A stretch of 64,000 nt of DNA. It comes from Alcanivorax sp. (GTDB lineage Bacteria > Pseudomonadota > Gammaproteobacteria > Pseudomonadales > Alcanivoracaceae). The translations under genes were made by a program, and so were the position numbers. Shown one piece after another: positions 1 through 64,000 of the stretch (its first letter is position 1; each line of letters starts with the position of its first letter). Below the pieces are notes generated by a model that searched no databases, was not told where the DNA came from, and saw only the letters and a program-made list of their open reading frames with translations. The stretch spans positions 1,116,001-1,180,000 of the forward strand of contig CP051239.1 in assembly GCA_017794945.1 (NCBI GenBank), given 5' to 3'.

Positions 1-262
1 AATCACGGATCAGCTGGTCCATGTCCGCGTCTTCGCCGAGGCGGGATTCCGGCTCGTCACCGAAACCGTCACGCAGACCGGCGACCATCGCGTCCAGGTC
101 CAGATTTTCCATGGCGCTCATTTGCTCAGCGCTGCGGAAGCCCAGCGCGTAGGACGCTTTCTGGTCTTCACTCTTGAGCTCCACGTCGGCGCTCTTGTCC
201 TTTTCTCCACCACAAGCCGCCAGCATCACGGTACCGGCGAGCACGATTGCGAACTTTTTCAT
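1..262 (-). CDS. FKBP-type peptidyl-prolyl isomerase lipoprotein, N-terminal part (cut by window edge)
   Basis: The first 87 codons of a gene whose 3' end lies outside the window. The product opens with MKKFAIVLAG and a lipobox LAAC with the lipidated Cys at residue 17, so it should be exported and anchored to a membrane. The next segment (SEDQKASYALGF, then a helical stretch ending in GEDADMDQLI) resembles the dimerisation domain that precedes the FKBP fold in FkpA/FklB/Mip proteins. The catalytic FKBP domain is not visible here, so the enzyme name rests on the N-terminal domain alone. A strong GGAGG at about 267-271 precedes the ATG at 262. Confidence 0.75.
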   Translation of the reverse strand, partial: MKKFAIVLAGTVMLAACGGEKDKSADVELKSEDQKASYALGFRSAEQMSAMENLDLDAMVAGLRDGFGDEPESRLGEDADMDQLIRD

Positions 263-283
263 TATGCCTCCATTGGCTTACGT

Positions 284-466
284 TTATTTTTTCTGCGCCG
301 GCGGTCCTTCCCCACGCATTTCCTTCGCGGTCATTACGGTCGGCGCTACTGCATGAACGGACTGCACCTCCACACCCGGCGGCGGAATCTGGCCATACTG
401 CCAGCTTCGCGTAGCGTCGCGCCAGCCAAAACAATGAAAGGTGCTCAGATAACGCCTGACCGCGTT
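284..466 (-). pseudogene. possible remnant of a small DUF4124-like protein
   Basis: An open frame of about 60 codons ends in TAA at 284-286, 21 bases before the FKBP start. It includes WRDATRSWQYGQIPPPGVEV, which has the look of a DUF4124 domain (W-x-D-A, aromatic, Y-G, P-P-P-G-V-E-V). No ATG, GTG or TTG precedes that segment after the in-frame stop at 467-469, so if it was a gene its 5' end has been lost or frameshifted. It could also be chance. Confidence 0.25.
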
Positions 467-629
467 TCACCGCGATTGGTTCCCTCGCCGGCCATCGGAT
501 ATCCCGGCCGGGCCTCCGATTCCCCGTCGAAGAGGGCTTCATTGTGCCTGTACGGAGGTTTCTGTCAAAAGCGGGATTCACGAAAACGTCCATCAGCGGG
601 TTATAGTGTTGGATAGGGGGCAAACCACT
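467..629. other. gene-free spacer between the divergent FKBP and ParA genes
   Basis: No convincing gene. It should carry the promoters for the minus-strand FKBP unit and for the plus-strand ParA gene. A weak -10-like TATAGT lies at 602-607 on the plus strand, without a clear -35. Confidence 0.4.
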
Positions 630-1376
630 ATGCCAAATAACAGTATCGACCCTACTCTGGCTCCAGCTTCCGCGCGTCGCGTGGCGCGTCAGGACGACCG
701 GCGCCTGGTGATCCTGGTCGCCAACAGCAAGGGCGGGTGCGGCAAGACCACGCTGGCCACCAACCTGGCCGCGTATTTCGCTCACTCCGGGCAGGCCGTG
801 ACGTTGCTGGATCTGGATCCGCAGCAGTCCGCCACCCAGTGGGTGCGGCTGCGCGAGGACCCGCGCGTGGAAGCGCTGGGCTGGCCGGCGGACGAGCCGG
901 TGTCGCTGGGCCGGCTGCAGGACCAGATGCAGAAGGCCCGCGACGTGGTGGTGATCGACTCCCCGGCGGGCATGGACCGCCATACCCTGGACCATGTGCT
1001 GCGCGTGTCGCAGATCGTGCTGATCCCGGTGCTGCCCAGCCCCATCGACATCCGCGCCACCACCCGCTTCGTGCAGAACGTGATGCTGGCGCCCAGCTAT
1101 CAGCGCCGCCCCCGACGCTTGGCGGTGATTGCCAACCGGGCGCGTACCCGCACGCGCACCTACGAAACCCTGCGCCAGTTTCTCGCCAGCCTGAAGATTC
1201 CCTACCTGATCACGCTGCGCGACGCCCAGCAGTACGTGCAGTCAATGAGCCACGGGGAAAGCATGCTTGATCAGAAAGACCCGCGGCATCAGGTGGACCA
1301 GCGGCACTGGCGGCTGATCGGCGAATGGCTGGAGGTGCAGCGGCACCTTATTCAGACACTGCCAGGCTTTCGCTGA
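630..1376 (+). CDS. orphan ParA/MinD-family ATPase
   Basis: A 248-residue P-loop ATPase of the ParA/Soj type. It has the deviant Walker A motif [14 protein letters not shown] near residue 32, with the signature lysine (K-G-G), and a Walker B-like VVVIDSPAG near residue 105. Such proteins form ATP-dependent dimers on DNA or membrane and position cargo. No ParB or centromere-like partner lies next to it, and it is not in the usual chromosomal parAB context, so the cargo is unknown. The ATG at 630 is preceded by a G-rich Shine-Dalgarno at 615-620; an upstream GTG at 606 is open in frame but lacks one. The 3' end overlaps the convergent gene at 1348 by 29 bases. Confidence 0.85.
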
Positions 1377-1824
1377 GCGCCGCCAGCTCTTCCAGCCCGG
1401 CCTGCAGGCTCTCGCACTGCCCGGCTTCCGGCACCACCACGAACAACCAGCTCAGCGCCGACACCGACTGCCCGCCGGGCTGCGCCTGGGCCTGGCGGCT
1501 GAGTTGCTCCAGCAACAGACGCTCGCCTTCCAGTTCCGCTTCCTGAATCTGGCGTTTCAGCTCCACCGTGCCCTGCCCGTCCGCCGCGCGGCGGCGCACC
1601 GCGCGCAGCGGCCGCAGATAGTCGGCCTCGAACTGTTCCGCGTAGGCCAGCAGTCGACGGCCCAGGGCCGGGTCCGGCCGGCGCCCGGCGTCGCTGAGCC
1701 AGAGCGCGGTGAGCAGCACCGCCACCGGCACGCCGTGCTCGTCCTGCAGGCGCAGACACACCCGCTCGATACGCTTGTCGCGCCACAGCCGTAACGCGAA
1801 ACGCCACAATGGCGCCTCTTTCAT
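1348..1824 (-). CDS. TIGR02444 (DUF2390) family protein
   Basis: A 158-residue protein starting [14 protein letters not shown], with [15 protein letters not shown] near residue 40 and a long charged helix (about 95-125) rich in Glu, Gln and Arg. The opening and the LL-x-ALWL motif match the TIGR02444 family, which is conserved in gammaproteobacteria beside the ABC-F gene but has no assigned function. The ATG at 1824 was chosen because GGAGG lies about 6 bases upstream; the frame is open 30 codons further. It is divergent from the ABC-F gene and convergent with the ParA gene, overlapping it. Confidence 0.75.
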
Positions 1825-1927
1825 GGTGTCCTCCCGGGCGATCTCCGCCGCCGGCCCTTCTGTTATTCCGGCGCTTGCCATACACTGCGCCGGTCCGGAA
1901 TTCGCCGATCCCAAGGCCCCTTATACC

Positions 1928-3826
1928 ATGCTGTCCCTGGAACACATCAATTTGCGCCGCGGCCCGGAGCTGCTGCTCGAAGACGCCAGTTTCGTGCTGC
2001 ATAAAGGCACGCGCGTGGGCGTGGTGGGGCGCAACGGCAGCGGCAAGAGTTCGCTGTTCAAGCTGATCATGGGCGAACTGGAAAGCGACGGCGGCACCGT
2101 GCAGCGTCCCGCCGACTGGCGCTTCTCGATGATGGTGCAGGAAGTACCGGCACTGGCGCAGCCGGCGCTGGATTACGTGCTCGACGGCAACCGCGCGCTG
2201 CGGCACTGGGAGGCGGCCCTGGCCAAGGCCCAGGACAGCGACGACAACACCGGCATCGCCCGCGCCCACGCCGAACTGGACGCGCTGCGCGCCTGGGAGC
2301 AGCCGGCCCGCGCCGCCACGCTGCTGGCCGGCCTGGGCTTCTCGGACAGTCAGCAACAACAGCCGGTGAGCGCCTTTTCCGGCGGCTGGCGCATGCGTTT
2401 GAATCTGGCCCAGGTGCTGATCAGCGACGCCGACCTGATGCTGCTCGATGAGCCCACCAACCACCTGGATCTGGACGCCATTCTCTGGCTGCAGCAGTGG
2501 CTGGTGCAGCACCCCGGCGCCTTGATGTTGATCTCCCATGACCGCGCCTTCCTGGACGCCACCGTGTCGGAGATCCTGCATATCGAACACGGCCGCCTGA
2601 AACGCTACGCCGGCGACTATTCGGATTTCGAGCGTCAGCGTGCCGAGCAGCTGTCCCTGCAGCAGAAGCTGCACGACAAGCAGCAGGCGCAGGTGGCGCA
2701 CATGCAGAAGTTCATCGACCGCTTCCGCGCCAAGGCCACCAAGGCCAAAGCCGCGCAGAGCCGCATCAAGGCTCTGGAAAAGCTGGAGCGCATCGCCCCG
2801 GCCCACGTGGATTCCGGCTTCGAATTCGACTTCAAGACGCCTCTCAAACTGCCCAACCCCATGGTGCTGCTGGAGAACGCCGCCTGCGGCTACCAGGACA
2901 CCACCATCCTGAGCGCGGTCTCCATGAGCCTGCGCCCGGAATCGCGGGTCGGCCTGCTGGGCCCCAACGGCGCCGGCAAGTCCACGTTGATCCGCACCCT
3001 GATGGGCGAATTGCCGGCGCTCTCCGGCCACGTTCAGCGGGACCCGGACCTGAAGGTCGGCTACTTCCACCAGCAGCAGGTGGACCGGCTGGCCGCCGAC
3101 GAAAGCCCCTATCAGCTGCTCCACCGCCAGCACCCCAACTGGAGCGAGCAGCAGTTGCGCAACGAACTGGGGCGCTTCGGTTTCCACGGCGACAATGTGT
3201 TCGACCCGGTGGGCCGCTTTTCCGGCGGCGAAAAGGCGCGCCTGGGGCTGGCGCTGATCGTGCACCAGAAGCCCAGCCTGCTGCTGCTCGACGAGCCCGC
3301 CAACCACCTGGACCTGGACATGCGCGAAGCGCTGACCATGGCGCTGCAAAGCTTCGAGGGCGCGGTGGTGCTGGTGTCCCACGACCGCCATCTGCTGGAA
3401 ACCACGGTGGACGAATTCCAGCTGGTGGCCGAGGGCGGCGTGCGCCCGTTCGACGGCGACCTGGACGACTACGCCCGCTGGCTGCAACAGTCGCGCCGCG
3501 AGGCCAAGGCCCCCGCCGGCGACAACAAGACCGCCGGCAAGGACGACGCCAAGCAGCGCCGCCAGGACGCCGCCCGCCTGCGCGAACAGCTCAGACCGCT
3601 GAAGAAGGAAGTGGACAAGCTGGAGAAGCAACTGGACCGGCTGGGCACCGAACTGAGCGAGGTGGAAACCGCGCTGGGCGACGAAACCCTCTACACCGAC
3701 CCGGCCCGCAAAGGCGAGCTCAGCGAGTTACTGAGCCGTCAGGGCGACCTGAAAAGCCGCCACGAAGAGTCGGAGATGGCGCTTCTGGAAGCCATGCAGG
3801 CCCTGGAAGACGCCGAAACCGAATAG
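1928..3826 (+). CDS. yheS: ABC-F family ATPase (YheS/Uup type)
   Basis: A 632-residue protein with two ABC cassettes and no membrane segments. Cassette 1 has GRNGSGKSS, SGGWRMR and LLLDEPTNHLD; cassette 2 has GPNGAGKST, SGGEKAR and LLLDEPANHLDLD, with Ala where the motif usually has Thr. The linker (about residues 240-320) is long and charged, as in proteins that contact the ribosomal E site. The C-terminus (about 520-632) is a strongly charged coiled coil. ABC-F proteins act on translating ribosomes. Length and C-terminal helix fit YheS (637 residues in E. coli) better than EttA; Uup is the alternative. It ends at the base before the convergent DUF502 stop codon. Confidence 0.88.
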   Translation: MLSLEHINLRRGPELLLEDASFVLHKGTRVGVVGRNGSGKSSLFKLIMGELESDGGTVQRPADWRFSMMVQEVPALAQPALDYVLDGNRALRHWEAALAKAQDSDDNTGIARAHAELDALRAWEQPARAATLLAGLGFSDSQQQQPVSAFSGGWRMRLNLAQVLISDADLMLLDEPTNHLDLDAILWLQQWLVQHPGALMLISHDRAFLDATVSEILHIEHGRLKRYAGDYSDFERQRAEQLSLQQKLHDKQQAQVAHMQKFIDRFRAKATKAKAAQSRIKALEKLERIAPAHVDSGFEFDFKTPLKLPNPMVLLENAACGYQDTTILSAVSMSLRPESRVGLLGPNGAGKSTLIRTLMGELPALSGHVQRDPDLKVGYFHQQQVDRLAADESPYQLLHRQHPNWSEQQLRNELGRFGFHGDNVFDPVGRFSGGEKARLGLALIVHQKPSLLLLDEPANHLDLDMREALTMALQSFEGAVVLVSHDRHLLETTVDEFQLVAEGGVRPFDGDLDDYARWLQQSRREAKAPAGDNKTAGKDDAKQRRQDAARLREQLRPLKKEVDKLEKQLDRLGTELSEVETALGDETLYTDPARKGELSELLSRQGDLKSRHEESEMALLEAMQALEDAETE

Positions 3827-4444
3827 CTATTCCTTGCTGAGCAGCGCGGCGCTGCCGGCGCCGCAGGCCACCACGGTTTTCATCATCTGCTCCACCGGAA
3901 TGTCCGGCCGCCGCTCCACCAGGTCCTCATGGACGTGATAGATAAAGCCGGAAGTGGGGTTGGGGCCGGTGGGCACGAACACGGACAGATGGCCGTCCTC
4001 GTGACGGGAAGTGATCAAGCCCAGCACCGTGGCGGGCACCTGACGCCCGTACAGCCACACCCTCGCCACTTCGCCGCGCATCAGGCTGTCCTGGCTGCCA
4101 CCGAACAGTTGCATGGTCACTTCCTTGACCAGCCGGTACCCCGGCAGGCGCTCCATGCCGCGCTTCTCCAGTTTTTGCCACAGCCAGCTGCCCAGGCTGG
4201 TGGCCACCAGGGTGCCGACCAGAAAGCAGAACACCACCAGCACCGCCACCACCACCCAGTCGGCGGCGAACTTGGGCAGCCCGAAGAAACGCACCACCAG
4301 GCCGGTGAACGGCGCGATCAAACCGGTGGCGGCGTCGTAAATCCATTTAAAGAAGAACGCGATGATGGAGATGGGCAACAGAATCAGCAGCCCGCCCAAC
4401 AGCGACTTTCGGATAAAGAACCAGATACGGTTATCGTTTTCCAT
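3827..4444 (-). CDS. DUF502 family inner-membrane protein
   Basis: A 205-residue protein with two N-terminal membrane segments (LLGGLLILLPISIIAFFFKW at about 15-34; WVVVAVLVVFCFLVGTLVA at about 63-82) followed by a soluble domain with VFVPTGPNPTSGF near residue 155. Both the LPI segment and the P-T-x-P-N-P-T-S-G motif are typical of DUF502, a widespread family of unknown function. It lies 29 bases after greB on the same strand, so it is probably the last gene of the hipA-hipB-greB-DUF502 unit. Confidence 0.85.
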   Translation of the reverse strand: MENDNRIWFFIRKSLLGGLLILLPISIIAFFFKWIYDAATGLIAPFTGLVVRFFGLPKFAADWVVVAVLVVFCFLVGTLVATSLGSWLWQKLEKRGMERLPGYRLVKEVTMQLFGGSQDSLMRGEVARVWLYGRQVPATVLGLITSRHEDGHLSVFVPTGPNPTSGFIYHVHEDLVERRPDIPVEQMMKTVVACGAGSAALLSKE

Positions 4445-4473
4445 GGGCGCGCGGCGGCTCCGTTGCCGGGGTT

Positions 4474-4971
4474 TCAGGAATACCAGATTCGGTTGACGTA
4501 GAGACAGCGTTCGCCGTTCGGGGTTCGCACCCAGGCCTCGTCGTCCACCCGCTTACCAAGCAAGGCCCGCGCCAGTGGCGCGTCGACACTGATCTCGCCA
4601 CGGCTGCCGTCGGCCTCGTCAGGGCCCACCAGGCGGAAGCGCTCGACCTTGCCGTCGTCGTCCTCCACTTCCACCCAGGCGCCGAAGAACACCTTCCCGG
4701 TATCCTCCGGCGCCCGCTCGACCACGTTCATGCCGTCCAGACGCTTGCTCAGGAAACGGATGCGCCGGTCGATTTCGCGAAGCTGCTTCTTGCCGTAAAT
4801 ATACTCGGCATTCTCCGAGCGGTCGCCCTGGGCGGCGGCCTCCTGCACCGACTTGGTGATCGGCGGCCGCTCTTCCTTCCAGAGCCGCTGCAGCTCTTCG
4901 TTAAGACGCCGGTAACCCTCCGGCGTGATGTATTTGGAGGCGGGTTTGCCTTTCGGTCGCCAACGGCCCAT
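4474..4971 (-). CDS. greB: transcript cleavage factor GreB
   Basis: A 165-residue protein. GreB inserts its coiled coil into the secondary channel of RNA polymerase and stimulates cleavage of backtracked RNA. The N-terminal half is the antiparallel coiled coil with the acidic tip (QGDRSENAEYIYGKKQLREID, about residues 48-68), where D and E are the catalytic acidic residues. The C-terminal half is the FKBP-like Gre domain. Residues 1-12 with K-P-A-S-K-Y-I-T-P favour GreB over GreA. The ATG lies only three bases after the hipB stop, with a GGGAG Shine-Dalgarno inside the hipB end, so it is probably cotranscribed with hipAB. Confidence 0.93.
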   Translation of the reverse strand: MGRWRPKGKPASKYITPEGYRRLNEELQRLWKEERPPITKSVQEAAAQGDRSENAEYIYGKKQLREIDRRIRFLSKRLDGMNVVERAPEDTGKVFFGAWVEVEDDDGKVERFRLVGPDEADGSRGEISVDAPLARALLGKRVDDEAWVRTPNGERCLYVNRIWYS

Positions 4972-4974
4972 GGG

Positions 4975-5283
4975 TTACTCCCTTCCCTGTATCAATCGTG
5001 GCGCTCGGGACGACACCACCGCGAGCTTGAGCCCGAACGGCGCCAGTAATTTCTCCACGGTGCCCAGAGTGGGGTTGCCGCGGCCCTGTTCAATATCCTG
5101 AATCACTCGCGCGGACACGCCGGTGAGTCGACTGTATTCACTCAAGGTGAAGCGCAGCTCGCCGCGCAGCAGAGAGACCACCTGGTCCACCGACAGCTCC
5201 GGTCTGGCCTGGATGTGGCTCAGCACTTCGCGACGCCGTTCGACCTGCTCCGCCGGGCTCATTTGGGCGTAGCGCTTATCCAT
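4975..5283 (-). CDS. hipB: HipB-like antitoxin, XRE-type helix-turn-helix
   Basis: A 102-residue protein with an XRE helix-turn-helix at about residues 45-85 (LSEYSRLTGVSARVIQDIEQ, then GNPTLGTVEKLLAPFGLKL), the usual HipB pattern. As antitoxin it should bind HipA and repress its own operon. It starts within the 3' end of hipA (overlap 5276-5283) and ends three bases before greB. The N-terminal 35 residues are charged and helical. The gene order, toxin before antitoxin, is reversed compared with E. coli hipBA. Confidence 0.85.
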   Translation of the reverse strand: MDKRYAQMSPAEQVERRREVLSHIQARPELSVDQVVSLLRGELRFTLSEYSRLTGVSARVIQDIEQGRGNPTLGTVEKLLAPFGLKLAVVSSRAPRLIQGRE

Positions 5284-6571
5284 GCAGACGCTCCAGTTGG
5301 TCCGCCAGTTTCAGAATACCCGGTCGCAGCCTTGCCACCAGGTCCGCGTCCACGCCGAGCAGGCCCATGCGTTGTGGCAGCCCCCGCAGACAGGGCGCCA
5401 TGTCCCGCAGTGCGCGTCGCAACAGGCCGGCCTCCAGGTTGCCCGCCGCCGCCAACGCTTCCGTGACGTCCTGCCAGTCCGGCTGCCCGCCGTTATCGGC
5501 GTGCCAACGGCTCTGCCGGGCGATCCCGTCCGGGTGCAGAAACATGGGCGCGAAATCGAACACCGGGGTCAACGCGATACGGCCATCCTGATACCGGGCG
5601 ATGGCCGTATTGCGGGCGTGGTTGTCTTTGTTACCCAACGCCAGATTGGCGACGTCACGCTTAAGGTATTCAATGATTTCCGTTTGCGGATCGGTGACCA
5701 CCTCGGCCAGAGCCCGGCAGGCGTCTTCATGCTGCAAACCGAGACCGAAGCCTGCCCGGCCACATAACGAAGCGAGACTCTCCTGGGCGATCCGCTGCAC
5801 GCCGCCACCATCAACGCCGCGGTCGAAACGCGGGATGAACAGCGTGCGTCCGTGCATCTCCAGAGCGCCGTGAACGCGCAGGCCCAACGCCCGGGCCAAC
5901 GCCATATAAAGGGCCTCAGCGCGCAGGATGGCTTCCAGGTCCCGGTCCGTGCCGCGCTGGAATTTGACCAACCAATGACGCCGGGCACGGCTGTCCTCCA
6001 AGGTATGATCCAAATAAAGCAGGCCGTTGTCGGCCTCGGTAAGCAGAATCTTCGGCCACTCACCCTGGACACCGGAGGAACCGGCCACGAACAGGCCGTG
6101 CCCGGCCAGATGCTCCACGAAATCTTCATGGCGGCCCGCCACTTCGTCAAAGCGGAACCCGCGTGCCGGACCGGCCTGCCCCTCGGCCAGCCAGTCCCAG
6201 GCTTCCTTGATGCGCAAGTTGCCAATCGGATTGCCGGCGCCGGCCCTCAGCAACGGCCAGTCCCCACTGGCTTCAACGGTGGCCGGCTGGTCCAACTGGC
6301 GCAGTAACTCCTGTCGCCCGTAGCCTTGTGGCAACACGTCCAACAGCCAGGCCGGCCAGGTGTCCTGGTCATCAATTTCCAGGGATACGGGAAAACGAAC
6401 CCCACAGGCCGCGGCGTCACGACGCCCCAGATAATCCAGAGCGTAATCCGGCAAGTAGGTGGTGTAGGTGGGCGTGCGCCAACCCTGGTGTTCGGGGCCG
6501 GCCAGGCTGATCACCGCCGCGTCCCGCCACGCTCCGCCTACAAAGATCTGTGCTGTACACTTATTATCCAT
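5276..6571 (-). CDS. hipA: HipA-like serine/threonine kinase toxin
   Basis: A 431-residue protein. HipA kinases phosphorylate an aminoacyl-tRNA synthetase or a related target and cause growth arrest. Seen here: an SSGVQGEWPKILL loop near residue 165 that corresponds to the autophosphorylated glycine-rich loop, a lysine in HWLVKF for nucleotide binding, the catalytic motif LGNKDNHARN near residue 318, and the metal-binding DFAPM that takes the place of DFG. All core catalytic residues are present. The start at 6571 is followed by an overlapping hipB. The 27 bases upstream hold a possible -10 (TATAGT, minus strand), and the inverted repeats at 6598-6632 are candidate HipB operators. The target is not predictable from sequence. 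Confidence 0.87.
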   Translation of the reverse strand: MDNKCTAQIFVGGAWRDAAVISLAGPEHQGWRTPTYTTYLPDYALDYLGRRDAAACGVRFPVSLEIDDQDTWPAWLLDVLPQGYGRQELLRQLDQPATVEASGDWPLLRAGAGNPIGNLRIKEAWDWLAEGQAGPARGFRFDEVAGRHEDFVEHLAGHGLFVAGSSGVQGEWPKILLTEADNGLLYLDHTLEDSRARRHWLVKFQRGTDRDLEAILRAEALYMALARALGLRVHGALEMHGRTLFIPRFDRGVDGGGVQRIAQESLASLCGRAGFGLGLQHEDACRALAEVVTDPQTEIIEYLKRDVANLALGNKDNHARNTAIARYQDGRIALTPVFDFAPMFLHPDGIARQSRWHADNGGQPDWQDVTEALAAAGNLEAGLLRRALRDMAPCLRGLPQRMGLLGVDADLVARLRPGILKLADQLERLHG

Positions 6572-6597
6572 TTCCGCACTATATCACCATATTGGAC

Positions 6598-7742
<1,145 letters not shown>

Positions 7743-7747
7743 TTGTT

Positions 7748-7861
7748 GTAGGAGCGGGCCCCGCCCGCGAAAGGGAGCGAAGCTCCCGGCGGGATACCGG
7801 AGCGCTCTGGCATCCTGCCGGCCGGCTTTGCCGGCCTTCCGCGGGCAAGGCCCGCTCCCAC
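7748..7861. repeat. REP-type composite palindrome (BIME-like) between hemB and the TonB receptor
   Basis: Four hairpins in a row: GCGGGC-ccc-GCCCGC (7754-7768), GGGAGC-gaa-GCTCCC (7773-7787), GGCCGGC-ttt-GCCGGCC (7820-7836) and GCGGGC-aag-GCCCGC (7841-7855). The outer ends, GTAGGAGCGGGC and its inverse GCCCGCTCCCAC, are the Pseudomonas-type REP head in inverted orientation. It sits between two convergent genes and probably stops or stabilises both transcripts. Confidence 0.75.
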
Positions 7862-7864
7862 AAG

Positions 7865-9949
7865 TCAGAAGTTGTAGCTCGCCTCGCCGAGGATCACGCG
7901 GCGTTCGCCGAAGCCGCAGTCCAATCCTTCGGCACGGCACCAGGATATGTACTCTTTGTCGGCCAGGTTCTTGCCGGTCAGGGTGAAGTCCCAGGGCCCG
8001 GTGGCGTAACCAACCATGGCGTCATAAAGCGTGTAGGACGGCACTTCCGGTCCGCCGCCGGCGCCTACGGTGTCGCCCACATAGCGAACCCCGGCGCCGA
8101 AGCGAAAGCCGTTTTCCATCTCATACTTTCCCCAGGTGGACGCTACTTTTTCGGCCACATAGGGCAGGCGCTCCCCGCTTTCATCGTCCTTGGCGTTCAG
8201 GTCGGTGTAGTTGGCCAGCACACTGAAGTTGCCGAAGCGCTTCTTCACCGACACTTCCCATCCGTCCACCACGGCACCCGTCTGATCCACTTCCTGCGGG
8301 GAACCGGCTGGGACAACGCGGTTGGTTTCCTCAATATCGAACCAGGCGGCGGTAACGGACAAATCGTGCTCGCGGGACAGGTACTTAGCACCCACTTCCC
8401 GTTGCTCGCCGGTGGTGGGGTCCAGGGATTGACCGTTGGACACCCCCAAGTTCGGCGTAAAGGACTCGGAGTAACTGACGTACGGCGACACGCCAAAGTC
8501 GAAACGATACATCAGACCGAGACGCCCGGTAGTGGCGTGGTCGTCCTTGTCCGTATCAACGCCGTTAACCCCAAGGGTCGTGCTGGTGGTGTCGTCATAG
8601 CGCAGGGCACCGGACACCACGACCCGATCGATTTCCATATGGTCGATTAAATAGACACCGGTCTGCTTGAGCTCGTTGTCCGGTTGATCCTCAGGATCGA
8701 GAACCGCGTAATTCACGTTGCCATACTCAGGGTTGTAAACATTGATGGGCGTGCCCTGTCCCCGGCCCTGGAAGTAATTATTCTCGGTCCACAAGGCATC
8801 CTGGCGATCCAGCCCGATTGCCAGGTTGTGACGGGTCGGCCCCCATACCGGCGTCCCTTCGAGTCGCATGTCGAAGTTCAGTATCTCGGTACCTTTGTCG
8901 GTCATATAGATGGTACGCGCCAGAGTACCATCGGGCTGCGGGTTCAGCGGCGAAATGGCCGCCCAATGCTCACGGATTTCCACCTCGGTTTCCGTGTAGC
9001 GGCCGGTGGCGGCGAAGCCCCATTGGTCATTAAGACGGTGGTCCACGAATAGCGTGGCTTCATCCTTGCTGCGATCATAGCGGTCCCAATCCGGTTCGCC
9101 GACGAAGGTCTCGCTACCTATGTCACCCATTGGAGCAGGATCGATGGTGCCCCTGGACGGCAGGAACTGCGCGGAAACCTGCCCACTGTCGGCCTGACTG
9201 TTCAAAAGCAGCGTCACGGTGGTGTCGTCGGTGGGTAGCCAGGTCAGCGACGGCGCGAAGACATAACCGTCGTTGTCGACGTAATCCACCTGGGTACCGC
9301 TATCACGCTTGAGAGCCACCAGGCGGTAGAGCAGCTTGCCGTCTTCGGAAAGGGGGCCGGTCACGTCGGCGGCAACCTGCTTATGATCGAAAGAGCCGAC
9401 CTGGGCCTGCAGCTCACCCTGCTTCTGCGCTTTCGGCAGCTTGGAGACCGCGTTGACGATACCGCCCAGCTCCGCTTGCCCGTACAGCACTGATGAAGGG
9501 CCTTTCAGTATCTCCACGCTCTCCAGTGCATAGATGTTGGGCCGCACGCCAGTGTAATTGCCATAGCTGGCACGCAGGCCGTCCAGGTACTGGGAAGGCT
9601 CCAGGCCCCGCACCTTGGCGGAGTCACCGCGCGTATCAAAGCCGAAATTGCCGGCGTGGACCCCGGAGCTGTAGAGCAGCGCATCCTGGATATTCTTGGC
9701 GCCGGTGTCCTCCATCAGCTCCCGGTCCACGGTCTCGATGGAGAACGGCTGGCGCTCCACCGGTACGTCCAGCTTGCCGGTGGAGGCCGGCTTGTCGACG
9801 TTGATATAGCCGTCATCGGCGGGCCCCTCGGCGCCCACTTCCACCGGCGCCAGGGTGCCGGCATTATTCTGCTGCTGGGCGGCGGCCAGAGCCGGCGCGG
9901 TCAGCAGCGTGATCAGCGCCGCGGCGGCGGCGAAGTCTTGATTGCGCAT
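7865..9949 (-). CDS. TonB-dependent ferric-siderophore receptor
   Basis: A 694-residue outer-membrane receptor. A signal peptide (about 1-25, ending APALAAAQQQ) is followed by a plug domain (VERQPFSIETVDRELMEDTG near residue 55, then the SSVLYGQAELGGIVN motif near 145) and a beta-barrel ending in YNF. The terminal SWCRAEGLDCGFGERR with two Cys is common in FhuA/FpvA-like hydroxamate-type receptors. There is no STN signalling domain. Start at ATG 9949 (MRNQDFAAAA) with GGGGAA upstream. A Fur-box cluster lies 42 bases upstream, so it should be iron-repressed. The siderophore is unknown. Confidence 0.88.
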   Translation of the reverse strand: MRNQDFAAAAALITLLTAPALAAAQQQNNAGTLAPVEVGAEGPADDGYINVDKPASTGKLDVPVERQPFSIETVDRELMEDTGAKNIQDALLYSSGVHAGNFGFDTRGDSAKVRGLEPSQYLDGLRASYGNYTGVRPNIYALESVEILKGPSSVLYGQAELGGIVNAVSKLPKAQKQGELQAQVGSFDHKQVAADVTGPLSEDGKLLYRLVALKRDSGTQVDYVDNDGYVFAPSLTWLPTDDTTVTLLLNSQADSGQVSAQFLPSRGTIDPAPMGDIGSETFVGEPDWDRYDRSKDEATLFVDHRLNDQWGFAATGRYTETEVEIREHWAAISPLNPQPDGTLARTIYMTDKGTEILNFDMRLEGTPVWGPTRHNLAIGLDRQDALWTENNYFQGRGQGTPINVYNPEYGNVNYAVLDPEDQPDNELKQTGVYLIDHMEIDRVVVSGALRYDDTTSTTLGVNGVDTDKDDHATTGRLGLMYRFDFGVSPYVSYSESFTPNLGVSNGQSLDPTTGEQREVGAKYLSREHDLSVTAAWFDIEETNRVVPAGSPQEVDQTGAVVDGWEVSVKKRFGNFSVLANYTDLNAKDDESGERLPYVAEKVASTWGKYEMENGFRFGAGVRYVGDTVGAGGGPEVPSYTLYDAMVGYATGPWDFTLTGKNLADKEYISWCRAEGLDCGFGERRVILGEASYNF

Positions 9950-9990
9950 GAAGTTTCCCCAGGATTGATACTTGGCTCGACAGGCCACTA

Positions 9991-10020
9991 ACGATAATCG
10001 TTCGCATTATACTTATCATT
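9991..10020 (-). promoter_or_regulatory. Fur-box cluster of the TonB receptor gene
   Basis: The plus strand reads acGATAATCGTTCGCATTAT followed by acTTATCATT; on the minus strand AATGATAAG, TATAATG and CGATTATCG overlap, the usual pattern of tiled 7-1-7 Fur sites. It lies just upstream of the receptor start and also within the divergent ppk region. Confidence 0.75.
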
Positions 10021-10042
10021 CCTGGCAAGTGAAGAGGCATCC

Positions 10043-10071
10043 TTGTCATCCTCTTGTCATGCTAATGTCAT
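10043..10071 (+). promoter_or_regulatory. PhoB (Pho) box array upstream of ppk1
   Basis: Three direct repeats TTGTCAT (10043-10049), TTGTCAT (10054-10060) and ATGTCAT (10065-10071) with an exact 11-base period match the tandem TGTCA units of PhoB boxes. The array ends 37 bases before the ppk1 ATG, so the gene should be induced by phosphate starvation. Confidence 0.8.
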
Positions 10072-10108
10072 CCAATAGGTCCTTCCGCATCCAAGCTCAG
10101 GACTCGCA

Positions 10109-12196
10109 ATGAACGCCAACACCGGTATCCAGGGCCCCGATTTGAGCAACCAGGACTTCTACATCAACCGGGAATTGAGCCTGCTGCAGTTCAACCTGCG
10201 GGTACTCGAACAGGCCATGGACGAGCACCATCCGTTGATGGAGCGTCTGAATTTCCTACTGATCTTCTCTTCCAACATGGACGAGTTCTTCGAGATCCGC
10301 GTGGCGGGCCTGAAGAACCGCCTGGAAACCGGCACCGGCCGCCCGGGCCCGGATGGCATGCTCGCCGAGGAAGTGCTGGCCGAGGTCGCCCGCGTGACCC
10401 ACGACGCCGTGCAACGTCAGTATCACATCCTGCAGAACATCCTGTTGCCGGCGCTGGCCGAGGAAGGCGTGCACTTTCTGCGCCGCGAGGACTGGACCCC
10501 GGCGCAGACCGAGTGGGTGAAAAAATACTTCCGCGACCAGATTTATCCGGTACTGACGCCGATCGCCCTGGACCCGGCGCACCCCTTCCCGAGGCTGGTG
10601 AACAAGAGCCTGAATTTCATCGTGTCGCTGGACGGCAAGGATGCCTTCGGCCGCTCCACCGGCCTGGCCATCGTGCCCGCGCCGCGCTCGCTGCCGCGCC
10701 TGCTACGGCTGCCGGAAGAGATCTGCGAGGACGGCAACGACAACTTTATCTTCCTCTCCTCGATGATCCACGCCCACGTCAGCGATCTGTTTCCCGGCAT
10801 GAAGGCCACCGGCTGCTACCAGTTCCGGGTAACGCGCAACGCCGACCTGGAAGTGGACGAAGACGTGGAAGACCTGGCCAGCGCCCTGAAGGGCGAGCTG
10901 CTGTCCCGCCGTTACGGTGATGAAGTGCGCCTGGAAGTGGCCGACAACTGCCCCCGCGACCTGATCGAGTATCTGCTGGAGCAGTTCGAACTGACCGAGC
11001 AGGACGTCTACGAGGTGAACGGCCCGGTGAACCTGGCGCGCATGTTCACCAGCGTGAACCGGCCGCGCCTGCATTATCCGCCCTTCAGCCCGAAACTGCC
11101 GGCGGCGGTAAAAAAGCACGAGAGCATTTTCGAGGCCATCGATCAGGGCGACATCCTGCTCCACCACCCGTTCGAAAGCTTTTCACCGGTGGTCAACCTG
11201 CTCGCCGAAGCGGCCCGCGACCCCAAGGTCCTGGCGATCAAGCAAACCCTGTACCGCACCGGCACCAATTCGGAGATTCTCGACCACCTTGAGACCGCGG
11301 CGCGTAACGGCAAGGAAGTGACCGCGGTGGTGGAGCTGCGCGCCCGCTTCGACGAGGAATCCAATATCGAAGGCGCGCGCCGCCTGCAGGAGGCCGGCGC
11401 CATGGTGGTGTACGGCGTGGTGGGCTACAAAACCCACGCCAAGATGCTGCTGGTGGTGCGCCGCGACGGCGAGGGCATCAAGCGTTACGCGCACGTGGGC
11501 ACCGGCAACTACCACACCAAGACCACCAAGATTTACACTGACTACGGCCTGATGACGGCGGAAAAAGGCCTGTGCCAGGATGTGCACAAGATCTTTCAGG
11601 AGCTCACCGGCATGGGCAAGGCGGCGCGCCTGAAACAGTTGAAACACTCGCCGTTCACCCTGCATCCGAGCCTGGTGCAGTGGATCGATTTCGAAACCGA
11701 ACAGGCCCTGGCCGGCAAGCCGGCGCGCATCATCGCCAAGTTCAATTCGCTCACCGAAGAGCAGATCATGCGGGCGCTGTACCGGGCCAGCCAGGCGGGC
11801 GTGCAGATCGACCTGATCGTGCGCGGCATCTGCTGCCTGCGCCCGGGCATCCCCGGGCTGTCGGAGAACATCCGCGTGCGCTCGGTGATCGGCCGCTTCC
11901 TGGAGCACACGCGCATCTACCATTTCCACCACGCCGGCGAGGACCTGGTGTACTGCTCCAGCGCCGACTGGATGGACCGCAACCTGTTCAACCGGGTGGA
12001 AACCGCCTTCCCGGTCAACGAACCGGCGCTCAAGGCGCAGGTGCTGGAGCAGGGTCTGGAGTATTACCTGCGCGACAACGGCCAGGCCTGGGAGCTGCAC
12101 GGCGACGGCATCTACCGCCGCGTGCAGCGGGCCGAGCACGAGGCCCCGTTCCTGGCCCAGCAGGCGCTGCTTGAGGCCCTGTCCGGCGGCGCCTGA
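10109..12196 (+). CDS. ppk1: polyphosphate kinase 1
   Basis: A 695-residue enzyme that polymerises the gamma-phosphate of ATP into inorganic polyphosphate. The N-terminal domain has the typical [12 protein letters not shown] (about residues 17-28) and [11 protein letters not shown] (about 53-63). The autophosphorylated histidine lies in [18 protein letters not shown] (about 455-472), and the second conserved histidine in HTRIYHFHH (about 608). Length equals the usual 690. The gene stands behind a triple PhoB box and converges on ppx with 12 bases between the stops, so synthesis and degradation of polyphosphate are encoded face to face. Confidence 0.96.
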
Positions 12197-12208
12197 GCGG
12201 CGCCTCCG

Positions 12209-13708
12209 TCAGGTGGCGTCGGTCACCGTGAGCTGGTAGCCGGCGGCCTGGAAAAACTCCTGCTCCTGCTCCAGGTCGGCCAGGGTGAGCGGGTGCTCGG
12301 CCAGCCAGCCGGCCGGGAACACCAGCTCCAGGGCGCGCTCGCCGGCGTGCAGGGTGAGCGGCGGCACCGGTGCGCCGTTGCGCGCATGGTGCATGCGACA
12401 GGCCAGCCTGAGCAGCAGACACAATCGCAGCAGCCGGGCCTGTTCATCCTCGGGGCACTCCGCCAGCGTGGACAGCGGCAGCTTGCGGCGGTGGCCGCGC
12501 ACCAGCACCGCCACCGCCTGCTGGGCCTGGCGCGAGAAGCCGGGCAGGTCGGAATTGGACACCAGGTAGGCGCCGTGCTTGTGAAACTGGCTGTGTGACA
12601 CCGCCAGCCCCACCTCATGCAGCAGGGCCGCCCAGCGCAGCGTGGCCTGCGCCTCTTCGTCCTCGAGATCCCAGTCGCCGGCGGCCTGCCGGTACAGGCC
12701 CCGGGCGGTTTCCCAGACGCGCTCGGCCTGGGCGCGCTCCACGTGGTGCCGGTTCATCAGCGCCTGCACGCTGCGCTCGCGGACGTCCTCGTGGGCGAAG
12801 CGCCCCAGCAGGTCGTACAACAGGCCTTCGCGCAGGGCGCCGCTGGACACCTGCATGTGGGCCAGACCCATCTGCTCGAAAATGCCCAGCAGAATCGCCA
12901 GGCCGGAGGCGAAAATCGCCTTGCGGTCGTCGCGCAGCCCTTTCAGCGACAGGGCGTCCGCGCTGCCCGCCTTGATCGCCTTGCGGCGCGCCTTGTCGAG
13001 CCCCTCCAGGCTGATGCCTTCGGTGCTCCAACCGTTCTCCTCGCAGACCTGGGCAATCGCCTTGATGGTGCCCGAGGCGCCCACCGCCTGGGCCCAGCCC
13101 AAACGGCGGTAGTTGGTTTCGATGGACAGCACTTCCTGGCGCGCGGCGGTGACCGCCTTCTTGAACGCCGCCTCGGTGATCTTGCCGTCGGCGAAAAAGC
13201 GCTGCCCGTAGCTGACACAGCCCATGTGCAGGGATTCGGTTTCCGTGGACTCGAAGCGCTCGCCGATGATCAGCTCGGTGGAGCCGCCGCCGATGTCCAC
13301 CACCAGCCGCGCGCCGGCGTCGTCGGCGAGGCTGTGCGCCACCCCCAGGTAGATCAGCCGGGCCTCCTCGCGGCCCGCCACCACTTCGATGTCGTGCCCC
13401 AGGGCGTGCTCGGCGCGGGCGATGAACTGGGTGGCGTTGCGCGCCATGCGCAGGGTGTTGGTGCCCACCACGCGCACGTTGCCGCGGGGGATGCCCTTGA
13501 TGCGCTGGGCGAAGCGGCTCAGGCAGTCCAGGGCCCGGGTCTGGGCGTCTTCGTCGAGGCGGTTGTCGGGCCCCAGGCCGGCGCCCAGCTGCACCTTTTC
13601 GGACAAACTTTCCAGGACACGCACCTCGCCCTGGGCCTGCCGAGCCACCACCATGTGGAAACTGTTGGACCCCAAATCGATGGCGGCCAGATGTTCAGGT
13701 TGTCGCAA
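12209..13708 (-). CDS. ppx: exopolyphosphatase (Ppx/GppA family)
   Basis: A 499-residue enzyme that releases phosphate from polyphosphate ends. It has the actin-like ATPase fold motifs AAIDLGSNSFHMVV near residue 8, VDIGGGSTELIIG near 140 and GASGTIKAIAQV near 205, and a C-terminal HD-like helical domain (LHEVGLAVSHSQFHKHGAY, about 380-398). I chose a TTG start at 13708 (LRQPEHLAAIDLG) because AGGAG lies 7 bases upstream and no ATG or GTG precedes the conserved N-terminus at a sensible distance; the longer open frame adds 65 basic, low-complexity residues. Divergent from trxA. Confidence 0.92.
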   Translation of the reverse strand: MRQPEHLAAIDLGSNSFHMVVARQAQGEVRVLESLSEKVQLGAGLGPDNRLDEDAQTRALDCLSRFAQRIKGIPRGNVRVVGTNTLRMARNATQFIARAEHALGHDIEVVAGREEARLIYLGVAHSLADDAGARLVVDIGGGSTELIIGERFESTETESLHMGCVSYGQRFFADGKITEAAFKKAVTAARQEVLSIETNYRRLGWAQAVGASGTIKAIAQVCEENGWSTEGISLEGLDKARRKAIKAGSADALSLKGLRDDRKAIFASGLAILLGIFEQMGLAHMQVSSGALREGLLYDLLGRFAHEDVRERSVQALMNRHHVERAQAERVWETARGLYRQAAGDWDLEDEEAQATLRWAALLHEVGLAVSHSQFHKHGAYLVSNSDLPGFSRQAQQAVAVLVRGHRRKLPLSTLAECPEDEQARLLRLCLLLRLACRMHHARNGAPVPPLTLHAGERALELVFPAGWLAEHPLTLADLEQEQEFFQAAGYQLTVTDAT

Positions 13709-13930
13709 AACCCCTCTCCTTGACGGTCCAGAGCCGGCCGTGAAAGGCCCCGAGCGGGCGCCACGCGGGCGCTCCCGCAGCTTCGGCGCGCCGCCGATAG
13801 GCGCGCTCTGTCGGCCCCATTGTTCGGCGCGCTTGAAATCCGCGCGCCAGACCCCGATATTAATCGACCTGTGACGGCGTCGGCCGCGTGTCGGCGTCAT
13901 CATCCCGCGAAAGCCTAGCAGGAGATTTCA
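13709..13930. other. divergent ppx / trxA promoter region
   Basis: A 222-base spacer with no gene. AGGAG at 13920-13924 serves trxA. No clear promoter hexamers could be picked by eye. Confidence 0.4.
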
Positions 13931-14257
13931 ATGAGCGGCGAGATTATCAACGTGACCGACGCGGATTTCGAGGAGAAAGTCCTGAAAGCCGACGGTCCGG
14001 TTCTGGTGGACTACTGGGCGCCCTGGTGCGGCCCCTGCAAAATGGTAGCGCCGATCCTGGAAGACCTGTCCGGGGATTACGCCGGCAAGCTCACCATTGC
14101 CAAGCTGAACATCGATGAGAACCCGGACACGCCCAAGAAATACGGCGTGCGCGGCATTCCCACGCTGACCGTGTTCAAGAACGGCGACGTGGAAGCCACC
14201 AAGGTCGGCGCTCTGTCGAAGTCCCAGCTCACCGCGTTCCTGGACAGCACGCTCTGA
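13931..14257 (+). CDS. trxA: thioredoxin 1
   Basis: A 108-residue cytoplasmic thiol-disulfide reductant with the active site WCGPCK at residues 33-38, the cis-proline motif [11 protein letters not shown] at about 74-84, and the buried Asp in LVDYWAPW. Length and motifs are those of canonical TrxA. The ATG follows AGGAG by 7 bases. The order ppx-trxA-rho is the same as in Pseudomonas. A GC-rich hairpin follows the stop. Confidence 0.97.
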
Positions 14258-14274
14258 TCCAGCCGGTGAACGCG

Positions 14275-14296
14275 CCACGGGCCCTCCGGCCCGTGG
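14275..14296 (+). terminator. GC-rich hairpin after trxA
   Basis: CCACGGGCC (14275-14283), a 4-base loop and GGCCCGTGG (14288-14296) form a perfect 9-bp stem 18 bases after the trxA stop. No T-run follows, so it may protect the 3' end or pause polymerase rather than act as an intrinsic terminator. Confidence 0.45.
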
Positions 14297-14707
14297 CCGC
14301 CTTGCCTCTCACGGACAGCGTGTCCCGGACTAGACACTCCTCCGGCCCGGTGGTACATTCCCGAATCAACGTATTCGCACCCTCTGGCAGGGATCTCTAA
14401 TTCGTACGTTTCTGAGCGTCCTTTTTCCGAGATAGTTATCCTGTCCGGCCCCTGGCATTCAGGCCCCGCCGACGGATGATTTGCAAGGGTTTCATCGTTT
14501 ATCGCTCCCGCTGAATGCGTCAGCCTTAGCCAAGCAGGCCCCGTTCTCCACGATGTCCCCGACCTTGGGAGACCGTGAAACGGCCCCTGCGAATGCAAAT
14601 GAATCAATAAGAAATTCCGAGGCTCTCCGGCCCGGATCCGACCATCGAGAGACACCAATCCAAGGTGTATTCCGTCAATTCATTTCTGGACATCCTGTAA
14701 AACACCA
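14297..14707 (+). other. long untranslated leader of rho
   Basis: About 410 bases without a supported gene. The region is C-rich in several stretches, which would fit Rho-dependent autoregulation known for rho genes, but no attenuator structure or leader peptide could be established. A 12-codon frame starts at 14475 with a poor ribosome site and is not called. No strong Shine-Dalgarno precedes the rho ATG at 14708. Confidence 0.4.
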
Positions 14708-15967
14708 ATGAATCTTTCCGAACTGAAACAGAAGCCGATCGGCGAACTTCTGGATATTGCCAAGGAACTCGGCCTGGAGAACCTGGCGAGAACCCGCAAA
14801 CAGGACGTTATCTTCTCCATCCTCAAGAGAGCCGCGAAAAACGGCTCGGATATTTACGGTGATGGGGTACTGGAAATCCTGCAGGACGGCTTCGGCTTCC
14901 TGCGGTCCGCGGAAGGCTCTTACCTGGCCGGCCCGGATGACATTTACGTGTCGCCCAGCCAGATACGTCGCTTCAACCTGCGCACCGGCGACACCATCGC
15001 CGGCAAGATCCGGCCCCCCAAGGATGGCGAGCGCTACTTCGCCATGCTCAAGGTCAGTGAGATCAACACCGACCGGCCGGAAAACGCCAAAACCAAAATC
15101 CTGTTCGAGAACCTGACCCCGCTGTTCCCCACCGAGCGGATGGTCATGGAAGTCGGCAACGGCTCCACCGAGGACATCACCGCCCGGGTGATCGACCTGG
15201 TGGCCCCGATCGGCAAAGGCCAGCGCGGCCTGATCGTGGCACCGCCGAAAGCCGGTAAGACCATGCTCCTGCAGGGCATCGCCCAGTCCATCGCCCGCAA
15301 CAACCCCGAAACGCACATGATCGTGCTGCTGATCGACGAGCGGCCCGAGGAAGTGACCGAGATGTCACGGACGGTGCGCGGGGAAGTGGTGGCCTCCACC
15401 TTCGACGAACCGCCGGCTCGCCACGTGCAGGTCGCCGAGATGGTGATCGAGAAAGCCAAGCGGCTGGTGGAACACAAACAGGACGTGGTGATTCTGCTCG
15501 ACTCCATCACCCGTCTGGCGCGCGCCTACAACACCGTGCAGCCGAGCTCCGGCAAGGTGCTCACCGGTGGTGTCGACGCCCACGCCCTGGAAAAGCCCAA
15601 ACGCTTCTTCGGCGCCGCCCGGAACATCGAGGAAGGCGGCAGCCTGACCATCCTCGCCACCGCCCTGGTGGAAACCGGCTCCAAGATGGACGAGGTGATC
15701 TACGAGGAGTTCAAGGGCACCGGCAACATGGAACTGCACCTGGACCGCAAAGTGGCGGAAAAGCGCGTGTTCCCGGCCATGAACATCAAGCGTTCCGGCA
15801 CCCGCCGCGAAGAGCGCCTGGTGAGCGAAGACGAGCTGCAGAAAATGTGGATTCTGCGCAAGGTCCTCCACCCGATGGACGAAATCGGCGCCATGGAATT
15901 CCTGATCGACCGCATGAAGCAGACCAAGACCAATGCGGAATTCTTCGATTCCATGAAGCGCAAGTAA
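14708..15967 (+). CDS. rho: transcription termination factor Rho
   Basis: A 419-residue hexameric RNA-dependent helicase/ATPase. The N-terminal helical bundle ([20 protein letters not shown]) and the cold-shock-like primary RNA site (about residues 50-125, with GFGFLRS) are followed by the P-loop [16 protein letters not shown] (about 175-190), Walker [17 protein letters not shown] (about 260) and the R-loop region. E. coli Rho has 419 residues, the same length, with no insertions. A bidirectional intrinsic terminator follows. Confidence 0.98.
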
Positions 15968-15997
15968 TCGCGCCGGCCCCGGTAACGGAGCCACACC

Positions 15998-16027
15998 AAA
16001 AAGCCCCGGCATGTGCCGGGGCTTTTT
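15998..16027. terminator. bidirectional intrinsic terminator between rho and the convergent receptor gene
   Basis: An A-run (15998-16002) precedes GCCCCGGC, a short ATGT loop and the complementary arm, followed by CTTTTT (16022-16027). The A and T runs on both sides let it work for rho on the plus strand and for the TonB receptor gene that ends at 16044 on the minus strand. Confidence 0.9.
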
Positions 16028-16043
16028 GCGTTCAGGGCCGGGT

Positions 16044-18107
16044 TTAGAAGGCGCGCTCCACGCTCAGCCGCCAGGTGCGCGGCAGAATCGGATGATAGTG
16101 CAGATCTTCCACGCCGCCCGCCGGCTCGCCCTGCAGGCGCGACGCATAGAAGTAATCAATATCGTGGTCGCCGGAATCGGCCAGGTTCAGCACCTCCACC
16201 GCCAGTTCCCAATCGCCGCCACGCCAGCCCGCCTTGACGTTCTGAATGGTGGTGCTGGAAGACTCCTGATCCGAGAACGAATCCAACGGACGGGGGCCCA
16301 GATGGCGAATGCGGTAGCCGCCGAACCAGTGGCCACTGTGGTAGTGGGCGCCGGCGCCGATCACCCGGTTGGGCGCGCCTTCCACATAATCCCCTTCGCC
16401 GGGCTCGTCGTCCCGATAGCGCGCACGGGTCGCGGCCAGTTCCAGATCCAGTGACAGCCAGTCGGTGGGGTTATAGAACACGTTGAACTCGACACCGCGC
16501 CGCAGGCTGGGTCGCCCGGCCTCGGTGTTACCGGCGTCGCCCACGAACAACAGCTCCGAATCCAGCCGCAACTGCCACAACGCCAGCGACATCTCAAGAT
16601 TCCGTGCCGGGTAGAAACGCGCGCCCAGCTCCTCGCCGCGCGAACGCACCAGCGGGTCCACTTTTTCGGCCGCCGAACCGTCCAGCGGATCCACCTCGAT
16701 GGTGGTGCCCCGGGCGTCGTTGCTGTGGAAGCCGAAACCACTGGAGAGGTAATACTCGGCCTGTTCGCTGGCCAGCCAGACCAGGCTGAATTTGGGGCTG
16801 ACGATGCCGTCGTCCGCATTGCCGGAGTTGGCGGACAGATCAACGCCGTTCTCATTGATGCCGGCGCGGTCTTCCACGTCGAAGTAGTAGTGGTCATAGC
16901 GCAGGCCGGCGGTGGCCCGCCAGCGCTCGGCAAGCTGAAACTCCAGACTGCCGAACAGGCCAGCCGCGGTTTGCGACACCTCGTCACGGCGCACCGTGCC
17001 GGTGCGCTGCCGCCCGGCACTGCTGAACAGCCCCACATCGCGGATATCATCGTGCCGCAGGCTGAGCCCCCAGCGGCCGGTCACCGGCATACCACCCAGG
17101 CGCAGATCGTTATTGAACGCCACTTCGCCGCCGTAGACGCCACGCTCATCCACCTGTTCGAACTCGTCGCCGTTGACCGGATCGTCCAGGAAATAGGTGA
17201 AGTTGGACCAGAGATTGAGCCCGTAATCGATCGCATAGATCGTGCCCTGATGACGCGGGTTGCTCCACGACAACGACAGCGAATAACGCTCGCTCTCGCC
17301 ACCGGCGTCCTCGTCCAGAGAACCCAGCTCATCGATCAGACCGGAGCGCACCGCCCGCCGGGGAATCTGATCGGCACTGTCCCAGCGGTTGCTGTAGGCC
17401 ATCACCGTGGTGGTGTAGCGGGTATCACCCTGGTTCCAGCCGTAGCGAAGCAGGCCGTTGTACTTTTCCACATCCTCGCTGATGTCTTTCCAGGGGCCGT
17501 TGTAGGTCTGGCTTTCCAACGCGTACACCAGATCGCCGTCGCCCACTTCACTGCCGCCGTAGAACAGCGCACGGTAATAATCGTCCCCGCCCGCGGTCAG
17601 CTTCAGGCGCTGACCCTCGGCATTGGCCCGCGTGCGGATATCGACGCTGCCGGCGCCGGAGAAATCCCCCACGCCGGCGTAGTACGGGCCTTTCCGGTAA
17701 TAAACGTCGTCGATCATTTCCGGAATCAGGAAATTGATATCGGTGTAGCCCTGGCCGTGCCCGTGGGTGGGCATATTCACCGGCATGCCGTCCACCGACG
17801 TATTGAAGTCGGTGCCGTGATCCAGATTGAAGCCACGCAGAAAATACTGGTTCGCCTTGCCGCTGCCCGAGTGCTGGGTGGCGATCAGCCCGGGCACCGT
17901 CTCCATCACCTCGCCGGTGCGAAGAATCGGCCGGGTGCGCAACTCGTCACCGTCCACCCGCCCCTCCGAGGCCGCCACCGGCGGTGGCTGTTGCTGGGCG
18001 TCCCCGGCCACGTTGACCGGCTGCAACTGATGGCCGCTCACTGGCGAAGACATCGCCCAGAACAACCCCATGACGGCGGCGCCTGCCCCGACCCTGTGAA
18101 TACGCAT
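16044..18107 (-). CDS. TonB-dependent receptor of unknown substrate
   Basis: A 687-residue outer-membrane receptor: signal peptide (about 1-25), plug with ILRTGEVMETVPGLIATQH (about 62-80) and LRGFNLDHGTDFNTSVDGMP (about 90-110), then a His/Gly-rich THGHGQGYTDINFLIPE (about 113-129) and a 22-strand-sized barrel ending VERAF. The plug with its THGHGQGY stretch marks a subfamily different from the two siderophore-type receptors in this window. No Fur box is evident upstream, so the ligand need not be iron. The two histidines could bind metal, but that is a guess. It ends 17 bases from the rho terminator. Confidence 0.85.
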   Translation of the reverse strand: MRIHRVGAGAAVMGLFWAMSSPVSGHQLQPVNVAGDAQQQPPPVAASEGRVDGDELRTRPILRTGEVMETVPGLIATQHSGSGKANQYFLRGFNLDHGTDFNTSVDGMPVNMPTHGHGQGYTDINFLIPEMIDDVYYRKGPYYAGVGDFSGAGSVDIRTRANAEGQRLKLTAGGDDYYRALFYGGSEVGDGDLVYALESQTYNGPWKDISEDVEKYNGLLRYGWNQGDTRYTTTVMAYSNRWDSADQIPRRAVRSGLIDELGSLDEDAGGESERYSLSLSWSNPRHQGTIYAIDYGLNLWSNFTYFLDDPVNGDEFEQVDERGVYGGEVAFNNDLRLGGMPVTGRWGLSLRHDDIRDVGLFSSAGRQRTGTVRRDEVSQTAAGLFGSLEFQLAERWRATAGLRYDHYYFDVEDRAGINENGVDLSANSGNADDGIVSPKFSLVWLASEQAEYYLSSGFGFHSNDARGTTIEVDPLDGSAAEKVDPLVRSRGEELGARFYPARNLEMSLALWQLRLDSELLFVGDAGNTEAGRPSLRRGVEFNVFYNPTDWLSLDLELAATRARYRDDEPGEGDYVEGAPNRVIGAGAHYHSGHWFGGYRIRHLGPRPLDSFSDQESSSTTIQNVKAGWRGGDWELAVEVLNLADSGDHDIDYFYASRLQGEPAGGVEDLHYHPILPRTWRLSVERAF

Positions 18108-18297
18108 CCCTTGGACCCCTGTCTGTTTTTAACATTCTCAGGTCCTGGTTACCGGATGGGTCATGAAGATGGCGCGAAACTGCGCAAACCAACACTATTC
18201 GCCCGTCTGATGCCTGGCCTCTTTCCTATTTGAACCCAACGACAACCGCCTCTTAGGCCATGTCGTTATTCTCGGACAGGATCATCATGGTTAGTGC
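18108..18297. other. spacer between the TonB receptor and the cassette array
   Basis: 190 bases with no gene. It should hold the receptor promoter; no Fur, Zur or Pho-like site was recognised by eye. Confidence 0.35.
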
Positions 18298-18369
18298 GGT
18301 TAACGTTTAGCTCACCGGGAAAACGCGAGCGTAGCGAGAATCTCGCCCGGTCAAACGGCTTATTATGCA
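18298..18369 (-). repeat. attC site 1 (after the CMD cassette)
   Basis: Ends GGTTAAC (18298-18304) and ATTATGC (18363-18369). Inner arms GTTTAGCTCACCGGG and CCCGGTCAAAC pair, with further pairing of CGAG/CTCG in the middle. It lies 98 bases beyond the cassette gene stop, more than at the other sites. The right R-box deviates (A for G). Confidence 0.65.
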
Positions 18370-18467
18370 ATCATTCCCCTGCTTCCATTTCTTCCGCAAG
18401 GTTTCCCGGATGGGGCGACAGGGGCCGTTCGTTGAATGCTTCGGAAGCCAGAGTTAATTCACCTGCC

Positions 18468-18800
18468 TCAGGCCACGCTCTCGCCGTCGTAAGCTTGAAG
18501 GGCGACCGGCAACGAACGTGTCACTACGTTGCCGGCTGCTGGCAGGCCAATCAGTATTGCACTGATGACTTCTTCTCTTGACGCGCCAGCTTCCTTGGCA
18601 AGCTTTACATGAAATGGAATGCCGCTATCAATTCCTTGAACGGACAGTACCGCTAAGTAGGCAAGGCTCTCCGTTTTCTTGTCTAAAGAGCTGGCATTTC
18701 CCAAACCCTGCACTGCCGCCATCCATGCTCGAGCATGCTCTGGCGCTTCCTGCATGAACACCTGAAAAGCATTACTCATCAATTTTTCATTATCACTCAT
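18468..18800 (-). CDS. carboxymuconolactone decarboxylase (AhpD-like) family protein, integron cassette
   Basis: A 110-residue CMD-fold protein: LAYLAVLSVQGIDSGIPFHVKLAKE (about 47-71) and AGASREEVISAILIGLPAAG match the family helix pair. The CxxC that AhpD uses for redox work is absent (GIDSGIPFH at that place), while the following His is kept, so it is unlikely to be a peroxidase partner. The ATG at 18800 has AAAGGA upstream and lies 22 bases from an R-box. Function unknown beyond the fold. Confidence 0.8.
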   Translation of the reverse strand: MSDNEKLMSNAFQVFMQEAPEHARAWMAAVQGLGNASSLDKKTESLAYLAVLSVQGIDSGIPFHVKLAKEAGASREEVISAILIGLPAAGNVVTRSLPVALQAYDGESVA

Positions 18801-18822
18801 CTCACGGTCCTTTCAGTTGGGT

Positions 18823-18902
18823 GTATAACGCCAGCAACAAACGGCGTCTTATACGCAGCGGAACAACCCCCGGCGACAGCCTCTGTCTATGTGATCTTAG
18901 CC
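18823..18902 (-). repeat. attC site 2 (after the GFA cassette)
   Basis: Ends GTATAAC (18823-18829) and CTTAGCC (18896-18902), the latter touching the stop codon of the gene on its right. An inner stem GTATAACGCC (18823-18832) / GGCGTCTTATAC (18843-18854) is strong. Of the six sites this has the least regular overall symmetry. Confidence 0.6.
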
Positions 18903-19303
18903 TACTCTGGCAGACCCTCGAACTCGGGAACGTCACCAATCGTCGCCTCCCAAACTGCTCTGCTCGATGTGAAGATGTGCGCGGTTGGCGACACAGAGAC
19001 TTCAGTATCCAAACACCCTGCAGGAACAACGAGCAGGCCTCTAAGTTGATTGCTCGGTAGGGCTGAGCCACACGATCGACAAAAGCTTTTATTGTGGCAA
19101 GTACCCGGAAGCGTAAAGGATGTCACAGCATCCACACCCGCCAGCCAGATCAGCTTAGCTGACTGCGCAAATAAATTTGCCGCATGAGCAGATCCCGTAT
19201 CTTTCTGACAATACCTGCAATGACACAGGTAAAAGCTGTCGAAATCTCCCTGGACCTCGAATTTCACTGTGCCACACAGGCAAGAACCAACATGCTTAGT
19301 CAT
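18902..19303 (-). CDS. GFA family (glutathione-dependent formaldehyde-activating enzyme-like) protein, integron cassette
   Basis: A 133-residue zinc-binding protein: CLCGTVKFEV (about 7-16), LCHCRYCQKDTG (about 27-38) and SFCRSCGSALPS (about 76-87) supply all the cysteines of the GFA fold. Members are small zinc enzymes or binders, often of unknown substrate. The start at ATG 19303 (MTKHVGS) was preferred over a start 11 codons upstream, which would lie at the R-box of the neighbouring attC. The stop overlaps attC site 2. Confidence 0.88.
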   Translation of the reverse strand: MTKHVGSCLCGTVKFEVQGDFDSFYLCHCRYCQKDTGSAHAANLFAQSAKLIWLAGVDAVTSFTLPGTCHNKSFCRSCGSALPSNQLRGLLVVPAGCLDTEVSVSPTAHIFTSSRAVWEATIGDVPEFEGLPE

Positions 19304-19334
19304 AGAATTCTCTTCTATGGCCTGCAGGTGACAC

Positions 19335-19418
19335 ACATAATGCCAGCCAGAAGCGGGGCTACGGAATGGAAGTGAAGCTCCAATGTAGTAGACATCGCCG
19401 TGCCGGTTCCTGTTATGC
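19335..19418 (-). repeat. attC site 3
   Basis: Ends ACATAAT (19335-19341) and GTTATGC (19412-19418). The arms GCCAGCCAG...GGGGCTACGGAATGG and CCAATGTAGTAGAC...CGCCGTGCCGG pair imperfectly with unpaired bases, as in attC. About 75% identical to site 5. Confidence 0.8.
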
Positions 19419-19420
19419 GT

Positions 19421-19753
19421 TTACCATTGGACCAGAACGTCCTGAACTTTCAGTGTTTCCAAGTCAAAGCCAATCGCCCAAAAGACTTTGTTATCACTTT
19501 TGCTGTATTTCGCCTTCCACAACGTTAACTTGGACTCATTTCTCGGCAGGCAATCTATTGACTCGATGCTTTCCAGCGCACCCATTTCATTCTCTATGTC
19601 CCGACACATATCCAGATACATGTCTTCAGTGATCTTGCCATCGTCATTCGGGTCTTTAGGCGGCGCCGACATTTCTTGGATTTCCCGATAGCTCTTTCCG
19701 TCATGTAGCTTGATTAGTCGCTCAGCCAGTTCAGTTTCTCGATCAGTGATCAC
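19421..19753 (-). CDS. hypothetical protein, integron cassette
   Basis: A 110-residue soluble acidic protein not recognised as a known family. It has a helical N-terminus (TELAERLIKLHDGKSYREIQ), a DPNDDGKITEDMYLD stretch that resembles an EF-hand-like loop only superficially, and a C-terminal beta-rich part (KVFWAIGFDLETLKVQDVLV). I chose the GTG at 19753 because AAGGAGGA lies 9 bases upstream; an in-frame ATG at 19777 falls inside attC site 4. The stop lies three bases from attC site 3. Confidence 0.7.
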   Translation of the reverse strand: MITDRETELAERLIKLHDGKSYREIQEMSAPPKDPNDDGKITEDMYLDMCRDIENEMGALESIESIDCLPRNESKLTLWKAKYSKSDNKVFWAIGFDLETLKVQDVLVQW

Positions 19754-19773
19754 GCAACTTGTCCTCCTTGATT

Positions 19774-19845
19774 GCATAACGCTTTTGCTTAGCGGCGACT
19801 ACAGAGCGCAGCGTAGTACCGGCCAGCGTCACCCACTTGTTAAGC
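19774..19845 (-). repeat. attC site 4
   Basis: Ends GCATAAC (19774-19780) and GTTAAGC (19839-19845, a perfect GTTRRRY). On the minus strand it runs GCTTAAC to AAGCGTTATGC, very like classical 59-base elements. The stop codon of the gene on its right (TAA, 19840-19842) lies inside the R-box, a hallmark of cassettes. Confidence 0.85.
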
Positions 19846-20214
19846 AGTCCGGCTCCATTTCTTGAAGGGCAACAAGGCAATAGAAAGCGCTACCAGTCCG
19901 CCCAATACCGTTACGAAAAAAGGGACATGAGTAGGCTGATACGCCTTTTCTCCGTATGCCTCTGGATACCATGAAGGCTCGATCAGGAACCAAGCCAGCA
20001 GCGCACCAGCGACAAAAATAGTGAGGGCAACCTCTGATCTCTTGGCAGGCGCGGAAACAAAAGCTAGAGAGACAACGCCAAAAGCCGCGCAGAAACCAAC
20101 CACTGGTAGATCCCACAATCCAAGCCATTCAGCGATCAGCACCCCTCCGATGCCACAGAGAAAAAAGGCACCAATAACAGCGAATACAAATGTGGCCCAC
20201 TTTGTCATCATCAA
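19840..20214 (-). CDS. small membrane protein, integron cassette
   Basis: A 124-residue protein with four predicted membrane segments: ATFVFAVIGAFFLCGIGGVL, LPVVGFCAAFGVVSLAFV, VALTIFVAGALLAWFLI and FFVTVLGGLVALSIALLPF. The family is not recognised. It starts MMMTKW 16 bases from attC site 5 and its stop is embedded in attC site 4. Membrane proteins of this size are common integron cassette products and seldom have a known function. Confidence 0.75.
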   Translation of the reverse strand: MMMTKWATFVFAVIGAFFLCGIGGVLIAEWLGLWDLPVVGFCAAFGVVSLAFVSAPAKRSEVALTIFVAGALLAWFLIEPSWYPEAYGEKAYQPTHVPFFVTVLGGLVALSIALLPFKKWSRTA

Positions 20215-20230
20215 TTTTTACTCAGATACT

Positions 20231-20315
20231 GCTTAACACCAGCCAGCATGCGCGGCTACGGAATGCAGGCAAAGCCGCAATGCAGTAGCCGTCGCCGTGA
20301 CTGGCCTTGTTATGT
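20231..20315 (-). repeat. attC site 5
   Basis: Ends GCTTAAC (20231-20237) and GTTATGT (20309-20315). The two halves pair through TAACA, GCCAG, GCG and GGCTAC with bulges. It is homologous over its full length to site 3, including GGCTACGGAATG in the left arm and CGCCGTG in the right arm. Confidence 0.85.
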
Positions 20316-20320
20316 TTTGA

Positions 20321-20545
20321 CTACCCTTCATCTCGCAGCCTTTTTCTTGCTGCTGAAATAATTTCGGTGCAATCATCTGAAAATGGCTCAGAAAAAAGCC
20401 TCTCAAAGGTACAGGTTAGATTCCAGAGAGCCCTTTCTTCGGCCTGATCTTGAATGCTGAGTGCATCGCTAGAAGAGAACCTGGAAAGGAACTCAAACAA
20501 GACCAAGGCTTCATCTTTCGTCAGCTTGATGCTTACTTCTTCCAT
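20321..20545 (-). CDS. small hypothetical protein, integron cassette
   Basis: A 74-residue acidic, helical, soluble protein (MEEVSIKLTKDEALVLFEFL, later FERLFSEPFSDDCTEIISAA). No family recognised, although the opening (I-x-L-T-x-D-E-A-L-V-L-F-E-F-L) occurs in several small cassette-type proteins. The stop is five bases from attC site 5, and the start 13 bases from the last R-box on the right, so it is the first cassette of the array in reading direction. Confidence 0.65.
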   Translation of the reverse strand: MEEVSIKLTKDEALVLFEFLSRFSSSDALSIQDQAEERALWNLTCTFERLFSEPFSDDCTEIISAARKRLRDEG

Positions 20546-20558
20546 ATACCCTCAAGGA

Positions 20559-20636
20559 ACATAACAGGTATTAGGACGCCGGCTCGGATATCCGATGAAT
20601 GCGCCTGCGTCACATCCTGGCTTCTGGTTTTTATGT
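20559..20636 (-). repeat. attC-like site 6 at the right end of the array
   Basis: Ends ACATAAC (20559-20565) and TTTATGT (20630-20636). GGACGCCGGC on the left pairs with GCCTGCGTC on the right, around a TCGGATATCCGA centre. No cassette gene follows to the right, so it could be an orphan attC or a boundary. Confidence 0.6.
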
Positions 20637-20686
20637 AAAACTGAATAAACCAGATATTTCATAAAGTTACAAACCTCTCGCCACGG

Positions 20687-20757
20687 GTCCGCCCCTGTTG
20701 GCGTGACCTCTTTATTTGCCAATATCAATGATACTGTCCATGCAGGCAGGGGCGGAC
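20687..20757. repeat. 11-bp inverted repeat in the ubiD leader
   Basis: GTCCGCCCCTG (20687-20697) and CAGGGGCGGAC (20747-20757) are perfect inverses 49 bases apart. A smaller pair TTGGC (20698-20702) / GCCAA (20718-20722) lies inside. Either a structured leader or a protein site; it lies between the cassette array and ubiD. Confidence 0.6.
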
Positions 20758-20834
20758 GTTTGGCGATGCGGCCATCGTCGCAGGCGGGTCGGCTGGTATA
20801 CTGCCGGCACCTTGCAGCCGGCGAGATTGGATTG

Positions 20835-22301
20835 ATGAAATACCGCGATTTGCGCGACTTTATTCAGCAACTGGAAAAGCTGGGCGAACTGAAACGGGTG
20901 ACCCGCGAGGTAGACCCGCGCCTGGAGATGACGGAGATCTGCGACCGCACGCTGAAGGCGGGCGGTCCGGCGATTCTGTTTGAGAACCCCAAGGGGTCGT
21001 CGATCCCGGTGCTGGGGAATCTGTTCGGCACCGAGCGGCGGGTGGCGCTGGGCATGGGCCGGGAGTCCGTGGAAGAGCTGCGCGAGCTGGGCGAGCTGCT
21101 GGCCTTCCTGAAGGAGCCGGAGCCGCCGAAAGGGTTCCGCGACGCCTGGGAGAAGCTGCCGATCTTCCGCAAGGTGCTGAGTATGAACCCCAAGGTGGGC
21201 GGCTCGGGCCCCTGCCAGGAACACGTCATCGAAGGCGACGACGTGGACCTGACCCAGCTGCCGATCCAGACTTGCTGGCCCGGCGACGCCGGCCCGCTGG
21301 TGACCTGGCCGTTGGTGATCACCCGTGGCCCCAATAAGGAACGCCAGAACCTGGGCATCTACCGCCAGCAGCTGATCGGCCGCAACAAGCTGATCATGCG
21401 CTGGCTGGGCCACCGGGGCGGTGCCCTGGATTTTCAGGAATGGCAGGAGGCCCACCCGGGCGAGCCGTTCCCGGTGGCGGTGGCGCTGGGCGCCGATCCG
21501 GCCACCATTCTCGGCGCGGTGACGCCGGTGCCGGACACGCTCAGCGAGTACGGCTTCGCCGGTTTGCTGCGCGGCTCACGCACCGAGCTGGTGAAATGCC
21601 TGGGCTCCAATCTGCAGGTGCCGGCCAGTGCCGAGTTCGTGCTGGAAGGCCATCTGCAGCCCGGCGAGTACGCCGACGAAGGGCCGTTCGGCGACCACAC
21701 CGGCTACTACAACGAAGTGGAGCGCTTCCCGGTGTTTACCGTGGACCGCATCACCCACCGCCGCGACCCGATCTACCACAGCACCTACACCGGCCGGCCG
21801 CCGGACGAACCGGCGGTGCTGGGCGTGGCGATGAACGAAATCTTCGTGCCGATCCTGAAGAAGCAGTTCCCGGAAATCGTTGATTTCTATCTGCCGCCGG
21901 AGGGCTGCTCCTACCGGATGGCGGTGGTGACCATGAAGAAGCAGTACGCGGGCCACGCCAAGCGCGTGATGATGGGGGTGTGGTCGTTCCTGCGCCAGTT
22001 CATGTACACCAAGTTCGTGATCGTCTGCGACGACGACGTTAACGCCCGCGACTGGAAGGACGTGATCTGGGCGATCACCACGCGTATGGACCCGGCCCGG
22101 GACACCGTGCTGGTGGAGAACACCCCCATCGACTATCTGGATTTCGCCTCGCCGGTGGCCGGACTGGGCTCCAAGATGGGCCTCGACGCCACCAGCAAAT
22201 GGCCGGGTGAAACGGACCGCGAGTGGGGCCGGGCGATCAGCATGGATGACGACGTCAAAGCCCGGGTCGACGAGATGTGGAGCGAATTGGGGCTGGACTA
22301 G
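20835..22301 (+). CDS. ubiD: 4-hydroxy-3-polyprenylbenzoate decarboxylase
   Basis: A 488-residue prenylated-FMN decarboxylase of ubiquinone synthesis. The start [20 protein letters not shown] is the canonical N-terminus. [10 protein letters not shown] (about residue 292) and the conserved Glu/Arg residues of the prFMN site ([12 protein letters not shown] near 270) are present, and the C-terminus has ATSKWPGE (about 453). Length matches the family (about 490). The frame stays open upstream to 20703 but has no family similarity there, so ATG 20835 is used. It follows rho in Pseudomonas as well; here the receptor and the cassette array intervene. Confidence 0.96.
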
Positions 22302-22440
22302 AAGCCGGCCCCTGGCATTGACGACCCGTGCACGGGACGCACGATAGACTATTGCACTTTTCTGGCACGACAGTACCATTAAGGTATAAGGTGCCGCCGC
22401 CGGTGCCGAGTACAACAATAGCCGAAAGGACTCCGCCGTC

Positions 22441-23832
22441 ATGTTGCAACGACTTCCCCGCCGCGCCTTCCTGAAAGCGCTGGCCGCGTCCGCCGGCGCC
22501 GCCGCCGTACCGACCCTGGCCGGCGCCGGGCAAGCCGACGGCAAGGCACAGGGCGAGCGCGCCAGCTGGCAGAACTGGTCCGGCAACCAGACCGCGCGGC
22601 CGCGCAACCTGGCTTACCCGGCGGACGAAGCCGCCCTGGCCCGGCTGCTCGCCAACACCGAAGGCACGGTGCGGCCGTTCGGCGGCAGCCACTCGTTCAG
22701 CGCCGTGGTGCCCACCGGCGACACCCTGGTGTCCCTGGAGGCCCTCAACGGGCTGCGCAGCGTCGACGCCGGCGCCCTGCGCTTCGGCGCCGGCACCCGC
22801 ATCGCCCAGGCCAGCAGCGAGGCCTGGGGCGAAGGCCGCAGCCTGATCAACGAACCGGACATCAACCTGCAGTCGCTGGCCGGCGCCATCGCCACCGGCA
22901 CCCACGGCACCGGCCTGGGCCTGCCGTGCCTGTCCGACCAGGTGGTGGGCCTGGAACTGATGGACACCGAAGGCACCCTGCACCGGCTCGACCATAAGGA
23001 CGGCGACCGCTTCCAGGCGGCCCGCTGCGGCCTGGGCGCCCTGGGCCTGATCACCGCCGTGACCCTGGACAGCGCCCCGGCCTACCGGCTGGAAGAGCAC
23101 ACCTGGACGCTGCCGCTGGACGAAGCCATGGACTTCGTGGAGCGGGAGAAGGACAACTTCCGCAACATCGAGTTTTTCGCCTTTCCCCTCGGCGGCACCG
23201 CCATCGTCAAAACCATGTCGCTCACCGACGACCCGGAGGACGACCTGGCCCAGGACGACAGCAACGACCTGCTGGAGACCGTCTGCGAGCTGAGCATGCG
23301 CGCCGGCTGGATGACCTCCACCCTGCAGAAGCTGGTGACCTTTTTCGTCGAGGAAAACCGTCGCCGGGGACCGGCCCACAAGATCTACGCCAACCGCCGC
23401 ACGGTGCGCTTCAACGAAATGGAATACACGGTGCCGGCGGAGAAAGGCATCGAGTGCCTGCAGGAAGTCTGCGAGGTGATCCGCGAGCAGGACATCAATG
23501 TGTTCTTCCCGATTGAGTTCCGCTACAGCGCCGCCGACGATACGCTGCTGTCCATGTTCAGCGGCCGCGCCGGGGCCAGCCTGTCGATCCATCAGTATTT
23601 CAAGCAGGACGCCACGCCGCTGTTCCGCGCCACCGAGCCGGTGCTGCGCCGGCACCAGGGCCGTCCGCACTGGGGCAAGCTGCACAGCCTGGGCGCCGAC
23701 GAACTGCGCGAACTCTATCCGCGCTTCGACGACTTCCTCGCCCTGCGCCGCGAGCTGGACCCGCGCGGACGCTTGCTCAATGATCACCTGAGACACCTGT
23801 TCGGCATCGACGCCAAGGGGCAACCGGCATGA
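22441..23832 (+). CDS. Tat-exported FAD-linked oxidase (aldono-lactone oxidase family)
   Basis: A 463-residue VAO-family oxidase. The N-terminus RRAFLKALAASAGAA is a twin-arginine signal. The FAD domain has RPFGGSHSFS (about 78-87), with the His that carries FAD covalently in gulono- and arabinono-lactone oxidases, and ATGTHGTGLG (about 154-163). The C-terminal ALO-type domain has FPIEFRYSAADD (about 355) and HWGKLHSL (about 410). It oxidises a sugar lactone or related hydroxy compound; the substrate is unknown. Its stop overlaps the next start (ATGA), so the two genes form a pair. Confidence 0.85.
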   Translation: MLQRLPRRAFLKALAASAGAAAVPTLAGAGQADGKAQGERASWQNWSGNQTARPRNLAYPADEAALARLLANTEGTVRPFGGSHSFSAVVPTGDTLVSLEALNGLRSVDAGALRFGAGTRIAQASSEAWGEGRSLINEPDINLQSLAGAIATGTHGTGLGLPCLSDQVVGLELMDTEGTLHRLDHKDGDRFQAARCGLGALGLITAVTLDSAPAYRLEEHTWTLPLDEAMDFVEREKDNFRNIEFFAFPLGGTAIVKTMSLTDDPEDDLAQDDSNDLLETVCELSMRAGWMTSTLQKLVTFFVEENRRRGPAHKIYANRRTVRFNEMEYTVPAEKGIECLQEVCEVIREQDINVFFPIEFRYSAADDTLLSMFSGRAGASLSIHQYFKQDATPLFRATEPVLRRHQGRPHWGKLHSLGADELRELYPRFDDFLALRRELDPRGRLLNDHLRHLFGIDAKGQPA

Positions 23833-25109
23833 AAAGGCGCACCTTCCTGCTCGCCCTGGGCGGCGGCCTGGCGGCGGCCTGGTGGCTGAGACCCGGCGAC
23901 CAGGGCGGCCCCCACGGCGCCTACTTCCAGCCCTACAACACCCTGTTCCGCGACAGCGGGCCGGGGCGCCCACTGCTGTTCATCGACCGGCAACGGCTGG
24001 CGGCCAACTGCCGCCGCCTGCAGCAGGCGCTGCCGCCGGGCCGCGCCTACCGCATCGTCGCCAAATCATTGCCCAGCGTGCCGCTGATCCGCGAAGTCAT
24101 GGCGCAAACCGGCACCGACCGGGTGATGGTGTTCCACCAGCCGTTCATCAACGCCATGGCCGAGGCGGAGCCGGGCTGCGACCTGCTGCTCGGCAAACCC
24201 ATGCCGGTGCGGGCCGCCGCCCGCTTCTATGAGGAACTGCCGGAGGACGCCGGCTTCGATCCGGACCGCCAGTTGCAATGGCTGATCGACAGCGACGCGC
24301 GGCTGAAGGAATACCTGGAACTGGCCCGGCGGCTGGACCGCCGGCTGCGCATCAACGTGGAAATCGACGTGGGTCTGCACCGCGGCGGGCTCACCGAGCC
24401 CGGGCAACTGGACGCACTGCTTGAGCGCATCGCCGCCCACCCGCGCCATCTGGCGTTCGCCGGCTTCATGGGCTACGACGCCCACGTGGGCAAACTGCCG
24501 GACCTGGTGGAAAGCCGCGACACCAGCCTGCGCAAGGCCCAGGCGGTCTATCAAAGCTTTATCGACCGGCTCTACCAGGTTGCCCCCGAATTGCGCGAGC
24601 AGCCGCTCACCTTCAACGGTGCCGGCAGCCCCACCTTCACGCTGCACGGCGACGAGACGCCGCTCAACGAGCTGGCGGCCGGCTCCTGCCTGGTCAAGCC
24701 GTCGGATTTCGACGTGCCCAGCCTGAAGGACTTCGAGCCCGCGGCCTTTATCGCCGCGCCGGTGCTCAAGGCGCTGGACGGGCTCACCCTGCCCGGCCCG
24801 CTGCCGCTGGGCGATGCTTGGGCCCTGTGGGACCCCAACCGGCGCCGCACTTACTTCATCTACGGCGGTTACTGGAAAGCGGAGCCGGTGTCACCGCCCG
24901 GCATCCGCCGCAACAACCTGTACGGCGCCAGCACCAATCAGATGATGTACAACGGCTCGCCGGCCACCGAGCTGGTGCCCGGCGATCAGCTGTTCTTCCG
25001 CCCCACGCAAAGCGAGTTCGTGCTGCTGCAGTTCGGCGACCTGGCGGCGGTGTCCGAACACCGCATCCAGGCCTGGTGGCCCCCTCTGCCCCAGGGCGAA
25101 GGGGCCTGA
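23829..25109 (+). CDS. exported alanine-racemase-fold (fold-III PLP) enzyme
   Basis: A 426-residue protein resembling D-threonine aldolase / D-serine dehydratase-like enzymes. The PLP lysine is in YRIVAKSLPS (about residue 78); NVEIDVGLHRGG (about 177) and TFNGAGSPTF (about 260) are the usual barrel motifs. The N-terminus MKRRTFLLALGGGLAAAWW looks like a Tat signal or signal anchor, which is odd because this fold is normally cytoplasmic. It overlaps the FAD oxidase gene by 4 bases, so the two proteins probably work on one substrate outside the cytoplasm. Reaction not predictable. Confidence 0.82.
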   Translation: MKRRTFLLALGGGLAAAWWLRPGDQGGPHGAYFQPYNTLFRDSGPGRPLLFIDRQRLAANCRRLQQALPPGRAYRIVAKSLPSVPLIREVMAQTGTDRVMVFHQPFINAMAEAEPGCDLLLGKPMPVRAAARFYEELPEDAGFDPDRQLQWLIDSDARLKEYLELARRLDRRLRINVEIDVGLHRGGLTEPGQLDALLERIAAHPRHLAFAGFMGYDAHVGKLPDLVESRDTSLRKAQAVYQSFIDRLYQVAPELREQPLTFNGAGSPTFTLHGDETPLNELAAGSCLVKPSDFDVPSLKDFEPAAFIAAPVLKALDGLTLPGPLPLGDAWALWDPNRRRTYFIYGGYWKAEPVSPPGIRRNNLYGASTNQMMYNGSPATELVPGDQLFFRPTQSEFVLLQFGDLAAVSEHRIQAWWPPLPQGEGA

Positions 25110-25115
25110 GCCCGG

Positions 25116-26600
25116 TTACAGATCCGGCATGCGGTTGAACCAGGGCCGCGCCCGCTCCAACTGACCGGCCAGCTTGAACAGCAGGCCCTCGCTGCCGTGA
25201 TCGCCGACCAGCTGCACCCCCAGCGGCAGGCCGCTTTCGCACCAGTGCAGCGGCACCGACATGGCCGGCACCCCGGTGACGTTGGCGAGCTGGGTGAAGG
25301 GCACGTACTTCAGGTTCTCCTTCACCATCTGTTCCACCAGGCCGGTTTTCATCACCAGCTTTTCGGCGCCCACTTTGAGAATCACCTTGAGCATGCGCTG
25401 CTGCCAGGCCGGGGTTTCCGAGGCACCGATACGCGCCGGCTGCAGCGCCAGGGTGGGCGTCAGCCACAGGTCGTACTGCTGGTGGAATTCCGCCAGCGCC
25501 CGGGAATACCCCTGCCAGCGCTGGTAACCACGCACGTAGTCCGGCGCCGAGGTGGCGTGGCCGAACGCCGCCATCGCCAGGGTGTCCAGTTCGAAGCCGT
25601 CGTTGCCGCAGCCGGTTTCTTCGCGCACCCAGTCCACGCTGGCGGCGCAGTTGGCGAACCACATGGAGAGCCAGTCCATGCTCATGGCCAGCATGTCCAT
25701 TTTCGGCGACGCCTGCTCCACCTTGTGGCCCAGGGACTCCAGCAGGCGGGCGGCGTCCTCCACCGCGGCCACCGCTTCCGGGTCCACCTCGGTGCCGATC
25801 GGCGAGGTGGTGGAGAATGCAATGCGCAGCGGCTTGGGGTCGCTCTCCAGCTCGCTCAGGTAGCTGCGCTCCGGCGGCGCGATGCGGAACAGGCTGCCCA
25901 CTTCCTCGCCCTGGGTGGCGTCCAGCAGCAGCGCGGAATCGCGCACCGAGCGGGTCACCACGTGATTCATGGAAATGCCGTGCATGGCCTCGCTGAAGTT
26001 GGGCCCCCAGGGCGTGCGCCCGCGCCCGGGCTTGAGGCCGAACAGGCCACAGCAGCCGGCGGGAATGCGGATGCTGCCGCCGCCGTCGTTGGCACCGGCG
26101 AACGGCACCACGCCCGCCGCCACCAGGGCCGCGGAACCGCCGGAGGAGCCACCCGGCGTGTGGTCGGTGTTCCAGGGGTTGCGGGTGGCGCCGAACGCCT
26201 CCGGCTCGGTGATGCCCTTGGCGCCGAATTCCGGCGTATTGGTGCGCCCGAACAGCACCACCCCGGCCGCCTTCCAGCGGCGCACCAGCTCGGAATCCAC
26301 CGGCGCCTTATGGCCGGCCCGCTTGAGGGCTTTGTTACCCTGATAGTTGGGGGCGCCGCCGATCTCCTGGAACAGGTCCTTGGTGAGCATGGGCACCCCG
26401 GCCAGGGGGCCGCTCAAGGCGCCCGCCGCCTGTTCCCGAGCCTGGTCGTAAAGCGGAATGATCAGGCCGTTGAGGGCCGGGTTCACCGCCTCGGCACGGG
26501 CGATGGCCAGCTCCAGCAGTTCGGCGGCGGTCACTTCCCCGTCCGCCACCAGTTTGGCCAGCGCCACGCCGTCGAGATTGCGGTATTCGTCAAAACGCAT
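25116..26600 (-). CDS. amidase signature family hydrolase
   Basis: A 494-residue amidase with the full Ser-cisSer-Lys triad: Lys in MLTKDLFQE (about residue 75), cis-Ser in TPGGSSGGSAALVAAG (about 147-162) and nucleophile Ser in DGGGSIRIPA (about 172-181). The family cleaves amides from aryl-acyl amides to fatty amides; the substrate cannot be told. It is encoded convergently with the PLP-enzyme gene (6 bases between stops) and divergently from the MDR gene. Confidence 0.9.
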   Translation of the reverse strand: MRFDEYRNLDGVALAKLVADGEVTAAELLELAIARAEAVNPALNGLIIPLYDQAREQAAGALSGPLAGVPMLTKDLFQEIGGAPNYQGNKALKRAGHKAPVDSELVRRWKAAGVVLFGRTNTPEFGAKGITEPEAFGATRNPWNTDHTPGGSSGGSAALVAAGVVPFAGANDGGGSIRIPAGCCGLFGLKPGRGRTPWGPNFSEAMHGISMNHVVTRSVRDSALLLDATQGEEVGSLFRIAPPERSYLSELESDPKPLRIAFSTTSPIGTEVDPEAVAAVEDAARLLESLGHKVEQASPKMDMLAMSMDWLSMWFANCAASVDWVREETGCGNDGFELDTLAMAAFGHATSAPDYVRGYQRWQGYSRALAEFHQQYDLWLTPTLALQPARIGASETPAWQQRMLKVILKVGAEKLVMKTGLVEQMVKENLKYVPFTQLANVTGVPAMSVPLHWCESGLPLGVQLVGDHGSEGLLFKLAGQLERARPWFNRMPDL

Positions 26601-26656
26601 GATGGTATCCTTATTATTTAAAACCCCAGTGACATTCGTATTCCCACGGAGACCCT

Positions 26657-27667
26657 ATGAAGGCCGTCGGCTTTAACCAACCCCGCGCCATCGAAGACGT
26701 CCACGCCCTGGAAGACATCCAGCTGGAACAGCCCAAACCAGGCCCCCGCGACCTGCTGGTGGCGGTGGAGGCGGTATCGGTCAACCCGGTGGACACCAAG
26801 GTACGCCAACGCCCCCTGGCGGAGAAGGGCCATAAAGTACTCGGCTATGATGCCGCCGGTCGGGTGGAAGCGGTAGGCGCCGAAGTCCGCGACTTCCTGC
26901 CCGGCGACCGGGTCTGGTACGCCGGGGCCATGCAGCGCCAGGGCAGCAACGCCCAGTACCAGTGCGTGGACGAGCGCCTGGTGGCGAAGATGCCCGAAGG
27001 CACCGGCATGCAGGAAGCCGCCGCCCTGCCGCTGACCGTGCTCACCGCCTGGGAAAGCCTCACCGACCAGCTCGGCCTGACTCCGGAAAACGCCGCCGGC
27101 AAGACCCTGCTGATGGTGGGCGGCGCCGGCGGTGTCGGCTCCATCGCCACCCAGCTGGCCGCCCGCCACTTCGGCATGACGGTGATCGCCACCGCCGGAC
27201 GTCAGACCTCGGCGGACTGGTGCACCGCCATGGGCGCCACCCACACCATCGACTACCGCAACGGCCTGCGCGAGCCCATGAAAGGGCTGGGCATCGAGCA
27301 GGTGGACGCCATCCTGCTGGCCCAGGAACCGGACGCCTACTGGAGCGACGTCTGCGAGCTGGTCGCGCCGCTGGGCGGCATCGTCACCATCGTCGACGCC
27401 CGCGGCCCCCTGGACGTGAACCCGCTGAAACCGAAGAGCGCCCGCTTCGCCTGGGAGTTCATGTTCACCCGCGCCCTGTTCGGCGTGGACATGGAACGCC
27501 AGGGCGGAATCCTGCGCGCCACCGCCCGGCTGGTGGAAGAAGGCGTCCTGCAGACCACCCTCTCGGAGGGCCTGGGGCCGATCAACGCCGCCAACCTCAA
27601 GGAGGCCCACCGGCGCATCGAGTCCGGCAAGACCATCGGCAAGCTGGTGTTGGCCGGCTGGGACTAA
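26657..27667 (+). CDS. zinc-type alcohol dehydrogenase-like (MDR, quinone-reductase group) oxidoreductase
   Basis: A 336-residue MDR-superfamily NADP oxidoreductase. It has the N-terminal GroES-like domain (VEAVSVNPVDTKVRQ, about 35-49), GYDAAGRVEAVG (about 62-73) and the Rossmann motif VGGAGGVGS (about 154-162). Zinc-binding cysteines are lacking at the catalytic position, as in quinone oxidoreductases; the pattern fits TIGR02817. It is divergent from the amidase gene across 56 bases and ends 6 bases from the convergent hydrolase gene. Confidence 0.88.
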   Translation: MKAVGFNQPRAIEDVHALEDIQLEQPKPGPRDLLVAVEAVSVNPVDTKVRQRPLAEKGHKVLGYDAAGRVEAVGAEVRDFLPGDRVWYAGAMQRQGSNAQYQCVDERLVAKMPEGTGMQEAAALPLTVLTAWESLTDQLGLTPENAAGKTLLMVGGAGGVGSIATQLAARHFGMTVIATAGRQTSADWCTAMGATHTIDYRNGLREPMKGLGIEQVDAILLAQEPDAYWSDVCELVAPLGGIVTIVDARGPLDVNPLKPKSARFAWEFMFTRALFGVDMERQGGILRATARLVEEGVLQTTLSEGLGPINAANLKEAHRRIESGKTIGKLVLAGWD

Positions 27668-27673
27668 ACCTCT

Positions 27674-28744
27674 TCAAGGCGCCGCGCGCAGAGGCAATGC
27701 GCCCTCGCAGGCGGCGCCGGTCGACGCCAGCTTGAGTTCGTGCAAACACAACACGGGGCTGAGCGTCAGGGTACGACGAAACAGCGCCGGCCAGGCGTCT
27801 TCGTTGATCATCGGCCGGGGCAGGCGCGTGCTGCGCACCGCCTGCCATGCCAGATTGTCGGGCCCGCCCTGGGCCTCGGCGATCACGAACTGGAAGGGGT
27901 GGGCGCCGGGCACGCCGAGGCGGATGTCGGTGGCCACCAGCCGCCCGTCCTCCAACCGGTAATCCAGAAAGCCGCCGGTGAACCATTCCAGACGGCGGCC
28001 GTCGTCCAGCTGCTTGGCCGAGGCGACCAGATTGGCGTCCCGCGGAAAGCCTTCAATATGCAGCGGCACATCGCCGTCGAGCAGCCCGGTGACGATTTCC
28101 AGGCGCTCTTCCCGGTGCAGCACCGTGGCGCGCCACAGCAGGGTGGAGAACGGCATCGGCTGCACCATCCGTGGCGCCGTCTGATAGCCGGTACCGGCCA
28201 GCGCCTGCTGCACCCGGTGATCCACCCACTGCTGCGCGGCCAGACTCCAGGCCAGGTAGAGACTCGACAGCACCAACCCCACCGTCAGCGCGCGGATCGC
28301 CGGCGGTCGGATCAGCGCGATCACCACCGCCACCAGCAACGGCAGCGTATAGAGCGGGTCGATGATAAAAATGCTGTGCCAGGCCACCGGCGGCCCCAGC
28401 GGCCAGAGCAGTTGGGTGCCGTAGGTGGTGAAGGCGTCCAGCAACGGGTGCGTGATCAGGATGGCGCCGGTGAAGGTCAGCCAGCGGCGGAACGATACGC
28501 TGCGCTGCCAACGACTGAGTAGCGCCGCCAGCACCACCGCCAGGGGCACCAGCACCAACAGCGAATGGCTGAAACCACGGTGCTGGGAAAAGTTGGCCAC
28601 CGCATCGCCATAGTCGATCAGCACGTCCATGTCCGGCAGAGTGCCGAGCAGCGCGCCGGCGACCACCGCGGCGCGCCCGAACCGGTGCCCCAGCACCGCC
28701 CCGCCCAGGGCGCCCCCCAGGGCCGCCTGCGTTATCGAATCCAT
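27674..28744 (-). CDS. YdjM/DUF457-type inner-membrane metal-dependent hydrolase
   Basis: A 356-residue membrane protein that starts MDSITQAALGGALGGAVLG. It carries the conserved metal ligands of the family: GTLPDMDVLIDY (about 35), HRGFSHSLL (about 56) and THPLLDAFTTYG (about 98), within four or five membrane spans, then a soluble C-terminal domain (about 190-356). The family includes LexA-regulated YdjM, function not established. The ATG at 28744 directly abuts the left 44-bp island repeat, which therefore supplies its leader, including a G-rich ribosome site. Confidence 0.87.
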   Translation of the reverse strand: MDSITQAALGGALGGAVLGHRFGRAAVVAGALLGTLPDMDVLIDYGDAVANFSQHRGFSHSLLVLVPLAVVLAALLSRWQRSVSFRRWLTFTGAILITHPLLDAFTTYGTQLLWPLGPPVAWHSIFIIDPLYTLPLLVAVVIALIRPPAIRALTVGLVLSSLYLAWSLAAQQWVDHRVQQALAGTGYQTAPRMVQPMPFSTLLWRATVLHREERLEIVTGLLDGDVPLHIEGFPRDANLVASAKQLDDGRRLEWFTGGFLDYRLEDGRLVATDIRLGVPGAHPFQFVIAEAQGGPDNLAWQAVRSTRLPRPMINEDAWPALFRRTLTLSPVLCLHELKLASTGAACEGALPLRAAP

Positions 28745-28788
28745 ACTTTCTCGCCCCCGCCGCCGGCATAGCGGCAGCAAATAACATT
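28745..28788. repeat. left direct repeat of the 18.5-kb island
   Basis: 44 bases beginning ACTTTCTCGCCCCCGCCGCC and ending CAAATAACATT; the copy at 47202-47245 differs at two positions. It immediately precedes the YdjM start codon. Likely attachment-site copy. Confidence 0.85.
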
Positions 28789-28884
28789 GAAGCTTCTGAC
28801 TTCTCTGGGAAAGATGATGAGCGAGATATCAGAAGTAACGGTAAACACAACAAGTATCTGTCTAGGAACGACGCCGAGAATGCG

Positions 28885-30249
28885 CTATGCCATCGACTTC
28901 ACAAAGAAGAACTGGGCGGCCAGTCCAATAGTAACCGTGGCTAACAGCGCCGTTAGCGTCACGATATCGATCCAAATACTAGCAGCGTCATGAGGCACCT
29001 CTTCTTGCCTATACATAGGCACGATAATACGCATATATACTGCGAGAGCGAGCACACTGTTGAGAATCGCCACTACAGCCAACCAGGTAAACTGCGCATG
29101 GATAGCAGCGGCAAAGAGCAGGAATTTGCCAACGAAACCAGCGAGTGGCGGAATGCCTACCAGCGAGAGCAGGAAAAGTACCATGGCGACTCCCACCAGT
29201 GGTTGAGCGCGCCCCAGGCCGTTGAAATCGTTTAGCGTACGCCCAACCGCAGCGATAACGGCGAAAGCCCCCAGATTCATAGCGGCGTACGCGGCAGCGA
29301 AAAAAATGATTGATGGCAAAGCAAAAGAACTTTCGCCCAGCGCCACAATACCCAGGAGGAAGTACCCGGACTGGGCAATAGATGAGTAAGCCAGCAGTCG
29401 AACAACATTATCCTGCACCAACGCGGCAAGGTAACCGTAGGTCATACTCAGTACGGCTAGTCCCGCGATAACAGCGGGCCCACCGCTTTCGGAAGGCAGG
29501 TCACGAAACACTTGAGTTAGCGCAAACAACGCGCCCACCTTGGGCACCACAGACAGGAAGGCTGCAACCGATAAGGGCCCACCTTCATAGGCATCCGGCA
29601 CCCAAAAATGAAATGGAACCAGAGATGCTTTATAGCCAAGACCGACAATAACCGCCACCAAACCGAATATGACAGCCAAAGGGATGGCCTCCGTACCCTC
29701 AAGGTCGGCAATCATTGTGGAGCCGGCGGCACCGAACCAGTACGTGAGACCAAAGATCATCACCGCGCCAGCCACCGAACCAAACACAAAGTATTTCATG
29801 GCGGCTTCGGTGGCAGGATCGTCGTCCGGGTAGGCCACCAGAGCAAAGGTCGCCAAACTGGTGAGCAACAGGCCCAGAACCAGAAACATCATATCGCCGG
29901 CGCCGGCTAGAATAAGAGCACCAACGGTAGCTAAACATAATAAACTGTAGACCGTGCCCTCACGCACGGTGCCGCGCACTTCCGCGCTCGCCAGCAGCAA
30001 AGACAGCATCGTCGCCGGCAATAAAATCAGCTTTGCCCAGATGCTGAGCGCGTCTATCCGAAAACTGCCACCGAATACGGTGGTGTCTGTACCCACCAAA
30101 CGTATGGTCAGTCCCGTGGCGACGAACAGGCCCAGCATGGCGAGAGCCAGCGAAGCTCGAGGCCTGCGCAGTATTTCTGCAATCAGCGCGCTGACTGCGG
30201 CTAGCAGCACAGCGATCTCGGGAATTAACAATGCCAGATCACGCCCCAT
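28885..30249 (-). CDS. nuoN: NuoN-like antiporter-type membrane subunit
   Basis: A 454-residue protein with about 14 membrane helices, the last gene of the complex-I-like operon. The proton-channel lysines are kept in YKASLVPFHFWVPDAYEGG (about 207-225), VPKVGAL (about 238) and FVGKFLLF (about 370). In the helix that normally carries a conserved Glu (G-x-E-L-x-S in NuoN) it reads VLGLLLTSLATFAL (about 125), so that acid seems replaced by Leu. The TAATG overlap with nuoM indicates translational coupling. Confidence 0.88.
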   Translation of the reverse strand: MGRDLALLIPEIAVLLAAVSALIAEILRRPRASLALAMLGLFVATGLTIRLVGTDTTVFGGSFRIDALSIWAKLILLPATMLSLLLASAEVRGTVREGTVYSLLCLATVGALILAGAGDMMFLVLGLLLTSLATFALVAYPDDDPATEAAMKYFVFGSVAGAVMIFGLTYWFGAAGSTMIADLEGTEAIPLAVIFGLVAVIVGLGYKASLVPFHFWVPDAYEGGPLSVAAFLSVVPKVGALFALTQVFRDLPSESGGPAVIAGLAVLSMTYGYLAALVQDNVVRLLAYSSIAQSGYFLLGIVALGESSFALPSIIFFAAAYAAMNLGAFAVIAAVGRTLNDFNGLGRAQPLVGVAMVLFLLSLVGIPPLAGFVGKFLLFAAAIHAQFTWLAVVAILNSVLALAVYMRIIVPMYRQEEVPHDAASIWIDIVTLTALLATVTIGLAAQFFFVKSMA

Positions 30250-31718
30250 TATAGCACCAACGCCGAGGTAGTCCGGTGAATGGTGTCCAGCACCCAGGAT
30301 GGTGCCACCCCGGTAGCTACGGTGAGAACCAGTAATGGCGCCAGCGCGAGCACTTCGCGCAAACTCAGGTCGGGCATGCTATGCCAACGTGACTGAGGCT
30401 CGCCAAGAAAGGTTTCGCGAATCGCTTTGAGAAAGGTACCCGCAATGATAGCAAGGCCCAGTATCGACACGACGGCGGCGGGCACACTACCAAGCGTACC
30501 CAGAAATATCTGGAACTCCCCTGGAAAGTGCGCCAGACCAGGCAGGCCCAGCGACGCAAAGGCCGCCAACATAAAGGACCAGCCCAACAGCGGAACCGTT
30601 TTTAGTAGGCCGCCAAATTCGCCCATCTCGCGAGTATGTGCGCGCTCCTGAATCATCCCCACCAGGAAGAACAATGCACCGGTAACCAAACCGTGACTGA
30701 ACATCTGCAGGACGGCGCCATCGAGTGCGGTGGCACGCACTGAAGGGTCCAGAGCCAGTGCAGCCACGGCGACGCCGATGATCACATAGCCCATGTGGTT
30801 AATCGACGTATAGGCCACCAGACGCTTGAGATCGGTCTGCGCCAGAGCGGCGAAGGCGCCATAGAGCGCGCCGATGACACCGAACACCAGGACAACGACG
30901 CCGGCTTCGTGGAACGCCTCGGGAGTCATTTGTAGGGCGAAGCGAACCAGCCCGTAGGTTCCAAATTTCAGCATGATGCCGGCCAGGATGACACTGCCGA
31001 CAGTCGGCGCCTGGACGTGGGCGGCAGGTAACCAAGTGTGCAACGGTACGGCGGGGATCTTGACCGCAAAAGTAACCAGCATGGCGACCAGCGCCCACAT
31101 GGCCGCAGCCCCTTCCAGCGGTGGATTAGCGATCCAGGCGCGCATGTCGAAGCTGGGATCGGGACTGCCGAGGTAAAGCCCCAGGATGGCGAGCAATAAC
31201 GGCAGGCTGCCCAGAAGCGTGTAGATAAAAAACATCAGAGCCGCCCGCTGCCGGTCCTCATGGCCCCAACCGGCAATCATGAAATACATCGACACCAGGG
31301 AGACTTCGAAGAACACATAGAACAGAATTCCGTCGAGGGCGGCAAAGGTGCCGATTGCTGCAGTTTCTAGAAGCAGAACCAAAGCCACGTAGGCGCGCGG
31401 GCGCTCGCGCAGCGACGAAGCATAGATGAATGCCCCCAAAAACAGCATAGCACTCAGCAGCACCAGGGGCAGGCTGATGCCGTCCACACCGACCCGGTAG
31501 GCGGCACCGATAGCCGGAATCCATTCGAGCTCTTCGACTTGGGAAAAGCCCGCGCCGCTCACTCCCTCCAGCCACATGGCCAGCGCCCCGACCAGAGTTA
31601 AACTGGCGGTGCCAATACCAATGCTGTGTACGGTTCGCGCCGTCGGCCCCGGAAGGGCCAGAATCAGGGCGGCACCGGCGAGCGGCAAAAACAGAGTAAG
31701 GGATACAATTGGTAGCAT
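30249..31718 (-). CDS. nuoM: NuoM-like antiporter-type membrane subunit
   Basis: A 489-residue, roughly 14-helix protein of the Mrp-antiporter fold. Key residues of the ion path are all present: Glu in FYVFFEVSLVSMYFM (about 136), Lys in FAVKIPAVPLHTWLP (about 225), Lys in GIMLKFGTYGLVRF (about 255) and Glu in FPGEFQIFLG (about 394). Proton translocation by this subunit is therefore plausible even though the redox module is missing. Gap of 15 bases to nuoL. Confidence 0.9.
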   Translation of the reverse strand: MLPIVSLTLFLPLAGAALILALPGPTARTVHSIGIGTASLTLVGALAMWLEGVSGAGFSQVEELEWIPAIGAAYRVGVDGISLPLVLLSAMLFLGAFIYASSLRERPRAYVALVLLLETAAIGTFAALDGILFYVFFEVSLVSMYFMIAGWGHEDRQRAALMFFIYTLLGSLPLLLAILGLYLGSPDPSFDMRAWIANPPLEGAAAMWALVAMLVTFAVKIPAVPLHTWLPAAHVQAPTVGSVILAGIMLKFGTYGLVRFALQMTPEAFHEAGVVVLVFGVIGALYGAFAALAQTDLKRLVAYTSINHMGYVIIGVAVAALALDPSVRATALDGAVLQMFSHGLVTGALFFLVGMIQERAHTREMGEFGGLLKTVPLLGWSFMLAAFASLGLPGLAHFPGEFQIFLGTLGSVPAAVVSILGLAIIAGTFLKAIRETFLGEPQSRWHSMPDLSLREVLALAPLLVLTVATGVAPSWVLDTIHRTTSALVL

Positions 31719-31733
31719 GAGTATGGCTATCCT

Positions 31734-33644
31734 CTAGAAACTCAACGAGGCTGAAAGCAGTATGATCAGTGTTACGGCGGTAACCACGGCGCTGATAGCC
31801 AGACTGTGGTGAATCCAACCGCTTTGCAGGACGCGGGCGCGGTCTCCCCAGCCTCGTACGCTGGCCACCAGGGCGAAGATCAGGCCGTCGATTCGGCGCT
31901 CATCTCCTACCCGAACCAAGTGCGCCACGGCCAAGCTGGCACGGCCAGTACCCAACACCACCGCATACAAACCTCGTTCCACGCGCCCGCAACCTCGAGC
32001 AATGAAGAAGCCTCCGCGGCCGACACTCAGGACGGTCGCGTATAGGCCACGCTCCAGGCGCTGGCAGCCGTAGGCAATGGCCATGGCTGGTCGGCCGATC
32101 CAGAAGGAGAGCCCTCCGGCGATGACCAGCCCCGATTGTGCCCAGGGGTGGAAAGGGCCAAGCAAGCGAGATGCCGGTACCAGCCAGCCCAGCGCCAGAC
32201 CGGCCGCTGCCGCGAGAAGCCCGAACAGCATGGCGGTAGTGCCATGGTCTCCAGGGCCGGGCAAACCCAACAAGGCTTCAATGGGACCGAAGGTCAGACC
32301 CAGGAAGACGGCTGGGATTACCAGGGCCCATACTCCCAGCCCCATCCAGCGGGCGCCGGCCACCGAACGGTTTTCGTTTTCACCCTCCTCGCGCTCGTGC
32401 CATAGCAGCCGCAGCGCGCGAGCCAAGTAGGCACCGGTCAGCAGTGTGCCCGCCAGTGCCAGGGGAGCGAGCCAGGCGACACTTGGCGCGGACAGTGCGG
32501 CGGCGATCACCGCGTCCTTTGAGAAGAAGCCGCTCAGCGGTGGAGCACCCACTAGGGCCAGCGCTGCCAATGCGAAGCCGAAGAAAGTCCAGGGCCGGAC
32601 GCGCCCTACACCACGCAAGCGCTCCAGAGCCGTGCCGCCGCGCGCATGCTGAAATTCACCGGCTGCTAAAAACAGGCCACTCTTGATGGCGGCATGGGCA
32701 AGCAGATGCAACAACGCCGCCAGCGGCACCCCGGCGCCGACCGCAATCAGCATCAGACCATACTGACTGGCGGTTGAGGCCGCCAGCAGGCGCTTGAGGT
32801 CACGTTCGGCAAGCGCAATCAGACCTGCCGCCACGGTAGTAATACCGCCCACCAGCCCAATAGCGAGCAAAACTTCCGGCGTCAGCAGCGGCGCTACACG
32901 GATCAGTAAAATGGCACCTGCTGCCACCAGTGTCGCCGAGTGCAACAACGCCGACACCGGTGTGGGCCCCGCCATGGCACGCATAAGCCAGTCCTGGAGG
33001 GGGATCTGGGCAGACTTGCCCATGATAGCGAGCAGCAACAAAAGCCCGGCCGCCACGGCGGTGTCTCCGTCGACATTCAGGGTGGCGGCGATCTCGCTGG
33101 TGCCCGCCGCCCCCATGAGGGTGAATATCGCGATGTACAGACCAAGATCGGCACTGCGGGTGTAGAGAAAGGCACGGCTCGCGGCGTTCGCCGCTTCGGG
33201 CCGCTGAAACCAGAAACCGATCAGCAGGTAACTGCACAAGCCAATCAGCTCCCAGGCGGCGAGCACCAGAACCCAGTCGCCGGCCAGAACCAGGGCCTGC
33301 ATGGCGGCAACAAACAAGGACATAACGGCAAAAAAGCGGGGTAGGCCGGACTCCCGCTTCATATAGCCTACCGAATAAATCAACACGCAAGTCGCCACGG
33401 CGGCAACCACTACACTGAGCAACGCGGTTAACGGCTCGGCGGTCAACCGCAAGGGTAGATCCGGCAAGCCTGGCAGCAGCAGGGTTGCGGAGTCACCACT
33501 GGCGACCGCCCCCAAAAGCTTAAGGCTTGCCGCCAAACTAAGTGCGACCCCGACCAGCGCCAAAATAGCCGCTCCCCGGCGCAGCAGCAGAATGGCAGCG
33601 GCCGCAAGCAAAGGGAACACTATGGGCAAGACCAGGTCACTCAT
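31734..33644 (-). CDS. nuoL: NuoL-like antiporter-type membrane subunit
   Basis: A 636-residue protein with the NuoL pattern: WELIGLCSYLLIGFW (about 130-144), GKSAQIPLQDWLMRAMAGPTPVSALLHSAT (about 208-237; channel Lys and His), AHAAIKSGLFLAAGE (about 316) and GFFSKDAVI (about 367). The C-terminus differs from ordinary NuoL: between residues about 518 and 590 a motif (C-x-R-x-E-R-G-L-Y-A-x-V-L-x-x-G-R) occurs twice, followed by the usual RRIDGLIFALV. DabB-type and Mrp proteins were considered but there is no DabA or MrpE/F/G partner. Confidence 0.9.
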   Translation of the reverse strand: MSDLVLPIVFPLLAAAAILLLRRGAAILALVGVALSLAASLKLLGAVASGDSATLLLPGLPDLPLRLTAEPLTALLSVVVAAVATCVLIYSVGYMKRESGLPRFFAVMSLFVAAMQALVLAGDWVLVLAAWELIGLCSYLLIGFWFQRPEAANAASRAFLYTRSADLGLYIAIFTLMGAAGTSEIAATLNVDGDTAVAAGLLLLLAIMGKSAQIPLQDWLMRAMAGPTPVSALLHSATLVAAGAILLIRVAPLLTPEVLLAIGLVGGITTVAAGLIALAERDLKRLLAASTASQYGLMLIAVGAGVPLAALLHLLAHAAIKSGLFLAAGEFQHARGGTALERLRGVGRVRPWTFFGFALAALALVGAPPLSGFFSKDAVIAAALSAPSVAWLAPLALAGTLLTGAYLARALRLLWHEREEGENENRSVAGARWMGLGVWALVIPAVFLGLTFGPIEALLGLPGPGDHGTTAMLFGLLAAAAGLALGWLVPASRLLGPFHPWAQSGLVIAGGLSFWIGRPAMAIAYGCQRLERGLYATVLSVGRGGFFIARGCGRVERGLYAVVLGTGRASLAVAHLVRVGDERRIDGLIFALVASVRGWGDRARVLQSGWIHHSLAISAVVTAVTLIILLSASLSF

Positions 33645-33952
33645 CCCTGCAGGTCTCCGGCCTCTTCCATCTCGACCGAGCCCTTGGCCCGGAAGCGTGC
33701 AATTGCGACGCCGAAACCGACGGCCATCTCCACTGCCATAACCGTCATTACCACCAGCACAAACATCTGTCCGGCGTAGACCTCCGGATGCAGAAAGCGC
33801 CAGAAGGCCACAAGGTTCACCAGCGCGCCCGCCAGAATCAGCTCCACTCCCATCATTATCATGACCAGGTTAGTCTGCGAGAGCGCGCCATAGATACCGA
33901 CACCAAAGAGAATGGCGCCGGTCAGAAGTGCCAGGATCAGTACCGGAGTCAT
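33641..33952 (-). CDS. nuoK: NuoK-like membrane subunit
   Basis: A 103-residue, three-helix protein. The two conserved membrane glutamates of NuoK are present, in MIMMGVELILAGALVNL (about residue 37) and VMAVEMAVGFGVAIARF (about 75). Length is normal (about 100). It overlaps nuoL and nuoJ by 4 bases each (ATGA). The second helix begins SQTNLVMIMMG, slightly richer in Met than usual. Confidence 0.92.
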   Translation of the reverse strand: MTPVLILALLTGAILFGVGIYGALSQTNLVMIMMGVELILAGALVNLVAFWRFLHPEVYAGQMFVLVVMTVMAVEMAVGFGVAIARFRAKGSVEMEEAGDLQG

Positions 33953-34515
33953 TTTGAAGCCTCCTGTTCTTTATCACCGTTTTCCTTGTCGAGCTTTCCT
34001 GTGTCGACGCCGGGCTGGCGCACCGGAATCGCTACTGCCGTAGCCGCGATCATTGCGGTCAGGATGGTGATAGCGGCGGTCTCGAAAATCAGCATAGAGC
34101 GATCCAACATTTCAAAACCGAGCTCCCGCGTTTGCATTGCAGCATCCGGCGCCTCGGCGAATATCGGCCCCCAATCAGAGAACAGCGCTACCGAGATGGC
34201 GGTGGTGGCGGCAATGGCTCCAGCACCAATCGAAAAGCGCTTCTGGTGGCTCATATCCATCCCGCCAAGCCCACCGGGGTCCATCATGAACATCACCATG
34301 AAGATGGCCATGATGCTCATTTCGGTGGCCATCATCATAATCTGCAGCACGCCCAGAAATTCGGCCTGCATGGCCAGAAACATGCAGCCCACGGCGGCCT
34401 GTGAAAACAGCAGCGCCAGCGCAGAACGCACCATAGACGCGGTACGGAACACCGCCACACCGAAACCGATCGCAGCCAGCCCGAATACGCCGACAAAAAA
34501 AGCCTGTGCAACCAT
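33949..34515 (-). CDS. nuoJ: NuoJ-like membrane subunit with Met-rich segment
   Basis: A 188-residue protein with five membrane helices. The third helix, normally Y-x-G-A-I-x-V-L-F-x-F in NuoJ, reads LQIMMMATEMSIMAIFMVMF and is followed by GGLGGMDMSHQ, so about a dozen Met fall within 45 residues; such Met/His clusters bind Cu(I) or Ag(I) in copper proteins. The ATG at 34515 shares its A with the nuoH stop (TAATG). A longer upstream frame to 35088 is antisense-free chance and was not used. Confidence 0.85.
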   Translation of the reverse strand: MVAQAFFVGVFGLAAIGFGVAVFRTASMVRSALALLFSQAAVGCMFLAMQAEFLGVLQIMMMATEMSIMAIFMVMFMMDPGGLGGMDMSHQKRFSIGAGAIAATTAISVALFSDWGPIFAEAPDAAMQTRELGFEMLDRSMLIFETAAITILTAMIAATAVAIPVRQPGVDTGKLDKENGDKEQEASK

Positions 34516-35411
34516 TAGGGCACCACCAGGATGAGCAATCCGACTATCAAAATATTGAGCAGCGCCAGGGGGATTCCAAACTTCCAGCACCAACCCAGCA
34601 GATCCGCCTCGCGAATACGCGGCAAATAGTAGCCAACCAGCAACATCGATACGGCTACCGCCAGAGTCTTGATCAGGCTCCAGGCCCAGGGCGGCAAAAG
34701 CGGCCCCTGCCAGCCACCGAGAAAGAACACCGTAGTCGCGGCAGACAGGGTGATTAGCATCACCAATCGTGCTAGCCGCAACACTGTCAGGCGCACGCCG
34801 GTGTATTCGGCGTCGACCCCGCCGGCTAACTCGCCGGGTGCGGTAGGCAGGTCGAAGGGTGAGCGGAACGCCAACGCCATAGCGGCGATGAAAAACAACA
34901 CAAACCCCAGCGGTTGGTAAACGATGTTCCATAAACCGGCCTGAGACTCGACGATGACGCTGTTCAACAGGGACTCGGCGCGCATGGCGGTCGCCGTAAT
35001 GGGCATGACGATAAGCATGGAGTAGGCGATAAGTTGGCCGAGAAAACGCCAGCCACCTATCATCGCGTAGGCGCCGTTCGGGCCCCAACCAGCCATGATC
35101 AGCGATACCAACACATAGGCAAGCACCGCGTTGAGAAACAAGGCGCCGGTGGCCAGATCAGCAATGACCAGATCCGGCGTCAGCGGAAGTACGGCAGCAC
35201 CGAGCACCGCCACCACCAGCAACAACACTGGTGCGGTCTCGAAAAACAGCCGGTCGGGCTTGCGCGCCAAGATGGACTCGCGGCCCAGGTGCGACAGGCC
35301 CGCAAGCAGCGGGGCGACCGGTCGCAGGCGGCCGGTCGTGAGCCAGGCCTCAATCACAGCCAGTAACCAAGCGCCAACCAACAGTGTGAGCAACACTATG
35401 GCGACAGTCAT
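34515..35411 (-). CDS. nuoH: NuoH-like membrane subunit
   Basis: A 298-residue protein with about eight helices, the quinone-site anchor of complex I. The diagnostic loop [23 protein letters not shown] (about residues 190-212) is recognisable, but the acidic cluster of true NuoH (P-E-A-E-x-E-L) is partly changed to T-A-P-G-E-L. The family's IPLAxxQxRxGPxxVG N-terminal motif is not seen; here the corresponding stretch reads [17 protein letters not shown], so the quinone chamber is probably altered. It overlaps the fusion gene by 4 bases. Confidence 0.88.
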
Positions 35412-37051
35412 GAGCTCACCTCCCAGGGCGAGAGATCCAGTGACCCGACCGCCACCAAGGCATCACCCAATTCCTGACCTTCGACCAGGTCGGCGGCCAG
35501 GCCGATATGTTGGCGGCAGGCGCCGTCCAGCTCGACCGATACCACCTGCCCTCGCTCCAGGGTCAGCTGCAATGTGGAGCGGCCGCGCGGCGTTTCCACG
35601 GTCGCCTCCCCCGTTCCGGAAGGGCTGTCGATGGCTCGCAGCTTGGGGAGCTCAGGGTCTCCGGCGGCCTCTACGAGATCGAGACTGGTCACGATCTCAA
35701 CATGCCGCTGCCGGAAACGCGCCCAGGCGTCCCCAGCGCCCTCAATGTACAGCTCGAAACCCAGCTCGCAATACATTGCGTCCGCCTGGCGGGCATCTTC
35801 GGTCCGGCCGGAGGCGCGTGCCACCGGGCCTCTTAGATCCTGGGAGCCGTGGGGCAAAGCGCCGATGCCTTTCAAGCGCGCTTTGAGAAGGGGCGTATGC
35901 TCGAGCCGTGCGATGAGCGCCTGCAGCGCCGGCCGCAGGACAACAAGCTGCTCCCCGTCGGCGCGCTGGGTTTCCAATTGCAAAGCCGCCGCACGACGTG
36001 TCAACCAGACAAAGCTGAGCTGGCGGCCCAACTGGGCCAGCCAGCCCAGATGGCTGGCGATGCGCTCTCGCTCAAGAGCGGCCGCCCGGCCCCGCTCGAC
36101 GGCCGGATCTGGCTCCAGACCAGCCGCCTGCTCGATAGCGCGGCAGGCCAAGAGGCGGTAACTTACCGGTGCCAACGGCGTGGCCGCCGCCAGGCGCTCG
36201 ATGAAGGTTTCGACCGCCACCTCTTCAGAGGGGGTGCCCATAGCTACCAGAGATGTCGCTTGGCCCTCGGTCACCCCGTCACCGTCGAGCGTCAAGGTCA
36301 GTCTCAATCCTCCCGGCAAACCGGGAAAGCAGGGGCCGAAGGGCACCTCAAGCCAGTCCATTGCCAAACCGTCAGCGCTGCGAGGCAGGTCTTTGGTAAC
36401 CTCGACCATGGACATGAATCCCGAGCTGCCGTGGTCGTGGTCTCCGTGATCATGATCGCCGTGACCGTGGCCGGAATGGTCGTGCTCCCCAGCATCCGCG
36501 TCGCCGCCGGCTTCGCGCGCCACCAAATCCATGCCGCATTTGGGACAGCTACCTGGTTCGTCCTCCACCACTTCCGGGTGCATGGGGCAGACGTACTCAG
36601 TTTTGGTTTGCAGGATTGATGAGTCAAAATCGTCAGGCGAGGCGGCGAAGGCGTCTTCAGCCAGCAACCGCTGCAGCCGAGTGGCCGCCTCCATCAGTTC
36701 GGTTTGTGAGAGATCCGCGGAAACGTCAGCTTTAGGCAAAGACGAAGGTTCTGACCCACCGAGCACTAGAATAGCTCGCGGCCTAGGCATCTGGGCATAG
36801 AGCACTGCGGTGGCCTCGTCCAACTTCTGAGATAGCTCACCGACAACCAGGAGCACAGTGGCATCGCGCGGCGTGGCGGCGATGCGCATGTCTGCGGCCG
36901 CCAGGTTCAGCCCATGCGCCAGGGCCACTTCCGGCCCAGGGACTACCAGGCAGCTCAAATTGCGCGCCAGAGCCTGCCCAACCCACCTTCGCAGGATAGA
37001 TGGACGCCCTTTGCGTGCGCCTGCAAGTGTCGTTGCGACCTCGGTCATCAT
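35408..37051 (-). CDS. fusion: cluster-less NuoB-like domain, heavy-metal-binding domain, His-rich linker, degenerate NuoD-like domain
   Basis: A 547-residue protein in the place of nuoB-nuoC-nuoD. Residues about 15-130 follow NuoB ([44 protein letters not shown]), but of the four cluster-N2 cysteines only C34 has a counterpart. Residues 152-178 are a heavy-metal-binding domain as in CopA/CusB proteins (YVCPMHPE, then CPKCGMDL). Residues 188-208 alternate His with Asp and Gly. From about 230 to the end it follows Nuo[57 protein letters not shown] and the final [15 protein letters not shown], without the NiFe-hydrogenase-type cysteines. No NuoC domain. The start overlaps nuoA by 4 bases. Confidence 0.88.
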
Positions 37052-37410
37052 TGCCGCCTCAGAGCGCCCTGACTCCATCCGTAAAGCAACCCAAGAAAGA
37101 GAATCGCAAGAAACACGCCCATGTCAAGTAAAGCAACCAGCCCTACTTCCTTGAACACAACCGCCCAAGGGTACATGTAGGCCATCTCCATATCGAACGC
37201 CAAAAACAGCAATGCATAACCGTAATAGCGCGCATGATAACGTCCCCAGACCGGAGCCCGCGACAGCACTCCGGCGCTTGCCGGCACATCCTTGCCAGGT
37301 TCCTGCCGTGTTGGACCCACACTACGGGCTAAACCATACAGGCTTAACACCGCGCCCAGGATACCCAGTGCCAATCCCAGCAGCAGTAAGTATTGTTGTG
37401 TAGCGCTCAT
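37048..37410 (-). CDS. nuoA: NuoA-like membrane subunit
   Basis: A 120-residue, three-helix protein and first gene of the operon. The conserved acidic helix start F-D-x-E and the Y/P-W motif are present as [16 protein letters not shown] (about residues 62-77), with Met at positions that are usually Val or Leu. [16 protein letters not shown] is the normal family stretch. ATG 37410 gives [13 protein letters not shown], the expected N-terminus; the frame is open upstream but the added residues are hydrophilic and unrelated. Confidence 0.9.
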
Positions 37411-37500
37411 AACTTCTAACTTCTCAAGTTTACTCTGCCTCAGAGGCTGAAATTTTAATCTGCTATTGCCAAAGGGCTTCGGGCCCCCTGCCATGGATGC

Positions 37501-37528
37501 CTAGACGAAACGCTAGTTTCAAGTCTAG
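37501..37528. promoter_or_regulatory. double dyad upstream of the complex-I-like operon
   Basis: Outer arms CTAGAC (37501-37506) and GTCTAG (37523-37528) enclose inner arms GAAAC (37507-37511) and GTTTC (37516-37520). It lies about 90 bases upstream of nuoA and 29 bases downstream of the broken methyltransferase gene. No T-run follows on the minus strand, so an operator is as likely as a terminator. Confidence 0.45.
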
Positions 37529-37556
37529 ACATTCTCGCCAGAGTCGCAAATCTTCC

Positions 37557-38113
37557 CTAGCCGGGGAATCTGACTCGCGAAACATCATTCAGAATTTTTG
37601 TGATCGGTTTCGTCCAGCGAGGCATCCGCGAGCCGCCGCCATTGACGCCAACCAGGCAGGAACATGGAACCCGTCGCTGGTAGGCCCTGTAGGCGTCACC
37701 GAACCGCTCCATCACTTGCCGCTCCTCTCGCTGCGCCAGCCGGTAGTAGGCAAATACAATAAGCGGAAACAACCCAACCGAGAACAATGTAGGCCAATGC
37801 CGATGAAAGCGAGTGCATAGCCAAGCAACATGGAGATCAGCATGCCGGTTTCACCCAACCCTATCAGGGTGGCCCACAGGTTGGCGCTAACGTAATCGCT
37901 ATCCAGCCCGAAGAACCGCACCAGTAGATAAATCGTCAGTGGAAAGCCGTACATCTCGGCATAAAGTGCGATGATGAAAGCTTGCACCAACCCGGCACCC
38001 GCCCATTCACGCCAGCTTTTCGGCGCAAAATACCGATAAAACATCCAGGAGACCAATGCAATAACAATCAGTGCAATGCCCCATAGCCCCGCATGGCCCA
38101 TAAGTTCATTCAT
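37557..38113 (-). pseudogene. isoprenylcysteine carboxyl methyltransferase-like membrane protein, internally deleted and frameshifted
   Basis: The first part (from ATG 38113: MNELMGHAGLWGIALIVIAL, then YAEMYGFPLTIYLLVRFFG and LLGYALAFIGIGLH) and the last part in another frame (LFPLIVFAYYRLAQREERQVMERFGDAYRAYQRRVP) are both typical of the short ICMT-like proteins found in copper clusters. Between them about 45-50 residues that include the R-H-P-Q-Y motif of the family are missing, and the frame changes near 37790. The remaining frames overlap only partly, so a functional enzyme is unlikely. Confidence 0.8.
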
Positions 38114-38186
38114 CGTTTGATACCCTCACAGGTGCGGTGGTTGGGCTCTCCCGACATTCCATGGGAAACGCCGGTTTTCGGAGCGT

Positions 38187-38429
38187 TTAGTTTTCGTCTC
38201 CTTTATCGTGCCCGCTGTGCATGCCCAAAACGCACATCATCAGACACCCCAGGCCAACCAGGGCCACGACGAGCAACCCGCTCGCCGCCAGCCAGTTCCA
38301 ACCGAGCGCGAGACCTATCAATGCCACCAGGCAGACCGCGACGGCAATGGGACGGCGCCTGAACCACTGACGCAAATTGCGCACTCGGGCGCCTCGCCCC
38401 GGACCGTTCTCTTTCTCGCTCTTCGCCAT
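38187..38429 (-). CDS. DUF2933-type small membrane protein
   Basis: An 80-residue protein with a basic N-terminus (RVRNLRQWFRRRPIAVAV), two membrane helices (about 29-46 and 48-66) and a tail CVLGMHSGHDKGDEN. The short tail with Cys, Met and two His is typical of DUF2933 proteins, which occur in copper-resistance clusters and are otherwise uncharacterised. ATG 38429 was chosen (MAKSEKEN); the frame continues 20 codons upstream without a ribosome site. It lies 16 bases after the DUF411 gene. Confidence 0.78.
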   Translation of the reverse strand: MAKSEKENGPGRGARVRNLRQWFRRRPIAVAVCLVALIGLALGWNWLAASGLLVVALVGLGCLMMCVLGMHSGHDKGDEN

Positions 38430-38445
38430 GACGGTGACCTCTGTT

Positions 38446-38916
38446 TCAATCAGTGGCGTAGATCGACATTTCGTCATCCGTAATCGCATAAATCACAAAA
38501 GGCTCCCGCTTTTGCCCAGACATTCCCGGCGACCCCTGGGGCATGCCGGGAAGCGATACACCGCGGATCTCTGGCCGTTCGTCCAGGAGCTTGTTAATAA
38601 CCCCCACCGGAACATGACCCTCGATCACGTACCCATCGAGCAGCATGGTATGACAACTTTGTAAGCGGGACGGTACGCCATGCTCGGCTTTGAACTGCCT
38701 CAAGTTGGGGGTTTCAGTCACCTTGATCTCATAGTCGTACTGGCGCAAGTACGCAGCATATTGGTCGCAGCACCGGCAACTCGGATTTTTGTACAGCGTC
38801 GCATCAACGGTTTCGGCGGCCTGCACCGACGGCAAGCTGGCCAAGTAAACGGTCACCATCAACGCCCCTCTGAGGATCGATGTGTATCGCCTTTTCCAAC
38901 GCAGAAAGGTTGTCAT
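38446..38916 (-). CDS. DUF411 periplasmic metal-binding protein
   Basis: A 156-residue protein with a signal peptide (about 1-33, cleavage near VQAAE). The mature part has a thioredoxin-like opening ATLYKNPSCRCCDQYAAYL with the CxCC motif (about 46-51) and the second motif SCHTMLLDGYVIEGHVP (about 87-103), both hallmarks of DUF411. The family is associated with copper and silver resistance operons and is proposed to bind Cu(I). It overlaps the upstream small gene by 4 bases. Confidence 0.9.
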   Translation of the reverse strand: MTTFLRWKRRYTSILRGALMVTVYLASLPSVQAAETVDATLYKNPSCRCCDQYAAYLRQYDYEIKVTETPNLRQFKAEHGVPSRLQSCHTMLLDGYVIEGHVPVGVINKLLDERPEIRGVSLPGMPQGSPGMSGQKREPFVIYAITDDEMSIYATD

Positions 38917-39149
38917 GAACGGTCTCCTTTTTTGGATTTACTGAAGAACAGGTACTTAATCATGGACAGGATCGCCAGAACCAAGGCAATGAACAGCAGG
39001 ATCAGCAAGACGATACACGCCAACATAAAACCAGCGCCCATCATGCCGGAGTCTTGCATCATCCCAGCCGAAGCTTGTTCGGCAGCCAAGGCGGTGTTTG
39101 CCAGAAATGTAAATGCTAAAAGTAAAAATGAACGCATCAAATTTTTCAT
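38913..39149 (-). CDS. small exported, Met-rich single-span protein
   Basis: A 78-residue protein: signal peptide (about 1-22, ending ANTALAAEQ), a Met-rich stretch GMMQDSGMMGAGFM (about 27-40), one membrane helix (about 41-66) and a basic tail. Family not recognised. Met pairs spaced like this bind Cu(I)/Ag(I) in other periplasmic proteins, which fits the location between cusA and DUF411. Start at ATG 39149 with GGAGG 6 bases upstream. Confidence 0.7.
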   Translation of the reverse strand: MKNLMRSFLLLAFTFLANTALAAEQASAGMMQDSGMMGAGFMLACIVLLILLFIALVLAILSMIKYLFFSKSKKGDRS

Positions 39150-39176
39150 GGGTTGCCTCCAGTTAAAGTAAGTAGA

Positions 39177-39225
39177 GTACCGAAAGTACCGCCGCCCGGT
39201 ACCGAAAGTACGGATCGGTACCGGA
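39177..39225. promoter_or_regulatory. 22-base-spaced GTAC repeats downstream of cusA
   Basis: GTACCGAAAGTAC occurs at 39177-39189 and again at 39199-39211, start to start 22 bases (two helical turns), each copy itself a dyad of GTAC. A further CGGTACCG palindrome follows near 39217-39224. It lies in the 89 bases between cusA and the next gene, as expected for an operator. Confidence 0.5.
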
Positions 39226-39238
39226 CGGCGATGACGCA

Positions 39239-42200
39239 TTAAGTTTTCAGCGGTGGTGTCGGTGCCCCCTTGGGCAGACCGCGTCCCCGCCATAGCATGA
39301 AGATTGCCGGGTATACCACCAGCACCATCAACAGGGCAGAAATCACCCCGCCGACCATGGGCGCGGCGATGCGCTGCATCACGTCCGCGCCGGTACCGCT
39401 GGCGAACAGGATCGGCACCAACCCGATAAAGGTCGACAGCCCGGTCATCAGCATGGGCCGGATGCGTTGGCCGGCGCCGCTCTGGACGACTTCGGTCATA
39501 TCTCCACGGGTATTGAGTCGGCGCTCGGCCTCCCTGTCCCGCCAGGCGATATCCAGATACACCATCATCAGCAACCCGAGCTCCACGGCGAGCCCCGCAA
39601 CGGCAATCATGCCCACCCAGACGGCGACACTGAGGTTAAAGTCCAGCCACCACATCAGCCAGACGGCCCCGCTCAGCGAAATGGGCACACTCAGCATCAC
39701 CAGCAGGGTCTCTACGAGGGAGCCTCGGTGCATAAAGAGCATGAAGAAAATCAGGAACAGCGTGATCGGAACCAGCAATTGGAGTTTGGCTTTGGCCCGC
39801 TCAAAATACTGGAACTGCCCCGCCCAAGCCAGCCGATAACCGTCCGGCACATCGACCTGGTCGCCAACCACCTGCTTGGCCTGTTCGACATAATCGGCAA
39901 TACCGACTTCGCTTTTGACGTCCACAAAGACGAATCCCACAAGTTGCCCGTCCTCACTGCGAATGGAAGGCGGCCCGGTTTGAAACTCAATGTCCGCCAC
40001 CTGGGCGATGGGAATCTGCTCCCCGGAAGGAGTGGGCACCAGTACTCGCTCCAGCGCTTCCACGTTGTCGCGGTAATCCCGGGCGTAGCGCACCAGGATG
40101 TTGTAGCGCTCGCGCCCCTCCACGGTTTGCGACACCACAGTCCCCCCCATGGCCGCCATGATCACCCGTTCCACATCGCCAACGTTGAGGCCAAAGCGAG
40201 CCGCAGCACTTCGGTTGACGGTGAAATCCAGAAAGTACCCACCGGTGCTGCGCTCGGCAAAGGCGCTGCGGGTGGCATCGGCGGTGCGCTCATCCTCCTG
40301 CAACGCTTTTTCAATGGCGATGCCCGTTTTTTCGATAGTGGCCAGGTCCGGACCAAACACCTTGATGCCCAACGCTGAACGAATACCGGTCGCGAGCATT
40401 TCGGTGCGAGTCTGTATGGGCATCCAAAAAATATTGGGCATTCCCGGAAACTTGAGTTTCGAGTCCATCTCCTGAATCAGACCGTCCCACGTCATGCCCT
40501 CGCGCCACTGGTCCTCCGGCTTCAAGGTAATGACCGTTTCCACCATGGATAACGGCGCGGGATCGGTCGCGCTGGTGGAGCGACCCACCTTGCCGAAAAC
40601 ATGCTCCACTTCGGGAATGTCGGCAATGATCCGGTCCATAGTCTGCAGGGTCTGGGTGGCCTCGGAAATGGACATTCCCGGCAGCGCGGTGGGCATAAAG
40701 AGAACCGAGCCCTCGTTCAGAGGTGGCATAAACTCGTTGCCCAATTGCCGGAAGGGAATGATCGTGATCAGCAATAGCAACACCGCTCCCACGATGACTC
40801 CCCACCGAAAACGCGCGGCGAAAGCCACCACAGGCCGGTACGCAGCCACCAGCCACTGGTTCAACTTACTGCGATCAGCACGGATCTTGCCGCGAATCAG
40901 CCATACCGCGAGGGCCGGCACCAGAGTGATGGACAGGAACGCCGCAAATGCCATGGAATAGGTCTTGGTAAAAGCCAGAGGCTTGAACATGCGCCCTTCT
41001 GTGCCTTCCAGGACGAACACCGGCATAAAGGAGATGGTGATGATTGCCAGCGAGAAAAAGATGCTGGGGCCTACCTGCTGCATGGCCTCAATAATCACGT
41101 CCCGTCGGGACTTGGCCTTTTCCTCGGGGTCGGCGTCGTCACTCTCCCACCGGGCCAACCGTTTGTGGATATTGTCGATAATGACAATCGCCGCATCCAG
41201 CATGGCGCCAATGGCCACCGCAATGCCGCCCAAAGACATGATGTTGACGGTCAGCCCCTGAAAATACATGGGGATGAAGGACATCAGCACCGCTACCGGG
41301 AGAGTAATCGCGGCCACCAGCGTAGAGCGCACGTGTAACAGAAAAACGCCGATAATCAGGGAGACAATCAGGATCTCCTTAATCAGTGTCGAGGTCAGCG
41401 TGTCAACGGCTTCGTTGATCAAAATCGAGCGATCATAGACCGGCACAATTTCGACACCTTCAGGGAGCCCGGGCTTGATCTCTTCCAGGCGCTGCTTGAC
41501 CTTGTCAATAACTTCCAGGGCGTTCTCGCCATAACGCATTACCGCAATACCGCCCACGGCTACGCCCTCGCCGTCCAGCTCCGCCTGACCGCGCTGCATA
41601 GCCGGTCCCAATGCCACGTGACCGACGTCTTTTACCGTGATCGGTACACCCTCAGCCGTGGTTTTTAACACCACTGTTTCCAGATCCGCTACGGACTTCA
41701 CATAACCCCGCCCGCGAATAAACTGCTCGTGGCCTGCCACCTCAAGAATGCGTCCACCTACATCCTGGTTGGAGTCCCCAACCGCCTCAGTGACCCGTTT
41801 GAGGGGGATGTCGTAAGAGGCGAGTTTGTTCGGGTCGAGACTGATCTGGTATTCACGCTGGAACCCACCGATGGAGGCCACCTCGGCGACCCCTTCAACC
41901 GCTTCCAGGGCATAGCGTAAATTGAAATCCTGCAGTGAGCGCAGATCCGCCAGGCTGTGGTTGCCAGACGTATCTCTCAGTGCATATTGGTAGACCCAAC
42001 CGACACCCGTAGCATCCGGCCCCAAAGTCGGAGTGACCCCCTCCGGCAACTCGGCGGCGGCACCGTTGAGGTACTCCAGTACCCGCGAGCGGGCCCAGTA
42101 CATGTCCACGCCATCGTCGAAAATCACATAGACAAACGACAGGCCGAACATGCTCTGGCCGCGCACATAGTTTACTCCCGGCGCAGACAGCAAGGAGGTG

Positions 42201-42472
42201 GTCAGAGGATAGGTGATCTGGTCCTCCACCAGGTCCGGGCTGCGCCCGGGCCAGTCGGTGAAGACAATCACCTGCACATCTGACAGGTCAGGGATAGCAT
42301 CCAACGGTGCCCGCTGTAACGCCTGCCAGCCGCCAAAGGTCAGGGCAAGCACGGCCACCAAGGTAATCAGGGGTTTGCGGGCACAATAGCCAATAATTCG
42401 CTGCAACCAGCCAATCCCCTCCCCTTCGGCCGGGGGATGAGCGGGCGGATGCTTATGTACGTCGTTTACCAT
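39239..42472 (-). CDS. cusA: CusA-type heavy-metal RND efflux pump
   Basis: A 1077-residue inner-membrane RND pump (12 helices) exporting Cu(I)/Ag(I) with proton antiport. Family motifs: RAPLDAIPDLSDVQVIV (about 52), GMSISEATQTL, and a TM4 region IMSLGGIAVAIGAMLDAAIVI with the conserved acid. Met residues expected for the CusA metal relay are present around MPPLNEGSVLFMPTALPGM and FWMPIQTRTEMLATGIR. The His-rich N-terminus (HKHPPAHPP) is an extra. It overlaps cusB by 7 bases. CusA rather than CzcA is supported by the copper-type neighbours and IFWMPIQTRTEML. Confidence 0.93.
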   Translation of the reverse strand: MVNDVHKHPPAHPPAEGEGIGWLQRIIGYCARKPLITLVAVLALTFGGWQALQRAPLDAIPDLSDVQVIVFTDWPGRSPDLVEDQITYPLTTSLLSAPGVNYVRGQSMFGLSFVYVIFDDGVDMYWARSRVLEYLNGAAAELPEGVTPTLGPDATGVGWVYQYALRDTSGNHSLADLRSLQDFNLRYALEAVEGVAEVASIGGFQREYQISLDPNKLASYDIPLKRVTEAVGDSNQDVGGRILEVAGHEQFIRGRGYVKSVADLETVVLKTTAEGVPITVKDVGHVALGPAMQRGQAELDGEGVAVGGIAVMRYGENALEVIDKVKQRLEEIKPGLPEGVEIVPVYDRSILINEAVDTLTSTLIKEILIVSLIIGVFLLHVRSTLVAAITLPVAVLMSFIPMYFQGLTVNIMSLGGIAVAIGAMLDAAIVIIDNIHKRLARWESDDADPEEKAKSRRDVIIEAMQQVGPSIFFSLAIITISFMPVFVLEGTEGRMFKPLAFTKTYSMAFAAFLSITLVPALAVWLIRGKIRADRSKLNQWLVAAYRPVVAFAARFRWGVIVGAVLLLLITIIPFRQLGNEFMPPLNEGSVLFMPTALPGMSISEATQTLQTMDRIIADIPEVEHVFGKVGRSTSATDPAPLSMVETVITLKPEDQWREGMTWDGLIQEMDSKLKFPGMPNIFWMPIQTRTEMLATGIRSALGIKVFGPDLATIEKTGIAIEKALQEDERTADATRSAFAERSTGGYFLDFTVNRSAAARFGLNVGDVERVIMAAMGGTVVSQTVEGRERYNILVRYARDYRDNVEALERVLVPTPSGEQIPIAQVADIEFQTGPPSIRSEDGQLVGFVFVDVKSEVGIADYVEQAKQVVGDQVDVPDGYRLAWAGQFQYFERAKAKLQLLVPITLFLIFFMLFMHRGSLVETLLVMLSVPISLSGAVWLMWWLDFNLSVAVWVGMIAVAGLAVELGLLMMVYLDIAWRDREAERRLNTRGDMTEVVQSGAGQRIRPMLMTGLSTFIGLVPILFASGTGADVMQRIAAPMVGGVISALLMVLVVYPAIFMLWRGRGLPKGAPTPPLKT

Positions 42473-44361
42473 TGCTCCATGCCTCCTTTGAGTCGGCTCT
42501 CGGAGGCGATCAGGAAGTTACCGGAGGTGACCACGCGGTCACCCGCCTCGACCCCCTCGATGATTTCGATGTAACCGCCGGCCCGTTGACCGGTTTGCAC
42601 TTTGCGCGGTGCCAGCCGACCCTCTCCCAGGTCCTCGAACACCACACGCAGTTCACCCGCGATAATTACCGCCTCTTCCGGCACGGCCACTCGCTGCCCA
42701 AGATCGGCCTTAAGCTTCACTTCGGCGTACATATTGGGCTTGAGACGACCTTCAGGGTTGGCGACGCTAAGGCGCACTCGCCCCGTACGGCTGACGTCGT
42801 CCAAATAGGGGTAAATGTAGTCCACTTGGCCCTCAAACTGTTCACCGGGCAGATAAGGAAGCGTCACGGTAACGGGCATGCCCTCCGTCACCAGGGGCAG
42901 TTCGCCCTCGTAGATATCGGCCTCCACCCAGACCTGGGAGAGATCGGCAATACGCAAAAGCGTCATCCCGGCCTTGTGGGCGGTCCCTTCCACCACATTC
43001 TTGGCCACCACTGTGCCACTGATGGGCGCGTGCATGGTGACGTAATCGAGGGGCTCTCCTCGTTTTTCCAGGGTGGTGATTTCCGCGTCGGTCATGTCCC
43101 ACAGTGCAAGCCGTTTTCGAGCGGCGGTCACCAAAGTTTGTGAGGCGCCACTGCGGCGCTTCAACTGCAGATACTCCTGCTGAGCGGCGAGCAGCGCCGG
43201 ACCATAAACGGTAAACAGGGGCTCTCCCTTTTCCACGTAACCCCCCACGTAATCGGCGTAGAGCTCGCCGACCCAGGCATCAAACTTGAGGCTGACGTCC
43301 GCCAGTTGGGTATCGTCGTAGGCAATCCGCCCTTCCGCGCGGATGGTGCGGGTCATAGCCAAGGTTTGTGCCTCGGCGGTTTCCACACCGATCAACTGGC
43401 GACGACGATTGTCCAGGGTCACCGTACCCGGTGGTGCCTCCTCGGCCATGCCGCCACCGTCGGTTCGGCTGGCACCGGAGGCCAGTTGGAGGCCTTCGCG
43501 CCCGACGGCCAAATCAAAGCTGATTTGCCGAGCTGGCATACCCGGCGCCTCAATCTTTAGAGTCAGCGGCCAACTACCGTCCATGGCGGGTTCAAAGGTG
43601 CCGCGGTAGAGACCGGGCTCGATCGCCTGCATATCGGCCGGAGCCTGCATGGCGGGCATGGCGCCCATGGCGGGCATCTCCGCCACCGCTTTGATGTCGG
43701 CGTTGTCCAGTGGGGCACCGTCGGCATTGCGCAGAGCCACGCTCAGGATGTTCTCTCCCACACGTGGCGTGGTAGGGTCAATCGACACATCCAGGCGATA
43801 GGGGCCACTGCGGTAGGGCAACTCGCCGTCACTGTTCTTGCCCATGGCGCCCGCCTGTTGTCGCTTCAAAGCAGTCACGCCTCCGGCTGGCTGCAAGCCC
43901 TTTCGTCCGACGGCCAGATCAAAATTGGCCCGCGAGGATCCCACGCCTTCCTTGCTGATTTGCAAGGTCAGCGGCCAGCTACCGTCCATGGAGGGCTCAA
44001 AGGTGCCCTGGTAGAGACCGGGCTCAATCTCCTGCATATCGGCCGGAGCCTGCATGGCGGGCATGGCGCCCATGGCGGGCATTTCCGCCACCGCCTTGAT
44101 GGCGGCACCGCTGACCGGCTCTCCAGAGTCATCCAGCAATACCAGGGTCAGATCGTTTTCACCGACCCGGGGTGTTTTCGGGTCAATCTCGACCCCCAAT
44201 TGAAAGGGACCGCTTTGGTAGGAAGCGCTAAGGGAGGGCTCCTCATCGGGAACGGCAGAGGTTGCCTTCTCACCGGAGAGCCTCTGAAGACCCAATACGC
44301 CGGCGGCACCCACCAGCAGTCCGATAACGAGAAGTGAGATAAATGTGGTGCGTGAAGTCAT
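42466..44361 (-). CDS. cusB: CusB-type periplasmic adaptor with duplicated Met-rich N-terminal domain
   Basis: A 631-residue membrane-fusion protein, well above the usual 400. After an N-terminal anchor (about 8-26) come two copies, 135 residues apart, of a FixH/YtkA-like domain (about 49-155 and 184-290), each with AEMPAMGAMPAMQAPADMQ and GSWPLTL. From about 310 the normal CusB body follows (GRIAYDDTQLADVSLKFDAW, VYGPALLAAQQEYL, LFTV). The Met clusters are suited to capturing Cu(I)/Ag(I) in the periplasm and may replace a separate CusF. The HMBD found in some CusB proteins is absent here but present in the fusion protein encoded at 35408. Confidence 0.9.
   Translation of the reverse strand: MTSRTTFISLLVIGLLVGAAGVLGLQRLSGEKATSAVPDEEPSLSASYQSGPFQLGVEIDPKTPRVGENDLTLVLLDDSGEPVSGAAIKAVAEMPAMGAMPAMQAPADMQEIEPGLYQGTFEPSMDGSWPLTLQISKEGVGSSRANFDLAVGRKGLQPAGGVTALKRQQAGAMGKNSDGELPYRSGPYRLDVSIDPTTPRVGENILSVALRNADGAPLDNADIKAVAEMPAMGAMPAMQAPADMQAIEPGLYRGTFEPAMDGSWPLTLKIEAPGMPARQISFDLAVGREGLQLASGASRTDGGGMAEEAPPGTVTLDNRRRQLIGVETAEAQTLAMTRTIRAEGRIAYDDTQLADVSLKFDAWVGELYADYVGGYVEKGEPLFTVYGPALLAAQQEYLQLKRRSGASQTLVTAARKRLALWDMTDAEITTLEKRGEPLDYVTMHAPISGTVVAKNVVEGTAHKAGMTLLRIADLSQVWVEADIYEGELPLVTEGMPVTVTLPYLPGEQFEGQVDYIYPYLDDVSRTGRVRLSVANPEGRLKPNMYAEVKLKADLGQRVAVPEEAVIIAGELRVVFEDLGEGRLAPRKVQTGQRAGGYIEIIEGVEAGDRVVTSGNFLIASESRLKGGMEQW
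43562..44101 (-). repeat. 135-bp segment of cusB duplicated at 43562-43696 and 43967-44101
   Basis: The two segments are 405 bases apart and by eye differ at about nine of 135 positions. The repeat encodes the Met-rich core of each N-terminal domain, while flanking linkers differ more, so the duplication is recent or kept uniform by conversion. Confidence 0.85.
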
Positions 44362-44366
44362 AGTCG

Positions 44367-45710
44367 TTACTCTTGTCCAAAGGACTGAACGGGGATATTC
44401 GTCGGTGCTGGGCCGGTTCCGGTTAATCGGTCGCCGTCGCCCAAAGACCTACCAGTGGTGCGCTCCAAGTCCGCCAGCGCCCGAATATAATCGGCATGGG
44501 CACGAGCCAGCTTGTCCTGAGTCCGCAACTGCTGCCGCTCGGCATCGATAATTGTTAGGAAGCTGCCTTGACCCGCCCGGTAATCGGCGACGGCAGCGTT
44601 GAGGCTCTCCTCAGCCAGCGGCACCAGCTTTTGTTGATGAATAGCGACGATCTCCTGCCTTTCTTGTACTCGGACACGCCCTTGTTCCAGTTGCGCAAGC
44701 AGTTGCGCTTGCCGATCGCTCAATTGCCACTGGTACCGCATGACGTCGGCTTCGGCAGCGTCGCGGAGAGCGCTGCGCTTGCCGGAGAAATCAATCGGCA
44801 GATTGATGCTGAGGCCAACCACCCAACGCTTGTCGGGAGAATCCCACAGCGCGTTATAACCGGCCGACAACTTGAAGTCCGGGAAATACTCTTTCTCGGC
44901 CAAGCTATGCTGGGCGTTAGCTTCGGCAATGCGTGCTTGGATACGACGCAGCTCCGGGTGCTTCTCCAGTGCAACTTCATGCAAGATCCGCAAGGTGGGA
45001 GGGTCAGCAGGGGCAGGCAGTGACGCCGGCGGCGGCAACGGGCTTTGAGGCGGACGATTCAACAAACCGTTGATCATTGCCTGCACTTCGCTCCGGCGTC
45101 GCTGATGAGTGACGATGTCAGCCTCAATACGTGCGGCTTCCACTTCGGCTTGTAGCACGTCCTGCTGCCGGCCCCGCCCGACCGTGTATTGGGTCTCGGC
45201 AACCCGCCGCAACTCGGTAAGCAGATCCCGGTGAGCGTGCTTTATCTTCAGAGTGCGGTGAATATACGCCCATTCGGCAAATAAACGCTTGGCGGCCGCC
45301 ATGAGAGCCAGCCGGCCGTCCGCAAGGGATTGCTCCCTGCCTTCGGCCCGGGCGCGGGCCGCGTCTTCACGCAGGCCACGCTTGCCCGGCCAGGGCAGGC
45401 TCTGGCTCAACTCCACCCGCTCCTGAAAACCACGGGGTCCGCCTGCGGTTTTCGGCGCCCCCGCGTAGGTCAGCATGGGGTCATCCAGAGCGCCGGCGGG
45501 GGCGATGCGGTAATTTGCCGCCTCCGCAGCCGCCGCCAGCCCCTGAAGGCCCGGGTTCCGGATCATAACGGCAGCCACCAATTGTTCGGCGGTCAGCGTC
45601 TTTACTTCCTGTAGAGATTGACTGTGTTCTTGTGGCGGCGGCGCGGCGATACCCGCCAGCGGTGCAATGAACACCACCAGGGCCATCAGGCCGCCAATTG
45701 CGTTGCGCAT
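44367..45710 (-). CDS. cusC: CusC/CzcC-type outer-membrane efflux channel
   Basis: A 447-residue TolC-family protein with a signal peptide (about 1-23, ending AGIAAP). The two TolC repeats are visible: LTAEQLVAAVMIRNPGLQGL (about 39) and LRILHEVALEKHPELRRIQAR (about 232). LSQSLPWPGKRGLR (about 103) is typical of the CzcC/CusC branch. There is no lipobox, unlike E. coli CusC. ATG 45710 follows a GAGG-containing leader; a TTG at 45725 is possible. First of the cusCBA set, 5 bases before cusB. Confidence 0.9.
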   Translation of the reverse strand: MRNAIGGLMALVVFIAPLAGIAAPPPQEHSQSLQEVKTLTAEQLVAAVMIRNPGLQGLAAAAEAANYRIAPAGALDDPMLTYAGAPKTAGGPRGFQERVELSQSLPWPGKRGLREDAARARAEGREQSLADGRLALMAAAKRLFAEWAYIHRTLKIKHAHRDLLTELRRVAETQYTVGRGRQQDVLQAEVEAARIEADIVTHQRRRSEVQAMINGLLNRPPQSPLPPPASLPAPADPPTLRILHEVALEKHPELRRIQARIAEANAQHSLAEKEYFPDFKLSAGYNALWDSPDKRWVVGLSINLPIDFSGKRSALRDAAEADVMRYQWQLSDRQAQLLAQLEQGRVRVQERQEIVAIHQQKLVPLAEESLNAAVADYRAGQGSFLTIIDAERQQLRTQDKLARAHADYIRALADLERTTGRSLGDGDRLTGTGPAPTNIPVQSFGQE

Positions 45711-45795
45711 GGGGAGTACCCTCAATCGGCATAACGAAAAATCCTCGACCCGCCAACAGGACAGGCCATAGCCTCACGACAAATCGGGGGATTAA

Positions 45796-46227
45796 TCAGA
45801 TACGCAGACGCAGGGTGGCGAGGTAGGCAGTGCGACCACTTTCAGCCTGGGCAAGGAGCCAGTCAGGGTCGGGGGGAGCGTTTGCTATAAATAGGGTTGA
45901 AGGCGATTCCTGAAGGGGCCAGCACACCAAGACAACGAGGGGTAGCCACGTCAAGGCTCGATCATCACTGAACACCGTAGGAGCCGCGTCTTTAACCACC
46001 GACCGGTACTCCGCCTCGCAGCAGGAACCGGGAAAGGCGGTCGACGCATCATGTTCACACCCGTCCACCGGGAAAGCAGGGGGTGCCGGGTCACAACCCG
46101 TCATCCCATCCTCACAACAGCAAATAGGTTGATAGGCTAGCTCCGCAGTATCGCAAGCATAGACCATCTGCCCGCCACTTATGAGGAACACAGCGAATAC
46201 TACCAGGCATAACCGTTTAGCTTGCAT
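45796..46227 (-). CDS. Cys-rich exported protein upstream of cusCBA
   Basis: A 143-residue protein with a signal peptide (about 1-24, ending QMVYAC). The mature part has PICCCEDGMTGCDP, DGCEH and GSCCEAEY, nine cysteines in about 65 residues, then one hydrophobic helix (TWLPLVVLVCWPL). Proteins of this style precede cus operons in several marine gammaproteobacteria but have no assigned role; periplasmic metal sensing or buffering is my inference. ATG 46227 gives a proper signal; a start 20 codons upstream does not. Confidence 0.65.
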   Translation of the reverse strand: MQAKRLCLVVFAVFLISGGQMVYACDTAELAYQPICCCEDGMTGCDPAPPAFPVDGCEHDASTAFPGSCCEAEYRSVVKDAAPTVFSDDRALTWLPLVVLVCWPLQESPSTLFIANAPPDPDWLLAQAESGRTAYLATLRLRI

Positions 46228-46426
46228 GATCCAAACACATGTCGATTTACCAATTAATGGCAATAAGCCAAATTCATGTGCCGCCAAGCACCATCTGCGA
46301 GATATCTCTACTCAATCGCAGCACTTGATACACCCAAGCATCACTGAAGGCCGAGACGTGCAACTTGAGATCAGGGCTGGACTGGGGGATAGAGCGGGCA
46401 CGCGAACGCACCCGCAGCAAAGAGCC

Positions 46427-46675
46427 TCAACTACCAGACTGGTGATGTTCACGCATCATGCTAGCGCAAGCGCGCATCATTTCTTTCTTATCTTCAGCAT
46501 CCAGCTTTGACATCGCGCCATGCATGGCATGATGGGGCCGGAATGGCTTATCGGCGAGCCGAGCAGACGCCTGTCTGGACAGTTCGGTCAAATCGCCGTT
46601 AGCGCTTTCAGCGTGCAGATAAGGCGCAAACACGAGCAAGAACAGAGCATACAAAGGGGCTTTAGAAAAAGACAT
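46427..46675 (-). CDS. small exported His/Met-rich protein
   Basis: An 82-residue protein with a signal peptide (MSFSKAPLYALFLLVFAPYLHA) and a mature part of about 60 residues with PFRPHHAMHGAMSKLD and MMRACASMMREHH. His and Met pairs suggest metal binding. No family recognised. It lies in the row of small secreted proteins between cusC and the island end, each preceded by its own short spacer. Confidence 0.65.
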   Translation of the reverse strand: MSFSKAPLYALFLLVFAPYLHAESANGDLTELSRQASARLADKPFRPHHAMHGAMSKLDAEDKKEMMRACASMMREHHQSGS

Positions 46676-46750
46676 GCGAAATTCCTCATAGGTAACCAAA
46701 TCAATCCGGCTCAGCAGTGAACGGAACCAGAAAAGAACTAAAAAATTGGC

Positions 46751-47110
46751 TTACACTAGAAAGGAATTCGGGGGATACGTTAGGAGGTCAAGAACAACGC
46801 TTCGATAATTATTCGAAAAAGACGTCTTCAGGCGTTCTGAGCCCTCATCACCAGAAACCCAAACTTCGGACACCAGCGCGGGGCAGTAAGAGACACCACA
46901 ACCGCCAGCCATGGCTTGAAACAGGCATTCCGTGCCGGTCGATTCGCAATCGTCCATTGCGGCAACCCCATCCACCATGGCACAGCCCGACAATTCCGCA
47001 GTAACTGAATGGTTGGTCGAGGGAAGAACCATTTGGTCGGCAAAGAGACTCTGAACCACAAGCAACATGGAGAACAGCAACACTATGTTTGTATTCCGTC
47101 TACCAAACAT
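46751..47110 (-). CDS. exported Cys-containing protein of unknown function
   Basis: A 119-residue protein with a signal peptide (about 1-24, ending SLFADQ) and six cysteines (SGCAMVDGVAAMDDC, GTECLFQAMAGGCGVSYCP). The spacing recalls the copper-cluster protein encoded at 45796 but the sequences do not align beyond that. No family recognised. It is the outermost gene on the right side of the island, 92 bases from the right repeat. Confidence 0.6.
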   Translation of the reverse strand: MFGRRNTNIVLLFSMLLVVQSLFADQMVLPSTNHSVTAELSGCAMVDGVAAMDDCESTGTECLFQAMAGGCGVSYCPALVSEVWVSGDEGSERLKTSFSNNYRSVVLDLLTYPPNSFLV

Positions 47111-47201
47111 TTTCGTTACATCTGCCCGTGAAAATCATTCAAAGTCGCTGCGGAGAATAGGCTCAAGCTCCTAAAAAGTCAACAACATCTCGACCCAGTG
47201 G

Positions 47202-47245
47202 ACTTTCTCGCCCCCGCCGCCAGCATAGCGGCACCAAATAACATT
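47202..47245. repeat. right direct repeat of the 18.5-kb island
   Basis: 44 bases matching 28745-28788 at 42 positions (A for G at position 21, C for G at position 33). Same orientation as the left copy, as expected for att-site duplication. Confidence 0.85.
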
Positions 47246-47451
47246 AATAGAACGCTTCCATACCGCCGCTTACCAGCGCCCAAGCTTCTGAATAATATTG
47301 TAAAAATGCGGCTTATCATGCGATTTGCGTGGATCCGGCTCACTTTGCCGCTTGCGTCCGTGAGGTAAGCGGCAAAGAATGATTTGAAACGTCGGGCAGC
47401 GGCGAAGTAGCCCGTGACAGTCATGCAGTCTTCCAGCAAAGGAGCCTCTGT
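47246..47451. other. spacer between island end and cfa
   Basis: No supported gene. It contains the cfa promoter region, the inverted repeat at 47343-47377 and an AAAGGAG ribosome site at 47439-47445. A minus-strand open frame of 86 codons across the right repeat has no recognisable product. Confidence 0.5.
47343..47377. repeat. 11-bp inverted repeat in the cfa leader
   Basis: CTTTGCCGCTT (47343-47353) and AAGCGGCAAAG (47367-47377) are perfect inverses with a 13-base loop, about 75 bases before the cfa start. Hairpin or operator. Confidence 0.65.
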
Positions 47452-48633
47452 ATGCTTGGTTCACGAAGTCGAGACAGCCAGGACCATGGAGAGGACCGCG
47501 CCGCGTCCAGCGGATCGACCTCTATCGACGCCTTGATCAACCGGGTGCTCGCGGATGCGGACATCCAGATCAACGGGCGGCGCCCCTGGGACATGCAGAT
47601 CCATGATCCCGAAACCCTTTCCCGCATCGCCGCGCAACGTTCCCTGGGGCTGGGCGAATCCTATATGGACGGCTGGTGGGACTGCGATGCGCTGGATGAG
47701 TTCGCGTTCCGTATGTTGCGCGCCGGCGGCGACAATCTGGGCAAGGACCGCTGGATGCTGGCGCTTCAGGTACTCGCCCACACCCTGCGCAACCGGCAAA
47801 GCCTGCGCCGCTCCCGCCAGGTGGCGGAGCAACACTACGACCTGGGCAACGACCTGTTCGAGCTGATGCTCGACGATACCATGGCCTACAGCTGCGGCTA
47901 CTGGAAAGACGCGGAGACGCTCCACGAGGCCCAGCTCGCCAAGCTCGATCTGATCTGCCGCAAGCTAGAGCTGGAACCGGGCATGACGCTGCTCGACATC
48001 GGCTGTGGCTGGGGCAGCCTGCTGGAGTACGCCACCCGCCACTACGGCGTGCGCGCGGAAGGCGTCACCGTTTCCAGCGAGCAGGCGCAACTGGCCCGCG
48101 AGCGCTGCCAGGGCCTGCCGGTGGAAGTGCTGCTGAAGGACTACCGCGCCGTGACCGGGCGCTACGACCGGGTGGTCTCCGTGGGCATGTTCGAGCACGT
48201 TGGCCGCCGCAACTACCAGACCTTCATGGACACCACGCTGCGGCTGCTGAAAGACCGTGGCCTGATGCTGCTGCACACCATCGGCACCAATGAGAGCAGC
48301 CACAGCCACGACCCCTGGATCGACAAATACATCTTCCCCAACGGCGAGCTGCCGTCGGTGAAACAGATCGCCCGCGCCGCCGAACCCGGCTGGGTGGTCG
48401 AGGACCTGCACAACTTCGGTCCGGACTACGCGCGCACCCTCAAAGCCTGGGACGCCAACTTCCAGACCGGCTGGCCACAGCTTCAACACCGCTACGACGA
48501 GCGCTTCTACCGCATGTGGCGCTACTACCTGAACGTCTGCGCCGGTGCCTTCCGAGCCCGCAACATCCAGCTCTGGCAGTGGGTGTTCAGCAAGCCCGGC
48601 CACCGCAGCCGCACCTACCAGGCCCCCCGCTGA
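47452..48633 (+). CDS. cfa: cyclopropane-fatty-acyl-phospholipid synthase
   Basis: A 393-residue SAM-dependent enzyme that adds a methylene bridge to unsaturated phospholipid acyl chains at the inner membrane. Seen: QRSLGLGESYMDGWWD (about 63), the bicarbonate/active-site region YDLGNDLFELMLDDTMAYSCGYW (about 129-151), the SAM motif LLDIGCGWGSLLEYA (about 178-192) and the C-terminal YYLNVCAGAFRARNIQLWQ (about 360). Length matches E. coli Cfa (382). First backbone gene to the right of the island. Confidence 0.96.
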   Translation: MLGSRSRDSQDHGEDRAASSGSTSIDALINRVLADADIQINGRRPWDMQIHDPETLSRIAAQRSLGLGESYMDGWWDCDALDEFAFRMLRAGGDNLGKDRWMLALQVLAHTLRNRQSLRRSRQVAEQHYDLGNDLFELMLDDTMAYSCGYWKDAETLHEAQLAKLDLICRKLELEPGMTLLDIGCGWGSLLEYATRHYGVRAEGVTVSSEQAQLARERCQGLPVEVLLKDYRAVTGRYDRVVSVGMFEHVGRRNYQTFMDTTLRLLKDRGLMLLHTIGTNESSHSHDPWIDKYIFPNGELPSVKQIARAAEPGWVVEDLHNFGPDYARTLKAWDANFQTGWPQLQHRYDERFYRMWRYYLNVCAGAFRARNIQLWQWVFSKPGHRSRTYQAPR

Positions 48634-48658
48634 CCCCGACTGGCGCCAGCCGGTCGGG
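48634..48658 (+). terminator. hairpin after cfa
   Basis: CCCGAC (48635-48640) pairs with GTCGGG (48653-48658), with TGGC/GCCA pairing inside. It directly follows the stop. No T-run, so weak support as an intrinsic terminator. Confidence 0.4.
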
Positions 48659-48688
48659 TGGTGGCATAATCGCCCGCACTGCAATCAC

Positions 48689-48712
48689 GAATCATTATCA
48701 ATCACATTTGAT
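48689..48712 (+). promoter_or_regulatory. Fur box of the sigma/anti-sigma gene
   Basis: GAATCATTATCAATCACATT followed by TGATAA resembles the Fur consensus (AT-CATTATC plus TGATAA arms), 15-38 bases before the start at 48727. Iron repression of a FecI-type gene is expected. Confidence 0.7.
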
Positions 48713-48726
48713 AAGCGGGCGATGCC

Positions 48727-49905
48727 ATGCGCGCCGACGACCTGTTCCAACAGCACGCCCCGGAGATCGCCGGCTATTTCCATCGCCGTGTCGGCTCTCC
48801 GGAGCTGGCCGCCGACCTCTGCCAGGAGGTCTACCTGCGCCTGCGGCGTCTGGAGCGCGCCGACGGCGGTGCCCCGCTGCAAAACCCGCGCGCCTTCCTG
48901 TTCCGTATCGCCCGTAATCTGTTAATCGATCACCTGCGCCAGCAACACGCCCGGCCGGCGACCGTGGCCCTTCACGACCCGGCTCTGCGGCTGGAAAGCG
49001 AGGCCCCCACGCCGGAAGCGGCGGCGAGCAGCGCCCAGACCCTGGCCGGAGTCCAGGCGGCGCTGACCGAGCTCCCCGAGCCGGTCCGTCAGGCGCTGCT
49101 GTGGCACCGCCTGGAAGGCCTGACCCAGCGGGAAATCGGCGCCCGTTTGGGTGTCTCCGAGCGCATGGCGGGTAAGTACATCAGTCGCGCCCTGCGTCAT
49201 TGCCGGGCCTGGCTGGCGGCGGCGCTACTGCTGCTGGTGGTCGTGTCGGCGGCACAGCTGCCCTGGCGGGTGTGGGGTGCGGACCAGCGCACCGCCGCCG
49301 GGGAACAGCGTTTGCTGACCCTGGACGATGGCAGCCGGGTGACCCTGGCCGGCGACAGCGCCATCGACCTGCACCTGACCGGCCACCAGCGCCGGATCAC
49401 GCTGCTGCGCGGGCGTGCCTACTTCCAGGTAGCCCATGACCCGCACCGGCCCTTCCTGGTGGACGCCGGTGACGCGCGGGTGCGGGTCACCGGCACCCGC
49501 TTCGAACTGCGACGGGACGACGGCGACCGGGTGCGCCTCACGGTGGCGGAGGGCGAGGTGGTCGCCGGCGGCGCGGGCCGCCGGCTGACGTTGCGGGCCG
49601 GCGAGCAGGTCGAATGGACACGCGGTCACCTGGGCAACCCTCGCCGCGTGGACGTGGACCGCGCGCTCGCCTGGCTGGAGGGCCGGCTGGTGTTCCGCGA
49701 CCAGACGCTAAAGGAGATTCTCCGGGAGCTGGCCCCGCACCATCCCGACCGCTTGCTGCTACTGGACCACGAGCTCGGCGGACGCCGCTTCAGCGGTGTC
49801 CTGAATATCAGGAATCCGGACGCCGCCCTCGGCGCCTTGAGCCAGACCCTGCCTCTCACCGTGCGGCGCCTGCCCGGCGTGGTGGTGCTTTCAGACGGCC
49901 CCTGA
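48727..49905 (+). CDS. single-chain FecI-FecR: ECF sigma factor fused to a periplasmic anti-sigma domain
   Basis: A 392-residue protein. Residues 1-75 are sigma region 2 (ELAADLCQEVYLRLRRLER; NPRAFLFRIARNLLIDHLR), 110-158 sigma region 4 (LTQREIGARLGVSERMAGKY), 162-180 a membrane helix, and about 195-300 the FecR domain (RLLTLDDGSRVTLAGDSAID; GRAYFQVAHDPHRPFLVDAG; VTGTRFEL). Residues 310-392 form an STN-like C-terminal domain. The cytoplasmic anti-sigma helices of ordinary FecR are missing. P. putida IutY is a known example of such a hybrid. With the adjacent STN-type receptor it forms a cell-surface signalling system. No stop or frame change separates the halves. Confidence 0.88.
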   Translation: MRADDLFQQHAPEIAGYFHRRVGSPELAADLCQEVYLRLRRLERADGGAPLQNPRAFLFRIARNLLIDHLRQQHARPATVALHDPALRLESEAPTPEAAASSAQTLAGVQAALTELPEPVRQALLWHRLEGLTQREIGARLGVSERMAGKYISRALRHCRAWLAAALLLLVVVSAAQLPWRVWGADQRTAAGEQRLLTLDDGSRVTLAGDSAIDLHLTGHQRRITLLRGRAYFQVAHDPHRPFLVDAGDARVRVTGTRFELRRDDGDRVRLTVAEGEVVAGGAGRRLTLRAGEQVEWTRGHLGNPRRVDVDRALAWLEGRLVFRDQTLKEILRELAPHHPDRLLLLDHELGGRRFSGVLNIRNPDAALGALSQTLPLTVRRLPGVVVLSDGP

Positions 49906-49920
49906 AGAGCGCCTGGTTCA

Positions 49921-49977
49921 GAAACCGGTGGCGGTTTCGTCTTCCCTGGCACCAGATCGCAAATGGTTTGTATTTGC
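49921..49977 (+). promoter_or_regulatory. hairpin and dyad between the sigma/anti-sigma gene and its receptor gene
   Basis: GAAACCG (49921-49927) / CGGTTTC (49932-49938) forms a hairpin. GCAAAT (49959-49964) and ATTTGC (49972-49977) form a dyad; GCAAAT also resembles the -35 of FecI-type promoters. This is the likely start region for receptor transcription by the encoded sigma factor. Confidence 0.45.
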
Positions 49978-49999
49978 ATCCGAACAGAGAGGACCAATG

Positions 50000-52309
50000 A
50001 TGCCCCTGATGAAACACACCCTGCGCGCGGCCATGCTGCTCGCCGGTCTCACCTTGCTGGCCAGTGCCCGGGCAGCCACGCTGGATATTGCCGCGCAACC
50101 GCTGGATGCCGCCCTGGCCGAACTGGCCGAGGACACCGGCGTGCAGTTGATCTACGACGCCACCATCACCGCCGGCAAAAGGAGCCCGGCGCTGTCCGGC
50201 GATTACGCCATCGACCAGGCACTGACCCGGCTGCTGGCCGGCAGCGGCCTGCGCCACCGCCGCAACGACGATGGCAGCGTCACCCTGGAGCCGGCGCCCA
50301 CCACCAGCGGGACGCTGGCGCCGGTGGCGGTTTCCGCCCAGGTGGCCACCAAGATCGACACCCCGACGCTGGAAACGCCGCAGACGATCAACGTGGTGCG
50401 CCGCGAGCAAGTGGAGGAACAGGGCTCGGAAACCGTGCAGCAGGCGCTGCGCTACACCCCCGGCGTATTCACCGAGCAGATCGGCGCCTCCCAGCGCTAC
50501 GACTATGTGGTGCTGCGCGGCTTCTCCGACGACAGCATCGACAATATTTATCTGGACGGCCTGAAGACCATGGGCGACGGCGGCACCTTCAGCTCCATGC
50601 AGATCGACCCCTACTTTCTGGAGCGGGTGGAGATCGTCAAAGGGCCGACCTCGGTGTTGTACGGCCGGGCGTCACCGGGCGGGCTGGTCAATCTGACCAG
50701 TAAAAAACCGCTATTCGAAACCCGCCAGGAGGTCACCTTCAGCGCCGGGAATAACCAGTACCGCGGCGCCGCCTTCGATTTCACCGGGCCGCTGGGCGAC
50801 GGCGCCGCCTACCGGGTGGTGGGGCTGACCGACCAGGGTGACACCCAGTTCGACCACCTGGAGCACAAGCGCCGGGCGATCATGCCGTCGCTGGCCCTGG
50901 ACCTGGGTGACAACACCACCCTGGATCTGATGGCCTATTTCCAGGATGACCCGCAAGGCGGCAGCCACAGCGGCGTGCCCGCCGAGGGCACGCTGTACCC
51001 CCGCAACGGCCGCTATATCTCCAACCGGTTTTTCGAAGGCGAGCCCGCCTACGAGCAATTCTCGCGCACGGAAAAAATGGTCGGCTACCAGCTGCGCCAT
51101 TTCTTCAACGACGCCTGGAGTGCGCAGCAGAATTTCCGTTACCTGACCAGCGACGTGGACCTGCAGCAGGTGTACAGCTTTGCCTGGGTGGGCAACACCG
51201 ACAAACTGAGCCGCTTCTACTCCGGCGCCGATGAACAACTGGATGCCTACACCGTGGACAATCAACTGCAGGGCCTGTTCGCCACCGGCGCGCTGCGGCA
51301 CACCCTGCTGGTGGGCGTCGACTACCAGCACCGTGATGTGGACGCCGCCTGGAGCTCCGGCAGCTTCCCGGCGATCGACGCCTTCGATCCGCAATACGGC
51401 GCCGCGCCGCTGGCGATCACCGACCCGGTGCTGCATGAGCGCAAACTGATCCAGACCGGTGTGTATATTCAGGACCAGATCGCTCTGAACAACTGGCGTT
51501 TTTCGCTGGGCGGCCGCCAGGACTGGGTGCGCACCGCCAACGTGAACACCGACACCGGCGCCCGTTCCAGCCAGGACCGCGACCAGTTCAGCGGCCGCGC
51601 CGGCGCGCTGTACCGGATGGACAACGGCCTGGCGCCCTATGTGAGTTATTCCGAATCGTTCAACCCCAGCGTCTACACCGACGCCGACGGCGACCCGCTG
51701 GAGCCCACCGAAGGCAGCCAGTACGAAACCGGCCTCAAATACCAGCCCCGCCAGGGCCGGGGGCTTTACACGCTGTCGCTGTTCCATATCAACCAGGAGA
51801 ACCTGGCGATCCGCGAACCCCAGGCGGCGGTCTATGTACCGGTGGGCGAGGTCCGCTCGCGAGGTGTGGAGCTGGACGCCCAGAGCCAGGTCACCGACCG
51901 GCTGCGGCTGCAAGCCAGCTACACCTATACCGACATTGAATACGTGGAAGCGGAAGAGGACATCGAAGGCAACCGCGTCAATCAGGCACCGCGCAACCAG
52001 GCCAGCGTCTGGGGCCACTACCGGTTCAACGGCGGCGCCCTGAGCGGCCTGGATGTGGGGCTCGGCGCGCGCTACCTGTCCGGCATCGAAGCGGACCGCG
52101 CCAACACTCTGAACGTGCCGTCCTACACACTGATGGACGCGTCCATCGGCTACGACTTCGGGCAACTGGGCGTGCGCGGCCTGAGCGCGCGCCTCAACGC
52201 CAACAACCTTCTGGACAAGGAGTACGTGGCGTCCTGCTACTCGCTGAATTACTGCTATTTCGGCGCCGAGCGCAGCGTGACGGCGTCGCTCACCTATCGG
52301 CTGCGTTGA
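50000..52309 (+). CDS. TonB-dependent ferric-siderophore receptor with STN signalling domain
   Basis: About 769 residues. After the signal peptide (ending ASARAA) comes an STN domain (LDIAAQPLDAALAELAEDTG ... HRRNDDGSVTLEP, about 27-98) that contacts a FecR-type protein, then the plug (ETPQTINVVRREQVEEQGSE; GPTSVLYGRASPGGLVN, about 215-231) and a barrel ending in TYRLR. The SCYSLNYCYFGAERSV near the C-terminus is common in FoxA/FhuE-like hydroxamate receptors, so ferrioxamine- or aerobactin-type ligands are plausible. The second ATG of an ATGATG pair was taken for better ribosome-site spacing; 49997 is possible. Confidence 0.9.
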   Translation: MPLMKHTLRAAMLLAGLTLLASARAATLDIAAQPLDAALAELAEDTGVQLIYDATITAGKRSPALSGDYAIDQALTRLLAGSGLRHRRNDDGSVTLEPAPTTSGTLAPVAVSAQVATKIDTPTLETPQTINVVRREQVEEQGSETVQQALRYTPGVFTEQIGASQRYDYVVLRGFSDDSIDNIYLDGLKTMGDGGTFSSMQIDPYFLERVEIVKGPTSVLYGRASPGGLVNLTSKKPLFETRQEVTFSAGNNQYRGAAFDFTGPLGDGAAYRVVGLTDQGDTQFDHLEHKRRAIMPSLALDLGDNTTLDLMAYFQDDPQGGSHSGVPAEGTLYPRNGRYISNRFFEGEPAYEQFSRTEKMVGYQLRHFFNDAWSAQQNFRYLTSDVDLQQVYSFAWVGNTDKLSRFYSGADEQLDAYTVDNQLQGLFATGALRHTLLVGVDYQHRDVDAAWSSGSFPAIDAFDPQYGAAPLAITDPVLHERKLIQTGVYIQDQIALNNWRFSLGGRQDWVRTANVNTDTGARSSQDRDQFSGRAGALYRMDNGLAPYVSYSESFNPSVYTDADGDPLEPTEGSQYETGLKYQPRQGRGLYTLSLFHINQENLAIREPQAAVYVPVGEVRSRGVELDAQSQVTDRLRLQASYTYTDIEYVEAEEDIEGNRVNQAPRNQASVWGHYRFNGGALSGLDVGLGARYLSGIEADRANTLNVPSYTLMDASIGYDFGQLGVRGLSARLNANNLLDKEYVASCYSLNYCYFGAERSVTASLTYRLR

Positions 52310-52332
52310 TAGAACCACGCCAAAAAACAAAA

Positions 52333-52436
52333 CCGTTCCGCAGAAACAGGCAAGAAAGCGCCAGTTTTGACCTACCGCCGAAACGGGGCGCGCTCTTAGG
52401 GTAGCGCCCCGATAACGGCGAATTTCTGCGGAACGG
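52333..52436 (+). promoter_or_regulatory. nested inverted repeats in the lpxR leader that can cover its ribosome site
   Basis: Three nested stems: CCGTTCCGCAGAAA (52333-52346) with TTTCTGCGGAACGG (52423-52436), CGCCG (52376-52380) with CGGCG (52416-52420), and GGGGCGC (52385-52391) with GCGCCCC (52404-52410). The outer right arm ends within CGGAG, the Shine-Dalgarno of the gene at 52443. It could regulate translation, end the receptor transcript, or be a small repeat element. Confidence 0.65.
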
Positions 52437-52442
52437 AGAACG

Positions 52443-53633
52443 ATGAACAATGCATCTGATGACGCCGCCCCAGGGTGGGGCGCGCACCCCGACAACGGCC
52501 TGCTGCGAACGGCCGTTTTCCTGATCGCCCTGGGCGTGGCCCCCACCGCCCTGGCGCAACCCCAAACGGCTTCCCCGGACCCGGCCGTGGAGCCCGCCGG
52601 CCGGATACAACTGGCGCTACTGGAACACGAGGAACGGACGCCGCGCCGCCCCCGGCCCGAGCCGAAGCGCGAAGCGGACAAGGAAAGCTGGTCGTTCGCC
52701 TTCGACAACGACGCCCTGGTGCCCTCGCACCGGGACCAGGACTACACCTATGGCCTGAGCGTCTCCTACACCGGCCGGGACGCCCGCGATGCCTGGTACT
52801 CACTGAACCCGGTGCTGGGCGCCCTGGACGGGCTGTTCGGCGTGGATGGCCGCGCGGCGCAACGCGTCGAGGGCCACAGCGTCGAGTTCGGGCTGTTCGG
52901 CTTTACCCCGGAAGACAAGGCGGCGTCCACGCCGGTGTACAACGACCGCCCCTACGCCAGCCTGATCTACCTGTCGCAATCACGGGTGCGCATCGACCCG
53001 CGCGAAAACGTGGCCTGGCACAGCAGCCTGACCGTCGGCGCCCTCGGCCTGGCGATCGTCGGTAACGGCCAGAACGCGGTGCACAAGGTGATCGGCAGCG
53101 AACACGCCGAAGGCTGGAAGCACCAGGTCAGCGAAGGCGGCGAACCCACCGCCCGCTACACGGTGGCGCGGCAGAAATACCTGGCGGTCTCGTCATCCAA
53201 CCTGGAAGTGAAAAGCACCCTGCAGGCGTCCGCCGGCTATCTCACCGAGGCGCGCTGGAGCCTGAGCTTCCGGGGCGGGCGCATCGCCGACCCCTGGTGG
53301 CGTTTCAATCCGGAGCTGGCCAGTTATGGCGACGGCGCGGCGCGCGGCAACGGCGGGCCGGCGCGGGCGGAAAGCTATCTGTGGGGTGGCGCCGCCGTGG
53401 TGGCGCGGGGCTACAACGTGTTTCTTCAGGGCCAGTTCCGCGACAGCGAAGTGACCTACGATTCCGATCAGTTGAACCACATGATCGTGGAAGCCTGGCT
53501 CGGCTATACCCAGTCGTTCGCCAGTGGCTGGCGGCTCAGCTATGTACTGCGCGGCCACACGTCGGAAGTGCGCGAAGGGGCGGCCGACCGCAATCTGCTG
53601 TGGGGCGGCCTGATTATCGCCAGAACCTTCTAG
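52443..53633 (+). CDS. lpxR: LpxR-type lipid A 3'-O-deacylase
   Basis: A 396-residue outer-membrane barrel protein (signal peptide about 20-39, ending PTALAQP). LpxR removes the 3'-acyloxyacyl chain of lipid A. The family start SFAFDNDALVPSHRDQDYTYGLSVSY (about 85-110) contains the calcium and catalytic N-D pair and the T-Y-G motif; NDRPYASLIYLS (about 173-184) is the second signature. The C-terminus ends in aromatic F as barrel proteins do. About 60 residues before the barrel are basic and disordered. It stands alone behind a structured leader. Confidence 0.85.
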   Translation: MNNASDDAAPGWGAHPDNGLLRTAVFLIALGVAPTALAQPQTASPDPAVEPAGRIQLALLEHEERTPRRPRPEPKREADKESWSFAFDNDALVPSHRDQDYTYGLSVSYTGRDARDAWYSLNPVLGALDGLFGVDGRAAQRVEGHSVEFGLFGFTPEDKAASTPVYNDRPYASLIYLSQSRVRIDPRENVAWHSSLTVGALGLAIVGNGQNAVHKVIGSEHAEGWKHQVSEGGEPTARYTVARQKYLAVSSSNLEVKSTLQASAGYLTEARWSLSFRGGRIADPWWRFNPELASYGDGAARGNGGPARAESYLWGGAAVVARGYNVFLQGQFRDSEVTYDSDQLNHMIVEAWLGYTQSFASGWRLSYVLRGHTSEVREGAADRNLLWGGLIIARTF

Positions 53634-53643
53634 GGCGGGCCCG

Positions 53644-54012
53644 CTAGCTCTGGGCGTCGATATGATCGCGCACCAAGGACACCAGGCCGCCGGCGTTGCC
53701 GAAGTATTCCAGCAGCTCGATACGCAGGTGCGGGTGACGCTGGCGGGCCTCCTCCACCTGGTCGGGGATATCCCGGGACACGTGCTTGCCCTTGTTAAAA
53801 AACAGCGGGTACACCTGCACGGTCTCCACCGGCTGGTGTTCGATCTGCTGCAGCGCTTCCATCAGTGACGGCCGCGCCAGCTCCAGGAAACAGGGCAGCA
53901 CCGCCACATAGTCGTGGCTTTGTTCGGCCACCTGCTCCACCAGCAAACGGAATTCGTCGTTGGCGGCTTCGGCACGGCTGCCGTGGGCCATGATCAACAG
54001 AGCTTTGCTCAT
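53644..54012 (-). CDS. small CbiX/SirB-family protein
   Basis: A 122-residue protein of the short CbiX (sirohydrochlorin cobaltochelatase/ferrochelatase) family: LLIMAHGSRAEAANDEF (about 5-21) holds the metal-binding His and PLFFNKGKHVSRDIPDQVEE (about 72-91) the second metal region. Short forms act as dimers. It may instead be a general metal chelatase-like protein. Start at ATG 54012, sharing a base with the stop of the upstream HDAC-family gene (TAATG), so the two are coupled. Confidence 0.85.
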   Translation of the reverse strand: MSKALLIMAHGSRAEAANDEFRLLVEQVAEQSHDYVAVLPCFLELARPSLMEALQQIEHQPVETVQVYPLFFNKGKHVSRDIPDQVEEARQRHPHLRIELLEYFGNAGGLVSLVRDHIDAQS

Positions 54013-54920
54013 TACTGCCTCCACAATTGGTGGGCCGCTTCCACGACCAGGGCGTGGCGCCGGGCCAGGGCCGGCCGGTCGTCGTCGTAGCCGCCGCCGA
54101 TCACCGTGGCCACGGGCACGCCGTGCTCCCGGCACAGCGTCAGCACCCGGCGTTCGCGCTCGGCCAGCCCGGTCAGGCTGACCGCGAGCCGGCCCAGGGG
54201 GTCGCCGGCGTACACGTCCACCCCCGCATCGTACAGCACCAGGTCCGGCTGTAGCTGCCGCAGCAGGTCGGCCAGTGTCTCCTCGACCACCGCCAGGTAG
54301 CCGTCATCTTCCAGTCCCACGGGCAAGCCGACGTCAAGATCACTGCGGCTCTTGCGGGTGGGGAAGTTTTTCTCGCAGTGGATCGAGCAGGTGAACAGGT
54401 CCGGGTCGCCGGCGAGGATGGCGGCGGTGCCGTCGCCCTGATGCACGTCGCAATCAAAAATCAACACCCGCTCTACCAGCCCGCCGGCGCGCAACGCCCG
54501 GGCGGTGATCGCCAGATCATTAAGAATGCAGAAGCCGGAGCCGAAGTCATAGTGGGCGTGGTGGGTGCCGCCGGCCAGATGGCAGGCGATGCCGTGCTTC
54601 AACGCCAGCTGGGCGGTAAGCAGGGTGCCCATGGGCGCGATGCAGGTGCGCCGAACCAGATCTTCACTCCAGGGCAACCCCATGCGTTTGGCCTCCCGTT
54701 CGCCGAGCCGGTTACCGAGAAAACGATCGAGATACTCCGGGCAATGCGCCAGCGACAGCAGCGCCGGCCGCGCCCGGCCCGGGCGGTGCAAGTTGGCCGC
54801 GCCGGCGACGCCGCTGTCGCGCAGACGCTCATGCAGCAGTCGAAACTTTTCCATCGGAAAGCGGTGCCGGCCGGGGAACGGAAAACTGTAGGACGGATGA
54901 TAGACCAGCGGTACGGACAT
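54012..54920 (-). CDS. histone-deacetylase-family (AcuC-like) hydrolase
   Basis: A 302-residue zinc amidohydrolase: LAGGTHHAHYDFGSGFCILND (about 115-135) with the catalytic His pair, VLIFDCDVHQGDGTA (about 150-164) with the zinc Asp and His, and LYDAGVDVYAGDPLG (about 232-246) with the third ligand. Such enzymes deacetylate lysines, polyamines or small molecules; the substrate is unknown. It is translationally coupled to the CbiX-like gene. The catalytic set is complete. Confidence 0.9.
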   Translation of the reverse strand: MSVPLVYHPSYSFPFPGRHRFPMEKFRLLHERLRDSGVAGAANLHRPGRARPALLSLAHCPEYLDRFLGNRLGEREAKRMGLPWSEDLVRRTCIAPMGTLLTAQLALKHGIACHLAGGTHHAHYDFGSGFCILNDLAITARALRAGGLVERVLIFDCDVHQGDGTAAILAGDPDLFTCSIHCEKNFPTRKSRSDLDVGLPVGLEDDGYLAVVEETLADLLRQLQPDLVLYDAGVDVYAGDPLGRLAVSLTGLAERERRVLTLCREHGVPVATVIGGGYDDDRPALARRHALVVEAAHQLWRQ

Positions 54921-54992
54921 GGACCTCGGGGCCGGGCCATGCCCGGCGATACAGGATTCAGGGTGCAGGATACAGGAGATGATGCGCCTGTA

Positions 54993-56403
54993 TCAGGGCA
55001 CTTCAGGCAGCCCGGCCAGGCCCTGCCCCAACACCCGGTACAGGGTGACCCGCGCCAGCAGTTCATTGTAACGCTGATCGAGCATGTTCTGGCGCGCGCT
55101 GTTGAGGCTGGTCTGGGCGTCCAGCACCGAAGTCAGCTCGATGTCGCCTTCGCGATAGCGCACCTCGGCGATTTCAAAGCTCCGGCGCGCCTGGGCCAGC
55201 GCCTCGCGGCGGAAGCCATCCTGTTGCGCCAGGGCGTTGATGCTGCCCAGGCTCTGGTCCACCTCCGACAGCGCGGTGAGCAACACGCCCCGGTAGGTGG
55301 CCACCTGCTCCAGCCAGGCGGCGCGGGCGGTGGTGTTTTCGCCGCGCACCTGACCACCGTCGAACAACAACTGGCTGAGCGACGCCGCCAGGCTGTAGAC
55401 CGCGTCGCCGTCGAACAGATCGCTCAATGAGCTGCTGGCATAGCCGGCGCCGCCGGTCAGGCTTAACGACGGCCAGTAGGCGCTGCGCGCCACCGCCACG
55501 CCGTAGTCCGCGGCCATCAGGTTGGCCAGAGCGCGGCCCACGTCCGGGCGCTGGGCCAGCACTTCGGCGGGCAGCCCCGGCTCGATCCCGGGTACGGTCA
55601 GGTCGTCGAGCCCGCCGTCCGACAGCAAAAAGCCCTGGGGCGTGTCACCCACCAACACCGCCAGCGCGTAGCGGGTTTCCCGTGCCTGCTGGCGCAGGTC
55701 CGGCAGGGCGGCGCGCTGGTTGGCCACCAGGGTGCGCTGCTGGGCCAGGTCCTGCGGCGACACGGCGCCGTAGCGCACCTTGGCCTCGACCAGCTCCAGA
55801 ACACGCTCAGCCAGCCTCAGACTGTCCTCGGCCAGCGCCAGGCGGTCCTCCAGATAGCGCCACTGCAGCCAGGTGCTGGCGACGCTGGCCAGCACCGTCA
55901 GGCGCACGCTGTCGCGGTCGAAACGGCTGGCCTCCAGGTTGGCCTCGGCGATCGCCTTGTTATTGCGCAGCCGGCCCCACAGGTCCAGCTCGTAGCTGGC
56001 GTTGGCACGCAACTGGAAACTGTCGCTGCCGGTGCCGCCGAAGGCTCCGGAGGTGGACGCCCCGCCGTCCAGGGAAAGGCTCGGGAACAGCGACGAACCG
56101 GCCTGCTGCAAACGACCCTCGGCCTGCAGTACCCGGGCGGCGGCGGCGCGCAGATCGGTGTTGTCGCTCAGCGAGCGGGCCACCAGCTGGTTCAATTCAT
56201 CGCTGCCGAAGCCCTGCCACCAGGCCGGGTTGATCACCGCCGCGCGGCTGTCGGCAATCTGATTCTCCCACTGCGCCGGCGCCTCCGGTTCCGGCGTCTC
56301 CAGCCCCGACCGCACCGCGCACCCGGACATAAATACCGAGCAGACCAGCACCACGGTCCACAGCGGCCGCTTGCCGCTTGCAGCTTGTAGCTTGAAGCCT
56401 GGT

Positions 56404-56411
<8 letters not shown>
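54993..56411 (-). CDS. NodT-family outer-membrane efflux lipoprotein of a MacAB-type system
   Basis: A 472-residue TolC-like channel. The lipobox is FMSGC (Cys about 31), so it is a lipoprotein. [23 protein letters not shown] (about 131) and the second repeat [19 protein letters not shown] (about 313) identify the NodT branch. Its start overlaps the macB end by 8 bases. Residues 5-14 ([10 protein letters not shown]) are encoded by a run of GCTTCAAGCTACAAGCTGCA-like heptads known from pseudomonad intergenic repeats, so the very N-terminus may be recently recruited. Confidence 0.9.
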
Positions 56412-58361
<1,950 letters not shown>

Positions 58362-58362
<1 letters not shown>

Positions 58363-59501
58363 CAGAACAGGCCCCGGCGGCGCGGCTCGTCCTCGGTTTG
58401 CGCCTGCACCTTGCCGATCACCACGGTGTCGCCTTCGGCGAGCCCGTCGGTGATCTGCACGCGCACCCGGTCAGTGACGCCGGTTTTCACCGGACGTTTT
58501 TCCAGCCGGCCCTTGGCGGCGGGCACTTCCACGTACTGGCCGCCGGCGCCGCGCTTCACCGCCGAGGCGGGCACGCTGAGCGCGTCCTCCGCGGATTCGA
58601 CCACGAAGAACACCTGGGCGGTCATGCCGGACATCAAGGCGTCACCGGGGTTGGCCACATCGAACTCGGCGGTGTAGAGCACCACGTTGTTGACCACTTC
58701 CGGGGTTGGCAGCACCTGGCGCAAAGTGCTGTCGTAACGCACGTCACTGTTGCCCAGGGTGGAGAAGTACACCGGCATGCCGATCTCAAGCCGGTCCACG
58801 TCCGCCTCGGACACTTCCGTGGACACGGTCATGGTGGCGAGGTCGGCGATGCGCATCAGAATCGGCGCGGTCTGGTTGGCGTTGAGGGTTTGCCCTTCTC
58901 GGGCGTCCAGGGTCACCACGGTGCCGTCGCGCGGCGCGTAGATTTTGGCGTAGCCGAGAGTCGCCTGATCGCCCTCCAGGCCGGACTGGGTCTGGTCGAT
59001 CTGCGCTTGCAGCACCTTGATCTGGGCGCGCGTGGTGGCCAGGGTGGCCCTGGCGGTCTGCCAGGCGTCGTCACTGGTGGCGTCGGCCTGGCGCAGCCGC
59101 TCCTGGCGGTCGAACTGCAACCGCGCCAGTTCCAGTTCGGCGCGCTGCTGTTCCAGCTGCGCGCGCAGGGCGTCCAGCTCCGCCAGCCCCGCCTGCACGC
59201 GCGATTCCTGCACCGAGGCATCGATCTCGGCGAGCAGCTGGCCCTTTTCAACTTTGTCGCCGAGATCAACGTGGAGCTGTTCCAACTGGCCGGACACCTG
59301 GGCGCCCACATCCACGTAGTCGTAGGGTTCCAGGGTGCCCAGGGCGGTCACCAGGTCCTCGATGTCGGCGGTTTGGACCCGGGCGGTCTGCCACTGCCCC
59401 GCCGTGGCACCGTTACCCGACAGCCACCACCAGGCGGCACCCAGAACGGCCAGGACCACCAGCACAACGATTCGCAAATGACCTTTGATCCAGCGTGTCA
59501 T
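58362..59501 (-). CDS. macA: MacA-type periplasmic adaptor
   Basis: A 379-residue membrane-fusion protein: N-terminal anchor (about 8-28), biotinyl-lipoyl halves [21 protein letters not shown] (about 61-81) and [15 protein letters not shown] (about 186-200), a coiled-coil hairpin between them rich in Gln, Glu and Arg (about 95-165), and a C-terminal membrane-proximal domain. First gene of the macA-macB-channel operon; the cargo is not indicated by neighbours, but nearby siderophore genes make siderophore export one option. Confidence 0.92.
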
Positions 59502-59609
59502 GACCCTGCCCGAATAGCCTGTCCAAGAAGAAATGCGTCGACCTCAACGGTACCGGCAAAAGATGCAAAGAATATGCGCCAAACCGGCAAGCACAGTGCA
59601 CGCCGGCCG

Positions 59610-59825
59610 TTAGTCGCGGAACGGCGTCACCAGATGCTTGAGGTTTTCCACGCTGAGGATCATCGCCAGAGCCATCAGGCGGCCCAGTTCGCCACGGGGA
59701 AAGCCACGATCCGCAAACCACAGCAGGTAGGATTCGGGCAGGTCGATCAGCGGCCTGCCCTGGTACTTACCGAAAGGCATGGTGCGCTGGCAGACAGCGA
59801 TCAGGTCTTCGTTCTGAAAACTCAT
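59610..59825 (-). CDS. DUF3820 family small protein
   Basis: A 71-residue protein with the family core TMPFGKYQGRPLIDLPESYLLWFADRGFPRGELGRLM. DUF3820 proteins are small and often annotated as quorum-sensing-linked or exonuclease-associated without firm evidence. It stands alone with 108 bases to macA and 33 to the CDF gene. Confidence 0.85.
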   Translation of the reverse strand: MSFQNEDLIAVCQRTMPFGKYQGRPLIDLPESYLLWFADRGFPRGELGRLMALAMILSVENLKHLVTPFRD

Positions 59826-59858
59826 GACGATGCCGTTGGGGCGGAAATGCCGGGCAGA

Positions 59859-60500
59859 CTAACGCGCCGGGTCGTGGCAGTCACCACCCGACGCGTCCCC
59901 GGCACGCTGCTCCGCGTCGGCCTGGCGCAGGATCGACACCGCGCTATGGCAGAACAAACCGGCAATCGCCATCGCCACCAGCACGTCCGGCCAGTGGCTG
60001 CCGCTGGCCAGCACCAGCAGGCCGGCGACGATCACCGATATATTGGCGAGCACATCATTGCGCGTGCACAGCCAGGCGGAGCGGATATTGGCGTCACCCT
60101 GGCGGTAGCGTACCAGCAGCATCAGGCTGGTGAGGTTGGCCACCAGCGCCAAGGCGCCGATGCCGGACATCATCACCCCGGGGGGCGCGGCCCCGGTTAT
60201 CAGGCTTACCAAGCTGTCCGCCAGCACCAGCAACCCCAGCAGCAGCAGCGAGAAGCCCTTGATACGGGCGGCGCGAAATCGCCAGGTCAGGGATTGCCCC
60301 AGCGCCCAAAGGGTGATGCCGTAGGTAGCGGCGTCACCCAGGAAATCCAGCGCGTCGGCGCGCAGTGCCCGGGATCCTGAAAACAGGCCCACCGCCGCCT
60401 CGACGCCGAACATCACCAGGTTGATCGCCAGCACCGCGATCAGCGCGTTTCGGTAGGCGACGGGCGCCTGCTTATCCAGTTCCGGTTCGCAACATGCCAT
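59859..60500 (-). CDS. short cation-diffusion-facilitator-like transporter
   Basis: A 213-residue, six-helix protein of the CDF fold without the cytoplasmic C-terminal domain. The metal site in TM2 reads DALDFLGDAATYG (about 50-62), a D-x3-D-type variant of the family's H/D-x3-D; TM5 has CTRNDVLANISV (about 146), where N-D replaces the usual H-x3-D acid pair. Cys residues MACC and GDCHDP at both ends could bind metal. It follows the CzcD-like gene by 24 bases with a GGAG site, so both should be made together. Confidence 0.8.
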   Translation of the reverse strand: MACCEPELDKQAPVAYRNALIAVLAINLVMFGVEAAVGLFSGSRALRADALDFLGDAATYGITLWALGQSLTWRFRAARIKGFSLLLLGLLVLADSLVSLITGAAPPGVMMSGIGALALVANLTSLMLLVRYRQGDANIRSAWLCTRNDVLANISVIVAGLLVLASGSHWPDVLVAMAIAGLFCHSAVSILRQADAEQRAGDASGGDCHDPAR

Positions 60501-60524
60501 GCCAGTCTCCGTGCGGTTCGGTGG

Positions 60525-61457
60525 TCAATCGGTTTGGCCGTCGTTCGGCGCGTGCAGCACGCAGAAGTGGGCGTTATCGCCCCGCTCCACCTGCAGGGTG
60601 CTGTGGGCAATGCTGAAACGGTGTTGCAGCCCGTCCGCCACCCGGTCCAGGTAGGCGTCGCCGGGGAAGCCGTCCGGCATCACCAGATGGACCGTCAACG
60701 CGCTCTCCGTGGTGCTCATGCCCCAGATGTGCAGGTCATGAATGCCGGTGACGCCCGGCTGGTCACGTAACCAGGCGTCCACCTCGGGAAGATCGATGTT
60801 CGCGGGCACCGCGTTCAGCACCAGCTTCAGGGATTCGCGCAGCAGGCCCCAAGTGCCGATCACGATGACCACGGTGATCAGCAGACTGGTCACCGGGTCG
60901 AGCCAGTTCCAGCCGGTATAGAGTATCGCCAGACCGGCCAGCACCACGCCCACCGACACCGCCGCGTCGGCGGCCAGATGCAGGAAAGCACCGCGGATAT
61001 TCAAATCGCCCTTGCTGCCCTTGGCGAATAACCAGGCCGACGCCAGGTTGATCAGAACACCGATGCCCGCTACCACCATAACGGTCACCGACGCCACTTC
61101 CGGCGGATCGGCGAGCCGCCGGATGGCGTCCCAGCCGATGGCGCCGCAGGCGATCAGCAGGAACATGGCGTTGGCCAGCGCCGCCAGAATCGAGCTGCCG
61201 CGCAGCCCGAAGGTAAAGCGGCTGTCCGGCGCTTTGCGCGCCAGCATCGCCCCGCCCCAGGCCAGCACCAGGCCCAGCACATCGGACAGGTTATGCCCGG
61301 CGTCGGCCATCAATGCCGAGGATTGGGCGAGGAAGCCGTACACGAATTCCACCGCCGTGAACCCCAGGTTCAGGGTGATGGCGATCACGAAGGCGCGCCC
61401 GAAATCCTTTGGCGCGCCGTGCGGGTGAGCATGGTCATGATGGTGATGGGTGTGCAC
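60525..61457 (-). CDS. czcD: CzcD/ZitB-type cation-diffusion-facilitator exporter
   Basis: A 310-residue inner-membrane Zn/Cd/Co exporter. The His-rich N-terminus (HTHHHHDHAHPHG), TM2 site ALMADAGHNLSDVLG with H-x3-D (about 49-63), TM5 site HLAADAAVSVGVV, again H-x3-D (about 157-169), and a cytoplasmic domain with GIHDLHIWGMSTTESALTVHL (about 235-255) are all present. I chose the GTG at 61457 because AAGGAG lies 7 bases upstream; an ATG 12 codons further up lies inside the operator-promoter region. Probably induced by divalent metals through the MerR-type site upstream. Confidence 0.93.
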   Translation of the reverse strand: MHTHHHHDHAHPHGAPKDFGRAFVIAITLNLGFTAVEFVYGFLAQSSALMADAGHNLSDVLGLVLAWGGAMLARKAPDSRFTFGLRGSSILAALANAMFLLIACGAIGWDAIRRLADPPEVASVTVMVVAGIGVLINLASAWLFAKGSKGDLNIRGAFLHLAADAAVSVGVVLAGLAILYTGWNWLDPVTSLLITVVIVIGTWGLLRESLKLVLNAVPANIDLPEVDAWLRDQPGVTGIHDLHIWGMSTTESALTVHLVMPDGFPGDAYLDRVADGLQHRFSIAHSTLQVERGDNAHFCVLHAPNDGQTD

Positions 61458-61486
61458 TGGCCGGCTCCTTCGATCCGTTTCCGCAC

Positions 61487-61517
61487 ATTCCAATACCTGT
61501 AGCCACTACAGGGTCAA
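61487..61517 (-). promoter_or_regulatory. CadR/PbrR-like MerR-family promoter of czcD
   Basis: On the minus strand TTGACC (61517-61512) as -35, then a 19-base spacer and TGGAAT (61492-61487) as -10. The spacer holds a perfect dyad: CCTGTAG (61496-61502), 3 bases, CTACAGG (61506-61512). An over-long spacer around such a dyad is the design of MerR-family promoters, and the sequence is close to CadR/PbrR operators. The regulator gene is not in the window. Confidence 0.8.
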
Positions 61518-61615
61518 GCCCGATCAGAAAGAGGACTTCGGCCTGGTCCTCGACCGGTACCGGCGACGCACAGGCACGGCCAGTAGTTCATCGTCAATCC
61601 CATATCATACTGACG

Positions 61616-61637
61616 GGGCGCCCAAACGGTGGCGCCC
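61616..61637 (-). terminator. hairpin after czcA
   Basis: GGGCGCC (61616-61622) and GGCGCCC (61631-61637) pair around an 8-base loop, 21 bases after the czcA stop. No T-run follows on the minus strand, so it is only a possible terminator or mRNA end protector. Confidence 0.4.
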
Positions 61638-61658
61638 TGTTTCGGGTTAAGGTCCAGG

Positions 61659-64000
<2,342 letters not shown>

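Follow-up and report, generated by a model that had tools for sequence, protein, structure and literature searches.

What does a membrane machine built like the proton-pumping arm of complex I do when it carries no module for electron input and lies beside copper genes? In the window analysed here, a stretch of 64,000 nucleotides from Alcanivorax sp., the ORF listing contains eight ORFs, all on the minus strand, in the order nuoA–[B–HMBD–D fusion]–H–J–K–L–M–N (Table 1). With the chosen starts, the first six genes overlap successively by 4, 4, 1, 4 and 4 bases, nuoL and nuoM are separated by a 15-base gap, and nuoM and nuoN overlap by 1 base, so that the subunit order and junctions described in an earlier sequence-only reading agree with the ORF coordinates. 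Pfam has assigned the membrane subunits to Oxidored_q4 (nuoA), NADHdh (nuoH), Oxidored_q3 (nuoJ), Oxidored_q2 (nuoK) and Proton_antipo_M (nuoL, nuoM and nuoN), and the fusion to HMBD and Complex1_49kDa, with Oxidored_q6 present below its cut-off; the heavy-metal-binding domain that had been proposed for the fusion is thus a Pfam match.

Table 1. Features of the operon and of the neighbouring copper genes, in positions of the window
Feature	Position	Strand	Remark
nuoA	37048..37410	-	120-aa form; longest ORF starts 37494
B-HMBD-His-rich-D fusion	35408..37051	-	547 aa from Met10; 556 aa from 37078 (longest ORF)
HMBD (CPMHP...CPKCGM) in fusion	36517..36595	-	residues 162-187 of the 556-aa form; Pfam
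nuoH	34515..35411	-	
nuoJ	33949..34515	-	188 aa; Met-rich helix 3 and MxMxH loop
nuoJ helix 3 methionine ladder	34282..34335	-	Met61, 62, 66, 69, 73, 77, 78
nuoK	33641..33952	-	
nuoL	31734..33644	-	
nuoM	30249..31718	-	
nuoN	28885..30249	-	
DUF411 protein, neighbour	38446..38916	-	same island
cusA-type metal RND pump, neighbour	39239..42472	-	CusA/CzcA family match in loci L084 and L128
cusB-type adaptor, neighbour	42466..44361	-	
cusC-type outer-membrane factor, neighbour	44367..45725	-	

The operon is real as described and more than a chance find: 15 further named genomes and plasmids have it as well. Two types can be distinguished. Type I, which bears 1–5 HMBD motifs per fusion, occurs in relatives of Alcanivorax and, plasmid-borne, in Alphaproteobacteria and Rubrobacter, with the same eight-gene order in all 17 loci; type II, found in Halomonas, Roseivivax and Acuticoccus, shows this order in the loci opened whole and lacks an HMBD, and has instead a Met-rich GMMGGxPYGRPMAM linker in the fusion and a His-rich tail on NuoJ. 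Full-length matches to the fusion have been limited to six loci (L002-L007) among the at least 80 genome-contig loci listed, the match ranges of the others covering only the HMBD and adjacent residues, and a search of phage records with the fusion has given no match. NuoH forms a separate clade, as had been predicted, with complex I chains as its closest solved structures. It could be supposed that the operon is a decaying relic or a passenger without function, given the broken copies on plasmids of Xanthobacter, Martelella and Vreelandella and in G678 and the split fusions of Sulfitobacter dubius and G367; this is very improbable, since the membrane subunits of the Alcanivorax host and of Rubrobacter are still about 55-81% identical and the channel and methionine residues are nearly invariant. 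In this host the cluster is neither unique nor decayed.

A further explanation would see in the operon a respiratory complex I for which the host supplies an NADH or ferredoxin module from another source, as the Nuo annotation and the true homology of the D part and NuoH would allow. NuoC, E, F, G and I are absent from the operon, and neither NuoC nor the C-terminal domain of NuoF has been found genome-wide in the assembly (one contig, rated 86% complete), in line with the claimed lack of an electron-input module. The same 86% complete assembly holds one NuoH and one NuoA with no second copies found; no second complex I that might contribute the missing subunits has been found in it, and a single NuoH of the operon's type is present in 7/7 Alcanivoracaceae carriers. 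Cluster N2 needs four cysteines, whereas only 0-2, at differing positions, stand ahead of the first HMBD in 13/13 fusions, so that the N2 cysteines of NuoB typical of respiratory complex I are missing, and the description of a B/D-like fusion unable to bind N2 holds. The borrowed module is therefore largely refuted as an explanation and extremely improbable.

The other redox sites have been lost as well. The best solved relative of the D part is the large subunit of the P. furiosus MBH, which recalls the group 4 [NiFe] hydrogenases and Ehr complexes (MBH, formate hydrogenlyase); unlike these, the operon lacks both NiFe-binding CxxC pairs in the D part and has a membrane arm of the complex I type (A, J, K, L, M, N), and membership in a NiFe hydrogenase-related complex has been rejected on the absence of the two CxxC motifs. 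At what we take to be the place of the quinone-binding His and Tyr motif in the alignment of the D part, both residues of NuoD align to invariant Pro columns of the fusion; in complex I, published work assigns the quinone-binding role to NuoD H228 and Y277. The invariant residues of the D part include no Cys and one His, and in some type II members this part is further shortened. AlphaFold prediction of the fusion, with 6 close sequences, has reached a mean pLDDT of 44, too low for a usable model. Because the cysteines for N2 and for NiFe are gone, as are the His and Tyr for quinone, classical redox chemistry by the fusion appears unlikely.

The membrane arm, by contrast with these losses, comprises A, H, J, K, L, M and N and has largely kept its channel residues, as the sequence-only reading had stated for L, M and K and for the pumping arm as a whole. 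In alignment with canonical rows, the antiporter Lys and Glu residues of NuoL and NuoM are conserved with few exceptions, among them K173 of NuoM, where most type I rows have Met, and NuoK retains E36 and E72 (E. coli numbering). NuoH has kept D213, E220 and E228 and lost E157 and E241 of E. coli, and E133 of E. coli NuoN is replaced by Leu. NuoN E133 and NuoH E157, whose absence the sequence-only reading had not mentioned, are invariant in the canonical rows; given their loss together with that of other charged residues, the proton arm may work differently from that of complex I.

The claimed location beside cusCBA has been confirmed: the three genes (39239-45725) share the strand of nuoA and span 1.8-8.3 kb upstream of it. 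Elsewhere, too, the operon recurs beside copper genes, as anticipated; these have been found near it in 20/23 loci (the exceptions within the gene panel being L090, L129 and G314) vs 1/10 flanked ordinary nuo loci, a control that covers 10 of 18 control operons with 24 kb flanks and whose single match is a distant RND pump. A weaker control, in which 19 loci with canonical nuo operons spanned 10-20 kb each, has given 0 matches, the operon itself filling most of each locus. Copper export is already served by P-type ATPases and by CusCBA, so that it is not evident why a third exporter should be needed, which counts against an export role of the operon. A cassette in which part of the nuo genes stands among copper resistance genes has been described by Eddie et al. 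2021 (PMC8233155), where nuoADHJKL of Marinobacter atlanticus is co-expressed with copper genes; its seven listed genes, unlike the operon here, do not include nuoM and nuoN, and by description it probably belongs to the same family. From this co-expression a copper redox-driven pump was proposed (Eddie et al. 2021); in such a pump the fusion would oxidise or reduce copper and so provide the energy for proton pumping, and in some loci multicopper oxidases and cytochromes adjoin the operon. As no electron acceptor site has been found in a fusion stripped of all the above ligands, and as its D part is so poor in invariant Cys and His and partly shortened in type II, we regard such a copper redox-driven pump as improbable.

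What the operon has gained are methionines. Types I and II have 18 derived methionines in common, all in NuoA, J and K and lying around the “E-channel” gate. The two types share 90 non-canonical positions, 20 of them with Met, and the Met share is 18/48 in A/J/K vs 2/42 in H/L/M/N. In NuoJ, the residues form a ladder on one face of helix 3, at the site of the invariant Tyr59 of complex I; in NuoA, the derived Met74, Met76 and Met79 (E. coli V80, A82, L85) flank the kept D79/E81 pair; and NuoK contributes Met31, 69, 72 and 76. The replacements of V58(J), Y59(J) and A73(K) by Met and of A62(J) by Glu fall inside the 12 residues of a published model of the E-channel gate. As Met has one codon, the NuoJ ladder can be read as a DNA pattern, which has been observed in 36/36 loci that carry this nuoJ vs 0/19 canonical operons; viral contigs contain at least 120 such stretches, and 80 viral loci compared with the membrane subunits of the operon have given no match, so that in ATG-rich viral DNA the pattern is not specific. 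For NuoJ, AlphaFold prediction has yielded a mean pLDDT of 41, likewise too low for tracing a continuous methionine path. Methionine is also hydrophobic, which counts against its gains as metal ligands, and with a common ancestor of types I and II the gains did not arise independently. In having conserved methionines next to charged residues in the membrane, the operon resembles Met-ladder transporters of Cu(I)/Ag(I), and binding of copper by the ladder is probable.

Compared with respiratory complex I (NDH-1, nuoA-N), the operon has homologous A, H, J, K, L, M and N in the same gene order and the L/M/K channel residues, but differs by the missing C, E, F, G and I, the fused B and D devoid of redox and quinone ligands, the Met ladder at the E-channel gate and the copper gene neighbourhood. 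Antiporter-like subunits work without redox in the Mrp cation/proton antiporters, which give weaker matches to those of the operon; the MrpA-G subunit set is not contained in the operon, and to our knowledge Mrp has no NuoA, NuoH or B/D part and no such Met ladder. Our tentative reading is that the operon encodes a redox-free complex I derivative for the handling of Cu(I) and/or Ag(I), most likely by proton-driven export. With the same reserve, it may represent a new class of metal transporter, in which complex I has become a translocator of Cu(I)/Ag(I) coupled to protons and metal moving along methionines replaces quinone chemistry. The B/D fusion, no longer an enzyme, would serve as a cytoplasmic lid that collects metal, in type I by means of its HMBDs and His-rich linker, and in type II by means of the GMMGGxPYGRPMAM linker and the His-rich NuoJ tail. 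From the lid, Cu(I) would be handed to the MxMxH loop and then to helix 3 of NuoJ, and reach a pocket lined by methionines of NuoA and NuoK at the position of the E-channel gate. Proton entry via the kept L, M, N and K channels would drive it outwards, and on the periplasmic side CusCBA, multicopper oxidases or CopB would take it over. The operon, its conservation, the ligand losses, the methionine gains at the gate and the copper neighbourhood are observed; we infer the binding of Cu(I) by the methionines, the passage of metal through the membrane, its coupling to protons and its outward direction. The same anatomy and the retained L/M/N channels would also suit a machine in which binding or inward movement of Cu(I) in the Met pocket triggers or powers these channels; it would serve to regulate pH or the proton gradient when copper is in excess, and not to bring about net copper export. 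The cytoplasmic metal-binding domains could then be sensors; since a sensor would not obviously need a seven-Met ladder in helix 3 or 1–5 copies of the HMBD, such metal gating seems rather unlikely. Of the ion-driven or metal-redox-linked roles initially suggested, the former fits, and the latter finds little support because no known redox ligand set is left and the gained Met ladders are of the kind proposed (PMC7558416) to lead Cu(I)/Ag(I) through the proton-driven pump CusA, which has no homology to the operon and another fold and complex.

Literature searches have found no description of the fusion, the Met ladder or the spread; Chadwick et al. 2018, reportedly a survey of unusual complex I, may mention the cluster. 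The statement that no such system had been described thus applies to these features, and not to the Marinobacter cassette, already reported by Eddie et al. 2021. A survey of Nuo on plasmids (PMC12361115) does not use the word ‘metal’ in its main text, and the terms NADH, nuo, proton and complex I do not occur in PMC11371751. In public databases the operon genes are annotated as NADH-quinone oxidoreductase, so that surveys of complex I may misjudge their hosts, for example the seven Alcanivoracaceae without another NuoH. If the export reading is true, it would add an unrecognised type of copper/silver resistance, often plasmid-borne. It would also bear on a long-standing question about complex I, namely by what means events close to the quinone site drive proton channels far away: a natural non-redox version, with other chemistry at this gate, would set the coupling apart from electron transfer and open it to direct tests.

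Closely packed on the minus strand of the window, the genes nuoA, a B-HMBD-D fusion (HMBD, heavy metal-binding domain), nuoH, J, K, L, M and N have been backed by Pfam and NCBIfam matches, with a weak one for the B part of the fusion (Oxidored_q6, 14.9 bits versus a cut-off of 27). The gene boundaries and overlaps proposed in the sequence-only reading have been found correct, given a fusion start at Met10, which corresponds to where the annotation of several plasmid relatives begins the gene. Alloalcanivorax venustensis ISO4 carries a fusion 100% identical to that of the window, and the host is therefore that species or very near to it. In the host genome (one contig of 3.14 Mb, 86% complete), we have observed one NuoH and one NuoA and neither NuoC nor a NuoF-type C-terminal domain, so that, for the subunits covered (A, C, F and H), the second locus with the missing Nuo subunits, which would have spoken against that reading, has not appeared; a second NuoK-like match ~150 kb from the operon has been taken for a putative Mrp gene. 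Within the family Alcanivoracaceae, NuoH is present in 10 of 46 genomes, seven times of the operon type (called by score and range, E ~1e-57 and profile positions 45-297) and three times ordinary (E 5e-118 or lower), and none of the 46 carries two; the six further genomes with operon-type NuoH are 99-100% complete.

Features of the window and of related loci
Feature	Sequence	Position	Strand	Remark
Fusion start (Met10)	window	37051	-	overlaps nuoA by 4 bases
DUF411 gene	window		-	upstream of nuoA, strand of the operon
cusA, cusB, cusC types	window		-	upstream of nuoA, strand of the operon
Three small ORFs	window	37712-39293		between nuoA and cusA, around the DUF411 gene; membrane protein-like by eye; no Pfam match at E 0.001
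CusB-type adaptor	window	42466-44361		two YtkA-like stretches on the N-terminal side
Second metal-transport region	window	60525-63992	-	by eye, one ORF cation diffusion facilitator-like and one long ORF heavy-metal RND pump-like
egtB and egtD (ergothioneine biosynthesis)	Halomonas KO116 (L123)	18108-20380		immediately after the type II operon
Extra separate antiporter-like proton-conducting subunit	L129	7608-8123	opposite to operon	upstream of the type I operon
Extra separate antiporter-like proton-conducting subunit	L130	6600-7823	opposite to operon	upstream of the type I operon
Hydrogenase- or complex I-like set	Azospirillum lipoferum plasmid (L087)	1730-10924		adjacent to a gene of the aldehyde ferredoxin oxidoreductase family; outside the nuoA-fusion-HJKLMN family

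The redox ligands of related enzymes are missing from the fusion. In an alignment with solved relatives, the first CxxC of the large subunit of MBH, the group 4 [NiFe] hydrogenase of P. furiosus, falls on non-Cys columns of the NuoD-like part (D part), and as this part has no invariant Cys, the second NiFe CxxC pair is absent too. The HPxxH-loop His and the Tyr of NuoD, assigned to H228 and Y277 of E. coli from the quinone-binding role given to these two residues in PMC13324432 and from the motif positions, both correspond to invariant Pro columns, and the D part has one invariant His. Before the first HMBD, 13 fusions contain 0-2 Cys at differing positions, too few for the FeS cluster N2 of NuoB.

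The operon recurs in two types. A tblastn search with the fusion has matched 18 of 72,556 plasmid records, in 12 of which (H1-H12) the match is annotated as a heavy metal-binding domain-containing protein (coverage at least 80% in 7 of the 12). Of the remaining six, two are large subunits of hydrogenases, two are adaptors with an HMBD only, one is a Xanthobacter remnant and one place has no annotation. Ten of the 12 (all except H2 and H10) have been inspected, from Paracoccus (2), Sulfitobacter (3), Roseovarius, Nitratireductor, Thioclava and the actinomycetote Rubrobacter (2), and all ten show the order A, fusion, H, J, K, L, M, N; the fusion is in two pieces in Sulfitobacter dubius, nuoH is annotated short and preceded by a small ORF in Rubrobacter marinus, and in three other plasmids the fusion is annotated with a late start in a longer open frame. 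All eight subunits are present in 17/17 loci of this type I, whose fusions have His-rich linkers and one (window, L002), two (ten others), three (Paracoccus L082) or five (Thioclava) HMBD motifs, with none in the Xanthobacter remnant. The fusions of the window, L003-L007 and L082-L090 thus differ in their number of HMBD motifs (1 to 5), the window copy being the shortest whole fusion. Broken copies, as plasmid remnants and frame-broken fusions, have been seen in L086, L124, L127, L130, G367 and G678:C11. The type I D part occurs in 5 of 286 genomes of the host's order, once in two frames.

A D-part search of 398 Pseudomonadota genomes has given five strong and 20 weak matches (25 in all), and in three of the weak ones, from the host's order (G308, G314, G395), A, a B/D-like protein and H are consecutive. 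Their fusion has no HMBD and carries the linker GxGxxGxGGxGMMGGxPYGRPMAM instead; this type II fusion is present in 4 of 293 genomes of the order. Among five inspected plasmids of eight matched records, the set is whole in Halomonas, Roseivivax and Acuticoccus, fragmented in Vreelandella and truncated by a transposase gene in Martelella. The D part is strongly shortened in the genome G283, Roseivivax and Acuticoccus, with the Met linker and first D strands kept. The C-terminal tail of NuoJ, which lies on the cytoplasmic side, is His-rich in type II (6.4% His in six rows versus 1.6% in canonical complex I), mostly owing to Roseivivax and Acuticoccus. Metal-binding sequence is thus found in both branches in different subunits, as His-rich tail and Met linker in type II and as HMBD and His linker in type I. 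In the NuoH tree (44 rows), both types form one clade (100/99) on a long stem (1.43), and each type its own (100/99 and 100/100); the branching point from complex I is unsure because the two hydrogenase root rows are very long (tool warning).

The comparison of the proton arm covers 17 rows of type I, 5-6 of type II and 17-19 canonical ones, the last from 18 Pseudomonadota operons and E. coli K-12 (whose numbering is used), omitting the window copy L122, the near copies L005/L006 and the broken L124/L127. In both types, NuoL keeps nine of ten tested residues, while D400, the tenth, has become Glu in type II and in a single row of type I. NuoM likewise keeps K234, K265 and E407, with Asp replacing E144 in type II; NuoK keeps E36 and E72, apart from a single Asp; NuoN keeps K217, K247 and K395; and NuoA keeps E81 and D79, the latter as Glu in type II. 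Missing from both are E157 and E241 of NuoH (canonical 19/19), E133 of NuoN (canonical 18/18), E218 of NuoH and R25 of NuoK; type I alone has lost K173 of NuoM and E104 of NuoN, and type II alone K46 of NuoA. Judged by these residues, the proton arm is kept, with changes.

The residues that both types share apart from complex I (frequency of 90% or more in each type and of 10% or less in canonical rows) occupy 90 positions, 20 of them Met. Tyr59 of NuoJ is Tyr in 19/19 canonical rows and Met in 17/17 type I and 6/6 type II rows. Helix 3 of NuoJ reads M-M-x3-M-x2-M-x3-M-x3-M-M, followed by a loop MxMxH, and Met62, 66, 69, 73 and 77 lie on one helix face (100 degrees per residue); the retained E81 of NuoA is surrounded by M-E-M-x2-M and the retained E72 of NuoK by three Mets. 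A 2026 study (PMC13324432) treats 12 residues near the D79(A)/E36(K) gate as its quantum region; among these, both types carry Met in place of V58(J), Y59(J) and A73(K), and Glu in place of A62(J). According to an E. coli structure paper, E157(H), D79(A) and the bulge of NuoJ helix 3 surround one cavity (PMC8357420). As the types have a common ancestor, the following p values are to be read as a measure of clustering at one site, not of independent gains: 20/90 versus the usual 4-5% Met (3e-9 under an assumed 4.5%), 18/48 shared positions in NuoA/J/K versus 2/42 in H/L/M/N (Fisher, 1.3e-4), and three Mets among the 12 gate residues versus 17 in 689 columns (0.0024). The stronger argument is that these Mets have been retained although NuoH identity between the types has fallen to 31-35%. 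Since Met has a single codon, this ladder on NuoJ helix 3 can be read as a DNA pattern, which has been found in 36 of 209 loci, all 36 with the nuoJ of this operon family, and in 0/19 canonical operons; it has matched 12 of the 398 Pseudomonadota genomes, of which nine carry the system, five as type I and four as type II, and three lack it, and the backward pattern, used as control, has given 0 among the matches listed.

A panel of 13 proteins of copper genes, taken from the window and from six of the plasmids, has been searched in every locus. Where 19 kb or more of a locus is shown, copper genes have been found at 12/14 loci of type I and 8/9 of type II (the exceptions being L090, L129 and G314; L122 excluded as window copy), and at 13/16 without the seven panel donors, versus 1/10 canonical nuo operons with 24 kb flanks each (Fisher p 5e-5, or 6e-4 with donors removed, both rough as case flanks vary in length). 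For G235, three stretches have been used and the copper gene lies ~11 kb off; five short contig pieces of 10.7-13.3 kb (L004, L005, L007, L120, L121) have none.

Eddie et al. (2021, PMC8233155) describe a colocalised set of seven genes of Marinobacter atlanticus, six of which resemble nuoADHJKL, inside a copper-resistance operon. On an electrode at 160 mV these genes are more expressed, together with copper genes, and the authors propose that copper redox serves as a source of energy. A literature search that excluded most subscription papers has turned up no account of either the HMBD fusion or the Met ladder, nor of how the system is distributed. The make-up of the complex speaks for metal at the gate and for a functional proton arm. 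It does not reveal the direction of movement, and the closest competing reading is a metal-gated proton channel. The reading that we favour is outward movement, in which Cu(I)/Ag(I) would be carried along the Met path, driven by protons.
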